Source of the DNA: a virus
Reading direction: 5' to 3' (one strand)
DNA: 64,000 nt
IMG/VR virus record: IMGVR_UViG_3300028025_003604
Location: 1 to 64,000 of that record
A program made the translations under genes and the position numbers. The notes beneath the pieces are model-generated. The model worked only from the letters and a program-made list of their open reading frames with translations. It made no database searches and had not been told where the DNA came from. How positions within the stretch are numbered: position 1 is the stretch's first letter; each line of letters starts with the position of its first letter. Shown here one piece after another: positions 1-64,000 of this stretch.

Positions 1-110
1 TCTGGTTTCCAAGTCGTGTCTTTAAATAACTTTATTCCGCTATCTGTTTCAATCTCGTCTTGAAACTTCTTTTCAATTTGTACGAATATCCTGTTGAATA
101 CGGGTTGCAT
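1..110 (-). CDS. GroES-like / phage co-chaperonin-like protein, N-terminal fragment
   Basis: An open frame starts at the ATG complementary to 108-110 and runs off the left edge, so only about 36 residues are seen. They begin MQPVFNRIFVQIEKKFQDEI and continue with an SGIKL-type stretch. This pattern (P-x-NRxxVxxxK, then SGI) resembles the first strands of GroES-type co-chaperonins and related small phage proteins. The function is inferred from this short stretch only, and the rest of the gene lies outside the window. Confidence 0.5.
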   Translation of the reverse strand, partial: MQPVFNRIFVQIEKKFQDEIETDSGIKLFKDTTWKP

Positions 111-129
111 AATATAAAGTTAGACATAA

Positions 130-146
130 CTCTCTATAATAGAGAG
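130..146. repeat. Perfect inverted repeat with a TATAAT-like centre
   Basis: CTCTCTAT-A-ATAGAGAG has 8-bp perfect arms around one base and lies between two minus-strand genes. It could be an operator or a hairpin. The related string TATAATAGAGAG recurs at about 2274, before the first plus-strand gene, and a similar TCTATAATAGAG occurs near 44128. Confidence 0.5.
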
Positions 147-164
147 AGGTTATGCACAGGAATA

Positions 165-290
165 TTAACAGCGACCTTGTCCCTGATACTTAGAAGTCTT
201 CTTGTCTTTTGGACCAGAACTCTTCTTAGCTTTCCCGCACTTGCGTTTACCAAATGAAACCTTAAAGGCTTCTCCTTTTACTTTTGCCAT
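165..290 (-). CDS. Small basic conserved phage protein (41 aa)
   Basis: The frame starts at the ATG complementary to 288-290 and ends with TAA at 165-167. The product is 41 residues and very rich in Lys, Arg, Gly and Ser, with a central SFGKRKCGKAKKS stretch and a YQGQGRC end. Small proteins of this FGKR...YxGQGR type are common in Bacteroidota phages and have no known function. The charge suggests nucleic-acid binding, which is inference. It lies in a run of short minus-strand genes. Confidence 0.6.
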   Translation of the reverse strand: MAKVKGEAFKVSFGKRKCGKAKKSSGPKDKKTSKYQGQGRC

Positions 291-323
291 AATGTATCGT
301 TTTAAGGATACATCTCGCGTAGG

Positions 324-587
324 CTATAAGCTCTTTGCTGCCTTCTTCAGGTTTGTTACAAAGACATTAAACTTCTTAATTTCTGCGGTATCGAGCTGGA
401 TGCTGTCAACCTTTACTGGTTCACCTTCTTCTGGGAGGAAGGCATAGATAACGAAGATGATCGCTTCTGTCCATAGACCTATAGTAAGGGCTAGATCTGC
501 GTAGCGGTTGTGGGTGATCTTCATCCAAGCGCCAAGGATAACTATTGCTGCTCCTAGACTGGTGATTGCGTTGATGGTTTTTTTCAT
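324..587 (-). CDS. GldL-like two-helix membrane protein (holin or membrane modulator candidate)
   Basis: The product has 87 residues. Residues about 8-23 and 34-50 are hydrophobic helices joined by a short KITHNRYADL segment, followed by an acidic EEGEP turn and a charged C-terminal tail. The layout (GAAIVILGAWMKI, then ADLxLxIGLxTEAIIF) closely resembles the N-terminal membrane domain of GldL, the inner-membrane motor subunit of Bacteroidota gliding and type IX secretion. The long cytoplasmic and periplasmic parts of GldL are missing. A phage might use it as a holin or to act on the host motor; both ideas are inference. The next gene (RyR protein) lies 10 nt upstream. Confidence 0.6.
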   Translation of the reverse strand: MKKTINAITSLGAAIVILGAWMKITHNRYADLALTIGLWTEAIIFVIYAFLPEEGEPVKVDSIQLDTAEIKKFNVFVTNLKKAAKSL

Positions 588-597
588 AGGGTTGGAT

Positions 598-939
598 TTA
601 TTTGTTTAAGCTATGCACTACCTGACGAAATAAAAAGTCTTTTGCTTTCTGTTCGTTTGGTAGAATTTCAAAAGGTACAATACAAGGATGCTGTTTCTTT
701 TCGGCATCTTTGACAGGACCATAAACCCATCCATCTTCTATCTTTTGTTTCATCCAGCTATTGTGAGAGGAATCAGGACCTGCGTCAGGATTCTCAATAT
801 GGAATATAACGCCTAACACTGCAGATTCTTTCTGCCATTGTGGTGCTTCTTCCCAGCTAGTTTGACTATTGTCTCCAATAGCTTCACAATAAGCCTTGTT
901 GATCTCGTGTGCAACTTGTGCGATTTGTTCTACTTTCAT
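598..939 (-). CDS. RyR-domain protein (113 aa)
   Basis: The protein matches the small RyR domain found in bacterial and phage proteins: W-x-x-AP-x-WQ at residues 29-36, then SSHNSWMxxKxxDGWVYGP, a KKxHPC motif and VPFEILPxxQKAKD, which are the most conserved positions. Length is typical for a single RyR domain. In phages these domains are predicted to recognise nucleotide-derived ligands, but no role is proven. The start is the ATG before KVEQIAQVAHEIN. It sits between the GldL-like gene and a zinc-ribbon gene. Confidence 0.85.
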   Translation of the reverse strand: MKVEQIAQVAHEINKAYCEAIGDNSQTSWEEAPQWQKESAVLGVIFHIENPDAGPDSSHNSWMKQKIEDGWVYGPVKDAEKKQHPCIVPFEILPNEQKAKDFLFRQVVHSLNK

Positions 940-956
940 TGGTGTTGGTTGATAGG

Positions 957-1151
957 TTATCTGTTTTTAGTTGGAGTTCTGATCGCTGCGGATTGAGGCA
1001 CCTCTTTCTTTTCAAGGTTGTTATAGTTCAAAACACTTGAACATGAGTTGCATTTAAACTTACTCTGTTTAATTTCGTCCTGCCAAGAGTACTCCTCTTG
1101 GACATGACCGCACTTGCACTTGTAAGTTCTCTTTCCGTAGCTGTTTCTCAT
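957..1151 (-). CDS. Zinc-ribbon protein (64 aa)
   Basis: Two CxC/CxxC pairs (KCKCGH near residue 10 and KCNSCSS near residue 33) form a typical zinc ribbon, followed by a polar tail. I take the ATG at 1151 rather than the in-frame TTG nine bases upstream. The sequence just before this ATG reads TATATTTG on the minus strand, which matches a Bacteroidota -7 box (TAnnTTTG) and could give an almost leaderless transcript. Function unknown; DNA or RNA binding is likely. Confidence 0.6.
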   Translation of the reverse strand: MRNSYGKRTYKCKCGHVQEEYSWQDEIKQSKFKCNSCSSVLNYNNLEKKEVPQSAAIRTPTKNR

Positions 1152-1236
1152 ATAATACAAATATACACCTATGCGTAGCCGTTAGGTTCAGAATGATATG
1201 TTAAGGGGATAGACTGTTAATAACTTATTGGAATTC

Positions 1237-1464
1237 TTAAAGAGCCATTACTTCATCTTTAATTTCCATTAATTCAAATCCTATTGCATTGGGTTTCAAT
1301 AACCCTTGTGCATTCATTTGATTATACATTTTAATCATCTCATCTACTGCTATTAAGGCGCATTGTTTAGCATCTTCATTAGCTTCCTCATCATACATTA
1401 AATTCGCCCTTAGATACATTGCATATTTTCCAAACAATTCGTCTGCCTTTTCTTTCGGTGTCAT
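1237..1464 (-). CDS. Small conserved phage protein, MTPKEKA family (75 aa)
   Basis: The start is placed at ATG 1464 because its A-T-G-A overlaps the TGA of the HNH gene, giving translational coupling; a longer reading would run into that gene. The sequence pattern MTPKEKADELF...AKQCALIAVDEMI is shared with the gene at 12088-12348, so the phage carries two paralogues. The family is common in Bacteroidota phages and has no known function. It is probably all-helical. Confidence 0.65.
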   Translation of the reverse strand: MTPKEKADELFGKYAMYLRANLMYDEEANEDAKQCALIAVDEMIKMYNQMNAQGLLKPNAIGFELMEIKDEVMAL

Positions 1465-1706
1465 ATTCTTTCTGCGTGTTTCGTCATCAAAAAATCTAGA
1501 TGGTGTTTTTTGTCGCCATATTCGACATGACATTCCCGGCACAGGGCCATAAGGTTCTCGATCTCGTCCTTACCTTTACCGCCACCCATTCCACGGGCCA
1601 CGATATGGTGGATGTCAACAGCTCTCTTCCTGCACACCTCACACGGAATAAAGTCATCCGCGCCATAGCCAAAATGATCTAAGTAGATCTTGGTGTGCTT
1701 CCTCAC
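1461..1706 (-). CDS. HNH endonuclease (81 aa)
   Basis: This is a compact HNH nuclease: a first zinc knuckle CEVC at residues 23-26, the catalytic DIHHIVARGMGG motif at 31-42, an ENLMALCRECH segment with the Asn and the second CxxC, and a final His. It probably starts at the GTG at 1706, whose GTGA overlaps the previous stop, and ends in the ATGA of the next gene. Phage HNH proteins of this size are either homing-type nickases or packaging helpers. It is far from terL here, so a mobile nuclease role is somewhat more likely. Confidence 0.8.
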   Translation of the reverse strand: MRKHTKIYLDHFGYGADDFIPCEVCRKRAVDIHHIVARGMGGGKGKDEIENLMALCRECHVEYGDKKHHLDFLMTKHAERI

Positions 1707-1894
1707 TTATCAATAAAAAGATTAATACTAAAGAACAGTAGACCCAGCTGGGTTACATTCGTAAGTCTTGGTTCACACTGACCACAGTCACACTGTTGCC
1801 AGCCGTCCCAATTTGATACGCCAACCAAAAATAAATTTGGGAAGAAGTCAATCTGCAAAAGGACACCGGGGAAAAGGGGTAAATCTATAGACAT
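1703..1894 (-). CDS. Hypothetical protein (63 aa)
   Basis: The open frame has an ATG at 1894 and a TGA that overlaps the GTG of the HNH gene, which supports its being translated. The product has a hydrophobic N-terminal half, a WDGWQQCDCGQCEP cluster with three Cys, and a hydrophobic C-terminal end. No family is recognised. It would be the first gene of the leftward accessory operon. Confidence 0.4.
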   Translation of the reverse strand: MSIDLPLFPGVLLQIDFFPNLFLVGVSNWDGWQQCDCGQCEPRLTNVTQLGLLFFSINLFIDK

Positions 1895-2307
1895 GTGGTA
1901 AAATTATCTATGTATCTATTCTAGAGAGGGTAAAAGACACCCTGAATTATCAATACAATTGAATACATATATCTGCTCCTAGATTCAGAGCCTTCTGAAC
2001 AAGGCTTCGCCTAAAAGCACTTGTATAAGAACAAGCACCCTTAAGCGAATATCTGCTCCCGAGTTCTTCACCCACGTCACGCAGCTCTAGTTACCTAGCA
2101 GGGAGTATGATCCCCGTCGCCCCTCATGTCAGCTTAAACATTCCAGTCCTCTGGATAAACATAGCTCGGCCTTTTTTAACTGGTAGCCATCCCATGAGGT
2201 AGAACCAGAATGCTAAATTACATCACCTATCTAATATAGGGTGCCAGTTATCCACAGCATGGGAATAACACAATATAATAGAGAGAAAGCAGTTTTATAT
2301 TTACATC
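1895..2307. other. Divergent non-coding region
   Basis: No convincing gene. It separates leftward genes from the rightward gene at 2308. Visible structure: hairpins AGGGT/ACCCT around 1926-1942 and AGCCTT/AAGGCT around 1990-2006; the word ATATCTGCTCC twice (about 1969 and 2048); a T-run after CTCGGCC near 2165-2180; and TATAAT at 2275-2280 before the start at 2308. It probably holds divergent promoters and possibly a structured RNA on the minus strand. Confidence 0.45.
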
Positions 2308-2481
2308 ATGAACGCCACAATAGAATATATCGATCAGGAAGGAGCTATAATAGCTTCTGTGTATGGTTCAGTTGGCGAGTCGATATATCTGAACGAATCG
2401 GAACTAAGATGGATCTATGAGTCTCTGAGGGCCCATTACAGCGATTGTGAAAAGACGGGGAAAACTGGACGTGAAAATTAA
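2308..2481 (+). CDS. Hypothetical protein (57 aa)
   Basis: ATG at 2308, TAA at 2479-2481. The product begins MNATIEYIDQEGAIIASVYG and has a short beta-rich first half and a helical SELRWIYESLRAHY segment. No family is recognised. It is the first rightward gene after the divergent region, with a TATAAT-like box about 30 bases upstream. Confidence 0.5.
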   Translation: MNATIEYIDQEGAIIASVYGSVGESIYLNESELRWIYESLRAHYSDCEKTGKTGREN

Positions 2482-2875
2482 AGGGGGATGTGTGGTCGAG
2501 GAGGGTGGGTTATACCATATTTCCGGTGGCCACCGACCCAAACGCGAACTCGAAAACGGCAACCGAGTGGGGGTCAAAAAGGCGATTTTGAATTCGAAAA
2601 AGGGCCTGCAAACTTACCCCGTGTTAGTTGCCTGACAATCGGAAAACCAATGCAGGCTTACGTTTCAGCCATGGGGGTGTGGGAGTGTGTCAGAAAATTG
2701 TGTCAGTCAGGATAGAAAAAGGAAACGAACTAGGGCCATTGCGGTATGGAATGTACGTACGTGTACGCGTAACCGCAGAATCCTAGTAACCCCCTTCCCC
2801 TTCCAACAATCCGTAAACCCTATCAATTACCATCCGTAAAACAACCCATAAATCAACCCGTAAAGGAACCATCCG
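2482..2875. other. G/C-rich non-coding stretch with repeats
   Basis: Base use differs from the neighbours (runs of GGGGG and CCCCC). Contents: GTGTCAGAAAATT at 2687 and GTGTCAG at 2700, a word that returns beside the integrase; an alternating TACGTACGTGTACGCGTA string at about 2754-2771; and the CCGTAAA series listed separately. A 75-codon frame at 2488-2715 exists but has no supporting features. This could be a control or origin region. Confidence 0.4.
2811..2864 (+). repeat. Three phased CCGTAAA iterons before the winged-helix gene
   Basis: CCGTAAA occurs at 2811-2817, 2834-2840 and 2858-2864, spaced 23 and 24 bp (about two helical turns). A degenerate CCATAAA lies midway at about 2846. 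Phased repeats just before a regulator gene (ATG 2876) suggest an operator array; a replication-iteron role is possible. Confidence 0.5.
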
Positions 2876-3202
2876 ATGAAGATAGAGAAGTACATATTCT
2901 GCCTGCCAAAAGCAATCCGGTTAGCATCCACCCGCACCGGTATATCTAGGCCATTGTACCCCACTGAACTCTTCCTCCTTTATGCCCTCAAGCGCCTACC
3001 TTCCCCGTGTACCCAATCACACCTCCAAAGGTTCTGCGCTAACGTCTATAATCCGCTTACCCTTACCACCATCCACAAAGGTCTTATGTACCTCTTGGAG
3101 CAGGAACTCATCGATCGAAAATTGAAGTCTTATTCTCTTTCCCCTCTTGGCAGAGAATACCTTTCACACATACGACAATATCTTATTAATGTCCGTCTCT
3201 AG
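2876..3202 (+). CDS. Winged-helix regulator-like protein (108 aa)
   Basis: The first helix segment PTELFLLYALKRL is followed by SHLQRFCANV...TTIHKGLMYLLEQELI and SYSLSPLGREYLSHI. This is the usual helix-turn-helix plus wing layout of small phage winged-helix proteins: helix, recognition helix, leader helix ending in LI, then an SxTxxG-type wing. The phased CCGTAAA repeats end 12 bp before the start, so autoregulation is plausible. It is followed by a terminator, making it a one-gene transcript. Confidence 0.55.
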   Translation: MKIEKYIFCLPKAIRLASTRTGISRPLYPTELFLLYALKRLPSPCTQSHLQRFCANVYNPLTLTTIHKGLMYLLEQELIDRKLKSYSLSPLGREYLSHIRQYLINVRL

Positions 3203-3250
3203 TCTCTTATATACTATGAGAACTACTATACCCCCGAGCTGCCCACTTTT

Positions 3251-3270
3251 GGGCAATCAGGCCCGTTTTT
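3251..3270 (+). terminator. Intrinsic terminator after the winged-helix gene
   Basis: GGGC (3251-3254), AATCAG loop, GCCC (3261-3264), then GTTTTT. An alternative stem uses GCCC at 3241-3244. A CCCCCGAGCTG motif abuts it at 3231-3241. Confidence 0.55.
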
Positions 3271-3394
3271 AATCCTTTTCCTATTTCGTTTACCCAAGCA
3301 CGTTAGTAAAAATGTGGATAACTTTTTATCTCTTACTCTCCCAAGGGTTTGAGCCTGCTAAATCTGTTTAGCAGAGGCCTAATTTAAAAATTTA

Positions 3395-3427
3395 TTTGGA
3401 AGCGATTATCCATTGACGTTAGTTTTG
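3395..3427 (+). promoter_or_regulatory. Bacteroidota-type promoter for the ribozyme operon
   Basis: TTTG at 3395-3398 and TAGTTTTG at 3420-3427 match the Bacteroidota -33 and -7 (TAnnTTTG) boxes with a 21-bp spacer. Transcription would start near 3434, giving a leader of about 490 nt before the first ORF at 3924. Confidence 0.55.
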
Positions 3428-3433
3428 TGTCTC

Positions 3434-3857
3434 AATTCGGGGATGAAGTTTCCCGATGCTCTTTGAAAGGTTGGTTACTGAATTCTGCAAAACGGCAGTG
3501 GGAGTAAAGGTGCGACTAGCTTCGGCGTAAAGTCTAAATGGAACCACATAACAAAAGCCCTCGGGCAAGCCCTACCACACCATAGGCAATGAACAGGATT
3601 CGCCTACCACCTTTCGGTTCTTTGAAATTATCGGCGCGAAAGTTTTACATGCGATGCTCTTCACCGGAGCTAACGATGGACATCGGCCCTGCCCCTTACA
3701 CGGGAGCAACCCACAAACAAGCAACACCCCGCTAACCACGGCCTAGTCACTTGCTACCCATCTTACCCCTTACATGTAACACGAGTAACCCACCCATCGC
3801 CTTCAGGTCTGATTTATCGTCCTGATGTTTAGCGTAGTCTTGAGGCTAATGGGTTGG
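3434..3857 (+). ncRNA. Long structured leader RNA (candidate)
   Basis: No ORF fits this stretch, but local stems are dense: TCGGG/CCCGA near 3437-3457; TTACT/AGTAA enclosing CTGC/GCAG at about 3475-3518; GACT/AGTC around an AGC-TTCG-GC tetraloop near 3513-3532; GCCC/GGGC near 3557; TAGGC/GCCTA enclosing AAT/ATT at about 3583-3606; CGATG/CATCG near 3673-3685. It lies between a good promoter and the type III hammerhead, so it would be released by self-cleavage after C3863 as an RNA of about 430 nt. I cannot assign it to a known large phage RNA family. Confidence 0.5.
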
Positions 3858-3912
3858 ATGGTCTAGCGGTAATAACTCCCGCTACTGATGAGACGCAGAA
3901 CGTCGAAACCAT
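3858..3912 (+). ncRNA. Hammerhead ribozyme, type III
   Basis: All conserved core parts are present. Stem III is ATGGT 3858-3862 with ACCAT 3908-3912. The cleavage site is GTC ending at C3863. Stem I is TAGCGG 3864-3869 with CCGCTA 3879-3884. CTGATGA is at 3885-3891, stem II GACG/CGTC at 3892-3895 and 3901-3904, and GAAA at 3905-3908. Stem III is the open end, hence type III. Self-cleavage after C3863 would release the upstream leader RNA and leave the ribozyme body on the 5' end of the mRNA for the next gene (ATG 3924). Confidence 0.85.
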
Positions 3913-3923
3913 AATCATACATC

Positions 3924-4097
3924 ATGAAAAACTTTATTTCAATCATCAAATTTTACTTATTAATCGCCTTGCTTAACCCATTCACCCTTGCCGGTTTAAT
4001 TTCCGGCTGCCACGGGTTTACATTCTTTGGCTTTGTGGTATCTGCCCTTGCTTGTAGTGTCTTCTTCCTAGGTGGAGGAGTTAAAGCGTTCAAATAA
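3924..4097 (+). CDS. Small membrane protein (57 aa)
   Basis: The protein begins MKNFISIIKFYLLIALLNPF and has two hydrophobic helices (about residues 5-25 and 30-50) joined at a GCHGF turn, ending in GGGVKAFK. It is the first ORF of the ribozyme-punctuated operon, 11 nt after the type III hammerhead, and is followed by a CCCCCGAGCTG motif and the first type I hammerhead. The function is unknown; a membrane-acting early protein is the simplest guess. Confidence 0.55.
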   Translation: MKNFISIIKFYLLIALLNPFTLAGLISGCHGFTFFGFVVSALACSVFFLGGGVKAFK

Positions 4098-4117
4098 TTC
4101 CCCCGAGCTGCTCACAA

Positions 4118-4169
4118 GATTAACTGATGAGGGTTTAATACCCGAAACATCCTTCGGGATGTCTTAATC
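4118..4169 (+). ncRNA. Hammerhead ribozyme, type I (copy 1)
   Basis: Stem I GATTAA 4118-4123 pairs TTAATC 4164-4169; CTGATGA 4124-4130; stem II GGGT/ACCC 4131-4134 and 4140-4143; GAAA 4144-4147; stem III CATCC-TTCG-GGATG 4148-4161; cleavage after GTC (C4163). Every core base is intact. The 3' product would start at T4164, leaving a 19-nt leader with a 5'-OH before ATG 4183. A CCCCCGAGCTG motif lies at 4100-4110. Confidence 0.93.
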
Positions 4170-4182
4170 AAAAAACACCACC

Positions 4183-4350
4183 ATGAAAGTTGAACTAAAA
4201 GAGAGAGAAGTATACGGAAAAGTGCTTCTGTACCCTAAAAACATTAACGCCTGCATTTTTGCTGATTTAATTGGCAAAAAGACATTCGACCAACTAGACC
4301 TCTTCCACATACAACAACTAGGATACGAGGTTGAAATCATTAAACTATAA
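4183..4350 (+). CDS. Hypothetical protein (55 aa)
   Basis: The ATG lies 19 nt after a predicted hammerhead cleavage site. The product starts MKVELKEREVYGKVLLYPKN and is a mix of short strands and a FDQLDLFHIQQLGYEV segment, similar in feel to many phage early regulators. No family is recognised. The next gene begins 11 nt downstream without a ribozyme between them. Confidence 0.6.
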   Translation: MKVELKEREVYGKVLLYPKNINACIFADLIGKKTFDQLDLFHIQQLGYEVEIIKL

Positions 4351-4360
4351 AAGCACTAAC

Positions 4361-4567
4361 ATGTACGCAAAATTATCAATGGTGATTGCATCACACCTAA
4401 GCGATGCGCAGCACGACTTTGAATCAGGTAATGATAAGCACGGGCACTACCGCTTAAACTTCATCAAATTGCTAGTACTTCAAAACCAAAGTTTAGATAA
4501 AGAGGTCAATGAAGAGTATCTGTGGAAGGTATGGAAAGAGTGCGAAGTTGGGGCTCCAAAAGATTAA
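4361..4567 (+). CDS. Hypothetical protein (68 aa)
   Basis: I place the start at ATG 4361 (MYAKLSMVIASHL), since an upstream in-frame TTG lies inside the preceding gene. The protein looks all-helical. Its last codons, GAT-TAA, are also the 5' strand of stem I of the following hammerhead, so a terminating ribosome would sit on the ribozyme. Confidence 0.6.
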   Translation: MYAKLSMVIASHLSDAQHDFESGNDKHGHYRLNFIKLLVLQNQSLDKEVNEEYLWKVWKECEVGAPKD

Positions 4568-4613
4568 CTGATGAGGATTCAATATCCGAAACCTGCTCCG
4601 GCAGGTCTTAATC
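4562..4613 (+). ncRNA. Hammerhead ribozyme, type I (copy 2)
   Basis: Stem I GATTAA 4562-4567 (containing the TAA stop of the upstream gene) with TTAATC 4608-4613; CTGATGA 4568-4574; stem II GGAT/ATCC 4575-4578 and 4584-4587; GAAA 4588-4591; stem III CCTGC-TCCG-GCAGG 4592-4605; cleavage after C4607. Stems II and III differ in sequence from copies 1 and 3 but keep pairing. The 3' product has a 20-nt leader before ATG 4628. Confidence 0.93.
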
Positions 4614-4627
4614 AAAAAAATTTTACC

Positions 4628-4966
4628 ATGGAAACCTTACAAATCAAAAAAATTACCGGCCTAACTGAACTTGAGAAAAAAGTATTAACTGCGCTAGTTG
4701 ATGGCATGTATGCAGAATGGGGATTCAGCGATGTTGGAGCTACCGACCTTTCTGAATCTACCGGCATACCAAATAAGTCTATTCGCGGCGTAATTGGTTC
4801 GCTAGTTAAGAAGGGTCTAGTTTATGTGGATGACCGCACTGACATGTGTGACTACCGCAGCAATGACCCTGCATGGGAGCCCATCATATACCTGCAAAAC
4901 GATGCCGAAGCATTGGTACCTAATTGGCAAGAGCAGATAGGCTTCAAATCTGTTATCGAAGATTAA
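4628..4966 (+). CDS. Winged-helix DNA-binding protein (112 aa)
   Basis: The start is ATG 4628; an in-frame ATG at 4571 lies inside the hammerhead core and cannot be the true start. Residues about 10-58 form a winged-helix unit: LTELEKKVLTALVDG, then ATDLSESTGIPNKSIRGVIGSLVKKGLV, where the TGIPNKSIRGVI helix would be the recognition helix. The tail has Trp-rich segments. It is probably a transcription regulator. Its terminal GAT-TAA is shared with stem I of the next hammerhead. Confidence 0.65.
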   Translation: METLQIKKITGLTELEKKVLTALVDGMYAEWGFSDVGATDLSESTGIPNKSIRGVIGSLVKKGLVYVDDRTDMCDYRSNDPAWEPIIYLQNDAEALVPNWQEQIGFKSVIED

Positions 4967-5010
4967 CTGATGAGACTTAATTAGTCGAAACGCCTTCGGG
5001 CGTCTTAATC
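4961..5010 (+). ncRNA. Hammerhead ribozyme, type I (copy 3)
   Basis: Stem I GATTAA 4961-4966 (with the upstream stop codon) and TTAATC 5005-5010; CTGATGA 4967-4973; stem II GACT/AGTC 4974-4977 and 4983-4986; GAAA 4987-4990; stem III CGCC-TTCG-GGCG 4991-5002; cleavage after C5004. A 19-nt leader remains before ATG 5024. Stem I is the same in all three type I copies while stems II and III covary. Confidence 0.93.
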
Positions 5011-5023
5011 AAAATCCAATCCC

Positions 5024-5260
5024 ATGAATGTTATTTTAGTCTCTCGAGACGGCATACTAGATACGCCGGTACTCGTGAAGCAGAACACCACGGCAGAAGC
5101 CACCTTTGAATCCATTGTTCGCGACCTCCTAGGTGAAGACGCCGATGATATAAACTTCTTTTGCGATACTGCCATCGATAAGGTTAACAACTACCTCAAG
5201 CCTTCCGGTATCACCATCTCTTGGTTTGTCGATATTGACGTAAACAACTATAAAAACTAA
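5024..5260 (+). CDS. Hypothetical protein (78 aa)
   Basis: ATG 5024 follows hammerhead copy 3. The product has a beta strand start (MNVILVSRDG), a helical TFESIVRDLLGEDADDINFF centre and a beta end (GITISWFVDIDV). The layout recalls small ferredoxin-like or anti-host proteins, but no family is recognised. It is followed three nucleotides later by a tiny membrane-peptide gene. Confidence 0.6.
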   Translation: MNVILVSRDGILDTPVLVKQNTTAEATFESIVRDLLGEDADDINFFCDTAIDKVNNYLKPSGITISWFVDIDVNNYKN

Positions 5261-5263
5261 ATC

Positions 5264-5335
5264 ATGAAAAGCACAACTACCGCTATCATCATTGTCATTG
5301 TCTTCTTGTTAATCACCCTAGCAGATAACATATGA
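5264..5335 (+). CDS. Tiny membrane peptide (23 aa)
   Basis: MKSTTTAIIIVIVFLLITLA plus DNI: one hydrophobic helix with a charged N-terminus. Its TGA overlaps the ATG of the next gene (ATGA), and it starts 3 nt after the previous stop, so it is placed as a coupled gene. Function unknown. Confidence 0.45.
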   Translation: MKSTTTAIIIVIVFLLITLADNI

Positions 5336-5496
5336 GAAAAGTATATTTTTTCAGCTATCAACTAGCTGATGGGAACGAAATACTCTGCGCTATTAAGACT
5401 TGCATATATCCTGAACGGACCAAAATATGGAAGCGCCTCTTAACCCTTGTTATTAACAGAGAGGACGTAGTAAGTATTAAGTACTCCCTAGAATAG
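5332..5496 (+). CDS. Hypothetical protein (54 aa)
   Basis: Starts in the ATGA overlap with the 23-aa peptide gene and ends with TAG at 5494-5496. The product is basic, with a central CIYPERTKIWKRLL segment. No family is recognised. A CCCCCGAACTG motif and the first non-hammerhead leader follow five nucleotides later. Confidence 0.5.
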   Translation: MRKVYFFSYQLADGNEILCAIKTCIYPERTKIWKRLLTLVINREDVVSIKYSLE

Positions 5497-5500
5497 TTTA

Positions 5501-5560
5501 CCCCCGAACTGCCCCCATACCGATGGCATCCGGTTCGTGACCGGAGGCAGTCCTAATCAA
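5501..5560 (+). ncRNA. Structured leader, three-way junction form (copy d)
   Basis: CCCCCGA 5501-5507, then a closing stem ACTGCC 5508-5513 / GGCAGT 5546-5551 with two inner hairpins: CCAT-ACCG-ATGG at 5515-5526 and CCGGT-TCGTG-ACCGG at 5530-5544. The 3' flank CTAATCAAAA matches the tail left after hammerhead cleavage. It has the same topology as a type I hammerhead but no CTGATGA or GAAA core. ATG 5573 follows 21 nt after the closing stem. Confidence 0.6.
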
Positions 5561-5572
5561 AATCCAAACCAC

Positions 5573-5839
5573 ATGAACTATCAACAAATCAAAGCCGCTC
5601 AGAAGGAGCAGGGCTACGACCAATGGCAACACATCATCAACACCGGCCATGCATGGAAGACGGAGGGCGCTATAGGACGCGAGGCAATGCACTTGCTAGA
5701 ATCCGGCGCATGTATGCTTCCCAAGACTGCCTTCCAAGACTACTATGGCAACAGAATCCCATCACGTGACGACCTCAAGGCCGGAACTAAAGGGACCTTC
5801 CAAAACTCAGTAAACTATTACACTAACAATGCTTGGTAA
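5573..5839 (+). CDS. Hypothetical protein (88 aa)
   Basis: The start is ATG 5573 (MNYQQIKAAQKEQGYDQWQ); a longer reading from 5537 would begin inside the RNA leader. The protein is helical, Gln- and Trp-containing, with LKAGTKGTF near the end. It resembles small phage early proteins without a known function. Confidence 0.6.
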   Translation: MNYQQIKAAQKEQGYDQWQHIINTGHAWKTEGAIGREAMHLLESGACMLPKTAFQDYYGNRIPSRDDLKAGTKGTFQNSVNYYTNNAW

Positions 5840-5859
5840 CAGGCGCAACTATTAACACT

Positions 5860-6072
5860 ATGGAAAAAGTAACCTTCGAATTTCACCCCTACGTCCAAGA
5901 CTCTTGGGATTGCATGATTTCAATTCACAGAGGGAACGAACTTGTTGTTCAGTACAAATTTCAGGCGCACATTATTGATGGGGATATTCAATTTGACCTT
6001 GACCCAGAATATGCTTACAACCCGCCTCAACGATACCTATCATTTATCACTTCAACCTTATTAAATCGATAA
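5860..6072 (+). CDS. Hypothetical protein (70 aa)
   Basis: ATG 5860 is preferred over an upstream in-frame ATG because that lies in the previous gene. The product begins MEKVTFEFHPYVQDSW and is beta-rich in the first 50 residues. No family is recognised. It is closely followed by the next gene (4 nt). Confidence 0.55.
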   Translation: MEKVTFEFHPYVQDSWDCMISIHRGNELVVQYKFQAHIIDGDIQFDLDPEYAYNPPQRYLSFITSTLLNR

Positions 6073-6076
6073 CACT

Positions 6077-6304
6077 ATGAAAAAGAATCTAACCGCAGAA
6101 ATGCTATTAAACGAATTGCTTGATATGAAAGCAAAGCACTACGACCTGTCTAAAATTGAACTAAGCTATCGTTTCGACCCTGATAGTGACGTAGAACCAA
6201 TCACCTATGTTGGTGAAGGTCTCTTCGATGCAGATACTAACAATGTTCTAGAAGAACTTGTATTTATGACCGATGCGTCTGAATACGAAGGAGAGGGAAT
6301 ATAA
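6077..6304 (+). CDS. Hypothetical acidic protein (75 aa)
   Basis: The product is strongly acidic, with a helical first half (LTAEMLLNELLDMKAKHYDL) and a DPDSDVEP turn, ending in EYEGEGI. The acidity could suit a DNA-mimic or an inhibitor, but that is speculation. Structured leader e follows its stop. Confidence 0.55.
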   Translation: MKKNLTAEMLLNELLDMKAKHYDLSKIELSYRFDPDSDVEPITYVGEGLFDADTNNVLEELVFMTDASEYEGEGI

Positions 6305-6313
6305 CCTCCACCC

Positions 6314-6354
6314 AACCTACCGCCATGGGCGTGGGCTTCGATGCCGAGTAGGTT
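6314..6354 (+). ncRNA. Structured leader, three-way junction form (copy e)
   Basis: Closing stem AACCTAC 6314-6320 / GTAGGTT 6348-6354 with inner hairpins CGCC-ATG-GGCG (6321-6331) and GGC-TTCGAT-GCC (6334-6345). The flank CTCATCAAAA resembles the other leaders. This is the only copy without a preceding CCCCCGA. ATG 6375 follows 20 nt later. Confidence 0.5.
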
Positions 6355-6374
6355 CTCATCAAAACTCAAACAAC

Positions 6375-6536
6375 ATGCAACAACAAGCATCAAAAACACG
6401 TAGCCACTTTGTACTATCTCTAGCTAAAAGTTTCTTAAGAGCCGGAGCATGTGTATGGCTTTACCTAGGCGACTATCAAGTAGCTGCCGGACTATTCTTA
6501 ATCGCCGAAACCTTCGGTATTCTAGAAGAACTTTAA
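6375..6536 (+). CDS. Small membrane protein (53 aa)
   Basis: The start at ATG 6375 lies just after leader e. A polar N-terminus (MQQQASKTRSHF) precedes a hydrophobic region from about residue 13 to 48, broken by GDYQ, so one or two helices. No family is recognised; a host-membrane-acting early protein is possible. Confidence 0.55.
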   Translation: MQQQASKTRSHFVLSLAKSFLRAGACVWLYLGDYQVAAGLFLIAETFGILEEL

Positions 6537-6546
6537 AAACTAAATC

Positions 6547-6741
6547 ATGAGAAACAGAATCCACCCACCAATCTACTCTGTCAAGCCTAGTGGCCTAATC
6601 ATCAAGCGCTGCAATAAACTGAGCGCATATGCAAGAAGGATGGAAGTATTGAAGGAACTCGGACTCGACGTAAAGGAATACGCCAAAGAGTGCAAGCTAA
6701 GGTCCTTATTCAGGATGCAGGCTGCAGGTCTTCTAGCATAA
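6547..6741 (+). CDS. Hypothetical basic protein (64 aa)
   Basis: ATG 6547 has the local ACTAAATC leader context. The product is basic, with SAYARRMEVLKELGLDVKEY forming a helix-turn-helix-sized unit. DNA binding is possible but unproven. Leader f begins directly after its stop. Confidence 0.55.
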   Translation: MRNRIHPPIYSVKPSGLIIKRCNKLSAYARRMEVLKELGLDVKEYAKECKLRSLFRMQAAGLLA

Positions 6742-6743
6742 TA

Positions 6744-6804
6744 CCCCCGAGCTAGTAGGAATGACCGAAACCGGAGCGATACCGGTACTAGCTCCTCATT
6801 AAAA
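6744..6804 (+). ncRNA. Structured leader, conserved-loop form (copy f)
   Basis: CCCCCGA 6744-6750 overlaps stem GAGCTAGT 6749-6756 / ACTAGCTC 6787-6794. The internal strand AGGAATGACCGAA (6757-6769) is followed by hairpin ACCGG-AGCGATA-CCGGT (6770-6786). Copy g has the same unpaired bases on different stems, which is covariation in a real RNA. ATG 6813 lies 18 nt after the closing stem. Confidence 0.7.
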
Positions 6805-6812
6805 CCTCAAAC

Positions 6813-7034
6813 ATGGATTACCCTTTAGAACTAAAAAAATATCTAGCTAGTAAGATGGCTAAGGTAGATGTTGAATGCATGGGAGTAGACTTCCAACAAG
6901 CATATGAATACCATTTAGCCAACGACCCATTTACCCTCCTTGAATATTGGGCCGAATACTTCGGAGCATTTGACGACATGGGCGAAAACTTATTCATGGA
7001 GCTAAGCCCTGAGTCTATAGCAAAAAATAAATAA
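6813..7034 (+). CDS. Hypothetical protein (73 aa)
   Basis: ATG 6813 follows leader f. The product is helical and acidic, with a YWAEYFGAFDDMGENLF core. No family is recognised. A TAAATAAGATAGT spacer separates it from leader g. Confidence 0.55.
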   Translation: MDYPLELKKYLASKMAKVDVECMGVDFQQAYEYHLANDPFTLLEYWAEYFGAFDDMGENLFMELSPESIAKNK

Positions 7035-7040
7035 GATAGT

Positions 7041-7100
7041 CCCCCGAACTGCGAGGTATGACCGAAGTAGGAGCGAAACCTACCGCAGTTGCTAATCAAA
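7041..7100 (+). ncRNA. Structured leader, conserved-loop form (copy g)
   Basis: CCCCCGA 7041-7047; stem AACTGCG 7047-7053 / CGCAGTT 7084-7090; internal strand AGGTATGACCGAA 7054-7066; hairpin GTAGG-AGCGAAA-CCTAC 7067-7083; flank CTAATCAAAA. Against copy f both stems are completely changed yet still pair, while the internal strand and loop differ at only one base each. The next ATG (7135) is 44 nt away, the longest spacing in the set. Confidence 0.7.
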
Positions 7101-7134
7101 AACTCAAGAGCGAGAGTCCAAACGCACCAAACCT

Positions 7135-7479
7135 ATGTCAACTACTACAACATCAACCTTACAGATGCACGTCTTCACATTAGACAACGCACTAAGCTAC
7201 CTGAAAGAAAATTTACAAACAGACACAGACTTCAGCGGTGATAATGGCCCTGAGTTTCTAGATGATGACGCCGATGGATACGATTCAAATTTAGAGTACT
7301 ACCTAGAAATGTTTTGGTCGAAGCACAAGCCGAAAGATGAAAAGACCCTGAATAATTTCTTCTTAAAGTTTTTTCAGTTCATGCAGAAGAGGGACCAATA
7401 CTATTCAAACATTGAGTTCGACCTTAAGTTTATTGGCGACCAAATAGTTTTAGCAGTGATGATGGAATGTGATTGCTAG
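7135..7479 (+). CDS. Hypothetical acidic protein (114 aa)
   Basis: Start at ATG 7135 in an AAACCTATG context. The product is acidic, with a DNGPEFLDDDADGYDSN patch and a helical, aromatic C-terminal half (NNFFLKFFQFMQKRDQYY). No family is recognised. Confidence 0.55.
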   Translation: MSTTTTSTLQMHVFTLDNALSYLKENLQTDTDFSGDNGPEFLDDDADGYDSNLEYYLEMFWSKHKPKDEKTLNNFFLKFFQFMQKRDQYYSNIEFDLKFIGDQIVLAVMMECDC

Positions 7480-7481
7480 AA

Positions 7482-7540
7482 CCCCTGAGCCGAGAGAGTG
7501 GATAAGGCAGAGCGATACTGCCCTCGGTTCCTAAATCCCA
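7482..7540 (+). ncRNA. Structured leader, conserved-loop form (copy h)
   Basis: CCCCTGA variant at 7482-7488; stem GAGCCGAG 7487-7494 / CTCGGTTC 7523-7530 with one G-T pair; internal strand AGAGTGGATAA 7495-7505; hairpin GGCAG-AGCGATA-CTGCC 7506-7522. The AGCGATA loop equals copy f while the stems differ. ATG 7546 follows 15 nt later. Confidence 0.65.
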
Positions 7541-7545
7541 AACCT

Positions 7546-8091
7546 ATGAGCCTACAAGACGCGGTAATCACCGCAGAAAAAAATGGTGGAGTCTCTTACA
7601 ACCTTCACCATGGGTACATGAATCCTGAGACCGGATACATGGTATCCCTAGCAGGAAGAGAGAGGCAGTCGCCATCACTCACCTATCACAACGTCCTCGG
7701 TTTTGTAAACGACAACATTGAAGCATTCGAGCCCACAACCTTCTTAGGCCTATGGCAGGAAGAAGGGACGTGGATAATGGATGTGTCTTTATGCATCCCG
7801 ACACTAGCGACTGCGCTGCGGGTTGCGGAATCAAATGGCCAACGTGCCATCTACGACAATGCTAACAAAAAATCTATATACCTAAACCCTAACCGCATGG
7901 AAGAGCTAATCGAACAAATCAAGCAGCATGACTTTTGGTACATGATGTCCGAAGACTCAAGAGTATTTGACCAAGGTAAAGAGACCCAGAAATCGATCGA
8001 AGAGGGGCTTAAAAATTACCCTAAAGAAGAGGTCCTGAATAATCTACCCGAACACCTTCACGAATTTATAAAATCTATCTATGGCGCATAA
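7546..8091 (+). CDS. Hypothetical protein (181 aa)
   Basis: I choose ATG 7546 because the upstream in-frame GTG at 7498 lies inside leader h. The protein starts MSLQDAVITAEKNGGVSYNL, a pattern seen in small phage proteins with an N-terminal SLxxAV-A motif, then has a GLWQEEGTWIMDVS strand pair and a long helical C-terminal half. Function unknown. It overlaps the next gene by 11 nt. Confidence 0.6.
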   Translation: MSLQDAVITAEKNGGVSYNLHHGYMNPETGYMVSLAGRERQSPSLTYHNVLGFVNDNIEAFEPTTFLGLWQEEGTWIMDVSLCIPTLATALRVAESNGQRAIYDNANKKSIYLNPNRMEELIEQIKQHDFWYMMSEDSRVFDQGKETQKSIEEGLKNYPKEEVLNNLPEHLHEFIKSIYGA

Positions 8092-8299
8092 ACTAACAGG
8101 CGTAGAGCTCTACAATAGCGAGCTCAAGCGCAAGACAAAAGTATACGACGTTGCAAACAAAAAACTAATCGCTGAATTCGAAAGCGTGTGGGCTGCCTCC
8201 AACTACACCGGAGTCAAATGTAGTTACATCACCCAGTGTATGAGTAAGAAGTACCGCTCACATACAAATCGCCTAGGCATAACAATCACCTTCAGATGA
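8081..8299 (+). CDS. NUMOD1-like DNA-binding protein (72 aa)
   Basis: Residues about 18-60 (VYDVANKKLIAEFESVWAAS, then YTGVKCSYITQC) fit the NUMOD1-type helix-turn-helix that is normally fused to homing nucleases: strand, Sx-AA helix, recognition helix. No nuclease domain is attached or encoded next to it. It may be a relic of a homing endonuclease or a free-standing DNA-binding protein. Translation is coupled to the previous gene by overlap. Confidence 0.55.
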   Translation: MAHKLTGVELYNSELKRKTKVYDVANKKLIAEFESVWAASNYTGVKCSYITQCMSKKYRSHTNRLGITITFR

Positions 8300-8379
8300 T
8301 AACACTACTAATCGTTCCTATTGCACTTGCTATCCTTATTGGTAACAATGCACTTAGTCCTGAATCTAATTTAGACTAA
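8296..8379 (+). CDS. Tiny membrane peptide (27 aa)
   Basis: MITLLIVPIALAILIGNNAL plus SPESNLD: one hydrophobic helix with a polar tail. Its ATGA overlaps the previous stop. It ends one base before the CCCCCGAACCG of leader i. Function unknown. Confidence 0.4.
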   Translation: MITLLIVPIALAILIGNNALSPESNLD

Positions 8380-8436
8380 CCCCCGAACCGGAAACCTAAC
8401 GAGGTTATGGTATTCGCTCTACCTCCGGTTCCTAAA
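8380..8436 (+). ncRNA. Structured leader, three-way junction form (copy i)
   Basis: CCCCCGA 8380-8386; closing stem GAACCGGA 8385-8392 / TCCGGTTC 8424-8431; hairpins AACCT-AACG-AGGTT 8393-8406 and GGTA-TTCGCTC-TACC 8409-8423; flank CTAAACC. Three helices meet as in a type I hammerhead but the catalytic core is absent. ATG 8445 follows 13 nt after the closing stem. Confidence 0.6.
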
Positions 8437-8444
8437 CCTACTTT

Positions 8445-8546
8445 ATGAAAAAGTTTAATTGGACCTTCTTAATTGCATGGACAACTATCCTCACCATAAC
8501 ATACATGTTGTGGTCATTCATCTTTAAACTAATATCCTACATATGA
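8445..8546 (+). CDS. Small membrane protein (33 aa)
   Basis: MKKFNWTFLIAWTTILTITY, then a second hydrophobic stretch and an ISYI end: a single helix with a positively charged start. Its stop overlaps the next ATG (ATGA at 8543). It is the last gene preceded by a structured leader. Confidence 0.45.
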   Translation: MKKFNWTFLIAWTTILTITYMLWSFIFKLISYI

Positions 8547-8782
8547 AAAGTACATTTCAACAAGTGATGGATGCAATAAATAACGGCGAAAAATTCTCAT
8601 GGAATTTTAACGGCCTTACTGCATTCAGAAACACCGACAGGTTAGTTCATGAAATACCTAACCCAACCGAGGCGTCCATTGGATGGATACTTCAAGAGTT
8701 CTGCGTTAAAGCATTATACGATGCTGATTTATTAATCTCCTTCGAGCCATCACCTGAAGGGTTAAAAATATATTACAAATGA
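8543..8782 (+). CDS. Hypothetical protein (79 aa)
   Basis: Coupled to the previous gene by ATGA. MKSTFQQVMDAINNGEKFSW is followed by short strands and a GWILQEFCVKALYDADLL helix. No family is recognised. Confidence 0.55.
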   Translation: MKSTFQQVMDAINNGEKFSWNFNGLTAFRNTDRLVHEIPNPTEASIGWILQEFCVKALYDADLLISFEPSPEGLKIYYK

Positions 8783-8997
8783 GAACTACCTACCCAACAG
8801 AAACCCTATCATTCAACGATTGGATTATCTACATCCATAAAGAAAACATCCGTATTAGAATTCAAAAACTAAACCACTATGAACAAAATCTCGGCAGCAA
8901 AAAAAGTGTTTCACACTATCAACGAAGAATTGGACAAGGTACTATTGGGGGAAGAAAGTTCCCGCCGATTGGTTGTGCAGAAATTGAAATTGATTAA
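8779..8997 (+). CDS. Doubtful ORF (72 aa) overlapping the next gene
   Basis: It starts in an ATGA overlap with the previous stop, which favours translation, but its last 119 nt overlap the better-supported gene at 8879 in another frame. The first 36 residues (MRTTYPTETLSFNDWIIYIH...) look protein-like, while the rest is low-quality. It may be a short or decaying gene. Confidence 0.3.
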   Translation: MRTTYPTETLSFNDWIIYIHKENIRIRIQKLNHYEQNLGSKKSVSHYQRRIGQGTIGGRKFPPIGCAEIEID

Positions 8998-9070
8998 TGA
9001 GGAACTATCCGATGCAGTAATTGACCTATTGAAAAAAAATGTAACCTATGAACAAGAGCGAAGTATTTAA
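8879..9070 (+). CDS. Hypothetical helical protein (63 aa)
   Basis: The start context AAACTAAACCACTATG is typical here. The product is almost entirely helical with heptad-like spacing (FHTINEELDKVLLG, then KLKLINEELSDAVIDLL), suggesting a coiled coil. It overlaps the DnaA-like gene by 23 nt, implying coupled translation. Confidence 0.5.
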   Translation: MNKISAAKKVFHTINEELDKVLLGEESSRRLVVQKLKLINEELSDAVIDLLKKNVTYEQERSI

Positions 9071-9398
9071 TGGCCTATGTGAGTATGCAGTTGAAGTTAC
9101 CGGTATCGATATAAGGTACGCCAAAGGAAGACGTGAAGAGTATGTAAGGCTCAGGGCCGCTATCATGGTTATCCTTATGAACTACTACGGAGTCACCACT
9201 ACATTGGCCGGACACTTTTTTAATCGCGACCACACCACGGCAGTACACCACAAAGCAAATCACCCATGGCGATATAAGTCCGACGATGAATACGCCTATC
9301 TGTATGATGAGTTGGTGAAGCACGTTTTACTATGTAAAAGAAATCAAGTAGACCTAGATGTACAAGAGGTACTCGAGTACATTAAATTAATTGGTTAG
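9048..9398 (+). CDS. DnaA domain IV-like DNA-binding protein (116 aa)
   Basis: The sequence matches the C-terminal DnaA-box-binding domain: a basic GRREEYVRLRAAIMVILM helix, then a helix-turn-helix with FFNRDHTTAVHH, nearly the DnaA signature GRDHTTVxHA. No AAA+ domain is present and 116 residues is only slightly longer than the domain. Stand-alone versions occur in phages and are thought to bind the host origin or phage origin; the target here is unknown. It sits just before the tRNA-like cluster. Confidence 0.75.
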   Translation: MNKSEVFNGLCEYAVEVTGIDIRYAKGRREEYVRLRAAIMVILMNYYGVTTTLAGHFFNRDHTTAVHHKANHPWRYKSDDEYAYLYDELVKHVLLCKRNQVDLDVQEVLEYIKLIG

Positions 9399-9404
9399 TG
9401 AATA

Positions 9405-9492
9405 ATGCGGGTAGCTTAATGGTCACAATGGAAGTGACCCTTGAGGGAGGAAAGCGCTTAAATGAGATGTGGGTTCGATTCCCATCCCGCGT
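9405..9492 (+). tRNA. tRNA-like gene 1, anticodon not assignable by eye
   Basis: Acceptor ATGCGGG 9405-9411 pairs CCCGCGT 9486-9492. The T arm GTGGG-TTCGATT-CCCAT is perfect. The 5' part (TAGCTTAATGG) looks like a D arm, yet the central region instead folds as GGTCAC-AATGGAA-GTGACC (9421-9438), a strong stem with a 7-nt loop lacking U33. No CCA is encoded. It may be an unusual, degenerate or non-decoding tRNA. Confidence 0.6.
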
Positions 9493-9719
9493 TCATAAAT
9501 ATAAAAGTTGGCGAGGTGAGATACCTTGATTACACCTGAGCAGGATGGTGGCCAATGGATGCTGCTAGTTATTAAGCCTATAGGATGAAATACCCTTGTA
9601 CCGATGCCTTGCGGTTGGGTTAGACAAAGTTTTCTTGCGTTGCGGGTTCTATTAGGCGTTTTTTCATATCCCGTTAAAGAAAGCAAAGGGGCTTATGGTT
9701 GTGCCAGAACAACCAACAT
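9493..9719 (+). other. Non-coding spacer between tRNA-like genes, with a possible pseudoknot
   Basis: No gene seen. Near 9508-9563, TTGGC pairs GCCAA, AGGTG pairs CACCT inside it, and AGCAG pairs CTGCT across the closing strand, which would form a pseudoknot. HDV-like (theta) ribozymes are known beside phage tRNAs, but the strand order here does not clearly fit that fold. Confidence 0.35.
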
Positions 9720-9812
9720 AGTCAGGTCGCTCAAATTTTGGGAGCACATGCATCATTGTGTGTTCAATACAAGTCTGCTTAGGCTTGTGCAGGTTCGAAT
9801 CCTGTCCTGACT
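9720..9812 (+). tRNA. tRNA-like gene 2 with long variable arm
   Basis: Acceptor AGTCAGG 9720-9726 / CCTGACT 9806-9812; D arm GCTC-GAGC 9729-9732 and 9742-9745; T arm GCAGG-TTCGAAT-CCTGT 9789-9805; a variable-arm stem ACAAG/CTTGT 9769-9788. The anticodon stem would be CACAT/GTGTG with an 8-nt loop GCATCATT, one base too long; TCAT within it would give CAT. Class II shape with that anticodon is abnormal, so identity is open. Confidence 0.6.
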
Positions 9813-9898
9813 ACAAACTTATGCACAGAGTTATTCATGTAAGTATTTATACTGAATGTAACGCTCTTGCATAAACGTAGATTTGTAAAAAACAACCT

Positions 9899-10123
9899 AT
9901 GAACCAAACAACAAACCATTCGTCTGAAACGCTTAATATAACATGTGCTTATCCAAAAACTCAAACTGAATTTTCGTATGTAAGCGCTTCTCACCATAGT
10001 GTAATCGTTATAGTAAGCTCACTATATCAAAAGCTATCAGACAAAGAAAAGTTGGAAATGCTTTCTAAATTAAATGATTGGACTTACAATGAAGCACTTA
10101 AAATTTTTAACCAAACCCAATAA
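9899..10123 (+). CDS. Hypothetical protein (74 aa)
   Basis: Start in ACAACCTATG context. A polar, Thr/Ser-rich N-terminal half is followed by a helical LYQKLSDKEKLEMLSKLNDW segment. No family is recognised. It lies between tRNA-like genes 2 and 3. Confidence 0.5.
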   Translation: MNQTTNHSSETLNITCAYPKTQTEFSYVSASHHSVIVIVSSLYQKLSDKEKLEMLSKLNDWTYNEALKIFNQTQ

Positions 10124-10126
10124 TAT

Positions 10127-10375
10127 ATGGAACCACAAACCATCGAGCAACCATGCTCCCAAGAGCCTATCGCCTCAGTAGAGTATACTCCAACAAAGCA
10201 GGAGGCATTACGGCAGTATGAAATTAGAATAGAATTCCTATCAAGAGGATGTATTGTTCGTGTAGGCTGTAAGTCTATACCTTTTGAGAGTGTAGATGCA
10301 GCAATGAAATGCTTAAGCGAGTATGTAAAAGACCCTATCACCAAAGAAAAAGAGTGGGTGAAAATCTTAAATTAA
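10127..10375 (+). CDS. Hypothetical protein (82 aa)
   Basis: Only 3 nt after the previous gene. The polar N-terminus is followed by alternating strands (YEIRIEFLSRGCIVRVGC) and a helix with AMKCLSEYVKDP. The compact alpha-beta layout, with Cys residues, is seen in many small phage proteins of unknown role. Confidence 0.5.
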   Translation: MEPQTIEQPCSQEPIASVEYTPTKQEALRQYEIRIEFLSRGCIVRVGCKSIPFESVDAAMKCLSEYVKDPITKEKEWVKILN

Positions 10376-10382
10376 AGATGTT

Positions 10383-10512
10383 AGTCAGGTGGCGGAATTG
10401 ATAGACGCTAAGTTAAGTTTACACACGAGATGCGACCTCATTAAAAGCTATAACGATGAGTTTAAATTGGTTCAGAGAACCACCTCTTGCAGGTTCGAAT
10501 CCTGCCCTGACT
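10383..10512 (+). tRNA. tRNA-Leu-like gene interrupted by about 40 nt
   Basis: Acceptor AGTCAGG 10383-10389 / CCTGACT 10506-10512 and T arm GCAGG-TTCGAAT-CCTGC 10489-10505 are perfect. The D arm GGCGGAATTGATAGACGC and variable arm GGTT-CAGAG-AACC are classic tRNA-Leu. The total of 130 nt is about 40 too long. The excess is in the anticodon arm, where an extra hairpin CTCAT/ATGAG (10438-10460 region) lies between candidate half-stems AAGTT and AAATT. It could be a small intron, a degenerate tRNA or a misfold on my part; UAA is the likely anticodon. Confidence 0.6.
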
Positions 10513-10526
10513 ACAAAAAGTAGCGT

Positions 10527-11147
10527 ATGAAATTAAATTCCAACATTCCTAGCTTTAAGGCGCTAGTAAAAAAATCCTACTTCACGAAGGACGCCAACGA
10601 TAGTAACGAATACTACAACGTGTATGTCTTCGGCCTTCAGTCAGTATCCGGTAAGATAGTCACGTTCCATGTACTAACCGACTCCGGTATGCTAAGGAGC
10701 AGGGTGCCATTGTCTGAGATATATACCAAGGTACCAACGGGTGACATACCATTTAACTACAAGCAGCTATGGGATTGCTTTAGTGAGAATGTATCCGTAG
10801 TTGAGTATGACTTCCTTGCATTTCACAGAGCTCAAGTAGTACTGAGAGATGGCAGTAAAGTATGGGCCACGTATGTATTCACTATTGATTGGTTCAACAA
10901 CCCATATAGTGATGAACCTTCCGACTATAAGTGCGGCCACGTGCTAGAATCGGATGATGGCTACTTGTTATGTATGCCGAACAACAGAATCTTTTGGAAG
11001 GATTCTAATTGGGTAACGAAAAGTTTACCGGAGGACCTGAAGCAGTTCAAGGTAGACACCGACCTTCCTTCTGTTGAAAACCAATCGGACCGATGGGTGG
11101 CAGAGGATACCAATTCATTTTATTACGACATAATACAAGAGCTATGA
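10527..11147 (+). CDS. Conserved phage hypothetical protein (206 aa)
   Basis: The product is rich in aromatic residues and beta strands: YYNVYVFGLQSVSGKIVTFHV, later GYLLCMPNNRIFWKDSNW. It resembles a family seen in other Bacteroidota phages that lacks a function. The start at 10527 follows tRNA 3 by 14 nt. Its TGA overlaps the next ATG. Confidence 0.6.
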   Translation: MKLNSNIPSFKALVKKSYFTKDANDSNEYYNVYVFGLQSVSGKIVTFHVLTDSGMLRSRVPLSEIYTKVPTGDIPFNYKQLWDCFSENVSVVEYDFLAFHRAQVVLRDGSKVWATYVFTIDWFNNPYSDEPSDYKCGHVLESDDGYLLCMPNNRIFWKDSNWVTKSLPEDLKQFKVDTDLPSVENQSDRWVAEDTNSFYYDIIQEL

Positions 11148-11491
11148 AAACCGCAATGCAAGAATTAATCTTTCACATAGCATATATGGAAAGAAGAAAG
11201 TATCAAGATGAGCAAACACAGATACTTGGAGGTATGAATGATTGTATTATGTATGATGCCATCGTTATTCAAAATAGAATCATTGAAGAATTAACTAAAG
11301 AGTATTCTGAATATCTTGAAAAAGAAAAGGAGCAGATAGTAAATGATTTTGAAAATGGTTACAAGGCCTGCGATTTAGATGAAGCATTGGAGATAAATAA
11401 AACAATGTTTAGCGGAGAAAGGTATTACGAACAAACCTATAAACAATACGGCTTAGATAATGAGGCTAGACAAATTTTAAATAACCTATAA
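11144..11491 (+). CDS. Hypothetical coiled-coil protein (115 aa)
   Basis: ATG 11144 in ATGA overlap is preferred to an in-frame start inside the preceding gene. The protein is helical and charged, with EELTKEYSEYLEKEKEQIV forming a likely coiled coil. No family is recognised. Confidence 0.55.
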   Translation: MKTAMQELIFHIAYMERRKYQDEQTQILGGMNDCIMYDAIVIQNRIIEELTKEYSEYLEKEKEQIVNDFENGYKACDLDEALEINKTMFSGERYYEQTYKQYGLDNEARQILNNL

Positions 11492-11505
11492 CCAAAAAAA
11501 TAACT

Positions 11506-11697
11506 ATGAACACTATGACCGTAATACTAGGATTAGGTACATTATTGGTTGGCTTTGTATTAGGATTTACTTTGCACTTTTTCATATCAAAAATGGAAGA
11601 TGCAAAAACTTATACTAATGGTTTTAGAGATGGGATGCAAGCCGAGTTTAAAATAATTTATGAAATAATATTAAAATCAAATAACCAAAACAAATAA
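11506..11697 (+). CDS. Small membrane protein (63 aa)
   Basis: One N-terminal membrane helix (VILGLGTLLVGFVLGFTLHF) followed by a polar helical tail with GFRDGMQAEFK. The layout suits an inner-membrane-anchored protein with a cytoplasmic tail. Function unknown. Confidence 0.55.
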   Translation: MNTMTVILGLGTLLVGFVLGFTLHFFISKMEDAKTYTNGFRDGMQAEFKIIYEIILKSNNQNK

Positions 11698-11700
11698 CCA

Positions 11701-11844
11701 ATGAAAAAAACAAAAATAACATTTCAATTCCTTACATATGACCAACGAAGAGCTAAAATTATTGCTAATCTAAATAGTATAAAAGTAGACCCTATTAAAA
11801 GCCAAGTAACAACAACAGGTGTATGGACTCCAAAAACTAATTAA
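11701..11844 (+). CDS. Hypothetical basic protein (47 aa)
   Basis: ATG three bases after the previous stop; TAA at 11842-11844. MKKTKITFQFLTYDQRRAKI is followed by a polar tail. It is too short for recognition. It belongs to an A-rich run of tightly packed genes (11144-12702) whose lower G/C differs from the ribozyme operon. Confidence 0.45.
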   Translation: MKKTKITFQFLTYDQRRAKIIANLNSIKVDPIKSQVTTTGVWTPKTN

Positions 11845-11847
11845 CCT

Positions 11848-12084
11848 ATGAAACTATATACAGAAGAACAAGTAAGAAAAGCTATTAGAGTAGCAGGACA
11901 ATTAGTATGGGAAGATGAAGAAATATTTGCTTCATTGCCATCAATAGAACTACCAAGTGATGAGGAGATAGAGAATAATGCTTATACAGATAGAATAGTA
12001 GATGATTGGAAGCATGAACAACAAATTGGGTTTGAAATAGGTGCTAAATGGATGAAAGAACAAATACTTAACCAAAAAAAATAA
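11848..12084 (+). CDS. Hypothetical acidic protein (78 aa)
   Basis: ATTAACCTATG start context. The sequence begins MKLYTEEQVRKAIRVAGQLV and ends with an EIGAKWMKEQIL helix. This type (YTEEQVRKA...GAKWMKE) is common in Bacteroidota phages, without known function. Confidence 0.6.
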   Translation: MKLYTEEQVRKAIRVAGQLVWEDEEIFASLPSIELPSDEEIENNAYTDRIVDDWKHEQQIGFEIGAKWMKEQILNQKK

Positions 12085-12087
12085 CCT

Positions 12088-12348
12088 ATGACACCACAAG
12101 AAAAAGCAACAGAATTAGTAGAAAAATTTAAGCCTTATGTAAATGGATATGTTGGTAGCTCAATGTTAACTAACACAGAATATCCAGAATCAATTTTAAG
12201 AAAGGCTAAAGAATGTGCAAGAATAGTAGCAAACGAGATGATTGACAGATTAACATGGCATACAGGTGCAAGTGATTTAGGCAATACAATTATTGCTGAA
12301 GATATTGAATATTGGTATGAAGTGTTACAATCAATCAAATATAACTAA
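12088..12348 (+). CDS. Small conserved phage protein, MTPQEKA family (86 aa)
   Basis: Paralogue of the gene at 1237-1464: MTPQEKATELVEKF, then a KAKECARIVANEMID helix and a YWYEVLQSIK end. Such proteins occur widely in phages of this group and their role is unknown. Start context AATAACCTATG. Confidence 0.65.
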   Translation: MTPQEKATELVEKFKPYVNGYVGSSMLTNTEYPESILRKAKECARIVANEMIDRLTWHTGASDLGNTIIAEDIEYWYEVLQSIKYN

Positions 12349-12360
12349 ACCCAATAACCT

Positions 12361-12702
12361 ATGAAAATAGTAACAAACGAAAATGGACTATCTCTTGAAA
12401 TAGTAAGAGACTATGTGCAAGCAGATGGGGAAGACTACTCACCAATGCTCGGAGGGGATGACTCAAATCCATCTTGGGAAGAGTATTTGGATGACTATAA
12501 AGAAGAGTTTAAGCCACATATTCTCCTACTGAAAAAATCGATCGAGGAAAATGGCCTTGTAGGATATACAGGGCAAGATGCCGATGACCTTTATTTTAAA
12601 TTTTCAGATGGCAATGTTATGGGCTTTAGTTGGAGAGGATGGGGTGACCTAATGCAAGCCATTGTAAACAAGAATGAAGGCTATATGGCCTATTATATGT
12701 AA
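12361..12702 (+). CDS. Hypothetical acidic protein (113 aa)
   Basis: Acidic protein with a SWEEYLDDYKEEFKPHILLL helix and an aromatic GFSWRGWGDLMQAIVN segment. The C-terminal end, YMAYYM, fits small phage proteins that carry a conserved SWRxWGDxMxA motif. No function is known. Confidence 0.55.
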   Translation: MKIVTNENGLSLEIVRDYVQADGEDYSPMLGGDDSNPSWEEYLDDYKEEFKPHILLLKKSIEENGLVGYTGQDADDLYFKFSDGNVMGFSWRGWGDLMQAIVNKNEGYMAYYM

Positions 12703-12716
12703 CCTAAATCTACCCT

Positions 12717-12911
12717 ATGTCAGACATCACCAAATGCAGCGGGCAAGGTTGCCCGTTTAAAGAAAGTTGCTACCGATTTACTGCTCCCGCAGGAGATTTA
12801 CAATCCTACTTCGTAGACCCTCCATTGGATGGGGACAATTGCGATATGTATTGGGGTCCCAATGGGGAGTCCATATGGAACCAATTGAAAGACGTGGTGG
12901 GTGAATCATAA
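12717..12911 (+). CDS. Cys-rich conserved phage protein (64 aa)
   Basis: Four Cys near the N-terminus in KCSGQGCPFKESCYRF, then GDNCDMYWG. The spacing suggests a metal site. Similar small proteins are frequent in Bacteroidota phages. This is the last gene before the non-coding lysogeny region. Confidence 0.6.
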   Translation: MSDITKCSGQGCPFKESCYRFTAPAGDLQSYFVDPPLDGDNCDMYWGPNGESIWNQLKDVVGES

Positions 12912-13060
12912 TGTGCGTTATAATGCACATTGGGATGTGCTTTTATCCCTTATAATGCACATTAAGGGGTGCATCACAAATAGAAATATATTTCCAATTG
13001 TTTATTTTTTACCCGTAATTGGTAGTATAACTACCAACATTTAGAAATATACTTCCAATT
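12910..13060. repeat. Cluster of inverted and direct repeats (operator or attP candidate)
   Basis: Three separate repeats are present. (1) TTATAATGCACATT at 12918-12931 and 12950-12963, the first within AATGTGC/GCACATT arms 12910-12931. (2) TAGAAATATATTTCCAATT 12981-12999 and a one-mismatch copy at 13042-13060. (3) A perfect palindrome TTGGTAGT-ATA-ACTACCAA 13019-13037 between the two copies of (2). No gene lies here. Such an arrangement suits integrase, excisionase or repressor binding. Confidence 0.6.
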
Positions 13061-13505
13061 TTGGCGCCATTCTGTTACGTGGTTTGGCGTATCTTACCCT
13101 TACTTTGTGACACGCAGAGTTGCTTTTGATTTACAAAAGCGCACTAGCACAACCCGTTTTCGACCCTGAAAATGCGTGTCAGAATTGTTATCAATATTGT
13201 TAATATTGTTTGCATTCATCAGTAAATCAACTATATTTATGGGGTCGATGAGTAATCCGGTATCATGCAGCAAGTTATTTTGCCTATGATTATCAATTAA
13301 TTAACACCGTTTGTGTCAGAATTCCGTGTCAGTTTTGTGCGGAATTTGAGCAAAAGGCTTCATTAAAACGTAGTAAAATTAACTATTGCCAAAGATTCTG
13401 ACACACATTTTTTCAGCCCCTCCTGATGTGTTTTCCAGAGGTTGTGCATAACCGGACTATCCCATCGACAAGTAAATATATCTTGTCACTTCAAAACTCA
13501 AAGCA
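13061..13505. other. Non-coding region upstream of the integrase
   Basis: Contents: hairpin GCTTTTG-ATTTA-CAAAAGC at 13122-13140 and four copies of GTGTCAGAAT-type sites listed separately. Lower G/C than the integrase gene. A likely place for attP and the integrase promoter; no clear core site is visible without the host sequence. Confidence 0.5.
13176..13404. repeat. GTGTCAGAAT repeats (possible integrase arm-type sites)
   Basis: GTGTCAGAATTG 13176-13187, GTGTCAGAATT 13313-13323, GTGTCAGTTTTG 13326-13337, and an inverted copy GATTCTGACAC 13394-13404. They lie within 330 bp of the integrase start, as arm-type sites often do. Two more relatives occur at 2687 and 2700. Confidence 0.55.
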
Positions 13506-14807
13506 ATGACTATTTCGTTTTACCAACGCGGCGCCACCATCTACTGCCGTGTACACCATGGCACTGACATGGTCCGTATCTCTACCGGTATAAAGGTTCC
13601 CCCTTACATCAGGTTCGCCAAGGACAGATTCCTAGGAGACACTACCGAGGCCGCATCCCTTAACGCAGATTTGCATAGGCAAAAGGCTGTCATTAACGAG
13701 CTATACGCAGCCAATAGAGGTAACCTATACAAGGTCAAGGAGGCTTACTCTACCCCCGAGCTCGTGGTCGATTATGAAGAGGAGAACTACGATTTAGTGA
13801 ACCTCTGCGAGAGGTATATGTCAAGCATCATGTCCGGCGAGATTAAGACCCGTCAGAAGAAGAAGTTCAGGGTGTCATCCATAAAGGGGTACCAATTCCC
13901 CGTTAACGTCCTTACCCAATTCTCCCTTATCCATGGGAGTATTGACCTTAGTGAGTTCGTATTGGACAACAAGAGCCTCAAGGAAAAGCAGGTCATCACC
14001 GATAGGTTCATGGCATACTTCGACAAGTTTATGGACTATATGATTGACTGCGAACTTCAGATTAACACAAGGCGCGAGTGTGTGAATGTTATCTGCATTG
14101 TCATCAACTACTTCAGGGATAAGCTATTCTTAAACGTACCCAAGATTCAAAGGTTGGGCGTTCAGGATAGTCCTATCGTCATCTTGCAACCTGAATTCCT
14201 TAAGAAGTTCGTGATGGATGAGCATCGTTTATACAAAGGTTTCTCCCCCGAGCATAGGTACATGTGGGAGATGATTGCCACCATGTTGGTGACCTCTTTC
14301 AGAATATCCGACGCAGTGTTGCTGACCAAAAATGATTTCATTATAAAAAACGAGGAGGTGTTCTTGGTAAAAGAGAATCAGAAAACCGGAGAGGATACCG
14401 AAATGCCCCTGCCGAAGGTCCTCACAGACGTCTATATGGAAAACCTAGCTAGACACCGGTCGATCTACACGCCTATTGGCCCCAAGGATAAGCTCGGGTA
14501 CTTTAGAAAGAAGATGAGAGAGTTCCTCGCCATGTATCCAGAGATGCATGAGATGGTCACCGTGAAGAAGGCTGACATTCGTGGTAACAAGATCCCTATC
14601 ACGAAGCGTATGTACGAATGGGTACACCCGCATATGCTACGGAAGACGGCGATCACTACTATGTTGATCAACAATGTTAGTCCTGACCACGTGAAGTTTG
14701 CTTCTGGTCACCGGCCCAACTCGAACGCCTTTAATAGGTACGTTGGTTTTGTAGACCGGCATTACAAGAGTCAGATCAACGACTACCAGAAGAAAATGTT
14801 TAGTTAA
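13506..14807 (+). CDS. int: Tyrosine integrase (433 aa)
   Basis: Catalyses site-specific integration and excision of the prophage. The full catalytic set is visible: R266 (SFRISDAVLL), K293 in the beta-hairpin (NQKTGED), H376 and R379 (HMLRK), H402 (SGHRP) and nucleophile Y412 (FNRYVGF). Residues about 90-200 fit the SAM-like core-binding domain and the first 60 the arm-binding domain usual in Bacteroidota integrases. Length is normal. It has higher G/C than the upstream region, is followed by an intrinsic terminator, and carries two CCCCCGAG motifs (13753, 14245) within the coding sequence. Confidence 0.95.
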   Translation: MTISFYQRGATIYCRVHHGTDMVRISTGIKVPPYIRFAKDRFLGDTTEAASLNADLHRQKAVINELYAANRGNLYKVKEAYSTPELVVDYEEENYDLVNLCERYMSSIMSGEIKTRQKKKFRVSSIKGYQFPVNVLTQFSLIHGSIDLSEFVLDNKSLKEKQVITDRFMAYFDKFMDYMIDCELQINTRRECVNVICIVINYFRDKLFLNVPKIQRLGVQDSPIVILQPEFLKKFVMDEHRLYKGFSPEHRYMWEMIATMLVTSFRISDAVLLTKNDFIIKNEEVFLVKENQKTGEDTEMPLPKVLTDVYMENLARHRSIYTPIGPKDKLGYFRKKMREFLAMYPEMHEMVTVKKADIRGNKIPITKRMYEWVHPHMLRKTAITTMLINNVSPDHVKFASGHRPNSNAFNRYVGFVDRHYKSQINDYQKKMFS

Positions 14808-14815
14808 TTAATAAG

Positions 14816-14836
14816 GCCCCCGATCTGGGGGCTTTT
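14816..14836 (+). terminator. Intrinsic terminator after the integrase
   Basis: GCCCCC 14816-14821, loop GATCT, GGGGGC 14827-14832, then TTTT. Its left half reads CCCCCGATCTG, the dispersed motif, so here the motif is completed into a palindrome. Confidence 0.9.
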
Positions 14837-14849
14837 AAATTCCCACCCT

Positions 14850-15035
14850 ATGATATATGTAAACGGAGAAATTAAATTTAGTCAGGACATATCGCCACTG
14901 GCAGAATACGATGATGAGAAGATGGAAGAGTTTATGCGAGAGTTTCAGGGGTTCATGGACCTGTACGCCATCACCCGCATCGATCTCTCTATCGATCCAT
15001 ATAAGTATATGCAACACAAAAAAGAAATGAGATGA
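14850..15035 (+). CDS. Hypothetical protein (61 aa)
   Basis: CACCCTATG start context. MIYVNGEIKFSQDISPLAEY begins with a strand pair, then an acidic EKMEEFMREFQGFMDLY helix and an RIDLSIDPYKY end. No family is recognised. It overlaps the next gene by ATGA. Confidence 0.5.
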   Translation: MIYVNGEIKFSQDISPLAEYDDEKMEEFMREFQGFMDLYAITRIDLSIDPYKYMQHKKEMR

Positions 15036-15223
15036 TAATTAAAGTAATGTACGACGACGACGTTGTTATCTTTCACGAGGGCAAAAGACTTGGCGCCATT
15101 GACTATGATACCTTTTGTCTGCAAGTATTATCGCCACGTCAATTTAGGCGTCTAGAAAAAGATCCAGATGTTAGAGTATGGGATGTACGTAAATTAGAGC
15201 TGGTCAATGCGCTACTTAGTTAG
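15032..15223 (+). CDS. Hypothetical protein (63 aa)
   Basis: Starts in ATGA overlap. Short strands (IIKVMYDDDVVIFHEGKRLG) are followed by a basic LSPRQFRRLEKDPDVRVW segment. Its 3' end overlaps the repressor gene tail-to-tail by 12 nt. No family is recognised. Confidence 0.5.
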   Translation: MIIKVMYDDDVVIFHEGKRLGAIDYDTFCLQVLSPRQFRRLEKDPDVRVWDVRKLELVNALLS

Positions 15224-15541
15224 TTTGTCGATTATCCTTTTTAGTCGATCGTTCTCCTCTCTTAGTTGTTTGAGCTCTGAATCCAAATTTCTTTTGTCTG
15301 TCTTCTCTCCATCAATTAGATAGTTATAATCAACGTTGAGTTTCTGTTTAAGTATTCTAAGAACAGAATAATTAGGGGTGTAAAGACCTTGTTCGATAGC
15401 TCCTATAGATCCACTGGCCAACCCTACTAATTTACCCATATCGGCCTGAGTTAATCTATGATCTAAACGAATTTCTCTAAATCTTTTGTTTATGTCTGAG
15501 TAGTCGGTCGGTTCCTTCTCTGTTGATTTCTTTAGACGCAT
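15212..15541 (-). CDS. Xre-family repressor with C-terminal coiled coil (109 aa)
   Basis: Residues about 18-75 are a Cro/CI-type helix-turn-helix: FREIRLDHRLTQADMGKLVG, then the recognition helix ASGSIGAIEQGLYTP and SVLRILKQKLNVDYNYLIDG. The C-terminal SELKQLREENDRLKRIIDKL is a leucine-zipper-like coiled coil that would dimerise it. It is the only leftward gene between the integrase and the replication operon and is divergent from it, the classic position of a lysogeny repressor. Confidence 0.8.
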   Translation of the reverse strand: MRLKKSTEKEPTDYSDINKRFREIRLDHRLTQADMGKLVGLASGSIGAIEQGLYTPNYSVLRILKQKLNVDYNYLIDGEKTDKRNLDSELKQLREENDRLKRIIDKLTK

Positions 15542-15640
15542 GATGTAAATCTAATATATTTTTTATCATGTGCAAAACGTTGTCAATAACATTAACTCTC
15601 TTTTATAGAGTATTAGTATCTTTATTAGAGAATATATTTT
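15542..15640. promoter_or_regulatory. Divergent control region between repressor and early operon
   Basis: About 100 A/T-rich bases between two starts. TCTCTTTTATAGAG and TTTATTAGAGAA words suggest repeated sites, and TATATTTT lies directly before ATG 15641 in a -7-like position. Probably holds the repressor operator and the early rightward promoter. Confidence 0.5.
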
Positions 15641-15871
15641 ATGAAAGTATCCTATGACTATTCCAAGGACATTATGCTGATCGATGGCGTGGAGTACCCG
15701 CTCCGTCCTTACAGAAAGTGGCTATTGGAATTCCATGAAAGCCTATGTACTGGGCACTTTATCAAGGCAATACGAACCTTGGATAAGGTAAAGTACACCT
15801 ACGACTGGGACACCATCTACTTCAAAGCTGGCCAGTACGAATTCTTAAATCAATACTTAAAAACTATATGA
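15641..15871 (+). CDS. Hypothetical protein, first gene of the early operon (76 aa)
   Basis: The start directly follows the TATATTTT box. MKVSYDYSKDIMLIDGVEYP begins with strands, then a KWLLEFHESL helix and YDWDTIYFKAGQYEF. It is coupled to the Rad52-like gene by a 4-nt overlap (ATGA). No family is recognised. Confidence 0.55.
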   Translation: MKVSYDYSKDIMLIDGVEYPLRPYRKWLLEFHESLCTGHFIKAIRTLDKVKYTYDWDTIYFKAGQYEFLNQYLKTI

Positions 15872-16653
15872 CCTACCTACAATCCCTCCTTGAAAACTTA
15901 AGGAAAGAAATCCCCTATCAATGGCGTGTCCAATCCCGTAACAAGGACAAGACTAAAGCCATCTGCTCTGCGTACATAGATGCGAGAGACGTAATGAATA
16001 CTCTAGACAAGTACTGCGAATATGGTTGGCAGACTGATGTCAAGGAGTTAGCTGGTTTTATTTTCTACGGAATTGGGATTGAGATCCCAGAGTTTAATCC
16101 AGAAGGTAAACATACAGGATTTACTACCACCCTGTGGAGATGGGATACAGGCGCAAGGATCGAAGATAATGAGAAGGATAATATGTATGAGCAAGCTGGT
16201 AAATCAGCAGCCTCAGATGCCCTTAAAAGAGCTGCGGTTCAGTGGGGTGTTGGTCGTTTCCTTTATGACCTACCTACCGTTACTCTCCCTTGTGATCAAT
16301 ACGGCAATGTCGTAGATGAGAAGGGTGCCAGAGTATGGGATCTTACAGAACATATCAATAACAAAAAGACTAAGGTTAAGTCCCCCGAGCCGGCCAAGGC
16401 TCCTAAACCTGCAGAGTCATTCAGAGATGTAATACACGCTGTAGTTAAAGGTGCAATAGATGTTCCTACCCAAAAGGCTGCAGAGGTTACTAGCGATGAG
16501 AAGCCAGTGCTTACTCCAGAGAAGCTGGACGCCATGTTGAATTTTATCAAGGAAGGTAAGATCGAACAGGTAGAACAAGCAATGGAAAAGTATAAGCTAA
16601 ATCTCGCTCAGAAGACTACGCTCAACGCCCTTATCAAACAATCCAAAAAGTAA
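15868..16653 (+). CDS. Rad52/22-family single-strand annealing protein (261 aa)
   Basis: Anneals complementary single strands in phage recombination and break repair. Residues 1-145 match the phage Rad52 core, with the hallmark QAGKSAASDALKRAAVQWG and GRFLYDLP near 105-135. Residues about 170-215 are a Lys/Pro/Ala linker and the tail is helical. The partner exonuclease (YqaJ) begins 2 nt downstream, as in other phage recombination pairs. A CCCCCGAGCCG motif occurs within the linker coding sequence at 16382. Confidence 0.85.
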   Translation: MTYLQSLLENLRKEIPYQWRVQSRNKDKTKAICSAYIDARDVMNTLDKYCEYGWQTDVKELAGFIFYGIGIEIPEFNPEGKHTGFTTTLWRWDTGARIEDNEKDNMYEQAGKSAASDALKRAAVQWGVGRFLYDLPTVTLPCDQYGNVVDEKGARVWDLTEHINNKKTKVKSPEPAKAPKPAESFRDVIHAVVKGAIDVPTQKAAEVTSDEKPVLTPEKLDAMLNFIKEGKIEQVEQAMEKYKLNLAQKTTLNALIKQSKK

Positions 16654-16655
16654 AT

Positions 16656-17651
16656 ATGAAAGGATTAAAACTTACACCGACTTCGAAACTAACGGAGTCG
16701 GAATGGCAGCGCCTTCGCCAGACATTCACACTTAGAGGTATGGTTGGTGGATCAGATGCCGGAACCTTATTGGGTTGGAATAAATGGAAGTCTCCTATCT
16801 CTATGTACTATCAGGCCCTTGGCTTATCTCCTGTACCTAACCTAATGAATATCGAAATGGCGATGGGTAAGATGCAGGAAGACAACATCGCTGAATCATG
16901 GCAGTACTGGGATGGCGAAGAAGGATTCATTAAAAACATTGTCACCAAAAACAAGGTGCGCAAGTATAAAAAGATCAAAGCGATCATTGAGAATCCTAAG
17001 TACCCTACTCTGTTTGCTAACATCGATGGCCTTATCACTTTACACCCAGTTCGGGGGAAGAAAAAAGGTATCCTAGAAATCAAGAAGATTAACGGCATGA
17101 CCGTAGATACTTACATCGGTGGCATACCTCCTCAGTATATCGCACAGGTACAGCACTACATGTTAGTGTGTGATCTTGAGTGGGCTGAGTTGTGTATGCG
17201 TGTGGATGGTAGACAACTACTTGTTGAAACCATTGACGCTGATTTTGAAATCCAATCTACGATCCTTAACGAAGCTAACAAGTTTAACGAGCGTGTTAAC
17301 ACAGCCCTTGAGGCCATCAAGTCTTCAGGTATAGATGATAAAGAAGAGTTGTATGGTATCGCTGCTCAGTTCGAGCCGGATGCAGATGACTCAGATGATT
17401 TCAACTACTTCATATCAGAGAAGCATAAGCTAAGAGAAACCGAGGTAACGATCCAAGGTACACAAGAACATCAGCTATGGGCGGAAGAGTATAAGACTAT
17501 CGCCAACAGCATCAAGGACCTTGAGTCTGGTAAGCAGCTCCTTCAGAATAAATTAAAACAGGTAATGGAAAAAGAAGGCGCCAGTATTCTGGATCTGCCG
17601 GATGGTAAGATTACTTGGAGAAAACAATTCAACATTAAACTCAACAAATAA
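16656..17651 (+). CDS. YqaJ-type recombination exonuclease (331 aa)
   Basis: A lambda-exonuclease-fold nuclease that resects double-stranded ends to feed the annealing protein. Motifs: VGGSDAGTLLG (residues 30-40), D124 in FANIDGL, E141-x-K143 in ILEIKK and the QVQHYM motif at 164-169, i.e. the PD-(D/E)xK set. Residues 250-331 form a helical tail with the YqaJ-associated pattern. Length is typical. Confidence 0.9.
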   Translation: MKGLKLTPTSKLTESEWQRLRQTFTLRGMVGGSDAGTLLGWNKWKSPISMYYQALGLSPVPNLMNIEMAMGKMQEDNIAESWQYWDGEEGFIKNIVTKNKVRKYKKIKAIIENPKYPTLFANIDGLITLHPVRGKKKGILEIKKINGMTVDTYIGGIPPQYIAQVQHYMLVCDLEWAELCMRVDGRQLLVETIDADFEIQSTILNEANKFNERVNTALEAIKSSGIDDKEELYGIAAQFEPDADDSDDFNYFISEKHKLRETEVTIQGTQEHQLWAEEYKTIANSIKDLESGKQLLQNKLKQVMEKEGASILDLPDGKITWRKQFNIKLNK

Positions 17652-17656
17652 AACCT

Positions 17657-18049
17657 ATGACAAAACTACGTGACCTAGAGAAAGCGATGAAGCCAAACTT
17701 CATCTGGAACAGAGACGGCTTAAAGCCAATGCAATTGAATGAAGAGTACGAAGGCAGTTTAGATCTGGCCCGTATGATCTTCGTTGGACTTGCAGACATG
17801 TACGGATTTGATTCCGTAGAGACCATGAACTACATCGATATGGAGTATGAGTCTCACAGGACGAAGCTCCAGCAGTTCAGAAGTAACTACAGAGAATCTC
17901 TCCGTAGAGTAGAGAACGAAACGATCTCCCTGATCGATGACCCCATCAAGAAGTTCTACTACAAAGTTCAGTTGTGTTTGAATTCTATTAAGTACAACTA
18001 CCAAACCAATCCCTTCATTAAACTAGAATCTTGGATGACCTATGAATAA
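17657..18049 (+). CDS. Hypothetical protein (130 aa)
   Basis: Starts in AAAACCTATG context. A mostly helical protein: LRDLEKAMKPNFIW, then YESHRTKLQQFRSNYRESLR, with a basic middle. It lies between the recombination nuclease and an SSB-like gene and overlaps the latter by 8 nt. A recombination or replication accessory role is inferred from position only. Confidence 0.55.
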   Translation: MTKLRDLEKAMKPNFIWNRDGLKPMQLNEEYEGSLDLARMIFVGLADMYGFDSVETMNYIDMEYESHRTKLQQFRSNYRESLRRVENETISLIDDPIKKFYYKVQLCLNSIKYNYQTNPFIKLESWMTYE

Positions 18050-18335
18050 AGCCACCTTTTACGGGAGAATAACTGAAGTCAGTGAGCCCCGAATCTTTGA
18101 AAAGAATGGCGATGAATACCAGTACAGAACTGTGGTATTCAATGTTGCCGATCCTGACAGCGGATACCATGCTGTCCCCGGAAATTTTATTGCCGCTAAT
18201 GTTTGGGATGATAGAGAACTACCGGACCACGGAGTGTTATCTAGGTTCAGTGTTAGGTTAACGTCAGAGCGCAATCGCAAATCACCTGACGTGTACTTCC
18301 ACAAAGTGAACCTGCAGAACGTAGAAGCACTCTGA
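18042..18335 (+). CDS. SSB-like OB-fold protein (97 aa)
   Basis: MNKATFYGRITEVSEPRIFE and YRTVVFNVADPD resemble strands 1-3 of single-strand binding proteins (NKxxxxGRI...xxxG); FSVRLTSERNRKSPDVYF fits the later strands. It is shorter than host SSB and lacks the acidic DDxPF tail. Position beside the recombination and primase genes supports single-strand binding. Confidence 0.5.
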   Translation: MNKATFYGRITEVSEPRIFEKNGDEYQYRTVVFNVADPDSGYHAVPGNFIAANVWDDRELPDHGVLSRFSVRLTSERNRKSPDVYFHKVNLQNVEAL

Positions 18336-18376
18336 ATACTCACGCAAAATTTTAAACTATATAAAAAACTCGACGA

Positions 18377-18844
18377 ATGGACACTACAATCACTCAGTCT
18401 ACCCGTGAAATACTAAGAAGTTTCTCTTCCAAAAAGGACTGCCTCACAGCTGTAGGCTTGGTTATAAACGAGCTTGAATGTCGTGTGGTATACTCTGAAA
18501 ATGTCGATCAATTGCTTGTGCATTGGTATAAGACTAAGAAAGAAATAGAGAACTACGAAGACAGGGAACTCGCCCAGCAGGTAATGGATTACTTCAATGA
18601 GGTTAACAATACAGCTTACCGCAATCTTATCCAGATCCGAAGTGTGATCAAGCAAATACCAACTGTTACACTCGATCAATTCCAATCTGTGATAATGCAT
18701 AAGCATGAGACTTGGGGCAGTGATCCAAAGATGAGACCCTATATCAGACCCGCTACATTATTCGGTAGCAAAAATAAATTCATAACCTATCTAGAGGACA
18801 GCACAAACTACTGGATTCAAAAACAAAAAACATATGGTGAATAA
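18377..18844 (+). CDS. Hypothetical protein (155 aa)
   Basis: Mostly helical. The C-terminal part, with MHKHETWGSDPKMRPYIRP and a LFGSKNKFITYLEDS segment, resembles the C-terminal part of phage replication or HTH-type proteins containing W-x-x-D..RPxTLFxxxKFxxYL. That pattern is typical of conserved phage replisome organiser C-terminal domains, so it may load the primase-helicase encoded next; this is inference. Confidence 0.6.
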   Translation: MDTTITQSTREILRSFSSKKDCLTAVGLVINELECRVVYSENVDQLLVHWYKTKKEIENYEDRELAQQVMDYFNEVNNTAYRNLIQIRSVIKQIPTVTLDQFQSVIMHKHETWGSDPKMRPYIRPATLFGSKNKFITYLEDSTNYWIQKQKTYGE

Positions 18845-18998
18845 CGATGTACGAAAAGAGATACACGCTCTCGAAGACAAGCGTGAAGTGATAGAAAAAA
18901 AGATGCAGTCCCTTTACGAAAGGCTTGATAAGATGAAGCACGACATCGCCAACCTAGATACAAAACTAAAACCCCTATACAAAAAACTTTACAAATGA
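18834..18998 (+). CDS. Coiled-coil peptide (54 aa)
   Basis: Starts inside the end of the previous gene and stops in the ATGA of the primase-helicase gene. MVNNDVRKEIHALEDKREVI and following residues are one long charged helix with heptad spacing. Possibly a small partner of the primase-helicase; the evidence is position only. Confidence 0.5.
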   Translation: MVNNDVRKEIHALEDKREVIEKKMQSLYERLDKMKHDIANLDTKLKPLYKKLYK

Positions 18999-20737
18999 TA
19001 GATAAGCTCCGCGCATTGGGAATAGAAGTTAGGACTGGTTCGCGGGGAGATGTAAAGACTACATGCCCTAAGTGCAGCCCAACTAGAAAAAAGAAAAACG
19101 ATCCGTGCCTATCTGTAAATGCAGACACTGGCGTATGGAATTGTCACAACTGCGGATGGCATGGTGTAGTAAAGACTCCGAAGAAGGAATATTCAAAACC
19201 ACAAAGTGAGCTCAGGAATGTATCCGAACCAGTTATTAAATGGTTTGCAGCTCGGGGAATATCCAATCAGACTTTACTACGATATAAGGTAACAGAGGGT
19301 TTGGAGTATATGCCTCAAGCTCAGGAACAACGAAACACAATTCAATTCAATTACTTCTATGAAAACGAACTGGTTAACATTAAGTTTAGGGATCGTGAGA
19401 AAAATTTTAAGCTGGTGTCTGGCGCTATGCTTTGTCCTTACGGCATCGATGTCGCTCGTGATAATAGTAGTGACGAATTGGTTATTGTTGAAGGCGAGAT
19501 TGATGTCCTCTCGTTTTTCGAAGCGGGGATCAAGAACGCAGTCAGTGTTCCAAACGGAGCCAGCAAAGGAAACCAAAAGCTCGAGTGGTTGGAGGATCTC
19601 TACGGAGTCTTTGAAGGAAGAAGAATTCTACTAGCCACAGATACAGATGAACCCGGTGTCGCTCTTAAGAATGAGCTGGCAAGAAGGTTCGGTAAACAGA
19701 ATTGTTTAGTTGTTTCATTCCCTCATGACTGCAAGGACGCCAACGATACCTTAGTTAAGTATGGTAAGGAGGCCCTGCTAGAATGCTACAGAGAAGCTAC
19801 TCCGTTTCCAGTAGAAGGAGTAGAGGACGCATCATCTAAAGCTACAGATCTATTAGCCCTATACGATCAGGGGTACCCAGAAGGATATGCGTTAGACTGG
19901 GACATGGATGCAGATTTCAAATGGTATCCATCGCAGGTAACACTTATCACTGGTATACCCGGATCTGGTAAGACCACATGGCTAAAGAATGTACTCGTAA
20001 GACTAGCTTCCCTACACAACTGGAAGAGCCTGATATACTCAGCCGAGGAGGCCAACACAGAGTTTGCTCTTGCTGATTTGATTTCCATCATGACAGACAA
20101 GTCCTTCTTCTATTCGCCAACATCTAAGCGAGTTACTAAAGAAGAGGTCCAGCAGCTCACCCCATTCCTTACCGATCACTTTAAGTACTACAAGCTGATG
20201 GATAACGACCTCACTATCGAGGGTGTGTTAGCTAAGGCTGAAGAGATGGTTAAGCGCCATGGTATTAATGCCTTGGTGATTGATAACATGAGTACGATCG
20301 AGCGAGGTATGTCTAAGAACTCTGACAATAGACACCATACTATCGGCGAGATGATGGGAGACATTGTAAAGTTTGCCAGAAACTATGGCGTACATGTGTT
20401 CATTGTAGCGCATCCTAAAAAGATGGCTAAGATAAATGGTAAACACGAGCTGCCAACTGGTTACGATGTAGGGGATTCTTCTCACTACTACAACAAACCT
20501 GACAATGGATTAACCGTTCATCGAAACAGAGAAACTGGAATCACCGAGGTTCACAAGTGGAAGGTGAGGTTCAGGTACACAGGGCAGGAAGGTATCGACT
20601 ACTTCAAGTTCAATATCCACACCAGCAAATTTACATCAACCCAAAACGTAAACGATGGCAGCGACAAAAAGAAGTTCAAAGGACAGCCGCTCTCTCAAGG
20701 AGACGTTGGACGATTTATCCAAGCAGGTTCTGTTTAA
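18995..20737 (+). CDS. Bifunctional primase-helicase (580 aa)
   Basis: T7 gp4-like replisome enzyme. An N-terminal zinc ribbon (C24, C27, C50, C53) is followed by a TOPRIM primase domain with IVEGEID (E166) and LATDTDEPG (D216, D218), then a RecA/DnaB-type helicase with Walker A GIPGSGKTT at 320-328, an SAEE motif, Walker B-like ALVIDNMS near 425, and a VAHPKK sensor. It primes and unwinds DNA at the phage fork. The length and domain order are normal. Coupled to the preceding coiled-coil gene by ATGA. Confidence 0.93.
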   Translation: MIDKLRALGIEVRTGSRGDVKTTCPKCSPTRKKKNDPCLSVNADTGVWNCHNCGWHGVVKTPKKEYSKPQSELRNVSEPVIKWFAARGISNQTLLRYKVTEGLEYMPQAQEQRNTIQFNYFYENELVNIKFRDREKNFKLVSGAMLCPYGIDVARDNSSDELVIVEGEIDVLSFFEAGIKNAVSVPNGASKGNQKLEWLEDLYGVFEGRRILLATDTDEPGVALKNELARRFGKQNCLVVSFPHDCKDANDTLVKYGKEALLECYREATPFPVEGVEDASSKATDLLALYDQGYPEGYALDWDMDADFKWYPSQVTLITGIPGSGKTTWLKNVLVRLASLHNWKSLIYSAEEANTEFALADLISIMTDKSFFYSPTSKRVTKEEVQQLTPFLTDHFKYYKLMDNDLTIEGVLAKAEEMVKRHGINALVIDNMSTIERGMSKNSDNRHHTIGEMMGDIVKFARNYGVHVFIVAHPKKMAKINGKHELPTGYDVGDSSHYYNKPDNGLTVHRNRETGITEVHKWKVRFRYTGQEGIDYFKFNIHTSKFTSTQNVNDGSDKKKFKGQPLSQGDVGRFIQAGSV

Positions 20738-21050
20738 GCCTTACTACAAACCGCTTAATAGCGGTGGGCAGATACGGGACTACATGCTTGAAGAGAAAGG
20801 CGACGACTTGTTAAGACTTGCTACCGAAGATGAGATTGTTCCTTCAGTAGATAAGTTCTACATGCAAGATCCAATGAGATCTAACACGTTCTACCGCACT
20901 TCGTTTGATCCTTCGGTTGAGTGGGATTCTATAATGGAATTTATCAATGCAAAAAAACTCTATGTCAGAAATCAGAAACCAAATAACAACAGCACTGGCA
21001 AATCATCCGCTAATAGGGATACGGGGCCTGTGCAATCTAGTCTCTTTTGA
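20655..21050 (+). CDS. Hypothetical protein overlapping primase 3' end (131 aa)
   Basis: Starts at ATG 20655 inside the last 83 nt of the primase gene in another frame. The sequence looks real: a basic Ser/Lys start, TLDDLSKQVLFKPYYKPLNS, SGGQIRDYMLEEKGDDLLRL and a Gln/Ser-Leu-Phe C-terminus. The QSSLF end resembles a clamp-binding peptide (QxxLF), though the phage clamp is not seen. Function unknown. Confidence 0.55.
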   Translation: MAATKRSSKDSRSLKETLDDLSKQVLFKPYYKPLNSGGQIRDYMLEEKGDDLLRLATEDEIVPSVDKFYMQDPMRSNTFYRTSFDPSVEWDSIMEFINAKKLYVRNQKPNNNSTGKSSANRDTGPVQSSLF

Positions 21051-21168
21051 GAAGGGTCCTATAATCAAAGAGATTATCCTTATGAAAAAGGAAGGCCTTA
21101 TAGAAATGAAAGGTCGCTATTACAAACTCCGCCCCATGTACAAACAACTTGAGTTGTATAAAAATTAA
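20962..21168 (+). CDS. Winged-helix-like small protein (68 aa)
   Basis: I choose ATG 20962 in CTCTATG context. MSEIRNQITTALANHPLIGI is followed by RGLCNLVSFEKGPIIKEIIL and KKEGLIEMKGRYYKL, which reads as helix, helix-turn-helix, wing. It overlaps the previous gene by 89 nt. It may be a regulator of the early operon. Confidence 0.5.
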   Translation: MSEIRNQITTALANHPLIGIRGLCNLVSFEKGPIIKEIILMKKEGLIEMKGRYYKLRPMYKQLELYKN

Positions 21169-21173
21169 CCCCA

Positions 21174-21866
21174 ATGAAAATACTACACATCAGCGACACG
21201 CACGGATTTCACAACCAGTTCCCTGAAGATCGATGGGAAGGTGTGGATGTAATAGTCCACAGCGGCGATTGTTCTAACTACTTTAACGTAATCCGGAACG
21301 AGCTTGAGGTTTTCAACTTTATGAATTGGTATGAACGTATACCTGTCAAGCACAAGATATACGTAGCAGGCAATCACGACACGTCTATTGAACGTAAGCG
21401 TGTAAAGAAGAAAGACTTCGAGGATCGTGGATTAATCTATCTGGAAAACGAAGAGGTAGTTATTGATGGCGTTAAGTTCTACGGATCTCCCATCACCCCA
21501 ACCTTTGGCCAGTGGGCATTCATGAAAGCCAGAGATAAGACTCACGAAGTATGGAAGGCTATTCCTGACGATACAAATGTATTGATCGTGCATGGTCCTC
21601 CCAAAGGCATACGTGATCTGTCATTCAACAGACAAGGACAGCTTGAGTTTTGTGGGTGCAGGTCTTTATCTAAAAGGTGTTACGAATTAAAGGAGTCTCT
21701 TAGACTTGTTTGCTTCGGTCATATCCATGACATGGAAGATGTAAGTAATCAGGGAGTATCCACCTTCTCTAAAACACGTACGATCTTTTCTAATGCTACA
21801 TGTGTAGACGATGGCAGGTTTGATCGTGGCCTTACGTCTTATGGAAACATATTCTATTTATTCTAA
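21174..21866 (+). CDS. Calcineurin-like metallophosphoesterase (230 aa)
   Basis: All five metal-binding motifs are present: D-x-H in ISDTHGFH (residues 6-13), GD in HSGDCSN, GNHD in AGNHDTS, H in VHGPPKG and GHxH in FGHIHDME. These enzymes hydrolyse phosphodiesters or monoesters with two metal ions; the substrate cannot be told from sequence. In a replication operon, nucleotide or DNA-end processing is likely. One possible link, speculative: trimming of cyclic phosphate ends made by the ribozymes. Confidence 0.85.
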   Translation: MKILHISDTHGFHNQFPEDRWEGVDVIVHSGDCSNYFNVIRNELEVFNFMNWYERIPVKHKIYVAGNHDTSIERKRVKKKDFEDRGLIYLENEEVVIDGVKFYGSPITPTFGQWAFMKARDKTHEVWKAIPDDTNVLIVHGPPKGIRDLSFNRQGQLEFCGCRSLSKRCYELKESLRLVCFGHIHDMEDVSNQGVSTFSKTRTIFSNATCVDDGRFDRGLTSYGNIFYLF

Positions 21867-21877
21867 TCCAATACCCT

Positions 21878-22216
21878 ATGCCTAAGATTAACGCCAGAAA
21901 AAAGGGCCATGCATTTGAGCTACAGATACGAGACATCTTTAAAGAACTCGGTTGGGATAAAGCAGTAAGCTCCCGATCTGAGAGTAAGAACAAAGATGAT
22001 CAAGGTATCGATCTATGTTTTACTGATCCATTCTCTGTGCAGTGCAAGGCTGTGGAAAACCTTGGATCTATTCACAAGGTGTTAGCAAGTATGCCTCAAG
22101 ATTCAAATTATAATTTAGTTTTCCATAAACGCAATCGTCAAGGTACAATCGTGGCCATGACGCTGGAAGACTTCAGAGAGATTGTTGCAATGTTAAAGTC
22201 AAATAAGATCCTATGA
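21878..22216 (+). CDS. Hjc-like PD-(D/E)xK nuclease (112 aa)
   Basis: A small nuclease: KKGHAFELQIRDIFKELGW with the first acidic residue at about E14, then GIDLCFTDPFSVQCKAVENL with D and the Q-x-K pair. This fits Hjc/VRR-type Holliday-junction or branch nucleases. In this recombination operon a resolvase role is likely. It is coupled to the next small gene by ATGA. Confidence 0.65.
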   Translation: MPKINARKKGHAFELQIRDIFKELGWDKAVSSRSESKNKDDQGIDLCFTDPFSVQCKAVENLGSIHKVLASMPQDSNYNLVFHKRNRQGTIVAMTLEDFREIVAMLKSNKIL

Positions 22217-22359
22217 AAATAAAACTCCACAGCGAAGTCGAACCGGAATATATTCTGGGTGCTGCAATCTCCTACTCGCCAATCGATAAAAGTATAACGC
22301 TGGCGATAGGAATATTTAAATACACATTTTCTATAACAATAAAAATAAACTCCAAATGA
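22213..22359 (+). CDS. Small hypothetical protein (48 aa)
   Basis: ATGA overlaps at both ends place it in a coupled chain. MKIKLHSEVEPEYILGAAIS is followed by strands IDKSITLAIGIFKYTFSITI. Probably a small beta-rich protein; no family is recognised. Confidence 0.45.
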   Translation: MKIKLHSEVEPEYILGAAISYSPIDKSITLAIGIFKYTFSITIKINSK

Positions 22360-22592
22360 GTAACGAGAAAGTCTATGTAGGTCGTGTTGAGACCAAGGAA
22401 AACAAATTCGGTGACATCGAAACGCGCATCGGTTTGACAAGTGAAAACTTGCAAGTTCTTAACGATCACCTTAGTGAAAAAGGATGGGTTAACCTTATCC
22501 TTAAAACAACCAAAGAAGGCAAGCCTTACTTACAGGTTGATACTTGGAAGCCTGCAGGCGCAACTGTAGCCCAAGAAGATTTACCATTCTAA
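22356..22592 (+). CDS. Hypothetical protein with DLPF tail (78 aa)
   Basis: MSNEKVYVGRVETKENKFGD and TRIGLTSENLQVL are beta-hairpin-rich; the C-terminus reads AQEDLPF, similar to the acidic D-D-x-P-F tip with which SSB recruits partners. It could be the SSB-type protein of this phage or an SSB mimic. A strong terminator follows. Confidence 0.5.
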   Translation: MSNEKVYVGRVETKENKFGDIETRIGLTSENLQVLNDHLSEKGWVNLILKTTKEGKPYLQVDTWKPAGATVAQEDLPF

Positions 22593-22598
22593 TTAACA

Positions 22599-22622
22599 GG
22601 GGGACTAACCATCCCCCTTTTT
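22599..22622 (+). terminator. Intrinsic terminator
   Basis: GGGGGA 22599-22604, loop CTAACCA, TCCCCC 22612-22617, then TTTTT. It follows the 78-aa gene and may attenuate downstream genes. Confidence 0.85.
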
Positions 22623-22633
22623 AATCCCACCCT

Positions 22634-22942
22634 ATGAAACAAGTACACTTAAATTTTGGAGAAGGCTTTTCTCATGACTTTAATATTGAGTTTGAAGAAC
22701 ACAAGAACGGAACATTCACTAGGCTAGTACGAACCACAAGCACACAGTGGACCAAAGAAGCTAGAGGCAAGCAGAGTGTTGGGATTGCAGACGATGGCAG
22801 CGGCTTGCATGTTGTACTCGAACGGGGCAAAGACTTTATCCTCGACTATGATGAGGCAGAAGAGTTATTTATTCTTCTTACGCAACAGAAGTTTACCCCA
22901 TTTGAAATTAAAGAAACTAAAACAACACTAGCATGGCCTTGA
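22634..22942 (+). CDS. Hypothetical protein (102 aa)
   Basis: CACCCTATG start context. Beta-rich: VHLNFGEGFSHDFNIEFEEH, then GSGLHVVLERGKDFIL and a YDEAEELFILLTQQKF helix. No family is recognised. It overlaps the next gene by 10 nt. Confidence 0.55.
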   Translation: MKQVHLNFGEGFSHDFNIEFEEHKNGTFTRLVRTTSTQWTKEARGKQSVGIADDGSGLHVVLERGKDFILDYDEAEELFILLTQQKFTPFEIKETKTTLAWP

Positions 22943-23295
22943 TCTCAATAGACTATGACGATACAATCGTCTACGCCGACTACCCAAACATCGGCACAAT
23001 CAAACCCCACGCAAGAGAAGTCATAAACAATCTCTATAACGAAGGCCACTTTATAATCATCTGGACCTGCCGGTCTGGTGAGCACGAGAAGATGGCAGCT
23101 GAATACCTCAGATCTATTGGCGTGAAGTTCCATCACATCAACGAGAATCATCCTGAGAATATCGTCCAGTACGACAGCGACTCCCGTAAAATATTTGCTG
23201 ACATCTATATCGATGACAAGCAGCTCGGGGGCTTACCTGAAAGCTGGATAGATATAGACACCCAATTAAGAGAACAATTAAAAAAGATAAAATGA
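22933..23295 (+). CDS. HAD-superfamily phosphatase-like protein (120 aa)
   Basis: ISIDYDDTIVYADYP carries the HAD nucleophile motif DxD (D7, D9). IIWTCRSGEHEK contains motif II (T/S), and the C-terminal DIYIDDKQLGGLP gives the acidic motif IV. It is a short, cap-less HAD like the phage BT4734/PnkP-type small phosphatases. The substrate may be a nucleotide or a nucleic-acid 3' phosphate. A CAGCTCGGGGG motif lies in the gene at 23221-23231. Confidence 0.75.
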   Translation: MALISIDYDDTIVYADYPNIGTIKPHAREVINNLYNEGHFIIIWTCRSGEHEKMAAEYLRSIGVKFHHINENHPENIVQYDSDSRKIFADIYIDDKQLGGLPESWIDIDTQLREQLKKIK

Positions 23296-23921
23296 TTATA
23301 GGACTATCAGGCTATGCAAAATCTGGGAAGGATACGGTAGCTGAAATAATCAGAGAGATCCAGCCCGATAAATGGCAGATTAAAAAGTTCTCTGGGAAGT
23401 TAAAGACGATCGCATCGATCATGTTAGGTATACCAGAATACCTGTTTGAGAATCAGGATTTCAAATCTGAAATACTTGGCGAGGAATGGTGGAAGAACTA
23501 TGGTGACTTCTATCACCAGACAACTGTTAGGGATTTCCTGCAGCTGTTAGGCACTGACGCTATCCGTAATGGATTGCATAGTAACGCATGGGTTAACGCA
23601 CTTATGGCGGATTATAAGCCAACAAATGAACCTAAAATGGTGCTAGATAATGGCGTTAAGGTATATGACATAGATAGCCCAGACTTTAAGATGCCTAACT
23701 GGATTATCACTGACTGCCGATTTCCTAACGAAGCTGAGGCAATCAAGGACCGTGGTGGCATCATCATCAGGATAGATCGTCCGGGCGTAGAGCCAGTCAA
23801 TGCACACCCATCAGAGATAGCTCTTGATAACTGGGACTTTGATTATAAGATCGCCAACGTATCAGATCTCCCTGCTTTAAAACAAACAGTTGAAGTACTC
23901 TTAAATAAAATCCCATGCTAG
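23292..23921 (+). CDS. Deoxynucleoside monophosphate kinase (209 aa)
   Basis: Walker A near the start: GLSGYAKSGKDTVAE (residues 4-18), the form used by phage T4-type dNMP kinases and adenylate-kinase-like enzymes. RDFLQLLGTDAIRNGLHSNAWV and IITDCRFPNEAEAI are the typical LID and nucleotide-recognition segments of this family. It phosphorylates dNMPs for phage DNA synthesis. Coupled to the HAD gene by ATGA. Confidence 0.8.
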   Translation: MIIGLSGYAKSGKDTVAEIIREIQPDKWQIKKFSGKLKTIASIMLGIPEYLFENQDFKSEILGEEWWKNYGDFYHQTTVRDFLQLLGTDAIRNGLHSNAWVNALMADYKPTNEPKMVLDNGVKVYDIDSPDFKMPNWIITDCRFPNEAEAIKDRGGIIIRIDRPGVEPVNAHPSEIALDNWDFDYKIANVSDLPALKQTVEVLLNKIPC

Positions 23922-24253
23922 CAACAGAATCATTTAATGATAAACAAGTAGTAGGACCCAGCAATACAGTCCATGTGTTTGATGTCAATCGTCTTTATGA
24001 ATTAGAGATTGTTGATTCCAAAGCTTATACAGAATGCGCTCCAGAGACAATCGTTGGTAGGTATCATATAGCTGGTCTGCACATGTTAAAGATCCTAAAT
24101 AATAAATTTATCGGAGCTGAAGATGTAAAGCCTCAACTAAAGGAAGTATACGTAGCTCTCTCCCGAGCTGTCGAAGAAGGGGACTCATTAAAGATCGGTA
24201 TCGTCCTCGGTCAAACACTAACTAAACTTGAACAAATTATCAATGGCAATTAA
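23915..24253 (+). CDS. Hypothetical protein (112 aa)
   Basis: Overlaps the kinase gene by 7 nt. Two segments: an N-terminal strand-rich part (TVHVFDVNRLYELEIVDSKA) and a C-terminal helical part (LKEVYVALSRAVEEGDSLKI). No family is recognised. A CTCCCGAGCTG variant of the dispersed motif lies at about 24161. Confidence 0.5.
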   Translation: MLATESFNDKQVVGPSNTVHVFDVNRLYELEIVDSKAYTECAPETIVGRYHIAGLHMLKILNNKFIGAEDVKPQLKEVYVALSRAVEEGDSLKIGIVLGQTLTKLEQIINGN

Positions 24254-24569
24254 ACTAACGGAAACCCAAACAGAATTACTTAACCTGCTATACGCTAACA
24301 TCGTTAACGCTAACGACTACTGCGAAGCTTTGTTAGGCGATGATGAATTATTCAAGGGTGTGAAGGAGGAGTGCATAAGACCGTTACATGTAAAGGTGAA
24401 ATGGGTTAAGCAGTCTTTGGCCCTTAAGGTACCAAGACATAAGACTCACGAAAGAGAGATAGCTTTTAAAGATACTCTTGTGTATGATGAGGTCGCCAGA
24501 TTGATGAGCTATATGACACCAGAGAAAAGGCAACAGGTTGAAGACTTTGCTAAGTCTATATTGACATAA
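24243..24569 (+). CDS. Hypothetical helical protein (108 aa)
   Basis: I place the start at ATG 24243 (MAIKLTETQTELLNLLYANI). The product is entirely helical with basic faces, ending TPEKRQQVEDFAKSIL. It is the last gene of the early rightward operon, before the terminator. Confidence 0.55.
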   Translation: MAIKLTETQTELLNLLYANIVNANDYCEALLGDDELFKGVKEECIRPLHVKVKWVKQSLALKVPRHKTHEREIAFKDTLVYDEVARLMSYMTPEKRQQVEDFAKSILT

Positions 24570-24636
24570 TGTCCTAAAGAGATCGTCGGCATAGTTGTTG
24601 ATTAATTTATACAACCAAACGATGAACCAAGAGAGA

Positions 24637-24659
24637 GCCCCCAGTTCGGGGGCTTTTTC
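24637..24659 (+). terminator. Intrinsic terminator ending the early operon
   Basis: GCCCCC 24637-24642, loop AGTTC, GGGGGC 24648-24653, then TTTTTCT. Read on the minus strand the same hairpin begins GCCCCCGAACTG, the dispersed motif. Confidence 0.9.
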
Positions 24660-25003
24660 TATTTAATCCTCCAGACTCTAATCAATTCGTTACTGGTCCT
24701 TCTCACCGTAAACTTTGCAGCATTATTTCTGCTTCTTACATATGATGCACAGGCAGAGCTTAGGTTAGATACTTTCTTTTTAATTTCCTTTGTGTTCACC
24801 TTGATCTCGAAAGATTCACCAACTTCCATTTCCGCAAATGGGTATCTTAGGTGTGGCCCTAGGGATCTATACGTACCAGAGATCGGTATGTTTCTTTGAA
24901 TTCTAAATACCTCCCCAGTCTCAGTAGTTACGGCGCGGTGATGTGGTACTTCCTTTACGACAGGCATTCTTACAGTTTTAGATTTCTTAGCGGTCATATT
25001 CAT
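24659..25003 (-). CDS. Conserved phage hypothetical protein (114 aa)
   Basis: The core YPFAEMEVGESFEIKVNTK is followed by a Ser/Ala helix and AAKFTVRRTS, ending VWRIK. This pattern (YPFxxMxVGxSFxI... FxxRR...VWR) is widespread in phages, with no firm function. The gene is divergent from a winged-helix gene and its end meets the early-operon terminator. Confidence 0.65.
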   Translation of the reverse strand: MNMTAKKSKTVRMPVVKEVPHHRAVTTETGEVFRIQRNIPISGTYRSLGPHLRYPFAEMEVGESFEIKVNTKEIKKKVSNLSSACASYVRSRNNAAKFTVRRTSNELIRVWRIK

Positions 25004-25099
25004 ACGTTATGTTTCCCCAAAAATATCTGTAATAGATATATAAACTCCATTACAATTTAATTTTCGGTTACAAAAACGTAACCACAATTTGAAGCATTG

Positions 25100-25133
25100 T
25101 TGCGATTTCTTCTATTCTTAAAGCTACCTTTTG
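25100..25133 (+). promoter_or_regulatory. Candidate promoter for the winged-helix gene
   Basis: TTG 25100-25102 and TACCTTTTG 25125-25133 resemble the Bacteroidota boxes (22-bp spacer, one extra T). ATG 25138 follows directly. Confidence 0.4.
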
Positions 25134-25137
25134 CTTT

Positions 25138-25404
25138 ATGTATAGGAGATTGTTAAATCGTGTAATTGTAGGCAAGTGGAAGATCTACATAATATTGATA
25201 GTATCTAAGAAGCCGATGAGGTTTAATAAGATCAAACAGCTTTGTCATCCCATTAGCTCTAACACTCTTACCAGATGTCTTAGACAACTAGCAGAAGATG
25301 GCATTGTTACTAAAAAAGAAAACACCCACACAACGTATTTTGTTACGCCGGTAGGTGCAAAGATTTCTAAATTACTATCACAGATCAATGACCTGCTTCA
25401 GTAA
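25138..25404 (+). CDS. HxlR-like winged-helix regulator (88 aa)
   Basis: VGKWKIYIILIVSKKPMRFN is followed by KQLCHPISSNTLTRCLRQLA and EDGIVTKKENTHTTYFVTPV. This is the HxlR pattern: GKW helix, recognition helix SxxTLTxxLRxLxxDGIV, then the wing with Y-x-x-T-P. It is the only rightward gene in the late half, at the boundary between early and late regions, so it may control the switch to late expression. Confidence 0.75.
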   Translation: MYRRLLNRVIVGKWKIYIILIVSKKPMRFNKIKQLCHPISSNTLTRCLRQLAEDGIVTKKENTHTTYFVTPVGAKISKLLSQINDLLQ

Positions 25405-25409
25405 TTAAG

Positions 25410-25796
25410 CTATCTATACTTAGCAGTCTTCTTGGCGATCTTGTCAGGTTGTTTTACAAACTGTTTACCAGACTTATCACCCTTAGATTTAGCAGCGTTA
25501 GTGGCCCTCTTTTCTGCTGCACTTAAAGAGCTCCATGCCTTCTTAGGTAGGTATCTCTTCTTGCCTTCAGATGGTTTACCATCAGAGGTAGTCCATTCTT
25601 GTTTGGTCCACTTAGCTAAACTATTACTAGAGGACTTGGCTCCTTTATATTTTCCTCCCTTCTTTTTGTAAGCAGCTACAGCCAACTGTGCTTTACGGGC
25701 TGACCACTCTCCGGGGTCACCACCCTTACCACCGGCCTTTACGCTAGCTACTACAGACTTCCAAAGTCCGGGGTTAGATTTTACTGCTGTACTCAT
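25410..25796 (-). CDS. DUF5872-type basic protein (128 aa)
   Basis: Very basic and Gly/Lys/Ser-rich, with GGKGGDPGEWSARKAQLAV, then WTKQEWTTSDGKPSE, RYLPKKAW and AAEKRATNAAKSKGDK. This matches proteins described as DUF5872, found in phages and large viruses, with predicted DNA-binding character. It overlaps the endolysin gene by 4 nt. A role in packaged-DNA binding is a guess. Confidence 0.75.
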   Translation of the reverse strand: MSTAVKSNPGLWKSVVASVKAGGKGGDPGEWSARKAQLAVAAYKKKGGKYKGAKSSSNSLAKWTKQEWTTSDGKPSEGKKRYLPKKAWSSLSAAEKRATNAAKSKGDKSGKQFVKQPDKIAKKTAKYR

Positions 25797-26296
25797 ATCT
25801 TTACGAATCCGTTTTGATCAACTTTATTTTCGCTATGTAGTTTTCTTAATTGAACTATACTGTATCCAAATGTTTTTTGGAAGTGAGGTTGATCTACGAA
25901 TCTCCAATCACCACCCCATTCCCATCCGTATCTTTTAAACACGGCTACTGCTTCCATCCAATCTGATTTACCATCGCCATCGAAGTCGGTCTTCACGTCC
26001 CATGATGCTGCTTCAAATGTTCCGTTCTTGTCTTTGTCAACAAGCAAAACAATATCAATAGCTAGTCCGTAGTTGTGATACGACTGACCACCTTTAGCTT
26101 TGGTCACAATCTTTCCGGGCTTAGTTCTGCCCTGAGCAAATAGAGCGTCCTGCTCTGCAAAGGTTCTCAACGTAAACGAGAATCTGCATATCGCTCTTCC
26201 CTTTAACTCTTCACAAATTTCTTTGTAGATTTCTAGAGCTTCTTCCCTAAGCTTAGGGTGTAGTAAGGCGATTCTATCAAGCGTTATCTTGTCCAT
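25793..26296 (-). CDS. Endolysin, M15-family peptidase (167 aa)
   Basis: Cleaves peptidoglycan peptide stems at lysis. Zinc motif SYHNYGLAIDI (H74, D81) and the second zinc region WRFVDQPHFQ (H138) match L-Ala-D-Glu / D-Ala-D-Ala M15 peptidases. Between them lie two acidic loops, DKDKNG and DFDGDGKSD, of EF-hand type, so calcium may tune activity. There is no signal peptide, hence a holin is needed; the neighbour at 26277 fits. Confidence 0.88.
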   Translation of the reverse strand: MDKITLDRIALLHPKLREEALEIYKEICEELKGRAICRFSFTLRTFAEQDALFAQGRTKPGKIVTKAKGGQSYHNYGLAIDIVLLVDKDKNGTFEAASWDVKTDFDGDGKSDWMEAVAVFKRYGWEWGGDWRFVDQPHFQKTFGYSIVQLRKLHSENKVDQNGFVKI

Positions 26297-26477
26297 TCCT
26301 GAATAGCTTTAATACGTTAGTGATGATGGTGTCGGGACTGAACACGAGGCCCAGTCCGATACCGATTCCGATTGAAGCGTCTAGCCATGACTTATCAAAG
26401 AACACGCTAGCTCCTGCCGCTCCTATAATTATTAATCCGATAGTGGTTGTCTTCCAACCTTTGTAAACGTTTTTCAT
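26277..26477 (-). CDS. Holin candidate (66 aa)
   Basis: Two hydrophobic helices: TTTIGLIIIGAAGASVFF (about 10-27) and ASIGIGIGLGLVFSPDTIIT, with a charged N-terminus and polar C-terminus. Size, topology and a 20-nt overlap with the endolysin gene support a class II-type holin. Not proven. Confidence 0.7.
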   Translation of the reverse strand: MKNVYKGWKTTTIGLIIIGAAGASVFFDKSWLDASIGIGIGLGLVFSPDTIITNVLKLFRNGQDNA

Positions 26478-26478
26478 A

Positions 26479-29400
26479 TTATTGATTTGGAAATTCAGAT
26501 AATGCTTCTGCTCTTGCGTCTTCGATCACACCTGAGATGTAAGCCTTGAGCTCTTTTCTTCTTTGCTTCCTGTCAGGGATAGCGAGTATCTTGCTGATGT
26601 CTTTCCATTCTTCTTGGAGATACTGCTTAGTGATTTGACCTGAACGCTTAGTGTACTGGTAGTACTCATCGTCGGTCATGTCACGAGTTTCCTCGCTACT
26701 AGGATCGTCGCTCACATATAGAGGGCGAGTCTCAGGCTTACCGATGTAGATACCGTTCTCGTTAAGAGCTGCAAGCAACTCATCCTTACTAGGCTTACCT
26801 ACTGTGATAGGTAATAACTTCTCTGAAGTAGATGGTGTAACTGGTTCACCGAATACATCTAGGATCGGATTTAATCCATCATTCAAATAAGGAATGTCTC
26901 TGTAGATTCTTTCAACACCCTTAGCCGCCTTAATCGGAGAGTCCATCGCTTCACGTGTGAACTTGATAGCCTGCTGAGTGAAGTTTGATACAGCCATTGT
27001 TTTAGCTTGATCAGAACCCCAGCTTATAATACGATCTCCAAGACTTGATGACTGGTTGTATTCTTGCTTAGGCTTGATCACCTCAACGAAGTCTTGAATA
27101 CCTTTCATTACAGACTTGTCGTATAATGCTGTAACCATACCTGCTGCTGCGATTTTTGCCTCGTTAGTAGGCTGATCACTGCTATTGTACTTTCCGCTAT
27201 CATGCATAGCTCCTACAGCAGCTAACACTGGAGCAACAGGCCAGTCCTTATAAGAGATGTATCTGCCGCTCTTAAGCTTGATAGAGTAAGGTCTCCATCC
27301 GCTCTTCATTAACTCGTAGTTTTTCTGAGGATCGCCGGAACCATTAGCTGTTACTTCGAATAGATCATCATCATCGTCACCAGTTAATCCGCTTAACATT
27401 ATGAATGTTGATAAACCGATAGTAGCCTTGATGGCGAAGTCGGCTCTCTCATCTGCAGTAAGCTTTCTTCTAACGTTTCCTTTTAAGGAAGTATCAACAA
27501 CTGTACTTCCAACGGCAGATTTTACATAACCCAATGGAGTGTAGTTTAAAGCATTCTCTGTAAGGTTAACAACGATACGAGTGAACGGTAAAAACATTCT
27601 AGATAGTTTAGTAGACTGCTGGAATGAAAGAGCTAATTTGTACACAGGTCTCATGAATCCTTCTGGCTCGTAGTTAAGAGTAACTCTCTTACCGAACTCA
27701 TCAGCCTCCTTCTTAATGTCCTTGCTTCTACCTTCTTCTAAGATCTGACCAACCCTTCTTCTGTATCTTACAGTGCCCGGAAGGTATCCTTCTGACTTAG
27801 CCTTATCAGCTGCCTCAGCTTTTTTCTCAGAAGTCTTGTTTAGTATTTCGTCAACACGCTTCTTAATATCCATATCAGGATTAGCCTTACCTTCTTCCTT
27901 AGCGGTATTGTAAGCCATCACTCTTGAGATAGCTTCTGAGTTTGCTCTAGCAAATGCAGCATCCGTTGCAGCTAGTGCACGGCCCACATACTTTAATACC
28001 TTTGGACTTAATCCACCAGCCCAGTCTAATACCTTACCAGCTTTATCTCCAGCCACTTGCTTCCAAGAGAAGAACTCTAGGATGTTGCCCTGCTTGAACT
28101 TATCTCCGTCTTGAGCGGTTACACCTGTCTTTAAAATATCAGCAGCGTCATTTGCGCCCTGCTTAATTCCAGCTAAGAAACCTTGGATACCATTAATGAA
28201 TGGCATTACGCTCTTGGTTTTGATTGCCTCACGAGTACCAACCACAGCACCTTCTGCGAAAGAGTTCCATAAGTTGGCAAAGAAGTTGGTAGACTGGGTA
28301 GTGATACCACTCAGGATGTGAGCGTACCATATAGCCTCCATAATATCTGTGGCAGCTACCGGAGTAATTGAGCTGATGTAGTTTCCTAAAGCATAAGTCG
28401 CCTCATCCTTTGGCAAACCTTCGTCAGCATTTCTTACCTCTTTAGCTAGGTCTGTGATAGTCTTGCGCTGCTCTTCTGTTAATGGCTTGCCGTTCTCGGA
28501 TTCTACCTGATCCATGATCTTCTTAACATAGAACTGTAACATAGATGGCGAACCTTTAGAGTTCTCATAGAAGCGTCTGAATGCCTGTATAGCCTGACCA
28601 AGTTCTGTACCTAATGGCGCCACTTGGTTTACTAATTGGGCCTGCTTTTCACTTAACCTTTGAGCGGTTTCTTTATCACCCTTAATCTCCGCCATATTGA
28701 TAGCGGTGTCGATCTTATCCATAACCGCACCACTCATCCAGATCCTAACACGGTTAGGTATATCTTGAGGCTGAGTAAGAAGATAGTCTAATGCATCTTC
28801 TGGGTTCTTTTCATCTATAAATGCTTGAGCCTCTTCAGCTGTTTGTTTATTGGAGACAACAAAGTATTTCTTTGCGTCATCGTTTATCTTAGCTATGGTA
28901 TCAACTCCTCTGTCAGGGAAAGTTTTAGATAACCCCCGAGCTCTCTGGCCCTCTTCAAGGTCACCAACAATATCTTCCACTGATGGGTTAAGGGCTGGGT
29001 CATACTTAACATCTTCAATAAGATCCATGGCCTCATCTTTAGTCAACCCCTTTTCATCCATAATGATTTGAGCAACATCTTCGTCACTAAGTTTACCTAA
29101 CATATTAGCTACACTCTTTCTGGTATCGGCATCGATATTGGCGCCACCTTTAGAAAGCTGTGCACCACCAACCTGATCTTTAAAGAAAGCCTTAACAGCT
29201 AAGTCGGTAGCGTTATCGATCATAGACTTATCGAAGTCTATACCCTTACCCCACTTATCCATAAGGTCTCTTATAACCTTTTGTACGTAGTTGATTAGGG
29301 TATTGATAATATCTCCAGATGTAGCCTGATTGTAGCCGTATACTGTGTCTCTAAACTCATTCTTATCCTTGGCCATAATACCGGCCATGTTATCTCTGAA

Positions 29401-32400
29401 ATCTTTGTTCGTTAATAACTCAGCCATGAACTCATTAAAGTTCTGTAGGCCATAGTAAGCACCGCTTGCCTTTTCGCCAACGATGTCTGGATGTTTTGCC
29501 TTTAAGAACTTATAGATGTCTTCAAGAGCTTTGTACTCAGTGGTACCTTTGTTCTTGTTGATACTATCAAGAGTAACCCAGTGCATCATCTCGTGAGCAG
29601 TGGCAGAATACTGGTTGGCGTAGATGTCTGTAGCGATACCTATAACCGGCTTGTCAAGGAATGTTCTTGGACGAGAGTATAAACCTGCAACCATACCACC
29701 AGACTGGTTGAATATGTTTGCTGTTTGACCTAGGTTATACATCTCAACCTTGTCCGCCTTTGGCATCTTAGAGATCGCCTTGAATATAGGCTGGTATGGA
29801 CCTTCAACTTCTGCTAGCTTTTCAGCTACAGTCTTTACATTCTCGCCAGTTAAATCTGTAATGCCGAACTTAGATAGAGGTACGTAGTTGCTTCCCTCAG
29901 CTAGGTTTATGTTCGGTAGGCTATTGAAATCCTTTAGATCTTCTACAGATAAACCTCCACCGATCTTAGCTTGAGCACGCTTTGCGTTAGGCTTAAACTT
30001 AGCAAGAGCAGGATTTGTTTCAACCTGATTTAGGGTTCCCGGCTTTACCTTGCTGTATACTTCTGGCTTTAAGGCCTCTGTAGTCTGAGCTCTTAATAGT
30101 TTCTTTCTTCCAATGTTCCATTCTGCTACAGTCATAGGATACCCCCGACCTGCCGCAGCTTTAGAAACCCAAGCAACCTGCTTGTTTGGATCGAACGCTT
30201 GTCCCGGATATTGTTTTTCAAACATCCTTCTTGCTGGCTCGATTAAGTTAAGTGGGTCCTGATTAAAAGGATAAACCTTCCCTTTAGGTACACGTACCAC
30301 ATAACCGTAATCGTTAGGAATGTTTCTTTCCAAAACGTCAGGTCTGGTGTAATACATTGAGATACCTACACCCGGACGCTCATCTCTACCAGTTGCTCTG
30401 GTATTGCTACCGAACTTATTAGGATCGATCTTCTTAATATTCTTATCGCTGTAGTGATAGAACAAGTAGTTGCCCTTATCATCTTCAGTCATTTGTTTTT
30501 GTGTAGTGGCAGGTAATTCTACCTTACCAACTTTTTGTTGAACAGGAGAAGCAACACCTTTTATACCTGAACCATACGGCGCCACTGTCTGTGACTGTTG
30601 TGTCTTAGATTTAAGCTCTGGGTATTTCGCCCTGAACTCAGGAGTCATAATATCGTAAGCGTTAATCTTCTTATCAGGCACACCTACTACAGTACCAAGA
30701 ACATTGTTCTGGTAAGTAGAGTGATCTGACACTCCACCAAACCCTGTTGGTTTCAACACGAGCATGATGTCATTCATGTCGAAGTTGTTGTCCTTATAGA
30801 AACCGTCTCTTAAAGATTCGTAGTCAACAAATAATTTGTTGTCATCTAAGAACTTCTTAAGCTCAGTACCTTTCTTTTCTTTTTGATCATCAAGAGCAAT
30901 CAAGAAATCTTTTCTCTTAGGACTCTCTAATAATTCTTCAAAAGAATTGAAGTCGTTAACGATCTTGTTAAGACCTGAGATCTTAGAGATGCTGTTAAGT
31001 TTTTCTTTGAACTTAGCGTAGTCATCTTTAAAGATCCCTTTCAACCTTTGAACAGTAATATCTGCAACACTCTTGTTAAACAGCTTGCTCTTTGAAGGAG
31101 AACCTGAAATGATAAATAAGTAGTCGCTTTTCTTGATGTTATCGTTAACAAACTTCTCACCCTTGCCTGTAGCCCAGATAATATTCTCTTTTCTATTCTT
31201 TGGATCAAGAGCGAATGAAGGACCAGCATCTAAGTAATGCTCGCCATCAATAACACTATCGTAATAATTACCACGACCTAATTGATCTGCTACCCAGAAC
31301 CAAACCTTCTGGCCCTTTGCTTGAATCTCATCGATCAAAGATTTGATGTCGATCTTGTCTTCTGGTTTTACAAAAGACAGTGGATAGCTTTCTTTAAACC
31401 TTACTGGTTCTGCTTTCGGATCAGCAACCCTTAACTGAGTTGGCGTACCTACGTTCTCACCAATATTGTTTTTAAACTCGGTAACGTTCTCCTTACCTAC
31501 TACTTCTGATATATCTGTACCAGTCTTAAGAGCGTTAGAAATTTCCTTAGCCTTCTTAATGAAGGTGGCTTTATCTGTGTCGCTAAGTAGTGGATCAAGG
31601 CCTAAGTATTTTGCAATCTCATTTACGAAATCGATTACGGCCTGCTTGAAACCTGTAGGAACCGAATCGAAATCAATAGTACCATCAGCCATCAAAGCAA
31701 TAGATTCAACCATTGCTTCATCTACCTGTGTTTCTTTTCCTTCGTAGTTATTCTCTGACCAGTTAACAATAGCCTTAGCATTGTTATTAGTTTTCGCCAA
31801 CTGAGCTAAACCATTAGCCATCTTGTCGTACAGATTTCTATCTGTATTTCTAATGATGTTCATCACAGGGTGAGAAGACTCGTGCCATGCAATGTTCCAG
31901 TCCTTAGAGTTTTTGATTGCAGCCAAGTTGATAGACACAGTTCCGTCTTCATCAACGAATACACCTTGAGTAGATTTATCCTGACCTGACTCACTAGCAA
32001 ATGAATCTGCGTTATCGTAGATCTTAAATTTAACTCCCGAGCTGGCAAGTGTCTTAGCAGCTTGGTTTACATCAGCAATAACCTTCTTGTGGATAGGACT
32101 GCTAACAGTTACGTTAGGTAGATCTACTGGAGCATCTGCAGTTACTGTGAACTTAGGACTCTTATCAGTATAGTTATCCTCTATATTAGAGAACTCTTCT
32201 GGTAATAAACCAATCTTCTGCTCAGCAAACGGACGCTCTGTTGCGCTCATGAAACCTTCATCACCTTTCTTCTTGATAGATCCATCAGGATTTCTCATTT
32301 GCTTACCGAAGTTTACCCATGAGTTTTGACCACGTGTCTCAGTAGTCATTGCTCTTCTTGCGAGAGGAGTAAACATTCTTGCGTGAACGTCCCATGCATT

Positions 32401-35073
32401 CTCTTCACCTACGGCGCCAAAAGAATTACCTCTTTCTGTGTGGCCGAAGAAGTCATGCACACCACGGAACACATCGTTCATTAACAATGGTTTGCCGTTA
32501 ATATCTTTAGCACCACTATCTCTCAATAGTGGGTTATCATTTCTTTGTTGATCTGTGATAGGATTCTGACCGAAGTCTTTTTCTGTAGAGAGAACGAATA
32601 GATGTTTGTTGTCACGCACATCTTTAATCATCTCCTCAGAGTTTTTATATGGCTCACCCTGACCCTCGTAGATTTCGAACTTAACACCAGCTTTAGTGAT
32701 GGCGTCAAATTGATCTTTAGTTTCTTGGGCCATAGCCTCGTAAGCAGCTTTTACTTGTGGATCGTTAGGGTTATTCTCCATAGCGTCATAAGCATCTGCT
32801 ATTGATTTAGATTTATTTTCATCAAGCTTTGTGATAGGCGCTCCTTCTGGAACATCGATACCCTTAGCTTGCTTGTATTCTGTAGCAATAACCTTAGTCT
32901 CAGGATTAGGTTCGTTAAACAATCTCTTGCCTGCTTTAACTGTAACCTCTGGTAGGTCGACAGCTTTAGCACTCCTGTCCTTATCTACTACTGCAAGTAT
33001 CTGCTTTTCTAATTCCTTTATTTGATTCTCAGCTTCTGGTTTAAACGCAGGATCTAATTCCTTAGCTTGCTGAGTTAATGCATCCTTCTTTTTAATTAGT
33101 TCTAGTGTCTCAGCTTTTGCAGAATCAGAAAGATCTTCAGGAACTTTCTTAATATCTGTAGTTGTTTGGGCGATCTCTTGCTTGAGCTTCATACCCTGCT
33201 CCTTGGTTAGATTACCAGAAGCAACATTTAGATCTATATTGTTTGATACCTGTGCCGCATCACCCTTAGTAACTACAGTAACAACATCTTTCTTTGAAAT
33301 ATCTTTTCCTCTCTTCGCAGTCTCAACCATTGTACCGTAAGCTATCTCTACAGATCCCGGACCGGTTTCTCCGATCGCTTCCATAAGGATTGCGTTAGGG
33401 CTTGTGATTTTACCTTCAGAAACTAATTGACCAGCAGCCTCACCACCAGCACCAAGCCCTGCCTGTACAGCCATCTCTGCTGCACCTGCTAGCGCTTTCC
33501 CTGCAATTGTTTTGGCTGGCTTTGATAATACCTTACCAGCAATACCACCACTAATCATGTCAAACAATGCTACAGGGACACCCTTCTTCAAACCGTCTGA
33601 CTTTAACTCATCCATTAACTTTTTATCAGCAAATGCATTCTTAAGATCTTCTGCGTTTGTTACATCAACGCCAAGTTCAGAGAGCCCTTCTATTATTTTA
33701 CCAGAGTACTCTAGGTTTAATGAGGCCATACCTAATCCAGCTAAAGCACCAGTACTAGCACCAGCAGCAGTTCCAATTCCCGGAACAACACTACCAGCTA
33801 CAGCACCTGTACCAGCACCGGCAGCCATACGTGATGCGCCATGAGAATATAATGCACTTAAACTTTCTAGTGATAGCTCTAAAAGAATTCCCAATGGATT
33901 CTTTTTAAATAATTCAAAGCTTGGGTTGTTGCTAAACTCTTCGTAAATCTTTGTACCCTTTGCGTCTTGCTGAAGCTTTTGCAATTCAGCTAAACGAGCT
34001 ACATCTATACCAGAGTTTTCTGCAGTTACGTTTAATATGTCAGCAGTCTCACCAACCTTAGTTCCGCGATCAATAGCATTACTAATTAATTTCCCAAAGG
34101 CCCTAGTTGTGTAAGGATTTTCGTAATCAATTTGGCGTAACCTTTCTGAAGCAGCAGCCTTTTCTTCTTTGGCCTTGTTAAATAACTCAACAGCAGTTGC
34201 AATATCTTTATTTTGATTGATCATAGTTGCCGCAGCATCCTGATCAATATCAGCGCCAATCATATCAAGCTCTAACTTAACAGCTTCCTTTTCTGACTCG
34301 CTAGTCTTAGGGTCATTTAGTTTTTGAATAGCATCGGTATATTCACTTTGCTTACCATACGACAACGACTTAAGGCCGTTGAATTGACGGCCTGTTAAAA
34401 CTCCTTTTAAATCGGAGTTCTCATATTCTTTAGTTAATTCTGGAGACTTAGAGTTGTATACACCAGCATAGGTGCTACTAATAAAAGAATCACGTGTTTG
34501 ATTATTGGTCTGAAGATCTGAGTTCTTTGAGAAGAAGTCATACAGTAAGCCTGTTCTTTCAGTACCTTTATTTTGTTGGTTTAACTCATAAGCACTTCTG
34601 ATTAACTCAGAAGCCTTTGGAGCAAACGTTGGATCTTTCTTTTTCTTATCTTCTATAAGCGAGTTAAGCGTTCCGGTACCGGCGCTAACCCTCTTATATC
34701 TTTCCTTCATCTCATCTGTTACAACGGGATCTATCTCCAATGGTAATGGAGATTGGTCCGATACAGATACAGATGCAGAAGCTTGAGATGATTGAGGCGT
34801 AGATGTCTTTGATGACTTTACCACAACTTCTGGCAAAGTCTCTCCATCCACCGCCATCTCTTTTTTTTTTACAGGAAAGAACTCTGGGAACTTGTCCTCA
34901 AACTCAACATCAGATTTATATTTACCGCTATCTATTGTAGCAGAGTAATCGAAGGCAGCAGATAAATTATCTTTACCTATTTGAGGAAATTGATTCAACA
35001 GTTCATCATCACTTATTTCAGGATTAGACTTAAGCGTTTCATGAAAATTTAATAGCGTTTGTTTTATATCCAT
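26479..35073 (-). CDS. Giant polyvalent virion protein (2864 aa)
   Basis: Probably packaged in the head or tail and ejected with DNA. Visible parts: TonB-box-like LPEVVVKS near residue 80, LPEVTVKAG near 705 and LPNVTVSS near 983; a Gly/Ala-rich membrane-active stretch at about 408-450; a phage polyvalent-protein domain with VHDFFGH and ENAWDVHARMFTPLARRAM near 870-920; zincin motifs WHESSHP (about 1061) and AHEMMHW (about 1825); a LFYHYSDKNIKKID segment near 1535, similar to ART-like polyvalent modules; a long helical C-terminal half with coiled coils. No RNA polymerase motif is recognised. It lies last before the lysis genes and next to other internal virion proteins. Confidence 0.75.
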   Translation of the reverse strand: MDIKQTLLNFHETLKSNPEISDDELLNQFPQIGKDNLSAAFDYSATIDSGKYKSDVEFEDKFPEFFPVKKKEMAVDGETLPEVVVKSSKTSTPQSSQASASVSVSDQSPLPLEIDPVVTDEMKERYKRVSAGTGTLNSLIEDKKKKDPTFAPKASELIRSAYELNQQNKGTERTGLLYDFFSKNSDLQTNNQTRDSFISSTYAGVYNSKSPELTKEYENSDLKGVLTGRQFNGLKSLSYGKQSEYTDAIQKLNDPKTSESEKEAVKLELDMIGADIDQDAAATMINQNKDIATAVELFNKAKEEKAAASERLRQIDYENPYTTRAFGKLISNAIDRGTKVGETADILNVTAENSGIDVARLAELQKLQQDAKGTKIYEEFSNNPSFELFKKNPLGILLELSLESLSALYSHGASRMAAGAGTGAVAGSVVPGIGTAAGASTGALAGLGMASLNLEYSGKIIEGLSELGVDVTNAEDLKNAFADKKLMDELKSDGLKKGVPVALFDMISGGIAGKVLSKPAKTIAGKALAGAAEMAVQAGLGAGGEAAGQLVSEGKITSPNAILMEAIGETGPGSVEIAYGTMVETAKRGKDISKKDVVTVVTKGDAAQVSNNIDLNVASGNLTKEQGMKLKQEIAQTTTDIKKVPEDLSDSAKAETLELIKKKDALTQQAKELDPAFKPEAENQIKELEKQILAVVDKDRSAKAVDLPEVTVKAGKRLFNEPNPETKVIATEYKQAKGIDVPEGAPITKLDENKSKSIADAYDAMENNPNDPQVKAAYEAMAQETKDQFDAITKAGVKFEIYEGQGEPYKNSEEMIKDVRDNKHLFVLSTEKDFGQNPITDQQRNDNPLLRDSGAKDINGKPLLMNDVFRGVHDFFGHTERGNSFGAVGEENAWDVHARMFTPLARRAMTTETRGQNSWVNFGKQMRNPDGSIKKKGDEGFMSATERPFAEQKIGLLPEEFSNIEDNYTDKSPKFTVTADAPVDLPNVTVSSPIHKKVIADVNQAAKTLASSGVKFKIYDNADSFASESGQDKSTQGVFVDEDGTVSINLAAIKNSKDWNIAWHESSHPVMNIIRNTDRNLYDKMANGLAQLAKTNNNAKAIVNWSENNYEGKETQVDEAMVESIALMADGTIDFDSVPTGFKQAVIDFVNEIAKYLGLDPLLSDTDKATFIKKAKEISNALKTGTDISEVVGKENVTEFKNNIGENVGTPTQLRVADPKAEPVRFKESYPLSFVKPEDKIDIKSLIDEIQAKGQKVWFWVADQLGRGNYYDSVIDGEHYLDAGPSFALDPKNRKENIIWATGKGEKFVNDNIKKSDYLFIISGSPSKSKLFNKSVADITVQRLKGIFKDDYAKFKEKLNSISKISGLNKIVNDFNSFEELLESPKRKDFLIALDDQKEKKGTELKKFLDDNKLFVDYESLRDGFYKDNNFDMNDIMLVLKPTGFGGVSDHSTYQNNVLGTVVGVPDKKINAYDIMTPEFRAKYPELKSKTQQSQTVAPYGSGIKGVASPVQQKVGKVELPATTQKQMTEDDKGNYLFYHYSDKNIKKIDPNKFGSNTRATGRDERPGVGISMYYTRPDVLERNIPNDYGYVVRVPKGKVYPFNQDPLNLIEPARRMFEKQYPGQAFDPNKQVAWVSKAAAGRGYPMTVAEWNIGRKKLLRAQTTEALKPEVYSKVKPGTLNQVETNPALAKFKPNAKRAQAKIGGGLSVEDLKDFNSLPNINLAEGSNYVPLSKFGITDLTGENVKTVAEKLAEVEGPYQPIFKAISKMPKADKVEMYNLGQTANIFNQSGGMVAGLYSRPRTFLDKPVIGIATDIYANQYSATAHEMMHWVTLDSINKNKGTTEYKALEDIYKFLKAKHPDIVGEKASGAYYGLQNFNEFMAELLTNKDFRDNMAGIMAKDKNEFRDTVYGYNQATSGDIINTLINYVQKVIRDLMDKWGKGIDFDKSMIDNATDLAVKAFFKDQVGGAQLSKGGANIDADTRKSVANMLGKLSDEDVAQIIMDEKGLTKDEAMDLIEDVKYDPALNPSVEDIVGDLEEGQRARGLSKTFPDRGVDTIAKINDDAKKYFVVSNKQTAEEAQAFIDEKNPEDALDYLLTQPQDIPNRVRIWMSGAVMDKIDTAINMAEIKGDKETAQRLSEKQAQLVNQVAPLGTELGQAIQAFRRFYENSKGSPSMLQFYVKKIMDQVESENGKPLTEEQRKTITDLAKEVRNADEGLPKDEATYALGNYISSITPVAATDIMEAIWYAHILSGITTQSTNFFANLWNSFAEGAVVGTREAIKTKSVMPFINGIQGFLAGIKQGANDAADILKTGVTAQDGDKFKQGNILEFFSWKQVAGDKAGKVLDWAGGLSPKVLKYVGRALAATDAAFARANSEAISRVMAYNTAKEEGKANPDMDIKKRVDEILNKTSEKKAEAADKAKSEGYLPGTVRYRRRVGQILEEGRSKDIKKEADEFGKRVTLNYEPEGFMRPVYKLALSFQQSTKLSRMFLPFTRIVVNLTENALNYTPLGYVKSAVGSTVVDTSLKGNVRRKLTADERADFAIKATIGLSTFIMLSGLTGDDDDDLFEVTANGSGDPQKNYELMKSGWRPYSIKLKSGRYISYKDWPVAPVLAAVGAMHDSGKYNSSDQPTNEAKIAAAGMVTALYDKSVMKGIQDFVEVIKPKQEYNQSSSLGDRIISWGSDQAKTMAVSNFTQQAIKFTREAMDSPIKAAKGVERIYRDIPYLNDGLNPILDVFGEPVTPSTSEKLLPITVGKPSKDELLAALNENGIYIGKPETRPLYVSDDPSSEETRDMTDDEYYQYTKRSGQITKQYLQEEWKDISKILAIPDRKQRRKELKAYISGVIEDARAEALSEFPNQ

Positions 35074-35087
35074 TATTTTCCTTTTAA

Positions 35088-36506
35088 TTATCTTGGGGTG
35101 CCTTTTTGTTCTTTCGGTTTAGGGTTATATCCTGTTCCGCTTGTTGCTGGAACTACTACATCGCGCCATGATTGGATGTCGTATGTTTTTAATGGTTCAC
35201 CTGCTTTCTCTCTTACGAAGAACTGACGTGTACCAGAGTTGTACTGAACCTCTACTGGTCCATAAGTACCTCTTCTATTTTTGAATAATGGTAGGTTATT
35301 GAACTGTCCAGTTACATCGTACATCATATTCCCCTGACCAGTCTTTTTAGCGGAGCCTAGGAAGTTTGTATCAAGACTAATGATAGATGTGATACGGTCG
35401 TTAGGTGCAGCGTTCGTAGGATCTGTTGAGGTAGGTGTAGTGATTCTTGGTTGGAATATAATATCCTGCTTAGACTCTGACTCTACCTTGCCGATTTGAT
35501 TAGCCACAGATTGTGTATGGAATGCCTTCTTGATGTTTTCTAGAATGGCGCCATTTGCTGGATCTAGAACTTTAGGCAAGCTGATAGTAGGAGGTAGTCC
35601 TGCCTTAGCAGCCATTGCCGCCTTACCTTTATCATCTGCAGTGTTGTAGTCGTTAATAAAGCCAACAGCTCTCGATGTAAGCATCCTGTTGATGCTTGGA
35701 TCTGATACGTCGTCTTTATAAACCTCGTCTACTAGAAACCCGTTATTATCAGTATTTAATACGATCTCCTCGTTCTTATCATCGTACTTCTGGTACTTAG
35801 GAGAAAAAGTAATCTTATTCGTTTCAGAAGTTCTTTTTAATCCACGCTGTACCTTAAGACTTAAAGTCTCTGTAGACTTAGGGGCCTTAGTAATTTTTTC
35901 AGTAAGAGCATTATAGCCGGTACTAAGGTTAGCAAACTTTAATCCATCTGGACTATTAATAAGAGAGCCTAAGTAATCTTGACTGTCATCCAGTTCATCA
36001 TTAGACTTAGGAACCCAGTTGCCTTTAGCGTCTTGTTTCTTGAATGCATTTCTAATAGCAACCTGTTTAGCTTCGCCAATATTATAACCCTTCCTCTCAT
36101 CGTCAGTTAATGACTTCTCTCTCTCGTCAATATTCTTTAGGATGTTAGCATACTTAGCATCTCCTGCAGTAATATTCATTAATTGCTTTAGGGCGTTTTC
36201 TGCAACTTGTGCATCAGTACCACCTTTCATTCCGCCTTTAAGAACAGCAGTTGTATTAGTTAAAATGTCGTCAACCAAAGCGGCTCTAGTTTCTGCACGC
36301 AGCTTACTAGGATCGAACATCGAACTCAATAGTTCTTTGTTCTGTTGATATATTCTCTTTTGCTCCTCAGCTTCAATACGCATCTTCTCTCTTTCCCTTT
36401 CGGCATTGAGGGCATTACGACGATCAATGCTAGACGCCATATTCGTAAGAATCTGCGAAGCAGTGTTGTCAAACTGTATAGGATTTACTCTAGTTTCTTG
36501 TGCCAT
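35088..36506 (-). CDS. Internal virion or tail structural protein (472 aa)
   Basis: Residues 1-120 are highly charged helix (SIDRRNALNAEREREKMRIE and on), the middle is mixed, and the C-terminal 120 residues are beta-rich with Tyr/Arg pairs, ending in a Lys/Pro tail. No family is recognised by name. Its place between the polyvalent protein and a gp14-like protein suggests an internal or ejected protein. Confidence 0.55.
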   Translation of the reverse strand: MAQETRVNPIQFDNTASQILTNMASSIDRRNALNAEREREKMRIEAEEQKRIYQQNKELLSSMFDPSKLRAETRAALVDDILTNTTAVLKGGMKGGTDAQVAENALKQLMNITAGDAKYANILKNIDEREKSLTDDERKGYNIGEAKQVAIRNAFKKQDAKGNWVPKSNDELDDSQDYLGSLINSPDGLKFANLSTGYNALTEKITKAPKSTETLSLKVQRGLKRTSETNKITFSPKYQKYDDKNEEIVLNTDNNGFLVDEVYKDDVSDPSINRMLTSRAVGFINDYNTADDKGKAAMAAKAGLPPTISLPKVLDPANGAILENIKKAFHTQSVANQIGKVESESKQDIIFQPRITTPTSTDPTNAAPNDRITSIISLDTNFLGSAKKTGQGNMMYDVTGQFNNLPLFKNRRGTYGPVEVQYNSGTRQFFVREKAGEPLKTYDIQSWRDVVVPATSGTGYNPKPKEQKGTPR

Positions 36507-36510
36507 TTAT

Positions 36511-37065
36511 TTATTTACCTTTAGCGCTGTTAGATAAATTAGCGGCAGACAGCAATGAGTTACCTACATTCTGCCATGCGCTAGTTCTTGTTTGACCAGC
36601 GGCACCTAGGAGGTTAGCTCTTGAGTTAAATGCGGTTTGTGCTCCTTCGTACATGGCTTGGTCTTCTTGTTGACCCGCTCTCTGTGCGTTATATAAATCC
36701 TGCAGCTTCTGAAGTCTCATCTGCTGATTCATTTCGTTAGCCTTAAAAGCATCTTGATTAGCTTGAGCTCCGTAAGCAGATACTAGAGATAGCATTTGAC
36801 TAGGGTCAACTACATTCCTTTGAGCTGCCGCTACCATGTTAGCTTGATTAGCTGCAATCTGTCTGTTCTGAATACTAGCAAATGGATTAGCGTTAAGCTC
36901 GTTTTGAGCCTGAGCCAACATCTGTGCGGGTAGCTTAGAGCGCTCCCGAACTGGCACCTGACCAGCAAGTTGATCAAACTTCTTAGCAGTCTTACCGGCA
37001 CTGATACCGCCAATGATATTGCCAATAGTTCCAGCGGCTGCCAAGCCTATTGATATAGGGTCCAT
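36511..37065 (-). CDS. Internal virion protein, gp14-like (184 aa)
   Basis: MDPISIGLAAAGTIGNIIGG gives a hydrophobic Gly-rich helix, followed by Gln/Ala/Asn-rich helices to the end (QNELNANPF, QAGQQ-type repeats). This composition is typical of podovirus internal core proteins that line the ejection channel. The in-gene GCTCCCGAACTGG is a variant of the dispersed motif at about 36948. Confidence 0.6.
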   Translation of the reverse strand: MDPISIGLAAAGTIGNIIGGISAGKTAKKFDQLAGQVPVRERSKLPAQMLAQAQNELNANPFASIQNRQIAANQANMVAAAQRNVVDPSQMLSLVSAYGAQANQDAFKANEMNQQMRLQKLQDLYNAQRAGQQEDQAMYEGAQTAFNSRANLLGAAGQTRTSAWQNVGNSLLSAANLSNSAKGK

Positions 37066-37168
37066 AGTTATATGTATTTATAATTAAAATACCGTTGCTG
37101 TATAGGCATTACGGTATATGCAAAAATCGACTAGAATGGTTGGAGAGTCCTGTAAAACAGGGGGTGAT

Positions 37169-37927
37169 TTATACTGTTTGACCCGTAGAAGAGTCGAAGT
37201 CTATGTCAACAAACTTGATTGATTTCAGTACTTGAGGTTGTGTGTAAACTACCATGGTTTTACAAAGCTCACCCCTAATAGTATCGCCAGTATATAACTT
37301 GTCATTGAAGTTACCTGCGGCATTTGGGGACAACCTGTCTCTGAATAATTCAGAATAGTTGACACCTTCTTTGTTAGAGAACTCCAAGCCTACAAGATCT
37401 GTACTTTGAACATAAGGGACCTCAGTTCTTACATGCACACGGTCCGGCACATCACCCTCAATGGCGATGGTCTTGTAAGACTTTACCGTATTGCCAGCCT
37501 CACTGTGAGTAAGAGCTATACATGTGTCACATAGCTGGCCATAGAATGTATTGTATGATCCATTGTGTATGTAGGGTTTGCCACCTTTAAAGGTTACTAA
37601 CCTATTCCCAACCATGGTCATCCATTCAGGTCTGAAGCTGTACTGGGTGATCCACTTATCGATAAGAGGTTGGAACGCTATGGTCCCACCTTGGCCGTCA
37701 TTAATATTATAGAATGATCTTAATAGCTCAGTCACCACTACATTACCTGTACCAGACGTAGACGTCTCCAACCTGATCGTATTGGTTCCGTTAGAAACAA
37801 AGTATCCAGTCCCGCCATTGTTAATGATCTTTATGTTAGAATAAAAAACATTTACTCCGGCTGGCGCGGTTACCTTGTAGACTTTATCTATCGTGGTTGA
37901 TATTGTTATATTGGTTATGTATAGCAT
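37169..37927 (-). CDS. Tail stabilisation-like protein, C-terminal type (252 aa)
   Basis: YSFRPEWMTMVGNRLVTFKG and YIHNGSYNTFYG match the C-terminal part of the tail stabilisation proteins of crAss-like phages. It starts one base after the stop of the larger gene upstream, which has the N-terminal part of the same kind of protein. The pair may be a split gene; the larger gene ends in Ig-like repeats instead. Confidence 0.55.
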   Translation of the reverse strand: MLYITNITISTTIDKVYKVTAPAGVNVFYSNIKIINNGGTGYFVSNGTNTIRLETSTSGTGNVVVTELLRSFYNINDGQGGTIAFQPLIDKWITQYSFRPEWMTMVGNRLVTFKGGKPYIHNGSYNTFYGQLCDTCIALTHSEAGNTVKSYKTIAIEGDVPDRVHVRTEVPYVQSTDLVGLEFSNKEGVNYSELFRDRLSPNAAGNFNDKLYTGDTIRGELCKTMVVYTQPQVLKSIKFVDIDFDSSTGQTV

Positions 37928-37928
37928 A

Positions 37929-40900
37929 TTAGCAGCTTGTTCTGGCTATGACGTAGCCGTCGTTATCTAATTGTACAGAGTATACAGCGCCAGTACCGTT
38001 AAGGCTAATAGCCAACCATTTGTTGTTCTGGCCTGTGATAGGATACTGTAATCCTGTATCGTTGTAGAGTCTTGTTACTCCGCTTGGGTGACCCTCTGCA
38101 GCGTACACATATCTAGCTGTGTTATAGTTAGGGCATGATGCGGCAGATGAATCATAGTAGTTAGCCTGTGCACCATAACCGTAGTATTGTGCAGGAGGTT
38201 GAACTGTAACGGTTCCGCTTACTGCCACATTTGTAGAAGCACCACCACCAGCTACACCAACGTTTTCTGGACCCTTGGCACCAGCTGATCTGCCAGACTT
38301 TAATCTAACCCATACAGTATTGTTTGCAAGAGTTCCTGTTCCAGTGTATGGAAGAGTAACTACAGATCCACTAAACCCTTGAAGAGCGTTAGTAACTGAA
38401 ACCTCAAAGTTTTGGGTGGCAGCTATTGCTATTGTTCCACCGCCTGCAGTAAGGTTAAATGCCTCAAGTGTAAACTGCTGTGCTATTGAAGGACCAAATC
38501 CTTCTACATAGTCTAGGCCAGTAATTACGCTAGGGGTAGCAACAATTCTAGGAGTTACGTTAACAGTTACATTACCGCTACAAACTACAGTGTCAGATAG
38601 TTCTGCATTCTGTGTTTGGCAGTTAATGACCTGAGAGTTATAGTTTCCAACAACTCTGCCTGACTTAAGCCTTACGTAGATCGTAGTTGAGATAGCCATG
38701 TTTGTTTCTGGTATTGAAACTGACTGAGAGAATGTGGTATTGTTTAATGACACTTCGTAATCGGTAGTGCCAGTAACAGTTGCGATCATACCCGGTCTTA
38801 GGTTAGTCCCAGTAAGAACAAATGTTTGAGATGTAGAAGGACCGAAGCCAACCTCATAGGTAAACCCTGTTAATGTTTCAGGGACAGCTACGAGTGTAGC
38901 CTGAGCCATTGTGTAAGAGTAAGTATTAGTACCCAACTCCATGTCTGTTAATATTTCGTTCTGAGGTATAACAGTCATCCTTGGCATGTTCATCAAGTAC
39001 TCAGTATGGAACGGATCTACTCCACCAAGAACCCTTATAGGGAAATTATTATTCGCCAAGTTGTAAGTCTCTGGCGATTTAAAGTAGTTTAATATTTCTG
39101 CACCAAGAGTCCTGAAGTACTTCGTCATTTTTAAACGAGAGATCTCAGTTAAGCCTTGGCTATTATATCTAACCCAGCATCCTTTACTTGCATCAAAGAA
39201 TAAAACCTCACCACTCCATTTGAAAACACTCTCTGGGTTAATGGTTCCGTAGCTACCTCTTAGGATATTTACTTGACCTATTACCCCCGAGCTCTTTGCA
39301 AGGAATGAAGAACCAGTAGCGTCGAATACTTGGGTTTCGCCAATGTATATAGATACGGTTTCTTGCTGACCAATTGCTAAAAGAACAGTTCCTTCAAACT
39401 GAACCTTAGATGTGTTTACTAATTTTTCAACTGCACCTATCTCTAATGGTAGTATAAATATATTTAGAGAGTCAAATGATACAAGACCATTATTACCTGC
39501 GTTATAAACATTACTAAATATACCACCTGTGTTTAATCTCTCTACTTTGCTAAGAGTCTCAACTGTAGCACGGCCAGTATTATCAGCCCATACAGTATAG
39601 ATCTTGTCATTGTAGTTCATGGTCTCTACTAAGTACGTAGTGTTGTCAGGACGTGTTCTTAATTTCAACGTCACATCACCGGCAGTAGTAGAGAATAAAT
39701 CTCCGTAAGTTCTTGTAGCAGTACCCGGATTTAGGATAGCTGTCTTATTGGCGATCTCGTAGAATATTTCATTGTTTGAAATTTCTTTCGGAGTATACAC
39801 CTCAACAATCACCTCATCGTTAGATGTAAGTGGGTTGCTGATTAGAACGTATTCAACGATAATAAAATCTGAATAAACATCTAATACTCTAGACGTATAC
39901 TTAACTAGGCCATTGTAAATGTTTACAAGGTCGCCCTGCTGGTAAGCATACCCCTGACCGAACAATGTCAAGTCAGACATCTTTATAGCTAGACCAAACA
40001 CCTTTACGTTGGTTGTGTCTAAACCTAAAACATATTCACCAGCGTCGTTCTTTGATACGACCCTTAACTCTGATGATTTAAATTGCTGGAAGAATCCAGT
40101 TCTCTTATTCTTAGTTCTTACGATTGAGAAGTACTTAGCCCAATCTGGTATTTCGTTTATTGCGTTTGCGTTACTTAAAGTCCAGTTGATACCAATGGCG
40201 AACTGACTGTTAGTTTCTGTTCTGTCTGGAACAGTTATAGATGGACCACCAACTACACCACAAGCTCTTCCTGCATCATCATAGAATACTACGCCATACT
40301 TATAACTGGTGCCGCTTTTAAATACAGGCATACCGTTAGATCCGGCAGTATTAGATAATGATAATGTTAGTGAGGTTGTGATTGGAGAATCATATCCTAA
40401 TAAGACGTCACCCATAAACAATCTATTCTTAGAAAGTTCAAGGGTGCCAGCTAATCTAGGGACACTGTCAAATGGCTTAGCAGCTGCAGCGTCATCTACA
40501 TAGATACCTAAAGTATTACTGAAGAAACTAAATTCTAATGGGGTAGTACCTGCGTTATGTGCAGCAATGGCAGCAGCATCTTTGGTTGCATACCAAGTAT
40601 GAACGATAGCTGTCTTACCACTTAGGCTATACTTAACAGCAGCTTCGATCTGATCAATATCTGATGGGATCTTTTGCTCTAGAGGTATGAAGAATTTTAG
40701 GTAACCAAGATTACCTGCTGTTTCAAATGTCTCAGAGTAAATACTGAATGTACTATACTCTTTATCTTTATAAACAAACCTGTATGTACCTTGGTATACA
40801 TCGAAATTCAAATCATCAGAGCTATTGTAAAAACCAATAGTTAATGGATATACAGGCTGAGGTCTTATGATTGTAAGTGCGGACTGGGTAACCGGTACGG

Positions 40901-41423
40901 CATATACACCCTCTGTACCTGAGTAGGTAGGGTGGTTTGTTTTGATACCTCTCTCTAGATTAATTCTTCTTGGCTCGTTATAGTCGTCAGTCCAGAAAAG
41001 AATATTATCTATGTAGGTAATACTGTGGATGAATTTATTTCTTTGGAAGTTTAAACCTCCAGTTATATCTGAATTTTTAAATACAGTGTATATTAAATCT
41101 GTATCGAAGTCGTAGCAGTATATGCCATGTGTACCTGAAGAGTTCCAGTTAAACCACACGATCCTTCTGTTAGCGGTATCTTCGTATGCACCTATAGCTT
41201 CGTTTGTGCCAGACGGTAATACAAATGTGATTCTAGCGCCAGCATCATTAATAGTTTCAGTCTTTTCAACATTACCCTCAACGTTAGACACCTTGCCCAC
41301 TTGACCTTTCTCACTGGTAGCAAAACGTATATTAAGACCACCAAGGTATTCCTTGGGATCTAAAAGGTATTCAGAGTCATCTGTATTGAGACCCCCTATT
41401 AAAAGCTTCTTGGTTATGGGCAT
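37929..41423 (-). CDS. Tail stabilisation-like protein with two Ig-like repeats (1164 aa)
   Basis: The N-terminus KKLLIGGLNTDDSEYLLDPK, with GGLNIRFA, is the start of crAss-type stabilisation proteins, a beta-propeller-like head-tail component. Residues about 860-1060 are two copies of a Bacteroidota Ig-like repeat: GFxYxxGFGPS, then Q-x-F-x-L, F/YEVS, TVWVRLKSGR and a SGTV end. The last 90 residues are a Tyr/Cys module (YYGYGAQANYYDS). Ig-like modules on phage particles usually bind glycans or mucus. The C-terminal stabilisation part is encoded separately downstream. Confidence 0.6.
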   Translation of the reverse strand: MPITKKLLIGGLNTDDSEYLLDPKEYLGGLNIRFATSEKGQVGKVSNVEGNVEKTETINDAGARITFVLPSGTNEAIGAYEDTANRRIVWFNWNSSGTHGIYCYDFDTDLIYTVFKNSDITGGLNFQRNKFIHSITYIDNILFWTDDYNEPRRINLERGIKTNHPTYSGTEGVYAVPVTQSALTIIRPQPVYPLTIGFYNSSDDLNFDVYQGTYRFVYKDKEYSTFSIYSETFETAGNLGYLKFFIPLEQKIPSDIDQIEAAVKYSLSGKTAIVHTWYATKDAAAIAAHNAGTTPLEFSFFSNTLGIYVDDAAAAKPFDSVPRLAGTLELSKNRLFMGDVLLGYDSPITTSLTLSLSNTAGSNGMPVFKSGTSYKYGVVFYDDAGRACGVVGGPSITVPDRTETNSQFAIGINWTLSNANAINEIPDWAKYFSIVRTKNKRTGFFQQFKSSELRVVSKNDAGEYVLGLDTTNVKVFGLAIKMSDLTLFGQGYAYQQGDLVNIYNGLVKYTSRVLDVYSDFIIVEYVLISNPLTSNDEVIVEVYTPKEISNNEIFYEIANKTAILNPGTATRTYGDLFSTTAGDVTLKLRTRPDNTTYLVETMNYNDKIYTVWADNTGRATVETLSKVERLNTGGIFSNVYNAGNNGLVSFDSLNIFILPLEIGAVEKLVNTSKVQFEGTVLLAIGQQETVSIYIGETQVFDATGSSFLAKSSGVIGQVNILRGSYGTINPESVFKWSGEVLFFDASKGCWVRYNSQGLTEISRLKMTKYFRTLGAEILNYFKSPETYNLANNNFPIRVLGGVDPFHTEYLMNMPRMTVIPQNEILTDMELGTNTYSYTMAQATLVAVPETLTGFTYEVGFGPSTSQTFVLTGTNLRPGMIATVTGTTDYEVSLNNTTFSQSVSIPETNMAISTTIYVRLKSGRVVGNYNSQVINCQTQNAELSDTVVCSGNVTVNVTPRIVATPSVITGLDYVEGFGPSIAQQFTLEAFNLTAGGGTIAIAATQNFEVSVTNALQGFSGSVVTLPYTGTGTLANNTVWVRLKSGRSAGAKGPENVGVAGGGASTNVAVSGTVTVQPPAQYYGYGAQANYYDSSAASCPNYNTARYVYAAEGHPSGVTRLYNDTGLQYPITGQNNKWLAISLNGTGAVYSVQLDNDGYVIARTSC

Positions 41424-41425
41424 AA

Positions 41426-42184
41426 TTAGTTTTTAATGGTAGGACCATACCCGATTGCTAGAGATCTTCTTATATCGTTCACATCGATTGGGTTCAGTCT
41501 ACCTTTCAATATTCTTAATTGGTTATAAAACTCATCCTTAGATTCCATACGATCGCCTTGTGTATATGCACGGCTATTCGCTTTCATCTTCCAAATGATA
41601 TATGCTTCGATTGTAGCAGCGGCGTAAGGATGGATAGCATTAGATGCGCTGATAGTTAGACCATCAGTCAGGTAGTCCATGGTAATTTCTGTACCGGTAT
41701 AGCTAACATCTAATTGAATTTCATTGCGCTCTCTGATGATCTGGAATGAATGTCGAAAAGAAGGCTGAGCATTGTAGAGTCTACCAGTGAGTTCGCCTTT
41801 ATCATTAGCGTAATTTGTATACCAGAGTCCATCAAAATTGGCTGGTAAGTAATAGTTTTGAGACTCCACATCTGGGTAAGGTATTTTATTGCCTTGCGCG
41901 TCAAACTTATTCAGGCGGTTAAAAGATTCTTTCGGACCCCATGGATCAATATACTGGCCAAGCTCATTACCAACCCTGATATAATCAACGAAGTCGATAG
42001 GTAGGGTACAAGCCTTGTAGCTATTCACCGGTAGTCTTGCGCTCTTTACATTCTGCAATACGTCCATGTTCAGCTCACGAAGACACTGAACACCGTAGTG
42101 AAGGAAGTTTAAATAGAAGTGCATTGGATAGCCTCTGCTCATCAATGTGCCTCTAACAATATTATCTAAGGTATATAGCTTCAT
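41426..42184 (-). CDS. Ring / tail-tubular structural protein (252 aa)
   Basis: The N-terminal pattern MKLYTLDNIVRGTLMSRGYP, then FYLNFLHYGVQCLRELNMD and ARLPVNSYKACTLPIDFVDY, is the conserved signature of a neck or ring protein of crAss-like phages. It joins the portal to the tail. It overlaps the 203-aa gene by one base. Confidence 0.65.
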   Translation of the reverse strand: MKLYTLDNIVRGTLMSRGYPMHFYLNFLHYGVQCLRELNMDVLQNVKSARLPVNSYKACTLPIDFVDYIRVGNELGQYIDPWGPKESFNRLNKFDAQGNKIPYPDVESQNYYLPANFDGLWYTNYANDKGELTGRLYNAQPSFRHSFQIIRERNEIQLDVSYTGTEITMDYLTDGLTISASNAIHPYAAATIEAYIIWKMKANSRAYTQGDRMESKDEFYNQLRILKGRLNPIDVNDIRRSLAIGYGPTIKN

Positions 42185-42795
42185 TAGTCGTTAGTTATTT
42201 TATCCGCTGGCGGAGTTTGTACAAGAATGTTATAAACAGTCTGAACGATCATCGCCTCCATATCTGAAGAGATAGGAAGAGTTTCGTAATCCGTTACAGT
42301 GTTAAGGTCAACGCCAACAAGTCTGATAAACACATTGTTTATACCTAGTCCCGGTAGGTTCTTAGTGAACACTACATCCTTACCAAATACTTCGTACCCG
42401 ATAAGACCACTGAGTTCGCCAAGTAATACCTGTGGTTTTACGATACCATATAATCCTGATGGGATCGGTATGAATGGTTCGTCAATAGCATCTGTTCTAG
42501 AGATATGAAACACGCCCATATTCCTTGGTAGGTTTATTGGCATAGATGGAAGTACAGCTTTACTTACTCCTTTGTATACAGTTACAGGAACAGACTCATA
42601 AGTATAAATCATGCAGTTCGGGGGAATAGTATCACCATCCGCCATATTAACCTGAAAGAATTCTGTCTTCAGTAACTGATTAGCTACCTGCTCTATTAAA
42701 AGCTTGACATCATTTTTCTGCACACGAGCTTGAATCACAGGGTTACCTGCAATCAATCTTTGTATCTGTTCTGCTATTTTAAATTTAGTAGTCAT
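42184..42795 (-). CDS. Neck/tail structural protein (203 aa)
   Basis: Helical first third (KIAEQIQRLIAGNPVIQARV), then strands with VTVYKGVSKAVLPSMPINLP and a GLYGIVKPQ turn. It sits between two neck proteins in a one-base overlap chain. A CAGTTCGGGGG motif lies in the gene at 42615-42624. No closer family is recognised. Confidence 0.55.
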   Translation of the reverse strand: MTTKFKIAEQIQRLIAGNPVIQARVQKNDVKLLIEQVANQLLKTEFFQVNMADGDTIPPNCMIYTYESVPVTVYKGVSKAVLPSMPINLPRNMGVFHISRTDAIDEPFIPIPSGLYGIVKPQVLLGELSGLIGYEVFGKDVVFTKNLPGLGINNVFIRLVGVDLNTVTDYETLPISSDMEAMIVQTVYNILVQTPPADKITND

Positions 42796-43499
42796 TATTG
42801 CCCCTGTTGGTTTTTAATCTCAGCAAACTGAATCACTTCTTGAGATTGAAGATTCAATCCGTAATACGACAGCGCCTTAATAATTACATTGTTTATGTCA
42901 GCCTCATTCCACTCTAGCTGAGTAGAAGAACCAGAGTTGTAAGTGATCGTTCTGCCTGACTGAGTGTAGGCGAATACTGGAACAGCTGGTCTCTTAAAGT
43001 AGTACACACGACCCGGCTGTGGTTGCTCTGGGAATAACTGGATCTTCTTAGCTGCATTCATGATACAGATCGGATCTTCATAGCTCACAGGGATAACCTG
43101 ACTTTCTAATCTCTCGATTAACTCCTCTTCGTTTAACACCTGTACTGGGTTAACTACGTTACGTCCTAATGACTGTATAAACTGGGTAGTATATAAAGCG
43201 ATCAGGTGCATGTAGTCTGAAGGGAGGGTGATAACTCCACCGGGAGTGTCGTTGTTTGTGAACGTGTATGTCTTCTTGAAAGGAGACAATGCGTCGTCCA
43301 TACGCTGGCTATCTCCATATCCGGGGACAGGAGCCTTAGCTTGACGTGTATTGTAAAGCTTAGGGTTAGCGTGGTATTCATTGAATAGCGCCATCTGAGC
43401 TCTATCTAAAACCTCATCAATCTCGGCATGGGTAATAAAACCTTGCTGAGCCTTGTTAAGGTAGAAGAGGATGACGTTATGTATATCTTGTATGTTCAT
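42795..43499 (-). CDS. Head-tail connector-type structural protein (234 aa)
   Basis: MNIQDIHNVILFYLNKAQQG starts a helical domain resembling gp4/gp11-like connectors. VITLPSDYMHLIALYTTQ and YYFKRPAVPVFAYTQSGRT are the conserved strands of this protein in related phages. Overlaps its neighbours by a single base. Confidence 0.6.
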   Translation of the reverse strand: MNIQDIHNVILFYLNKAQQGFITHAEIDEVLDRAQMALFNEYHANPKLYNTRQAKAPVPGYGDSQRMDDALSPFKKTYTFTNNDTPGGVITLPSDYMHLIALYTTQFIQSLGRNVVNPVQVLNEEELIERLESQVIPVSYEDPICIMNAAKKIQLFPEQPQPGRVYYFKRPAVPVFAYTQSGRTITYNSGSSTQLEWNEADINNVIIKALSYYGLNLQSQEVIQFAEIKNQQGQ

Positions 43500-43777
43500 T
43501 AGAACCTGTTATTAGGGATGTTAACTGTCTTGCCGATCTGTGATCCTTCTCTCCAATTCTTATCGTTGATATAAGCCTTTGGGCTTTTGTTCCCTGCGTG
43601 TCTGGCGAAGTAGCTCTTTACCTGTCCAGCAGACTTACCACCCTTGGTACCCCACTTGCCACGGTGCTTAGCCTCACCACCCTTAAGTGTGATCTCACGA
43701 CCAGTCTTAGGATTGATGCCGGTAGCCTTCCATGCGTGCTTACCATCTTTTGCTGCTGATACTTTAAATAAAGACAT
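43499..43777 (-). CDS. Small basic protein (92 aa)
   Basis: I place the start at ATG 43777 (MSLFKVSAAKDGKHAWKATG), not at a longer in-frame start inside the spanin-like gene. It is very basic, Gly/Lys-rich, with GREITLKGGEAKHRGKWGTK. It resembles the DUF5872-type basic proteins in composition. Probably DNA-binding or virion-associated. Confidence 0.55.
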   Translation of the reverse strand: MSLFKVSAAKDGKHAWKATGINPKTGREITLKGGEAKHRGKWGTKGGKSAGQVKSYFARHAGNKSPKAYINDKNWREGSQIGKTVNIPNNRF

Positions 43778-44312
43778 TGACCAATTTGAATATTTGTTTG
43801 CGGAATACGATGACACCTGCGATGGCTATAATGCCCCAGAACTTTAGGGCAAGGTTGCGGTTCTCTTTCTTTAATTCGCGGTTTGCGATCTGCGAATCAC
43901 TTAGCAGTTTGATGTAGGCTGAGATAGCTGTATCTCTCTTGGTTATGTCGCCCTTAAGAATATTCTCGTAGGCTTTATCTCGAATGTTATTTGTCTTAGT
44001 TATGGTACGGAGGATTTGCTTTTCCTTGCATTTATGCTGGTAGGTTAATACCCCCGAACTGATTCTAATCAAGGTTCCGTCTGGTAGGTTCTTTTCAAAA
44101 TCACTACACGGAACTTGTATTTTATTCTCTATAATAGAGTCCTTATAAACAATAGAATCCTTAGTGGTCTCTATTGTTATAGTATCATTTACACATGCAC
44201 CGCTGCGAATCACAGCTTCCTTTACTTGCTCAAATTTTTCACGATCATTAAGAACACGCTTGACTGGATTGCATCCTATTAACAATATAAATATTAATGC
44301 TGCGATCCTCAT
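43764..44312 (-). CDS. u-spanin candidate lipoprotein (182 aa)
   Basis: The N-terminal signal MRIAALIFILLIGCNPVKRV ends in a lipobox (LIGC, Cys14), so the protein would be anchored in the outer membrane. Near the C-terminus, FWGIIAIAGVIVFRKQIFKL is a transmembrane helix for the inner membrane. The middle is coiled-coil-rich. This two-anchor layout is that of unimolecular spanins, which fuse the membranes at the last step of lysis. The CCCCCGAACTG motif at 44051 is in the gene. Confidence 0.65.
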   Translation of the reverse strand: MRIAALIFILLIGCNPVKRVLNDREKFEQVKEAVIRSGACVNDTITIETTKDSIVYKDSIIENKIQVPCSDFEKNLPDGTLIRISSGVLTYQHKCKEKQILRTITKTNNIRDKAYENILKGDITKRDTAISAYIKLLSDSQIANRELKKENRNLALKFWGIIAIAGVIVFRKQIFKLVNVFI

Positions 44313-44599
44313 TTACTTATTGCTCTTAACGTTGTGATAAAGTATTCTATAATGAGACCCAATGAAACAATCGCCGATACGGTATAGATTATTTTCTTCT
44401 TGAAGTCTCTTAGGTCTTCAATCTCTTTTTCTAGGTGACTGATCTTACTTACAAGACCTGCACCCTTACCCATGAGTGGATTTCCAACCAATGCTTCTAC
44501 GACTTGGTTTAACTTACTGTCGATATTATCGATCTTAGATTCTAATTCTGTCAATCTATTATCCATTTTTTCTAGCTCTGATTGGAAATCCTTCTCCAT
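44309..44599 (-). CDS. Coiled-coil membrane protein (96 aa)
   Basis: Long coiled coil (KMDNRLTELESKIDNIDSKL and on), then a C-terminal membrane helix (IIYTVSAIVSLGLIIEYFIT). It overlaps the spanin candidate by ATGA. A lysis-accessory or second holin-type role is possible. Confidence 0.6.
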   Translation of the reverse strand: MEKDFQSELEKMDNRLTELESKIDNIDSKLNQVVEALVGNPLMGKGAGLVSKISHLEKEIEDLRDFKKKIIYTVSAIVSLGLIIEYFITTLRAISK

Positions 44600-44604
44600 G
44601 ATAA

Positions 44605-44883
44605 TTAGTCCTTAAATGAACTCAAGATCTGAGCCTTTGCAAGCACAGTCAATTGTTCGTTTGTTTTTACGAAATCTTTAAGGGTACCTTCATCAGACTT
44701 GTCTAGATCCAAAGTTTCACCGTTGTAAATCTTCTGGGCCCAAGTAAACATCTTTAAGGCATCACCTTTGTTCGCCCCTGCTAACTGGCTAGCTAATAGC
44801 TTACCCACAGGTAGCGATTCGTTCTTCTCGTCTTTCACTTCTTTGCCATCAAGGCCAACAAGTGGTTGGTTAAAATCTAACAT
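44605..44883 (-). CDS. Conserved phage hypothetical protein (92 aa)
   Basis: MLDFNQPLVGLDGKEVKDEK, then LLASQLAGANKGDALKMFTW. The pattern (NQPLxxLDGKx..., LAxxLA, W-A-x-x-I) is that of a small protein found near tail genes in many phages, with no assigned function. Confidence 0.6.
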   Translation of the reverse strand: MLDFNQPLVGLDGKEVKDEKNESLPVGKLLASQLAGANKGDALKMFTWAQKIYNGETLDLDKSDEGTLKDFVKTNEQLTVLAKAQILSSFKD

Positions 44884-44955
44884 AGATTGTTATTTGGTTT
44901 AAAAATTGATGCACAAAATTACCCATGATGTTATCCAAACAGGGGAAATTTACCC

Positions 44956-45180
44956 CTAGATAATTGTGAGGTTCAGTTGTGCTGCGGCCCAGTTCCACCG
45001 GTTGGTATTACCCTCGGTGTAGCTGCCACCCGACATGGTCAGGTTACCGGCAATGCCGCCTAGATTGTAGTAGAATTTTGCTGTTTCCGTTAGGTCATCG
45101 AAGGTGCAGTATAACTGCAGTTGGGTTACAGTAACGGATTGTCCGTTTAACCAGATATTAACTGGCGAAATAGTCTTCAT
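44956..45180 (-). CDS. Hypothetical protein (74 aa)
   Basis: Beta-rich: ISPVNIWLNGQSVTVTQLQL, YYNLGG and a Gly-rich turn, ending AAQLNLTII. It lies between fibre genes and a small conserved gene. It may be a small tail-fibre or decoration protein. Confidence 0.5.
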   Translation of the reverse strand: MKTISPVNIWLNGQSVTVTQLQLYCTFDDLTETAKFYYNLGGIAGNLTMSGGSYTEGNTNRWNWAAAQLNLTII

Positions 45181-45215
45181 GGTTGGCGTGCTCCTTCACA
45201 CGCAGGGGTTTTAAA

Positions 45216-45620
45216 TTATGCTGTCGGTTCTGATAGGTCTGGGGTAGGTTCTGGAGTTGGCTCAGGGGTTGGTTCTGGAGTTGGGGTTGGCGTTGGAGCC
45301 CATGGTAATGGAGGAGAAACGATCGGAGGGTTAATTAGGTTAGCTATTTGCTTATCTAAATTAGCATCTAAAGCTTCCATATCCATTGAGCTTTCTAACC
45401 AGCCACATACGATCTCAAACGTTAGGTCCTCGTAAGGAATAAAGTTTGTTACGTTTTCAGCGCTGAATGACTGAGCACCATACACATCTGCATTGTACTC
45501 TTTTTCTCCTACTACTTCATGAGCCTGTCTGCGCCAATGGCAAACTACCACGAAGTCTTTTAAGTCGCCATCTTGAGGCAAACAATCTAATTGGGATACG
45601 ACCCAGTTCTTAGTACTCAT
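45216..45620 (-). CDS. Hypothetical protein with Pro-Thr-Glu repeat tail (134 aa)
   Basis: Residues 1-95 are globular (WVVSQLDCLPQDGDLKDFVV, then WRRQAHEVVGEKEYNADVYG), a pattern seen in small tail-associated proteins. Residues about 108-134 are PTPTPEPTPEP-type repeats, encoded by a repeated DNA tract at about 45230-45300. Such tails act as flexible, extended linkers. It lies directly downstream of the large fibre. Confidence 0.6.
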   Translation of the reverse strand: MSTKNWVVSQLDCLPQDGDLKDFVVVCHWRRQAHEVVGEKEYNADVYGAQSFSAENVTNFIPYEDLTFEIVCGWLESSMDMEALDANLDKQIANLINPPIVSPPLPWAPTPTPTPEPTPEPTPEPTPDLSEPTA

Positions 45621-45622
45621 TC

Positions 45623-48600
45623 TTATTTATTTAATTGTGATTTTAATTCGTTGATTAGAGTGCGCTGTTCATTAAGCTGAACCTGCTGCTCTTTGATTGC
45701 ATTAACCAATGTTACCCAGATACCTTCAGATTCTAAACCTAAATAATCTTCTGAACCTAATAGTCTTACCATATCAGGCATTACTTCCTTAACCTCCTGA
45801 GCGATGAAACCATACTTTAATCTAGCCTTAGTTAAATCATCATTGTAGTAGAATGTTTTAGGGTTTAATTGAAGCACTTCGTTTAGACCGTAGGTTAAAG
45901 GCTTGATGGTGTTCTTAAGTCTGAAGTCTGATGGATTGGTATTAGTAATAAAACCTGCATTTGAGTACAAAGCTCCAGTACTTAAGTTACCTGCGTATAC
46001 CTGACCAAATGCTGCTGTACCATTTGCGTATAAAACGGCTCCTTGAGTGGTTGCTGTAGCATTAATACAGATTGCTCCACCCTCAGTAATTCTCATACGC
46101 TCAACAAACGTTGTACCAAATGTATTTCCTGCACTTTCGTTGTGAACATAAAATACCATCGCTGAACCCCAGCCTGTAGTTCTAATACCCCTTATACCTG
46201 CTGTAATTACGTCCTCATTTTGGAATTGCAATAATCCACCATGCCCTGAAGTGTATGTGTCAGTTTTAGTAAAGATGTTTATACCATTTCCAAGAGCTCC
46301 AGCTCCTGTTGACAGACTGAGTAACACTTGACCTGCACTTGTTATGCGCATACGTTCTGCCCAACTTCCGCTGTATGTATTAAATACTAAATCATTTGTA
46401 CTTCCACTTCCCGGACCACTTAATCCAATCGATGCGGCATAGGTTGGTGTAGCATCTTTATAAAACTCAAGGTGGCCACCTTGTAGCAATGCACCTGCCG
46501 TGCTTACTGTTGATACTATATGCAATTTACCATTTGGATTTGTAGTTCCAATTCCAACATTACCACCACTTGTTATGCGCATACGTTCACTTAACGAACC
46601 ACCGCTTGCAGTTCTAAACCACAAATCAGCTGCGTTAGTAGACTCGCCACCATTTTGTATTGATAAACCAAAAGAAGCTCCGGGCTTAATGGCACCATTT
46701 GTGTTATGGGAAATCATTATAGCCGTTGCTGAAGATGTGTTAATCCCTGTGTTAACATCTAAGACGGTATTAGGATTTGTAGTGCCTATACCAACATTGC
46801 CTAGTTGAGTAATCCTCATCCTTTCAACAGGAGAATTAGCTTGATATTGGCTTGTTGTACTAAAGGATAGATAACCTGCATAAAAATACCCATCCGTACC
46901 GTATGCTATTTTAGCTAAAGCATAATTAGAAGGATATGTATTATTAAAGTAGATTGAACTGTTTTCAGCAGAAGTTGAATAGTTAACCGTAGTTAATGAA
47001 GCAACGCCATTTACATCTAATGTATATAATGGACTCGAAGTGTTTATACCTACATTACCATTTGCCGTAATACGCATACGCTCTAAAGAACTACCACTAC
47101 CATTGTGTGTTCCAAAGGCCATTGCCCCATGACCATTGTTCCCTCCAGAGTTTGAAATCACTTTTATAAAACCTGTTGGGACTCCTGATGTATACCCAGC
47201 GTCACCATAAAAATTCAACTGCGCTCCTTGAACTCCAAATGCTGCTCCTCCAGCCATATTCCTAATTGATGCTACAGTATATCCTGATGAGTTACTTGAC
47301 GCTGCGACAAATGTTCCATAAGCTGCATCTGTAGATCCAATCAATACATTCCCCCCACTTGTTATGCGCATACGTTCTGCGTTGTTCGTGCCAAATACTA
47401 AAGCATTATTTGAACTATTTTGCAATGTTACTAATCCACCATTTGATTTTAATTGACCTGTGTAAACAGCATTATCAACTAAATCTATTCTTGGAGTGCT
47501 TGAAGTTCTTGCTAGTTCTAATCCATATCCAGTTCCATCTGCTGCATTACCAATACCAATCATACCTGCTGATGTTATGCGCATACGTTCGGTATTGTCT
47601 GTTCCGAAGATAACAGGGTCAGCAGTTAATGAACCTATAAGTAATCCTGCACTGCTTGTTCCACTTGATAATAAGGCAGTATAATTACCTGCAAATAACC
47701 CAAATACAGTAAATCCAAAACCCGATGAATAAGTAGTAAATTGTCCAAGACTACCAATATTATTTTCAACATAAATTCTTGCCGTTGCTGCCGCACCTGA
47801 ATTTAAGTTTATTGACCTTATTGTATTTTCACTATTAACATTTGAACTGACATCTAACTTATATGTATCATTAGTGTTTCCTATTGATAAATTACCTGAA
47901 GCGTTTAACGTCATAGCTTGGGTAAAGGATATAGCGTTACCTGCCGTTCCTGAAGAGGCTTGATACCAAAGATGTGTGCTTCCGTCTTGCACATAGGCAC
48001 TTGCGGAATTGCTTGTTATATACTTGTAACCACCATCATAATAGGAATTATTAAATACTATTGTCCCAAATGTTCCACTATTTGCTAAAGCACCTGAATT
48101 ACCAAATTGAAATGCTTTTACATTTGTTCCACTCCATGCACTCGGTGTAACTCCTAATCCTATTGCATTGGTTCCCTCTTGTAAAATACTATTCCCTATT
48201 GTACTTGTACCTGTAAACTTAGGTAGGTAGTTTGTAGTACCTGTACCAGAGACATTGCCAACAGTCCAGCTTCTATCAGCAGACAAATCAAAGGTAGTGC
48301 CGTTGATAGTTAGTGTTCTCGAGTTAAGGGTATAAGGAGCTAGTGCAGCAGAGGTAATGTACCCCTGTGATGTTACAAACGACTGAGTAGCATATGCGGT
48401 TGAAATTGATAGTATACCAAAGGCATCAGACACTACAACACCGCTTGTGAATGTTGGCACCTGAACCTGACCTGTGGTTCTAATTACAAAAGCATTATTG
48501 TTAGCAGCAACTCCAAAGGTTAAATTACCTGCGGCATTTGTTGCCTGTATGTAGTTAATACCAGCAGTTGTAAACGAAAGCTGTGAGTCTAAAGTAAGTA

Positions 48601-50698
48601 TACCTGTGAATCTACCAGTACCTGTTACATCTAGCCTGTATGTATTGTTAGTATTATTGATTGAGATATTACCCGTAGTCGCATTAATCCTCATTCTCTC
48701 TGTAGCACCTGTACCAAACAAGAAGTTACCTGCTGAGTTGGTGTTGTTAGAAAGAATCATATCGCCAGCCGCAGCACCAATAATAAAGTGATTGCTTGCT
48801 GTCGCCATACCGATAATACCTGTGTAGGTAGGAGATGTAATAGTGTCTGCGAATCTAAATGAAGGAGCAGAACCAATAGCCTGATAATGATTATCTGCTG
48901 TGGTAGAGTATACCATGAACTTGGCAGACCCCGGAGTTTGGGTTCCGATCAATACCGATGTACCTGCGTCATAGATTAAACTATTACCTAGTGCTGTACT
49001 TGTGGACCACTTAGGTACAAAACCCATAGATCCAGATCCAGTAACAGTGCCCACTGAGAAGCTTCTGTCAGCTGTAAGATCAAATGTAGTTCCGTTAATT
49101 GTTATTGTTCTAGCATTGGTTACTGGAGTGAAACCTAATGCAGTAGTTACCATGTTAGACGTGATACCTGATATATAACCTGCAGGATTAGAGCTATCAT
49201 AAGGAGTGTATCCTAATAATGTAGCGATTGACTTCATCTTATATAAAGACGTAGAAGCCTCGTATGCTAAAACTGTATTGTCAGATGGGGTAGATGTTAT
49301 TTGAACATTATGAATTTCATTTAGTTCAAAACCGTTCTGTACGTTTACAAAGATCTCTCCATTGTTCTGCTGCGCCCTTGTTACAACACCAATATAAACC
49401 AAATGATTTGGAGCATATGGCTTATTAGCCAATCCAAACAATAAGTTACCATCAGTACCTAACCAAACAGGATCTCCAGCTTGAGCAGATGATGTATCTA
49501 AGCCAGAAAGTAAACCTTCGGTAACAACAAAACCTGTACCATTAACTGAAAGGCTCTGAGCAATAAGACCCATCGTTTTACTTGATGTACTCTCTGTAGC
49601 ATTTGACGCCTTGCTCACAATCATATTGGTACCATCAGCACTTGACACATAAACAGCTTGACCCTTAGTCAATGCCACGCCAGCTTTAACTGTGTGCTTT
49701 ACTGTACCTGTATAATTATCTATCCACTCTGTGTTATAATTAGTGTTATCTATCTTAGCTAAGATCTGACCAGTAGTACCGCCAACAGGAAGTATTGCTG
49801 AAGGGTTAACAATAGCTTGCGTAGATAATACCCCCGAACTGTTCGCCACTACCATACGGTCTCCTGTGCCAGCAAGATCACCTACCCTTACTAAACCGCT
49901 TACTAAATTCATAGCATAGTGAGTAAGGCCAGTTGTAGCGGTTAATGTAGGGTTATAATAAATACCCGTAAAGTTTGAAGTACTTTGCGTGTAGTTTAAA
50001 GTAGGCATCAAATTGATACCATAACCATTAATATTTGCAGAAGGCGTTGGATTACCAAATGCATCACTGGTAAATATTTTAATTAACGAAACGTCACCAT
50101 TGTAGATTGTTCCATTGTTACTATATGCGCCATTGAATGAGAATACCGCTTTGATTGCAGTAGCAGCACCAAATCTTAAATCACCAACGAACCCCATTGT
50201 GTAAGCAGAGGCCGCATTGTATGAATTCTGTTTTGTATAACCATCAGTAGTCGGTGTGATATAAGTTTCATTCCTAAAAGAATGCGCCCCTGTAGCCAAC
50301 TGTGATGCTCTTACAGTACCAAAAACATCCATCTTATAACCAGCATCAACCGGAGACGCCTGACCAATTACAATATTACCATTGGAAAATATTTGTTGTC
50401 TGATAACATCTGAAGTACGTAGCTCTAATCCAGCTGTGGCATACTCATTGGCAAGTATTAAGTTAAGAGTAGCATTACTATAACCTATGTATGATTTTGC
50501 AGTAGGTGATAAAGTGCCTTGAGCAAATACCATTTTCATTGTGCCACTACTAGACACCCTTTCAAAGACTAAGTTGTTAGCCTCTGTTCTTAAACGAGTA
50601 CCAGTACCTGCGTAGATAGTATTCGATGCAGCATTAGCTGAAAACGTATTCTCTACTGTAAGACCGGCCTTAACTAATATGTCACTTAAAAACTTCAT
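45623..50698 (-). CDS. Tail fibre with S74 intramolecular chaperone (1691 aa)
   Basis: Receptor-binding or fibre protein. The C-terminal SDFRLKNTIKPLTYGLNEVL and FGFIAQEVKEVMPD-like segment from about residue 1588 is the Peptidase_S74 chaperone, which self-cleaves at the Ser-Asp junction after trimerisation. It ends in a coiled coil. The shaft is made of many repeats with the pattern ERMRITSxGNVGIGTTxP, typical of Bacteroidota fibres and adhesins. The repeats also show as near-identical DNA words. The N-terminal part is the particle-bound end. Confidence 0.88.
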   Translation of the reverse strand: MKFLSDILVKAGLTVENTFSANAASNTIYAGTGTRLRTEANNLVFERVSSSGTMKMVFAQGTLSPTAKSYIGYSNATLNLILANEYATAGLELRTSDVIRQQIFSNGNIVIGQASPVDAGYKMDVFGTVRASQLATGAHSFRNETYITPTTDGYTKQNSYNAASAYTMGFVGDLRFGAATAIKAVFSFNGAYSNNGTIYNGDVSLIKIFTSDAFGNPTPSANINGYGINLMPTLNYTQSTSNFTGIYYNPTLTATTGLTHYAMNLVSGLVRVGDLAGTGDRMVVANSSGVLSTQAIVNPSAILPVGGTTGQILAKIDNTNYNTEWIDNYTGTVKHTVKAGVALTKGQAVYVSSADGTNMIVSKASNATESTSSKTMGLIAQSLSVNGTGFVVTEGLLSGLDTSSAQAGDPVWLGTDGNLLFGLANKPYAPNHLVYIGVVTRAQQNNGEIFVNVQNGFELNEIHNVQITSTPSDNTVLAYEASTSLYKMKSIATLLGYTPYDSSNPAGYISGITSNMVTTALGFTPVTNARTITINGTTFDLTADRSFSVGTVTGSGSMGFVPKWSTSTALGNSLIYDAGTSVLIGTQTPGSAKFMVYSTTADNHYQAIGSAPSFRFADTITSPTYTGIIGMATASNHFIIGAAAGDMILSNNTNSAGNFLFGTGATERMRINATTGNISINNTNNTYRLDVTGTGRFTGILTLDSQLSFTTAGINYIQATNAAGNLTFGVAANNNAFVIRTTGQVQVPTFTSGVVVSDAFGILSISTAYATQSFVTSQGYITSAALAPYTLNSRTLTINGTTFDLSADRSWTVGNVSGTGTTNYLPKFTGTSTIGNSILQEGTNAIGLGVTPSAWSGTNVKAFQFGNSGALANSGTFGTIVFNNSYYDGGYKYITSNSASAYVQDGSTHLWYQASSGTAGNAISFTQAMTLNASGNLSIGNTNDTYKLDVSSNVNSENTIRSINLNSGAAATARIYVENNIGSLGQFTTYSSGFGFTVFGLFAGNYTALLSSGTSSAGLLIGSLTADPVIFGTDNTERMRITSAGMIGIGNAADGTGYGLELARTSSTPRIDLVDNAVYTGQLKSNGGLVTLQNSSNNALVFGTNNAERMRITSGGNVLIGSTDAAYGTFVAASSNSSGYTVASIRNMAGGAAFGVQGAQLNFYGDAGYTSGVPTGFIKVISNSGGNNGHGAMAFGTHNGSGSSLERMRITANGNVGINTSSPLYTLDVNGVASLTTVNYSTSAENSSIYFNNTYPSNYALAKIAYGTDGYFYAGYLSFSTTSQYQANSPVERMRITQLGNVGIGTTNPNTVLDVNTGINTSSATAIMISHNTNGAIKPGASFGLSIQNGGESTNAADLWFRTASGGSLSERMRITSGGNVGIGTTNPNGKLHIVSTVSTAGALLQGGHLEFYKDATPTYAASIGLSGPGSGSTNDLVFNTYSGSWAERMRITSAGQVLLSLSTGAGALGNGINIFTKTDTYTSGHGGLLQFQNEDVITAGIRGIRTTGWGSAMVFYVHNESAGNTFGTTFVERMRITEGGAICINATATTQGAVLYANGTAAFGQVYAGNLSTGALYSNAGFITNTNPSDFRLKNTIKPLTYGLNEVLQLNPKTFYYNDDLTKARLKYGFIAQEVKEVMPDMVRLLGSEDYLGLESEGIWVTLVNAIKEQQVQLNEQRTLINELKSQLNK
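46337..47591. repeat. Repeated DNA words within the fibre gene
   Basis: ACTTGTTATGCGCATACGTT (plus-strand reading) occurs at about 46337, 46567 and 47357, with a shorter form near 47575; it encodes the ERMRITS unit. The codon-level identity of some units suggests recent duplication or recombination between shaft repeats. Confidence 0.7.
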
Positions 50699-50701
50699 TC
50701 A

Positions 50702-51787
50702 TTATTTTTTAATAACTACACGATATGCATTAGACGCAGGTGCTACTGCAAAACTTACTGTAACAGTATTCACGTCAGTGATAACCACATCAGCAAAAAC
50801 CTCTTCAAGAGTTGTATTATCTTTTAACATTACAATCACATCAACCGTATTAAGCCCGTGGCTTACAGCGTAAGACGTAGCTGAACCATTACCGATATTA
50901 GCAGCGTATCCGCCTGTTCTATTATCTAGTAAAGTCTTTAACTTTAAAGGAGTAACCGCAGTGGTGTCATCTGTACCTGTGTTAACTTCAGTTTGTGTTG
51001 CTAATCTAACAAGACCTAATACTGTTTCTGTTGCTTGATCTCTATTAACCTCTAATCTGATCCAGTCTGCTTTTGACGAAGTAGATGCGTTGTCAATCTT
51101 AGCGATAATCATATCGCCAATGTTGAACGCTTCTCCATCTACAGTACCTGCTACAGACACATACCAGTAGTCACCTTTCTTTGTACCGCCAGTACCAACT
51201 GGGAATGATCCTGTTGATGCATCCCATGCACCTTCAAGGTTCCCAAGATTACCTACAGTGGTATCGATATAAGATTTAATTGCAGATGATGTAGCAAGGG
51301 TAGTAGTTGAAGCAGAAGCAAGATCTGTTACAATAACAACGGCAGATGGTGTAGCAGTAGAGCCGCTAGTATTACCAATAACTGTATTGTTTGCTAACTG
51401 TGCAAGTTTACCTAAAGTAACCTGATTGTCACCTAACTTGATTGTAGTAATAGCGCCATCGTTAAGCTTTGCTGTAGTGATACCAAGATCTTTCACACGA
51501 ACTGTGTCGTTATTGATCTCGATGGTAGCATTATCTACGTTAATGTCTAATGTAACTGCGCCACTTGTACCTCCACCAGTTAGACCTGCACCTGCAATAA
51601 CAGCTGTAATATCTCCAGAAACATTGATCCATGTAGATCCATCCCAGAAATAAACCGCAAGGTCTACTGTGTTAAAATAGATCTGACCAGCTACTGGTGA
51701 GCTAGGAGCAGACGATAGATTCTGTAACGCTACGTTAAGTATCTGATTTTTTGATAGGTCTAAATTGACCAAGACTTTTTTTGCCAT
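50702..51787 (-). CDS. Fibre/adhesin protein (361 aa)
   Basis: I place the start at ATG 51787 (MAKKVLVNLDLSKNQILNVA). SPVAGQIYFNTVDLAVYFWD is the conserved head of phage fibre proteins that carry this GQIYFNTxxxxxYxWDG motif. Then come TTAKLNDGAITTIKLGDNQV repeats and a C-terminal strand-rich domain (VSHGLNTVDVIVMLKD). It probably joins the main fibre to the particle. Confidence 0.7.
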   Translation of the reverse strand: MAKKVLVNLDLSKNQILNVALQNLSSAPSSPVAGQIYFNTVDLAVYFWDGSTWINVSGDITAVIAGAGLTGGGTSGAVTLDINVDNATIEINNDTVRVKDLGITTAKLNDGAITTIKLGDNQVTLGKLAQLANNTVIGNTSGSTATPSAVVIVTDLASASTTTLATSSAIKSYIDTTVGNLGNLEGAWDASTGSFPVGTGGTKKGDYWYVSVAGTVDGEAFNIGDMIIAKIDNASTSSKADWIRLEVNRDQATETVLGLVRLATQTEVNTGTDDTTAVTPLKLKTLLDNRTGGYAANIGNGSATSYAVSHGLNTVDVIVMLKDNTTLEEVFADVVITDVNTVTVSFAVAPASNAYRVVIKK

Positions 51788-51788
51788 G

Positions 51789-52964
51789 TTAGTTGAGATA
51801 TGCTTTTCCTGCAACAGGTGCAGTGAATGTTATTGTAAGTTGATTGTTTGAATTGTATCTAACCTCGCCTTCAACCTGATCGTTAGCAGTGTCAACAATA
51901 GACACGCTCGGGAATTTTCCCATATTATGAGTCACTACCCAAGTAGCAGATGCCACCTGCTGATCAAACACAAAGTTGTTTTGTGTGATAAGCGAAGACA
52001 GGTAAGTCCATAAGTCTGTCTGGTTAGTTAAATCGCCGGTGATGTTACCCCAAACTGCTCCGGGGAAATATGCACTTAGATCGTATGGTAAGATCTGGCA
52101 GTTACATGGAGTGTAAGCTGGAAGCTGGTAGTTGGTTAGAACCCTGATAAGGTCCTTAAGATCTGTATAAATATCAGCTACGTCTTCAGTCTTGATCTTG
52201 TCGATAATATGAACAAACAAAGATTGCGCATATTCAAAGTCTGCCTTGATCTGACCGAACTCATTTCCTGTATTAATTCTTTGGTTAAGCTCTGTCTTAA
52301 GTCCACTGATCTGTGTTACTATAGAGGTTAAACCCGGAGGGGTTTGTGCGTAAGAGGTAAATGTTTTACTTACCCTTTCGTCAATAGTAAACCATGTATA
52401 CACCTGATGGGTGTAAAGAACAGACGCCGTGAATGTACCATTGTAGTAGGCGTCAAAATACTTGTTATCGAAAATAAGATCGATGGTATTGGTAGAAGAT
52501 GTCTTGGTTCCTGTTGGGATACTAGACACGCTCCACGCTCTGGTAACTGCGCCGTTGTTAAAATTAGATCTTGAGTACACTGTATCATCGAAGTATCTAA
52601 GCTTTGGCGTAAACACATCGAAGTCTTCTCTTAGGTTTAATACAACAGCGTCATACGCTACCTGAAATGTTCTGGTAAAAGTTGTCACCAAATCGTCCGT
52701 TGTCCTGATCTCGTACTCGATCACGTACTCTCCATTCTGTACGCCACCGGTAGAACTTAATCTTAATAAAGAAGAGAAAGTACCCCCTGAGACTGTAACA
52801 TCGGGAGAGTTGAAGTTGCCAGTCCTAGTGTATCCGTCTGGCTGAGTGATATTGTAAATGCCAACAGCTCCAGCGGGATAAGTAGATGTATCCGTTAGAA
52901 CAAGAGTGGGGGTACTTATTAAGTCAAACTTTACCGTAAATCCTATGTTGTTTATTATGGGCAT
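51789..52964 (-). CDS. Tail/adhesin protein (391 aa)
   Basis: The start is ATG 52964 (MPIINNIGFTVKFDLISTPT); upstream in-frame codons overlap a terminator region. It is beta-rich with Ig-like character in the first 190 residues (DGYTRTGNFNSPDVTVSGGT), then helical (LKTELNQRINTGNEFGQIKA), and ends with WVVTHNMGKFPSVSIVD, a fibre-type domain also seen at the end of the 361-aa protein. Probably part of the fibre complex. Confidence 0.6.
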   Translation of the reverse strand: MPIINNIGFTVKFDLISTPTLVLTDTSTYPAGAVGIYNITQPDGYTRTGNFNSPDVTVSGGTFSSLLRLSSTGGVQNGEYVIEYEIRTTDDLVTTFTRTFQVAYDAVVLNLREDFDVFTPKLRYFDDTVYSRSNFNNGAVTRAWSVSSIPTGTKTSSTNTIDLIFDNKYFDAYYNGTFTASVLYTHQVYTWFTIDERVSKTFTSYAQTPPGLTSIVTQISGLKTELNQRINTGNEFGQIKADFEYAQSLFVHIIDKIKTEDVADIYTDLKDLIRVLTNYQLPAYTPCNCQILPYDLSAYFPGAVWGNITGDLTNQTDLWTYLSSLITQNNFVFDQQVASATWVVTHNMGKFPSVSIVDTANDQVEGEVRYNSNNQLTITFTAPVAGKAYLN

Positions 52965-53016
52965 TTGGCAGCAAAATTCCTCATTATACGTAAGTAATAT
53001 GGGAAAAACAGACCCA

Positions 53017-53047
53017 CAAAAAAGCCCCACCTAAACAGGCAGGGCTT
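53017..53047 (-). terminator. Intrinsic terminator between capsid-side and fibre genes
   Basis: On the minus strand: AAGCCC, then CCT-GTTT-AGG inside, GGGCTT, then TTTTTG. It lies between the 277-aa gene and the fibre genes. Confidence 0.75.
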
Positions 53048-53097
53048 AACCAAACCAAACGCGAGATGAACCTCTGTTTAGTTATAAACTAAGGTCA

Positions 53098-53931
53098 TCA
53101 CTTCTTGGCCTTGCTTTGAATAGTTTGGTATACTTTCTCACCTTTCGCCGAGCTAACACAGAATGAGATTAACTCATCTACTGCATCGCTACCAGTACTT
53201 CTGGCCACCGTCAAGATAGCTTCCTTGTTAGGCCACTCGAATCTTGACTGCTCTTCGTTAAACACAATCACACCCTTTGTAACCGCACGGTTGATTGTTG
53301 CTTTCATTACAGCTTGCTTATTCCCGATAAGGTCTAAGAAAGCTGCAGGATCTGTATCTGCTAATTCTTCTAATTCGTTTCTAAGAACTGAAACAGGCTT
53401 GGTGTCGTCCTTACCTAAAGCAGCGCTATAGTCCTTCACATCTTCAGGGCTTAAGTCAGCAGCAGCATTTAAAGCTTCACGCTTCATGTTACGCTTCTTA
53501 GTCTCCTTCTCAGCCTTGGCGCCTTCATCTACTAATTCAAACACGATCTCCTTTGTTGTATCCCTATTAGGGTTAGATGCATTGTGATTGGTTAGTGACA
53601 TGTAGCTATGGATCTCTTGATCAATAGCTCTTCCCCCGAACAGGGTCAAATGGCCAGCAAGCTGAGCTGTAAAGAAGATGTCATGGAATGTTGGATTGCC
53701 GTCCGAATCTACAGACCTTAAGGCTGCGATGTCTACGTACTCTTGTTTCTCTTCATCCCAGATCTGATCGATCACAGGGATATTCTTAGAAGCAGGGATC
53801 GCCAAACGAGACGGGTCCATTGGGTTTTTCTGAATGTTATAAAGCCTGTAAGTAACTCTCTCTCCCGGCTTTAACATGGTTGACTTCAACAACTTATCAG
53901 AAATGTTGTTGAACACTTTACTTTTTTTCAT
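53098..53931 (-). CDS. Hypothetical structural protein (277 aa)
   Basis: Basic start MKKSKVFNNISDKLLKSTML, then YRLYNIQKNPMDPSRLAIPA, a globular core and a charged coiled part (EKETKKRNMKREALNAAADL). It lies directly downstream of the major capsid gene, where related phages keep a conserved capsid-associated gene. A role in the head is inferred from place. Confidence 0.5.
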   Translation of the reverse strand: MKKSKVFNNISDKLLKSTMLKPGERVTYRLYNIQKNPMDPSRLAIPASKNIPVIDQIWDEEKQEYVDIAALRSVDSDGNPTFHDIFFTAQLAGHLTLFGGRAIDQEIHSYMSLTNHNASNPNRDTTKEIVFELVDEGAKAEKETKKRNMKREALNAAADLSPEDVKDYSAALGKDDTKPVSVLRNELEELADTDPAAFLDLIGNKQAVMKATINRAVTKGVIVFNEEQSRFEWPNKEAILTVARSTGSDAVDELISFCVSSAKGEKVYQTIQSKAKK

Positions 53932-53967
53932 TCTCGGTTTTTTGGTTTGTTAAATTCTTTGAGGTTA

Positions 53968-53998
53968 GAAAAAAATAAGAAGGGGACACTAGGCCCCC
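53968..53998 (-). terminator. Terminator-like hairpin after the capsid gene
   Basis: On the minus strand, GGGG-CCTAGTGT-CCCC is followed by TTCTTATTTTTTT. Moderate stem; it may partly stop transcription so that capsid mRNA is most abundant. Confidence 0.55.
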
Positions 53999-54016
53999 TC
54001 CTCATCCTTTTAGAGA

Positions 54017-55318
54017 TTAAACTAATTTGAAGAACTGGTTTGCACCTAAGATCTCTAAACCTTGGATTGACTCGTAGTGGATTTCCAATACGCTTCTTTC
54101 GTTGGTAGGAACTGGAGCAAGACCGCCTAACAAGATCTCACGATACTTAAGATCAAGACCGTCACCAGCCATGTATCTTACACCGATACGATCGATTAAA
54201 GCGCCATCAACAGTCTTCTGCTTTGTAGCAGGAGCACCGTAAGCAGCATCTTTGAAGTTAGGTCCACCAGTGAAGTTTACGATATTCTTGTGATCAAGAA
54301 TTGGTAAGTACTTCTTGTGGTATGTACGACCGTAGATCTTCACGCTGTCGATACCTAAATCTAATTTAGATTGTACGTTGAAACGAGCAGCTTGAGAAAC
54401 GATAGCACCGTTACCTAATGCATTAAAGAAGTTATCCCATGCAATGTTTTGAGTAGTACCTGTGAAAAGGAAGTACTCAGCAGGACAACGATCTTTATTC
54501 AAAGTCTGAGTTAAAGTCTTAACATCAGCAGCGCTTAAAGAACCAGCAGTTAACAAGCTTTGGTTTACACCGTAAGTTGTAACATATTGGTCAAGACCTG
54601 CAGTTGTTTGAACTGGCTTACCTTCGCCATCTACTAATGAAGGGTTAGCGTCAGCAAACTGAGTTGTTGACATACGACCGAACATTAAAGCAGCACTGAT
54701 GTCACCACGGAATTTCATTAAAGATTCGTGTTGACCTTTGTACATGTAGAAAGGTTTACCTTGGAATTCAACTTCAACTTTAGAAGCTTTCTGAACGTCA
54801 GTGATACTGAACTTGCCTTTGAAAGCTTGTACTTGGTTGTAGTATTTAGTTACACCCCAACGCTTAGCATCTGGAGAAAGTGAACCTTCACCAGCAGCGT
54901 TAGAGAAGAAGCTGATCTTGTCAGCAGGAGCAAGAGTTAATGTGCTAGCGTCAACACTCTTAATTACTACATTAGAGCCAGACTTAGAGAACACATAACC
55001 AACTTTCCCGTCAGGGAATAAAACTAATTCACCAGCATTAACGTAAGCCCAAGCTGTAGCGTCAATTGTAGCAGTTACAGAAGTTGTAGTAGAACCAGTT
55101 ACTGCAGTTACAGTAGCAAGAACATACAATTCTTCGTTAACGAAGTGGTGATAGGTTGGAACAGAAGTAGGAGTAGAACGACCAGTCAATTCCATGATGT
55201 CAAGGAAAGAAGACTCTTCGTTTGTAATGTCCAATACTTTGTTAAGGATTTCTCTCTGATCGAGGAAATTTACAGATGATACGTATTTCTTATCGTATAC
55301 GCCGATAGTACCTGCCAT
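54017..55318 (-). CDS. Major capsid protein (433 aa)
   Basis: Assigned by position (after portal and scaffold-like genes, before fibres), length, and abundant beta structure: VDFLDQREIL-type N-terminal helix, TPTSVPTYHHFVNEELYVLA, RWGVTKYYNQVQAFKGKFSI and GLEILGANQFFKLV at the end. Codon use is noticeably more regular than in its neighbours, as expected for a highly expressed gene. HK97-fold is expected, not shown. Confidence 0.8.
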   Translation of the reverse strand: MAGTIGVYDKKYVSSVNFLDQREILNKVLDITNEESSFLDIMELTGRSTPTSVPTYHHFVNEELYVLATVTAVTGSTTTSVTATIDATAWAYVNAGELVLFPDGKVGYVFSKSGSNVVIKSVDASTLTLAPADKISFFSNAAGEGSLSPDAKRWGVTKYYNQVQAFKGKFSITDVQKASKVEVEFQGKPFYMYKGQHESLMKFRGDISAALMFGRMSTTQFADANPSLVDGEGKPVQTTAGLDQYVTTYGVNQSLLTAGSLSAADVKTLTQTLNKDRCPAEYFLFTGTTQNIAWDNFFNALGNGAIVSQAARFNVQSKLDLGIDSVKIYGRTYHKKYLPILDHKNIVNFTGGPNFKDAAYGAPATKQKTVDGALIDRIGVRYMAGDGLDLKYREILLGGLAPVPTNERSVLEIHYESIQGLEILGANQFFKLV

Positions 55319-55351
55319 TTTTTAAAAATTTAAATAGGGGTTAGAATAAAA

Positions 55352-56389
55352 TTATTTGCTTACCCCTCTGTCTGCGAATGCTCTTAATAGGCCGGAAGTA
55401 AAATCCCCCGAACCGTCAGTGGGAACATCTCCAACAGAATTGCTAGAGGGGTTCTTGATTTCTTTTGTCACCTCGCTACGTCCAAGTGTCTTGCCATAAT
55501 TAATCAAGGCTTTTTCAAAAAGCTCTGGATTTTGACTATAGGCTGCGGTCTTATACCACTTACTAAAGTCAATCTGGCCTTCACTGGAGGCGAACTGAGA
55601 AAAGAATTTGTCATTGTCAACAGTCATGTCCACGATTGATTCTGGCTCTGGGATTTCATATGCAAACTCTTCTTCTCCAACCTTGATAGCAATTCTCTTG
55701 TTTTCAAGAATGTTCTTTGTGAGTTCATGTGACTTTACAGATTGTTCGAACTTCTGTAATGCCTCCCTAGCTTCAGCTTCAGCTTGTTCCTGCTCTTGGC
55801 TACTTTCGTTTGAAGGTTCCGGGGCCTTAAAACCATTTTGCCAATCAACATACTTTTGACGAGACTTGGCTGCTTCTGATTTCAATAACTCTTGTCCGAG
55901 TTCAAAATCATCTTCGCCGTACTCATCAGGATCAAGTTTGTACTTGTCGATTACTTGTTGCTTATAAAGCCTATCAAAAGCTTTATCAGAAACGTCAGGA
56001 TACTGCTCGCGAAGACTACGTCTCATAATCTCCTCGTCAGACATCTGATTGAAATCAACAAGCTTTGCTTGCAGGTATGGGGTGATGTCGCCTGTTTTCT
56101 CGTAATACTCAACAACTCCTTTAATGAAGTCGTCTTTGAAATTGTAGGGGTCAACTGGGGCTTGCTTCTGAACTACTGGCTCAGTCTTAGTTTCCTCAGT
56201 CTTTGCAGGTTCAGCTGTAGCAGGAGCTGCTTCTGGAGCGTCTTCTGTTTTAGCTTCCGGTACACCATCAGTAGAAGTTTCTTTTACTCCTTCTTCTGTG
56301 TTTGTCTGCTGTTGACCTTCTTCTGCGATAGACTTACCGCCTATCGTCACATCTTCTAAAGAGATGCTGTTAAAATCTAGTTCACTCAT
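55352..56389 (-). CDS. Scaffold-like capsid assembly protein (345 aa)
   Basis: Very acidic, Glu/Ala/Pro-rich first 110 residues (PEAKTEDAPEAAPATAEPAK), then a helical, coiled middle (EQEQAEAEAREALQKFEQSV). Low complexity with high charge between portal and capsid genes is the usual profile of phage scaffolds. A promoter-like sequence is just upstream. Confidence 0.65.
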   Translation of the reverse strand: MSELDFNSISLEDVTIGGKSIAEEGQQQTNTEEGVKETSTDGVPEAKTEDAPEAAPATAEPAKTEETKTEPVVQKQAPVDPYNFKDDFIKGVVEYYEKTGDITPYLQAKLVDFNQMSDEEIMRRSLREQYPDVSDKAFDRLYKQQVIDKYKLDPDEYGEDDFELGQELLKSEAAKSRQKYVDWQNGFKAPEPSNESSQEQEQAEAEAREALQKFEQSVKSHELTKNILENKRIAIKVGEEEFAYEIPEPESIVDMTVDNDKFFSQFASSEGQIDFSKWYKTAAYSQNPELFEKALINYGKTLGRSEVTKEIKNPSSNSVGDVPTDGSGDFTSGLLRAFADRGVSK

Positions 56390-56408
56390 ATTTGTGGGTT
56401 TGGTTGTG

Positions 56409-56433
56409 CAAAGCTTTTATATATAGTTGACAA
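56409..56433 (-). promoter_or_regulatory. Candidate promoter for scaffold and capsid genes
   Basis: On the minus strand TTG (56433-56431) and AAGCTTTG (56416-56409) approximate the Bacteroidota TTG / TAnnTTTG boxes. It lies in the 67-bp gap before the scaffold gene. Confidence 0.4.
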
Positions 56434-56456
56434 TGTGTGGAAAAACAGGGGGTGGT

Positions 56457-58853
56457 TTATTCCACCTCCTGTTCCATCATGTCTTCTTGCATATCCTCTT
56501 GCATATCTTCTTGCGTATCTTCTTCCTCTGGTTGTGTCATATTTGGTTGAGGGATAGGAATCTGAGGCACTGTACCAAAGTCATCATCTGGTTGGCCCAT
56601 CTTTAACTTGGTAACACTCTTCTTCCCTTTGTTCTCTACCTCTTTAGTTGTAACCTTACCAGTCTGGCGCATTTGCTCTAACTGTAACTCATACTGATAC
56701 TTGAGCTCAAGTAGCTTAGCATCAAGTTCTTTTTCAACTTGAATGATCTGAGCTTTAACCTGACCTTCAACTTGGATGGTTTGTTGCTTAGCTTGCTCTG
56801 CCACCAACGCTGACTGCTGTTGGGTTTGAGCATTCATCTCCTGCATTCTAATAGCCTTCTCTTCTTCTTGCTCTCTACGCTTCTTGGTTTTGTACGCCAA
56901 TAACTGCTGAGCAACTTTAAGGTTATCTGTATTCTGGATGATGATAGCATCTTCTATATCCAACATACCGTTAGCTTGACCGGCAGCAACCTGCTGCATC
57001 AACATAGCTCTTTGGTCATCAGTAGGTTTGTCTTCAAGGAAGATTCCGTATTCATGTAGATGAATGTTAGGATTGATGCGGATGAAGTTCAATGTGTTGT
57101 TTCCTAAAGATCTTAGGTAACCTTTAACCTCACCTTTCAAGATCACGTCCTGTAATCTTAGAACCACTGCGTTTGCTAAAGACTCAAGCAACTTCTTCTC
57201 GCCCTGTACTATATGAGTTAAGGCGTTGTTAGTTCCTTCGTATGCTAGCTTAGCTACAGTTGTAAGTGTACGTGGGTCAGGAGTAGATCCGTCAGTCAGC
57301 TCGTTCAATCCGGTAATATCTCTAAGCATTTGGATATTGTTCTGGATGATCTGCCAGTAGCTCATCACATCACGACCTAAACCATTCTCCAATTCTTCGA
57401 TTGGCTTGTAGTTGGTCATTCTGCCTTGAGGATCTGACTTACGGTAAACTAGGGTACCAGTCTTGTTGTAAAGATCTAGGACCTTCATTGGCGTTAACTG
57501 CTTGCCGCCCTTACCTAATGGGATCTCTTCTAGGGCACCCATCTCAATCATGATACCTTTAGGTCTAGCTTGGTTGATCGCGTTCTGTAGGCGATACCAT
57601 GCGATCTGGATGGCATCAGCGATTGGGATCAACTGCTCCATCATACCATAAGCACGCATATCCCAGAACTCTGGGGCGTATAGGTGGAAGTTTAGCTCAG
57701 TATCCATCAAGCTTGACTTAGCACGCTTCATGTCTGTTTCTAAACCATAGTTGTAAATGAAGTCAGTATTAATGATCCACTTACCTTTATAAACTACCTT
57801 GTAGGCAACTCTTTCGAACTTGTCTTTCTTTTTGTTTCTGTCTTCGTATTTTGCTTTGGCGTAGATCTTGTTACCCCTCCTGTCAACACGCTGTTCGAAA
57901 ACCAATTCATTAACACTGAAGAACTCAATGTCGAGTACACGAATCTTGAACTTGTCATAACCTTTGTTGTAAATAGAGTAAGAGGTTGGCCAGTCTTTAG
58001 GGTTACCTAATAGGCCGATGTGGTTCTTGGCAATCTGCTCATACTGTTCTTCTGAGAACTGGTTGCCAGCCTGCTGCTTTAAATCTGCAATAGACATCTC
58101 AATGATTTCGCCAACATATTCAGCATCACTGAAGTCTTTGTTCTTACAATAAGAAGTAAGAATATTTCTTGGGTTAACGGTACGTACCTTAACGGCGCCA
58201 TTACTGTCAATCCATTCTTTATATCCACCAACACCGAAATCAAAGAAGTCCTCACGGATCTTCTCTCTCATCTTCTCGATGCTGTTTTGTTCTAATATTA
58301 ATTTGATACCCTGCTCAGCTTCTATTGCCATCTGATGCTTGAATGTGTAGTTCATTTGCATCTCAAGCTCTTCCATATCTTTTGCCTCCCGAGCTGACAG
58401 CTGTAGGGATGGAAGTTCTAACAATGATGGGTCTACTTTCTTAGCCTGCTCACGAACAAGAAGCTTTGCTCTCATTCCTGCGAAGTATGCGTCTGTCTCT
58501 TCATTCGCCAATGGATCGATAGGCGTAGCGACAATGTTGTAATCTACTTTGTTTAACCTACCTAGTGCTATCCTTCTGAACTTAGGTACAATTGGAATAA
58601 CACTCCAGTCTACGTTTAACCATGTCTCGGTTGCCTCTTCATCTACACCAAGTAAAGGTTTATACTTGTTGATGGTTTGGTTACCCATGGCGTACTGTTT
58701 GTACATTTCATAGTTAAACCTGTTGTGGAAAAAGATATTGCGAGGTGTGTCATTCTCGAAAGAACTCCATGCTGCCTTACAATACTGCATAATCCATTCC
58801 CTGCCCTTCTCGGACGGCGGAATCAAATGCGACGGAAACGACGCTGTTATCAT
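56457..58853 (-). CDS. Portal protein (798 aa)
   Basis: Forms the DNA entry ring. The segment LIPPSEKGREWIMQYCKAAW, with KQYAMGNQ and WLNVDWSVIPIVPKFRRIAL, is the conserved start of crAss-type portals; a GMMEQLIPIADAIQIAWYRL helix and LRDITGLNELTDGS near residue 500 are further portal signatures. Residues 640-760 are a long Gln/Glu coiled helix, and the tail is acidic. Its start overlaps terL by 4 nt. Confidence 0.88.
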   Translation of the reverse strand: MITASFPSHLIPPSEKGREWIMQYCKAAWSSFENDTPRNIFFHNRFNYEMYKQYAMGNQTINKYKPLLGVDEEATETWLNVDWSVIPIVPKFRRIALGRLNKVDYNIVATPIDPLANEETDAYFAGMRAKLLVREQAKKVDPSLLELPSLQLSAREAKDMEELEMQMNYTFKHQMAIEAEQGIKLILEQNSIEKMREKIREDFFDFGVGGYKEWIDSNGAVKVRTVNPRNILTSYCKNKDFSDAEYVGEIIEMSIADLKQQAGNQFSEEQYEQIAKNHIGLLGNPKDWPTSYSIYNKGYDKFKIRVLDIEFFSVNELVFEQRVDRRGNKIYAKAKYEDRNKKKDKFERVAYKVVYKGKWIINTDFIYNYGLETDMKRAKSSLMDTELNFHLYAPEFWDMRAYGMMEQLIPIADAIQIAWYRLQNAINQARPKGIMIEMGALEEIPLGKGGKQLTPMKVLDLYNKTGTLVYRKSDPQGRMTNYKPIEELENGLGRDVMSYWQIIQNNIQMLRDITGLNELTDGSTPDPRTLTTVAKLAYEGTNNALTHIVQGEKKLLESLANAVVLRLQDVILKGEVKGYLRSLGNNTLNFIRINPNIHLHEYGIFLEDKPTDDQRAMLMQQVAAGQANGMLDIEDAIIIQNTDNLKVAQQLLAYKTKKRREQEEEKAIRMQEMNAQTQQQSALVAEQAKQQTIQVEGQVKAQIIQVEKELDAKLLELKYQYELQLEQMRQTGKVTTKEVENKGKKSVTKLKMGQPDDDFGTVPQIPIPQPNMTQPEEEDTQEDMQEDMQEDMMEQEVE

Positions 58854-60841
58854 ATCTTATGTGCTTTAAAGTAATCACCGACCTCTCGTACGGCGGTTAA
58901 ATCTTTTTTGGTAACCTTTATCTTATCAGCTATTAAGCAGTAGCCTGCAGCCATAGCCAAGTCAAATCGTGTAGTGTTTTGTGTGTCGAACTCAAGCCAT
59001 TCTTTGATGAGCTCTTTGAAGTATACGTTATCAATATTCTCTTTGATGTACGTATCTGTTATCTCTGCAATGTATTGAGTGTTTTTTGCTCCAGCTGCTA
59101 TTCCGGGTTGAACTCTATCAGGAAGCCACATTAAAAAATTAAAGTACCCCCGATCTGTCATGTAGTGTTGCAATCCTATCTTCTGGTTCTCGAACAATAC
59201 TTCTGCGCCATAATACACTGCAACCTTTATCACCTCTTCATAAAACATCTGAGGTGTGTCTGGTCTGTAGCAATACTTTGCAACGAATGCATTGTTGTAG
59301 CTAGACTCTGTTGGGTTGTGCTTCTTCAGCACGATGATGGCGCCATTGGACATTTTATTGTCTGCAGTCTTGATGTGGTCAAAGGGATCGACTCCGATTA
59401 CAAACCCTGTGTTACTAGGGTGGTAGCTTTCGCCTCTCTTCTGTATCCTGTTAGATTGCGTATCATCTTTAAACAGATAAACAATCTCCCATTTACCATT
59501 CTGCCTTGGCTCAAACTCTACCCTCGTATCCCTGTCACCATCCTTCCAAACAAACTCACCTCTTGTGGTAATGTTATCCTTCCAGCTTAACCTGTCAAGT
59601 CTTTCGTTTAGTAACATGGCGTCGTATAAACAATCGTCACCATCTACCCTGAAAGCCTCTTCGATTGTAAAAGGATTCTTGCGTATGATTGAACTCAACT
59701 GACGTGTGTCGTGAGCAAAACCTTTTCGCATGTTCAGGTAATAGGTCATACCTTTTACCGTGTCTTCATTTCCATACTCGTCAAAGAACGTAGACTCATG
59801 AGCTCCGAAGAATAATCTGTACATACCAGATGTAGTTCTTCCATTCTCATCTCTTTTAGTTTGATCACTGTTGGTCCATATATCTTTAGGGCCTCTACCA
59901 GTGACATCTATATCTTCAATGGTTGACGTAACAAAAGCTTTTCCAACCCAGTTGCCGTCCTGATCCATACAATACCTTACGATATTCCATGTATCCCATA
60001 CGTTAGATCTTTGTGGTTTACCAAACTCATCCAGCGTGTATGCATATAATGCGTTACCGTCGTATGCGAATGATTCAGATGATCCGAAGTTTATTACGCT
60101 TCTTAACTCATCTCCTTGTAACATGTCGTCAGAATGCTTACCCTTGATTGTTGGTTTATAAAACCTTAGTTCTTTCTTAGGGCGCAAACCTTGAGAGGTG
60201 TCATAGATAGGCTTGAAGAAGTGAGGGAGGTTTACGAAGTAGTTGATGAGCTTACTAAAAACAATCTTAGCATCTTCATCCGTTTTACTTTGTGTACCAC
60301 CAACCTTATCTAGCGCCAAGCTCAAACGATCTAACTGCCATGCATTCGCTATATATGTTTTACCACCACGACGTCTGCTGACATATACTAACCCGCCAGC
60401 TCGGGGATCATCTTCTACCGATCTTAAACAGTAGAATATTTTCCTATCCGTATTTCTAAAATTCATGTAACCCACGTTCGTGACGCACCAATTCAGATAA
60501 TACCAGTGGGTTCCAGTTATATAAACATCTTGTCCGTTATTTTTAAACCAAAATCCACAACGTCTATACGTCCAATGTTTCTCACGTATAGCCTCTAGTT
60601 CTGGATCGAAGTAGTCAGGATCTTGTTTCATCCTTAACTCTTCTTTTGCTCTACGTTTATCGTAGTCTCTCGGTAGAAGTATTCTTTCAAACTTCTGTTC
60701 CGATTTCTTTGGTGAAGACTGATGTACGCCTATGTGTACCAGATCTCCAGTAAGACGGTCAACGCCGTAGCCTACCGGAGGAACCCAGCACTCTATTCCT
60801 TGTATGTTTTCAAGCGTACCGCCTTCTACCTTTCTATACAT
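58850..60841 (-). CDS. terL: Terminase large subunit (663 aa)
   Basis: DNA-packaging motor. Walker A YVSRRRGGKTY places G159-G160-K161-T162, with YTLDEFG as Walker B near residue 270. The C-terminal nuclease carries FVIGVDPFDH (D), EVLFENQKIG and FDLAMAAGYCLIA, the RNase H-type acidic set. Length and order fit crAss-like TerL. A CCCCCGATCTG motif is in the gene (59147). Confidence 0.92.
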   Translation of the reverse strand: MYRKVEGGTLENIQGIECWVPPVGYGVDRLTGDLVHIGVHQSSPKKSEQKFERILLPRDYDKRRAKEELRMKQDPDYFDPELEAIREKHWTYRRCGFWFKNNGQDVYITGTHWYYLNWCVTNVGYMNFRNTDRKIFYCLRSVEDDPRAGGLVYVSRRRGGKTYIANAWQLDRLSLALDKVGGTQSKTDEDAKIVFSKLINYFVNLPHFFKPIYDTSQGLRPKKELRFYKPTIKGKHSDDMLQGDELRSVINFGSSESFAYDGNALYAYTLDEFGKPQRSNVWDTWNIVRYCMDQDGNWVGKAFVTSTIEDIDVTGRGPKDIWTNSDQTKRDENGRTTSGMYRLFFGAHESTFFDEYGNEDTVKGMTYYLNMRKGFAHDTRQLSSIIRKNPFTIEEAFRVDGDDCLYDAMLLNERLDRLSWKDNITTRGEFVWKDGDRDTRVEFEPRQNGKWEIVYLFKDDTQSNRIQKRGESYHPSNTGFVIGVDPFDHIKTADNKMSNGAIIVLKKHNPTESSYNNAFVAKYCYRPDTPQMFYEEVIKVAVYYGAEVLFENQKIGLQHYMTDRGYFNFLMWLPDRVQPGIAAGAKNTQYIAEITDTYIKENIDNVYFKELIKEWLEFDTQNTTRFDLAMAAGYCLIADKIKVTKKDLTAVREVGDYFKAHKI

Positions 60842-61438
60842 TTATCTCTTAGCCTGTGACTCGGGGCTTAATCTTTTTCGTTTGGTTATTGAGTCTTCGA
60901 GTTGTTCATCCCCTCCTGATAATTCGCGGATGTATTTTTTGAGTCTCTGAGCTATATCATCTTGAGACTGCATGATTGAAGTTTTTATATTGATCGCCTG
61001 AAGGATGTCTTTATCACGACTACCATCTACCGGCATCATTACTCTTTGGTTGAATTCGTAGAACGCCTGTTCATTTGATACGACCATAGACCATACCCAG
61101 TTATTCTGGTACTTGAGATACTTCATGATTAATTCTAGCATCTCTTCGCACGGAACATATTCGTCCTCTTCATTCTTAGTTTTAAAATCAAATAGTTCTG
61201 TAACATCATCCTTATCTAAGTCATACCCAGCAATGGATGCAGCGAATTTCTTACGCTTACCTAGTTCAGGATAGTATTCTCTGAGTGGCGAATTCTGATC
61301 GTACATCAAAAGGACGTATCTCATCATCTTATCATCAACATCACCTACTATCTGCTTTAGTTTAGGGTACACAACCGTCACTGCCTTTTTAACAGTAGGG
61401 TTGAACTCCATCCTTAAGTAATCGTTTTCACTAATCAT
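60842..61438 (-). CDS. Hypothetical protein upstream of terL (198 aa)
   Basis: Helical protein: NPTVKKAVTVVYPKLKQIVG, then MRYVLLMYDQNSPLREYYPE and LELIMKYLKYQNNWVWSMVV, with a basic Lys/Arg tail. It abuts terL by one base. The position and helix content would fit a small terminase subunit, but no terminase motif is seen. Overlaps the glycosyltransferase gene by 4 nt. Confidence 0.55.
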   Translation of the reverse strand: MISENDYLRMEFNPTVKKAVTVVYPKLKQIVGDVDDKMMRYVLLMYDQNSPLREYYPELGKRKKFAASIAGYDLDKDDVTELFDFKTKNEEDEYVPCEEMLELIMKYLKYQNNWVWSMVVSNEQAFYEFNQRVMMPVDGSRDKDILQAINIKTSIMQSQDDIAQRLKKYIRELSGGDEQLEDSITKRKRLSPESQAKR

Positions 61439-62121
61439 GGTCTTGTGGTTTTATCGCATCTGTTACAGTAGCCTTCATACATATTCAGTATGGCGTTATA
61501 CTCTATATTAGTGACAGCGCCACAATCACATGTGATACTATCCGGTACTTCGATAGAAGCCTTAATAGCTTCCCTATAACTTTCAGGTCTTACGATATAA
61601 ATAACCTTGTCGATGAATGTATATGGCAGTCTCTTAGATAGTGCCGTGTAGAACTCACCGTCACCGCAATAAACAAACCCCCACTTGGGAAGGTTATCGA
61701 TCTTAGGATATACGCCTGTTGGGGTGCCAACGTTTCCTATGGCAACCACGTGTTCTCTGGGAACCCGCATATCCTGCACCGAATACTGAAAGAAGTAGAG
61801 CTTGTGTTCTGTACAATGACTTCGTATAATCTCCATTGCGTTAGGAGCGTAGATGTCATCGTCATCGCCATTCATTAAGTAATCTCCCGGCAGTTCATCC
61901 TGCCACCTAGACCTAGATCCATGGCCCCAATAACCGAGCGGCTCGGGGTTATGTAAAGTGATAACTTTACATTTACTATCTATTTGTAAAGCTATAGGTT
62001 GACAATCCCAGATGATGGTTAGGTAATCGTTCTCGTTTAACTGAGGGGCGATACTATCTATCATCCTTTGTAGGGTTGGTCTACCTGCTGTGGCTATTAC
62101 TACGTTGAATGATTTGCTCAT
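61435..62121 (-). CDS. GT-A glycosyltransferase with zinc-ribbon tail (228 aa)
   Basis: The N-terminal FNVVIATAGRPTLQRMIDSI and LMNGDDDDIYAPNAMEII form the family 2-like nucleotide-sugar fold with a DxD metal motif. The C-terminal CDCG ... GYCNRC pair (about 205-223) is a zinc ribbon, an unusual addition. Phage glycosyltransferases modify phage DNA, virion proteins or host surface sugars; the target is unknown. It overlaps the next gene by 41 nt. Confidence 0.7.
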   Translation of the reverse strand: MSKSFNVVIATAGRPTLQRMIDSIAPQLNENDYLTIIWDCQPIALQIDSKCKVITLHNPEPLGYWGHGSRSRWQDELPGDYLMNGDDDDIYAPNAMEIIRSHCTEHKLYFFQYSVQDMRVPREHVVAIGNVGTPTGVYPKIDNLPKWGFVYCGDGEFYTALSKRLPYTFIDKVIYIVRPESYREAIKASIEVPDSITCDCGAVTNIEYNAILNMYEGYCNRCDKTTRP

Positions 62122-63076
62122 ATACTTTTAATCTTTCAGGTGCATGTTTGTATAAGTCATAATTCTCTTTACAGAATTTGTATAACTTATCCCCCGAACT
62201 CTTTCTTAGTTCAGGATCTTCCACCAACCTTGTTATCTGTTCCACCCATGCCTTCTCTCCGTTTGCATAGTGCACAGGAAGACCACGGTATGGATCAGCA
62301 TCACTGACCACGACCGGCATCTTTAGTGCTGCAAACTCAAGCAGTTTCAGATTGCTCTTACACTTGTTAAACTGTGTGGACTTACTCGGAAGAATTCCGA
62401 TGTCGCCGACATAATTTGACATGTAAGAATATGAATCTGCCCACGGCATGAAGCTGTGTGGAATCTTACCATCTGCTGTTAAGTTCTTAACCAGTATGTC
62501 AAAGAGCGGGTTCTCTTTATACCCAGCTATAACAATCTCGATATTGAGATGAGACAGCTTGTGCATTGCTCCCGCGATAAGGTCGGTGTTCGCATAGTTC
62601 ATGATCGTACTGGCGTATAATAGCCTGACACGTTCACTCTTCTTCTGCGCTTTATATTTAAACTGCCCCTTACCATAAGAGATAAGATTAGGCAGAATGT
62701 ATATATGATTGTTTGGTACCTGCTCGGCCAGATCTGCATGTGTGCAGGTAACCGCATCGGCATTCATTAAGTGTTGTCGGATCTGTAAGCTGATATTGCT
62801 CTTGGTCCACCACTGGTACTTGGGGTGACCTTTGTCAACCTCCCACCAGTCATCTGTGTCTACCACGATCTTAAATCCATACTTGTCCCTGAACTGGTTC
62901 AAGAAGTCTACGGCTATCATGGTATGACGGCTGTAATGCAGGATGTCACACCATGCCAGATCCTCTTCGGATAACTGGGTTACGGTACGTACATCTGCTT
63001 CGATCGATTGGTTTGGTAAGTGAATACGATGGTAGGTACATCCATCCATCCCTTTCACGTAGGACAACACTTTCAT
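62081..63076 (-). CDS. GT-B glycosyltransferase (331 aa)
   Basis: Start taken at MKVLSYVKGMDGCTYHRIHL. SERVRLLYASTIMNYANTDL and IGILPSKSTQFNKCKSNLKL, then EFAALKMPVVVSDADPYRGL match family 1 / 4-type enzymes (the E-x-x-x-x-x-x-P-V-V sugar-nucleotide site). It works with, or on the product of, the adjacent GT-A enzyme. A CCCCCGAACTC motif is in the gene at 62191. Confidence 0.75.
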   Translation of the reverse strand: MKVLSYVKGMDGCTYHRIHLPNQSIEADVRTVTQLSEEDLAWCDILHYSRHTMIAVDFLNQFRDKYGFKIVVDTDDWWEVDKGHPKYQWWTKSNISLQIRQHLMNADAVTCTHADLAEQVPNNHIYILPNLISYGKGQFKYKAQKKSERVRLLYASTIMNYANTDLIAGAMHKLSHLNIEIVIAGYKENPLFDILVKNLTADGKIPHSFMPWADSYSYMSNYVGDIGILPSKSTQFNKCKSNLKLLEFAALKMPVVVSDADPYRGLPVHYANGEKAWVEQITRLVEDPELRKSSGDKLYKFCKENYDLYKHAPERLKVYEQIIQRSNSHSR

Positions 63077-63129
63077 GCACGGCAAAGCTAGACTGGATCT
63101 AGGGTTGAGGGCCGGAAAAGAGGGGGTGA

Positions 63130-63375
63130 TTATTGGTACATCTCATTGAGGATGCGCTCGAATTTATCGATTGGCATCAATATGTTGTAGACGTCATTAC
63201 GGGTATAAGCCCTAACTGCAGGTTCTTCGATTTCGGTATCGTCGATGGTATAACTAACGTTATCTTCTACGTAGGCTTCGATACACATAGGGTTGATGCG
63301 CAGGTTTGTGATAACTCCTCCGCCATCTTCTGATTCAATGACTGCTTTAAACTTTACAAATCTGCTGGTAAACAT
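63130..63375 (-). CDS. Hypothetical protein (81 aa)
   Basis: The start at ATG 63375 (MFTSRFVKFKAVIESEDGGG) fits the reading best. Strand-rich with INPMCIEAYVEDNVSYTIDD, then a short helix. It overlaps the zincin-like gene by 22 nt. It resembles small DUF-type beta proteins of phages without known role. Confidence 0.5.
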   Translation of the reverse strand: MFTSRFVKFKAVIESEDGGGVITNLRINPMCIEAYVEDNVSYTIDDTEIEEPAVRAYTRNDVYNILMPIDKFERILNEMYQ

Positions 63376-63716
63376 GGCTTTGGTTTTTTGTAAAAGAATT
63401 TCATTGCTACTTCGGTAAACATTCCACACAACCAAGCACCTGCCTCGTCGTCTTCCACACCACGGTCGTTGAGGATCTCTCTTACCAGATGATATATCTC
63501 GTGGGCGATGGTATTGTTACTTAGGTATTTTTTATTGATCACTAAGTAATAGTTGTTCAAGTCAAAGCAAATAACTGTTCCTTCTGCGGAGTCTACTTCT
63601 TCGTCATACTTCTCATTAGACTTTTTGTAAATAGAAGCACAGACCTTATCAAAGTTCTCGGCTAGGATAAAGTGCACGTTGCAGCTATATACATCTAGTT
63701 TAATTTTCTTGCGCAT
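63354..63716 (-). CDS. HExxH zincin-like protein (120 aa)
   Basis: NTIAHEIYHLVREIL holds the zincin helix HExxH, and the protein keeps a globular N-terminal sheet (KLDVYSCNVHFILAENFDKV). Length is typical of phage-encoded minimal metalloproteases, which are similar to the ImmA/IrrE group but without a helix-turn-helix partner. Substrate unknown; repressor or toxin cleavage are known roles of relatives. Confidence 0.6.
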   Translation of the reverse strand: MRKKIKLDVYSCNVHFILAENFDKVCASIYKKSNEKYDEEVDSAEGTVICFDLNNYYLVINKKYLSNNTIAHEIYHLVREILNDRGVEDDEAGAWLCGMFTEVAMKFFYKKPKPCLPADL

Positions 63717-64000
63717 AAAGTAATTTCCAGTTGTTAATATATTTTGTCATCTTTCCGCCCATGGTTATTTGAAGGGCAGCTCCGGTAATGTCTTCGATAG
63801 GTATAATAAACCAAGCACATTCCGGTTTGATATAGATGACCATGAAGTCAACGTCAAAGGTGTACTTGCTTTGGTTATATCCAGATGTCTTCACCCAGTA
63901 GGCGTTACCTCTTTTGTTAGCTGTCATCTTGATCTGGACCCTAGACAGCTTACCATTGTGGTCAACGATCCTGTCGTACCTAGCGTGGGCTAGGGGACGG
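63700..64000 (-). CDS. PDDEXK nuclease, intron-associated type (partial, C-terminal part)
   Basis: The frame has no start in the window: it continues to the right edge without a stop. Upstream codons encode ARYDRIVDHNGKLSRVQIKM, then YWVKTSGYNQ and DFMVIYI. D-x(n)-QxK with those strands fits the PDDEXK_5 family of intron-associated and prophage endonucleases. The internal ATG at 63927 would lose the catalytic Asp and Q-x-K, so the long form is correct. Confidence 0.65.
   Translation of the reverse strand, partial: RPLAHARYDRIVDHNGKLSRVQIKMTANKRGNAYWVKTSGYNQSKYTFDVDFMVIYIKPECAWFIIPIEDITGAALQITMGGKMTKYINNWKLLYAQEN

Follow-up and report, generated by a model that had tools for sequence, protein, structure and literature searches.

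Genome and early region

The window, the whole 64,000-nucleotide stretch of DNA that was analyzed, lies in an IMG/VR virus record of 65,922 bases. Its genes include those for terminase, portal, integrase, Erf, a RecE-like protein and primase/helicase. The terminase is approximately 30% identical to those of the Flavobacterium phages among the hits listed. A query with the integrase for close relatives of the phage gave no match. A search of deposited phages turned up no similar early region; L193 matched single genes only.

The features of the early region are summarized in Table 1. On the + strand of positions 1-13500, TTTG N17-22 TANNTTTG is matched by the promoter at 3395 and nowhere else, and a Bacteroidota-type promoter of this form (TTTG...TANNTTTG) is similarly placed, upstream of a type III hammerhead, in contigs L100, L186, L177, L199 and L192. 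Downstream of the promoter, small ORFs come first, followed by recombination and primase genes, an order which makes the 'early operon' of the original prediction plausible. The untranslated leader of about 430 nt is partly conserved in L100, L177, L192, L051 and L186, with 81% identity over 248 nt to L100 and 76% over 114 nt to L177. It matched no Rfam family and may be an uncharacterised structured RNA that is released by the ribozyme. Unusual tRNA genes, which have long insertions or lack a defined anticodon, are found between genes further down the operon (9405-9493, 9720-9814 and 10380-10515) and may serve as further punctuation.

Table 1. Early-region features of the window, followed by occurrences of a third boundary element on two other contigs
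Feature	Position	Strand	Remarks
Bacteroidota-type promoter, TTTGG-N-TAGTTTTG	3395..3427	+	pattern match
Untranslated leader, promoter to first predicted cut	3430..3863	+	partly conserved in related phages
Type III hammerhead, first array element, predicted cut after C3863	3858..3912	+	11 nt before ATG 3924
Small ORF, 57 aa	3924..4097	+	no Pfam family
Type I hammerhead, predicted cut after C4163	4118..4169	+	leader 19 nt to ATG 4183; R1 73.5 bits, E 4.6e-16
Small ORF, 55 aa	4183..4350	+	
Small ORF, 68 aa	4361..4567	+	stop is TAA of next stem I
Type I hammerhead, predicted cut after C4607	4562..4613	+	leader 20 nt to ATG 4628
ORF, 112 aa, TrmB-like winged helix	4628..4966	+	PF01978, 6.2e-8; stop in next stem I
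Type I hammerhead, predicted cut after C5004	4961..5010	+	leader 19 nt to ATG 5024
tRNA-like element 1 (acceptor-like stem, D-like hairpin, T-like arm, loop UUCGUGA)	5506..5552	+	before ATG 5573
tRNA-like element 2 (divergent; T-like loop UUCGAUG)	6314..6354	+	before ATG 6375; 23.3 bits, E 0.0055
tRNA-like element 3	6749..6794	+	before ATG 6813; 73.7 bits
tRNA-like element 4	7046..7091	+	before ATG 7135; 70 bits
tRNA-like element 5	7487..7530	+	before ATG 7546; 51.1 bits
tRNA-like element 6	8385..8431	+	before ATG 8445; 41.7 bits
Third boundary element, L042	2277-2340, 2632-2698, 4878-4949, 5930-5999, 6498-6560		
Third boundary element, L047	5616-5699	reverse complement	

Hammerhead ribozymes of the window

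Scanned for the core plus its stems, the 64 kb of the window yielded four hammerheads and no more, each of them on the + strand, compared with an average of 0.02 on a Markov-shuffled strand. These are the cores, one of type III and three of type I, that had been predicted from the letters of this DNA, and the predicted cut sites and the leaders of 19-20 nt are located as claimed. In all four copies CUGANGA, GAAA and UH at the cut site join three stems, and the sites are GUC. The type I copies were also correctly described as sharing an identical stem I (GATTAA/TTAATC), with stems II and III that differ and still pair. An energy model of the single strand did not place the active fold at the minimum for two of the four (4100-4185 and 3846-3926).

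Hits above Rfam thresholds had been set beforehand as a test, and none of the four copies reached a gathering threshold; at a relaxed threshold the type III copy scored 26.4 bits versus 48.5 and one type I copy 23.5 versus 34. The copies in 15 related hammerhead loci all fell below the gathering score as well, which is a curated detection threshold and does not define the structure. Since these recurrent copies fail gathering and yet covary strongly, the threshold is a poor test here, and its use as a refutation of the hammerheads was dropped.

Hammerheads on related contigs

IMG/VR was searched with a seed pattern that consisted of stem I and the core letters only and demanded no pairing in stems II and III. 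It matched 37 stretches of viral DNA, and all 42 distinct matches pair in stem II (at least 4 bp) and in stem III (at least 5 bp). A second version of stem I, GGTTAA/TTAACC, added at least 120 stretches. A model, R1, was built from 62 type I copies, in which 99.7% of cells pair and 231 double changes occur versus 59 in shuffles, the rows being biased towards pairing by their origin in a scan that required the stems; both sides changed in 13 of the 15 pairs. The catalytic core is nearly invariant across type I copies, and loop II is A/U-rich with one nearly invariant A. Searching whole contigs with R1 gave 102 copies in 35 contigs, of which 22 carry two or more and the richest nine. Nine hammerheads are packed into 5.8 kb on a contig that had been binned with a metagenome-assembled genome of Aliivibrio. 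The type III scan gave 21 matches with varied stems, among them one likely false call (L064).

The comparative evidence is decisive in favor of the window hammerheads, and a chance origin is ruled out by the shuffle expectation together with stem pairing in relatives. Two Mucilaginibacter genomes have one hammerhead each; among 295 genomes from the class to which this genus belongs, the hammerhead model matched only the Mucilaginibacter genome used as centre.

Several variants of the boundary were observed. Leaders resembling Shine-Dalgarno sequences follow the cut of the same hammerhead in L014, L016, L017, L018, L026, L028 and L035, and the device is for this reason not considered confined to phages of Bacteroidota. 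An extra small hairpin (AGGCGAAAGCC or AGTCGAAAGAC), which covaries, is inserted between cut and ATG in L010, L031, L034, L037 and L039. Boundary elements of a third kind, in phages that carry hammerheads, are composed of a GC-rich hairpin, a U run and NGCGGUA or GGUAGA ahead of the next ATG; they resemble a terminator whose tail is conserved.

tRNA-like elements

Beyond the hammerheads noted earlier, six tRNA-like elements extend the array of the window and occupy the same slot at gene boundaries. The motif CCCC(C/T)GA opens five further boundaries of the operon (5501, 6744, 7041, 7482 and 8380), with a predicted fold in which a helix encloses two hairpins at four of them and one hairpin at 7482. 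The architecture comprises an acceptor-like stem (GAACUGC/GCAGUUC), a short part that is either D-loop-like or a hairpin, and a T-like arm that directly abuts the 3' strand of the acceptor. As in tRNA, an acceptor stem of about 7 bp adjoins a T-arm with a 7-nt loop, and the stack amounts to 13 bp. On the 3' side the acceptor-like stem is followed mostly by C and then UMA, with neither CCA nor a purine discriminator, and the elements are therefore named tRNA-like and not tRNA. The anticodon arm is absent from all aligned copies, so the elements cannot decode.

The T-like loops include UUCGAUU (19 copies), AGCGAUA (17) and UUCGACU (15). In 35 of 103 copies GTTCGANTC is present, 33 of these also having the D-loop-like ATGGT or ATTGGA. 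The central junction varies in sequence and even in form. The T-like arm, which the seed pattern did not fix, covaries, and the whole structure shows 94 double changes versus 26. Pairing reaches 97% in a further 62 copies outside the seed pattern, which were found by the model and by that selection lean towards pairing; they show 180 double changes versus 61 in the highest shuffle, and both helices covary among them. No Rfam family matched the element, and ARAGORN reported no tRNA at the aligned copies. The initial proposals for the CCCCCGA element, namely a reverse-orientable DNA site, an integron-like site or a new ribozyme, were dropped in view of the many copies with GGTTCGANTCC T-arms.

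Within the 64 kb of the window, R2, the model of the tRNA-like element, found only six copies, which all lie between 5495 and 8445 on the + strand. Among related contigs it gave 132 matches in 27 of 28, with 1-9 copies each and mostly in clusters on one strand; the counts are not all independent, because near-duplicate contigs are included. Type I hammerheads are also present in 9 of these 28 contigs. In the 295 genomes from the class that includes Mucilaginibacter, R2 found none, which is weak evidence, as few candidates were scored per genome.

A related motif, ACCCCCGARCY, overlaps the 5' flank of the tRNA-like element and occurs genome-wide in the window (3231, 5501, 6744, 8380, 13753, 28933, 39284, 44051 and 49831), on one strand only (9 to 0) whatever the gene direction. 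It is over-represented and often strand-biased in other phages that bear tRNA-like elements; three hammerhead-only contigs have none. The motif may be Chi-like or operator-like or have some other role.

Gene boundaries, array order and natural exchange

Placement was evaluated for 234 distinct type I and 103 distinct tRNA-like copies with respect to ORFs of at least 30 aa and an ATG within 80 nt. Such an ATG follows the cut in 222 type I copies (median 22 nt, quartiles 20-26) and lies near 100 tRNA-like elements (median 19 nt), compared with 34% of random positions. An upstream stop codon lies near 210 type I copies, compared with 28% of random positions, and is most often within stem I (GAT-TAA), as in ORFs 4361-4567 and 4628-4966 of the window. 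The stop codon before a tRNA-like element is usually 6-7 nt away. The leaders after tRNA-like elements in the window, e.g. CTAATCAAAA, resemble the hammerhead leader TTAATCAAAA.

The recurring order of the array is type III, type I and tRNA-like. With III, I and T for the three kinds and the number of copies appended, the window has III I3 T6, L051 has III I T5, L100 has III I T4, and L053 and L186 both have III T7. Two contigs depart from this order, L199 with III T I T3 and L187 with its single hammerhead in last place; other arrays of the set have tRNA-like elements only. A gene located behind a tRNA-like element in L193 shares 79% identity with the one behind the hammerhead of L051; in L055 and L100, genes that precede tRNA-like elements share 71-73% identity with the one that precedes the hammerhead of L187. 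Judged by these gene pairs, a tRNA-like element replaces a hammerhead at homologous gene boundaries. Function can be approached from this natural exchange, because a second element seems to do the same job at homologous boundaries.

Proposed processing of the operon

The region from 3395 to approximately 8500, likely continuing further, is read with considerable confidence as the early operon of a Bacteroidota phage, with one promoter and two kinds of RNA-processing element. The whole operon would be transcribed from the single promoter at 3395. The type III hammerhead would free the first gene from the untranslated leader, and the three type I hammerheads would cut between genes, so that the upstream mRNA would end in stems II and III with a 2',3'-cyclic phosphate, while the downstream mRNA would begin with a 5'-hydroxyl on a short A-rich leader (UUAAUCAAAA...AUG). 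The structures, covariation, placement, order and natural exchange are observed; we infer hammerhead self-cleavage from the intact catalytic core and from relatives that were tested.

Further downstream the anticodon-less tRNA-like elements would occupy the same slot. Host RNase P would most likely cut on their 5' side (between CCCCC and GAAC), and/or RNase Z would cut after the first unpaired C on their 3' side, and the leader left behind would be similar in length and sequence (UMAUCAAAA...AUG). The nuclease acting on these elements is thus probably host RNase P and/or RNase Z, which is less certain than cleavage by the hammerheads. RNase P at the 5' border is the best guess, because it cleaves model substrates composed of acceptor, T-stem and T-loop at the canonical site and also acts on phage M3 RNA, C4 RNA of P1/P7, some mRNAs and polycistronic RNAs (PMC11143913). 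Recognition by either enzyme is uncertain because no CCA is encoded, the discriminator is mostly C and the stack has 13 bp. The conserved CCCCC of the 5' flank, also part of the genome-wide motif, may have another role.

The C at the discriminator position and the lack of a CCA end, together with a compact fold immediately past the stop codon, would also suit elements that remain uncut, as folded spacers that block exonucleases or insulate mRNAs, with cutting left to the hammerheads only. This reading is unlikely: a hammerhead in the same place at homologous boundaries, with a leader of similar sequence and length, suits a cut that forms an end, and one third of the elements keep T-loop and D-loop signatures of tRNA which a mere roadblock would not need. 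It is still less probable that the elements are modular linkers kept by recombination for the swapping of genes, with RNA cleavage secondary or absent. The genes between them do differ widely among phages, and the 5' half of the hammerhead (GATTAACTGATGA) has stops in two frames, with stops often in stem I; against this stand the nearly invariant catalytic core and the compensatory changes in stems II and III and in the T-like arm, which indicate that RNA pairing was selected and not DNA identity. That the tRNA-like elements form a new class of self-cleaving ribozyme, resembling tRNA by coincidence or ancestry, is very doubtful, for although they share the hammerhead slot, have a three-way-junction shape and similar size and match no Rfam family, their central junction varies in sequence and form, unlike a catalytic core, and the conserved acceptor-like helix and T-like loop are determinants of RNase P.

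The boldest reading, judged somewhat more likely than not, is that a group of uncultivated phages, probably of Bacteroidota, divides its early operon by two unrelated and interchangeable RNA-cutting devices in the recurrent order type III hammerhead, type I hammerheads and serial anticodon-less tRNA mimics that would recruit host RNase P and/or RNase Z.

Relation to known systems and significance

In mitochondrial transcripts, RNase P and RNase Z free the mRNAs by excising the tRNAs that separate the genes. Unlike this tRNA punctuation, the phage marks have no anticodon arm and share their operon with self-cleaving ribozymes. They resemble the acceptor/T-arm model substrates and the tRNA-like half of tmRNA in having an acceptor-like helix on a T-arm and no anticodon arm, and differ from the known RNase P substrates (model substrates, M3, C4 and tmRNA) in that they lack CCA, occur serially and lie at a fixed distance from the ATG. 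No report of tRNA-like punctuation in phages was found in the open-licence literature.

The hammerheads have the core CUGANGA...GAAA...UH and the same stem permutations as Rfam families RF00163 (Hammerhead_1), RF00008 (Hammerhead_3) and RF03152 (RAGATH-1-hammerhead). Unlike members of these families, the phage copies score below the gathering thresholds, and Rfam annotation therefore misses this phage group. Clusters of two or three prophage hammerheads flanking single genes were described by Perreault et al. in 2011, who proposed processing into operon- or gene-length mRNAs and reported cleavage of a triple cluster of A. tumefaciens in vitro and in E. coli (PMC3088659). Clustered prophage hammerheads and the idea of cutting the transcript are thus already known. 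The identity of the hammerheads and the division of the mRNA into gene-sized pieces, both part of the original prediction, are well supported by comparison of sequences; its statement that serial arrays are undescribed was wrong, because that study had reported both the clustering and the transcript cutting. Compared with those clusters, the present arrays reach nine hammerheads per contig, often begin with type III, are intermixed with tRNA-like elements, and have a recurrent short type I form in which the upstream stop is often part of stem I (GATTAA/TTAATC or GGTTAA/TTAACC). Judged by the literature that could be searched, what is new is how long the arrays are, the fixed geometry of stop, stem I and leader, and the mixing and exchange with tRNA-like elements.

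Phage hammerheads, whose purpose has so far been unclear, are given a concrete and testable role as operon punctuation with a fixed leader geometry. If confirmed, the findings would bring tRNA punctuation into phage biology, in a viral form that is free of decoding, would add one more RNA family to annotate, and would provide compact parts with which polycistronic messages could be split in Bacteroidota.
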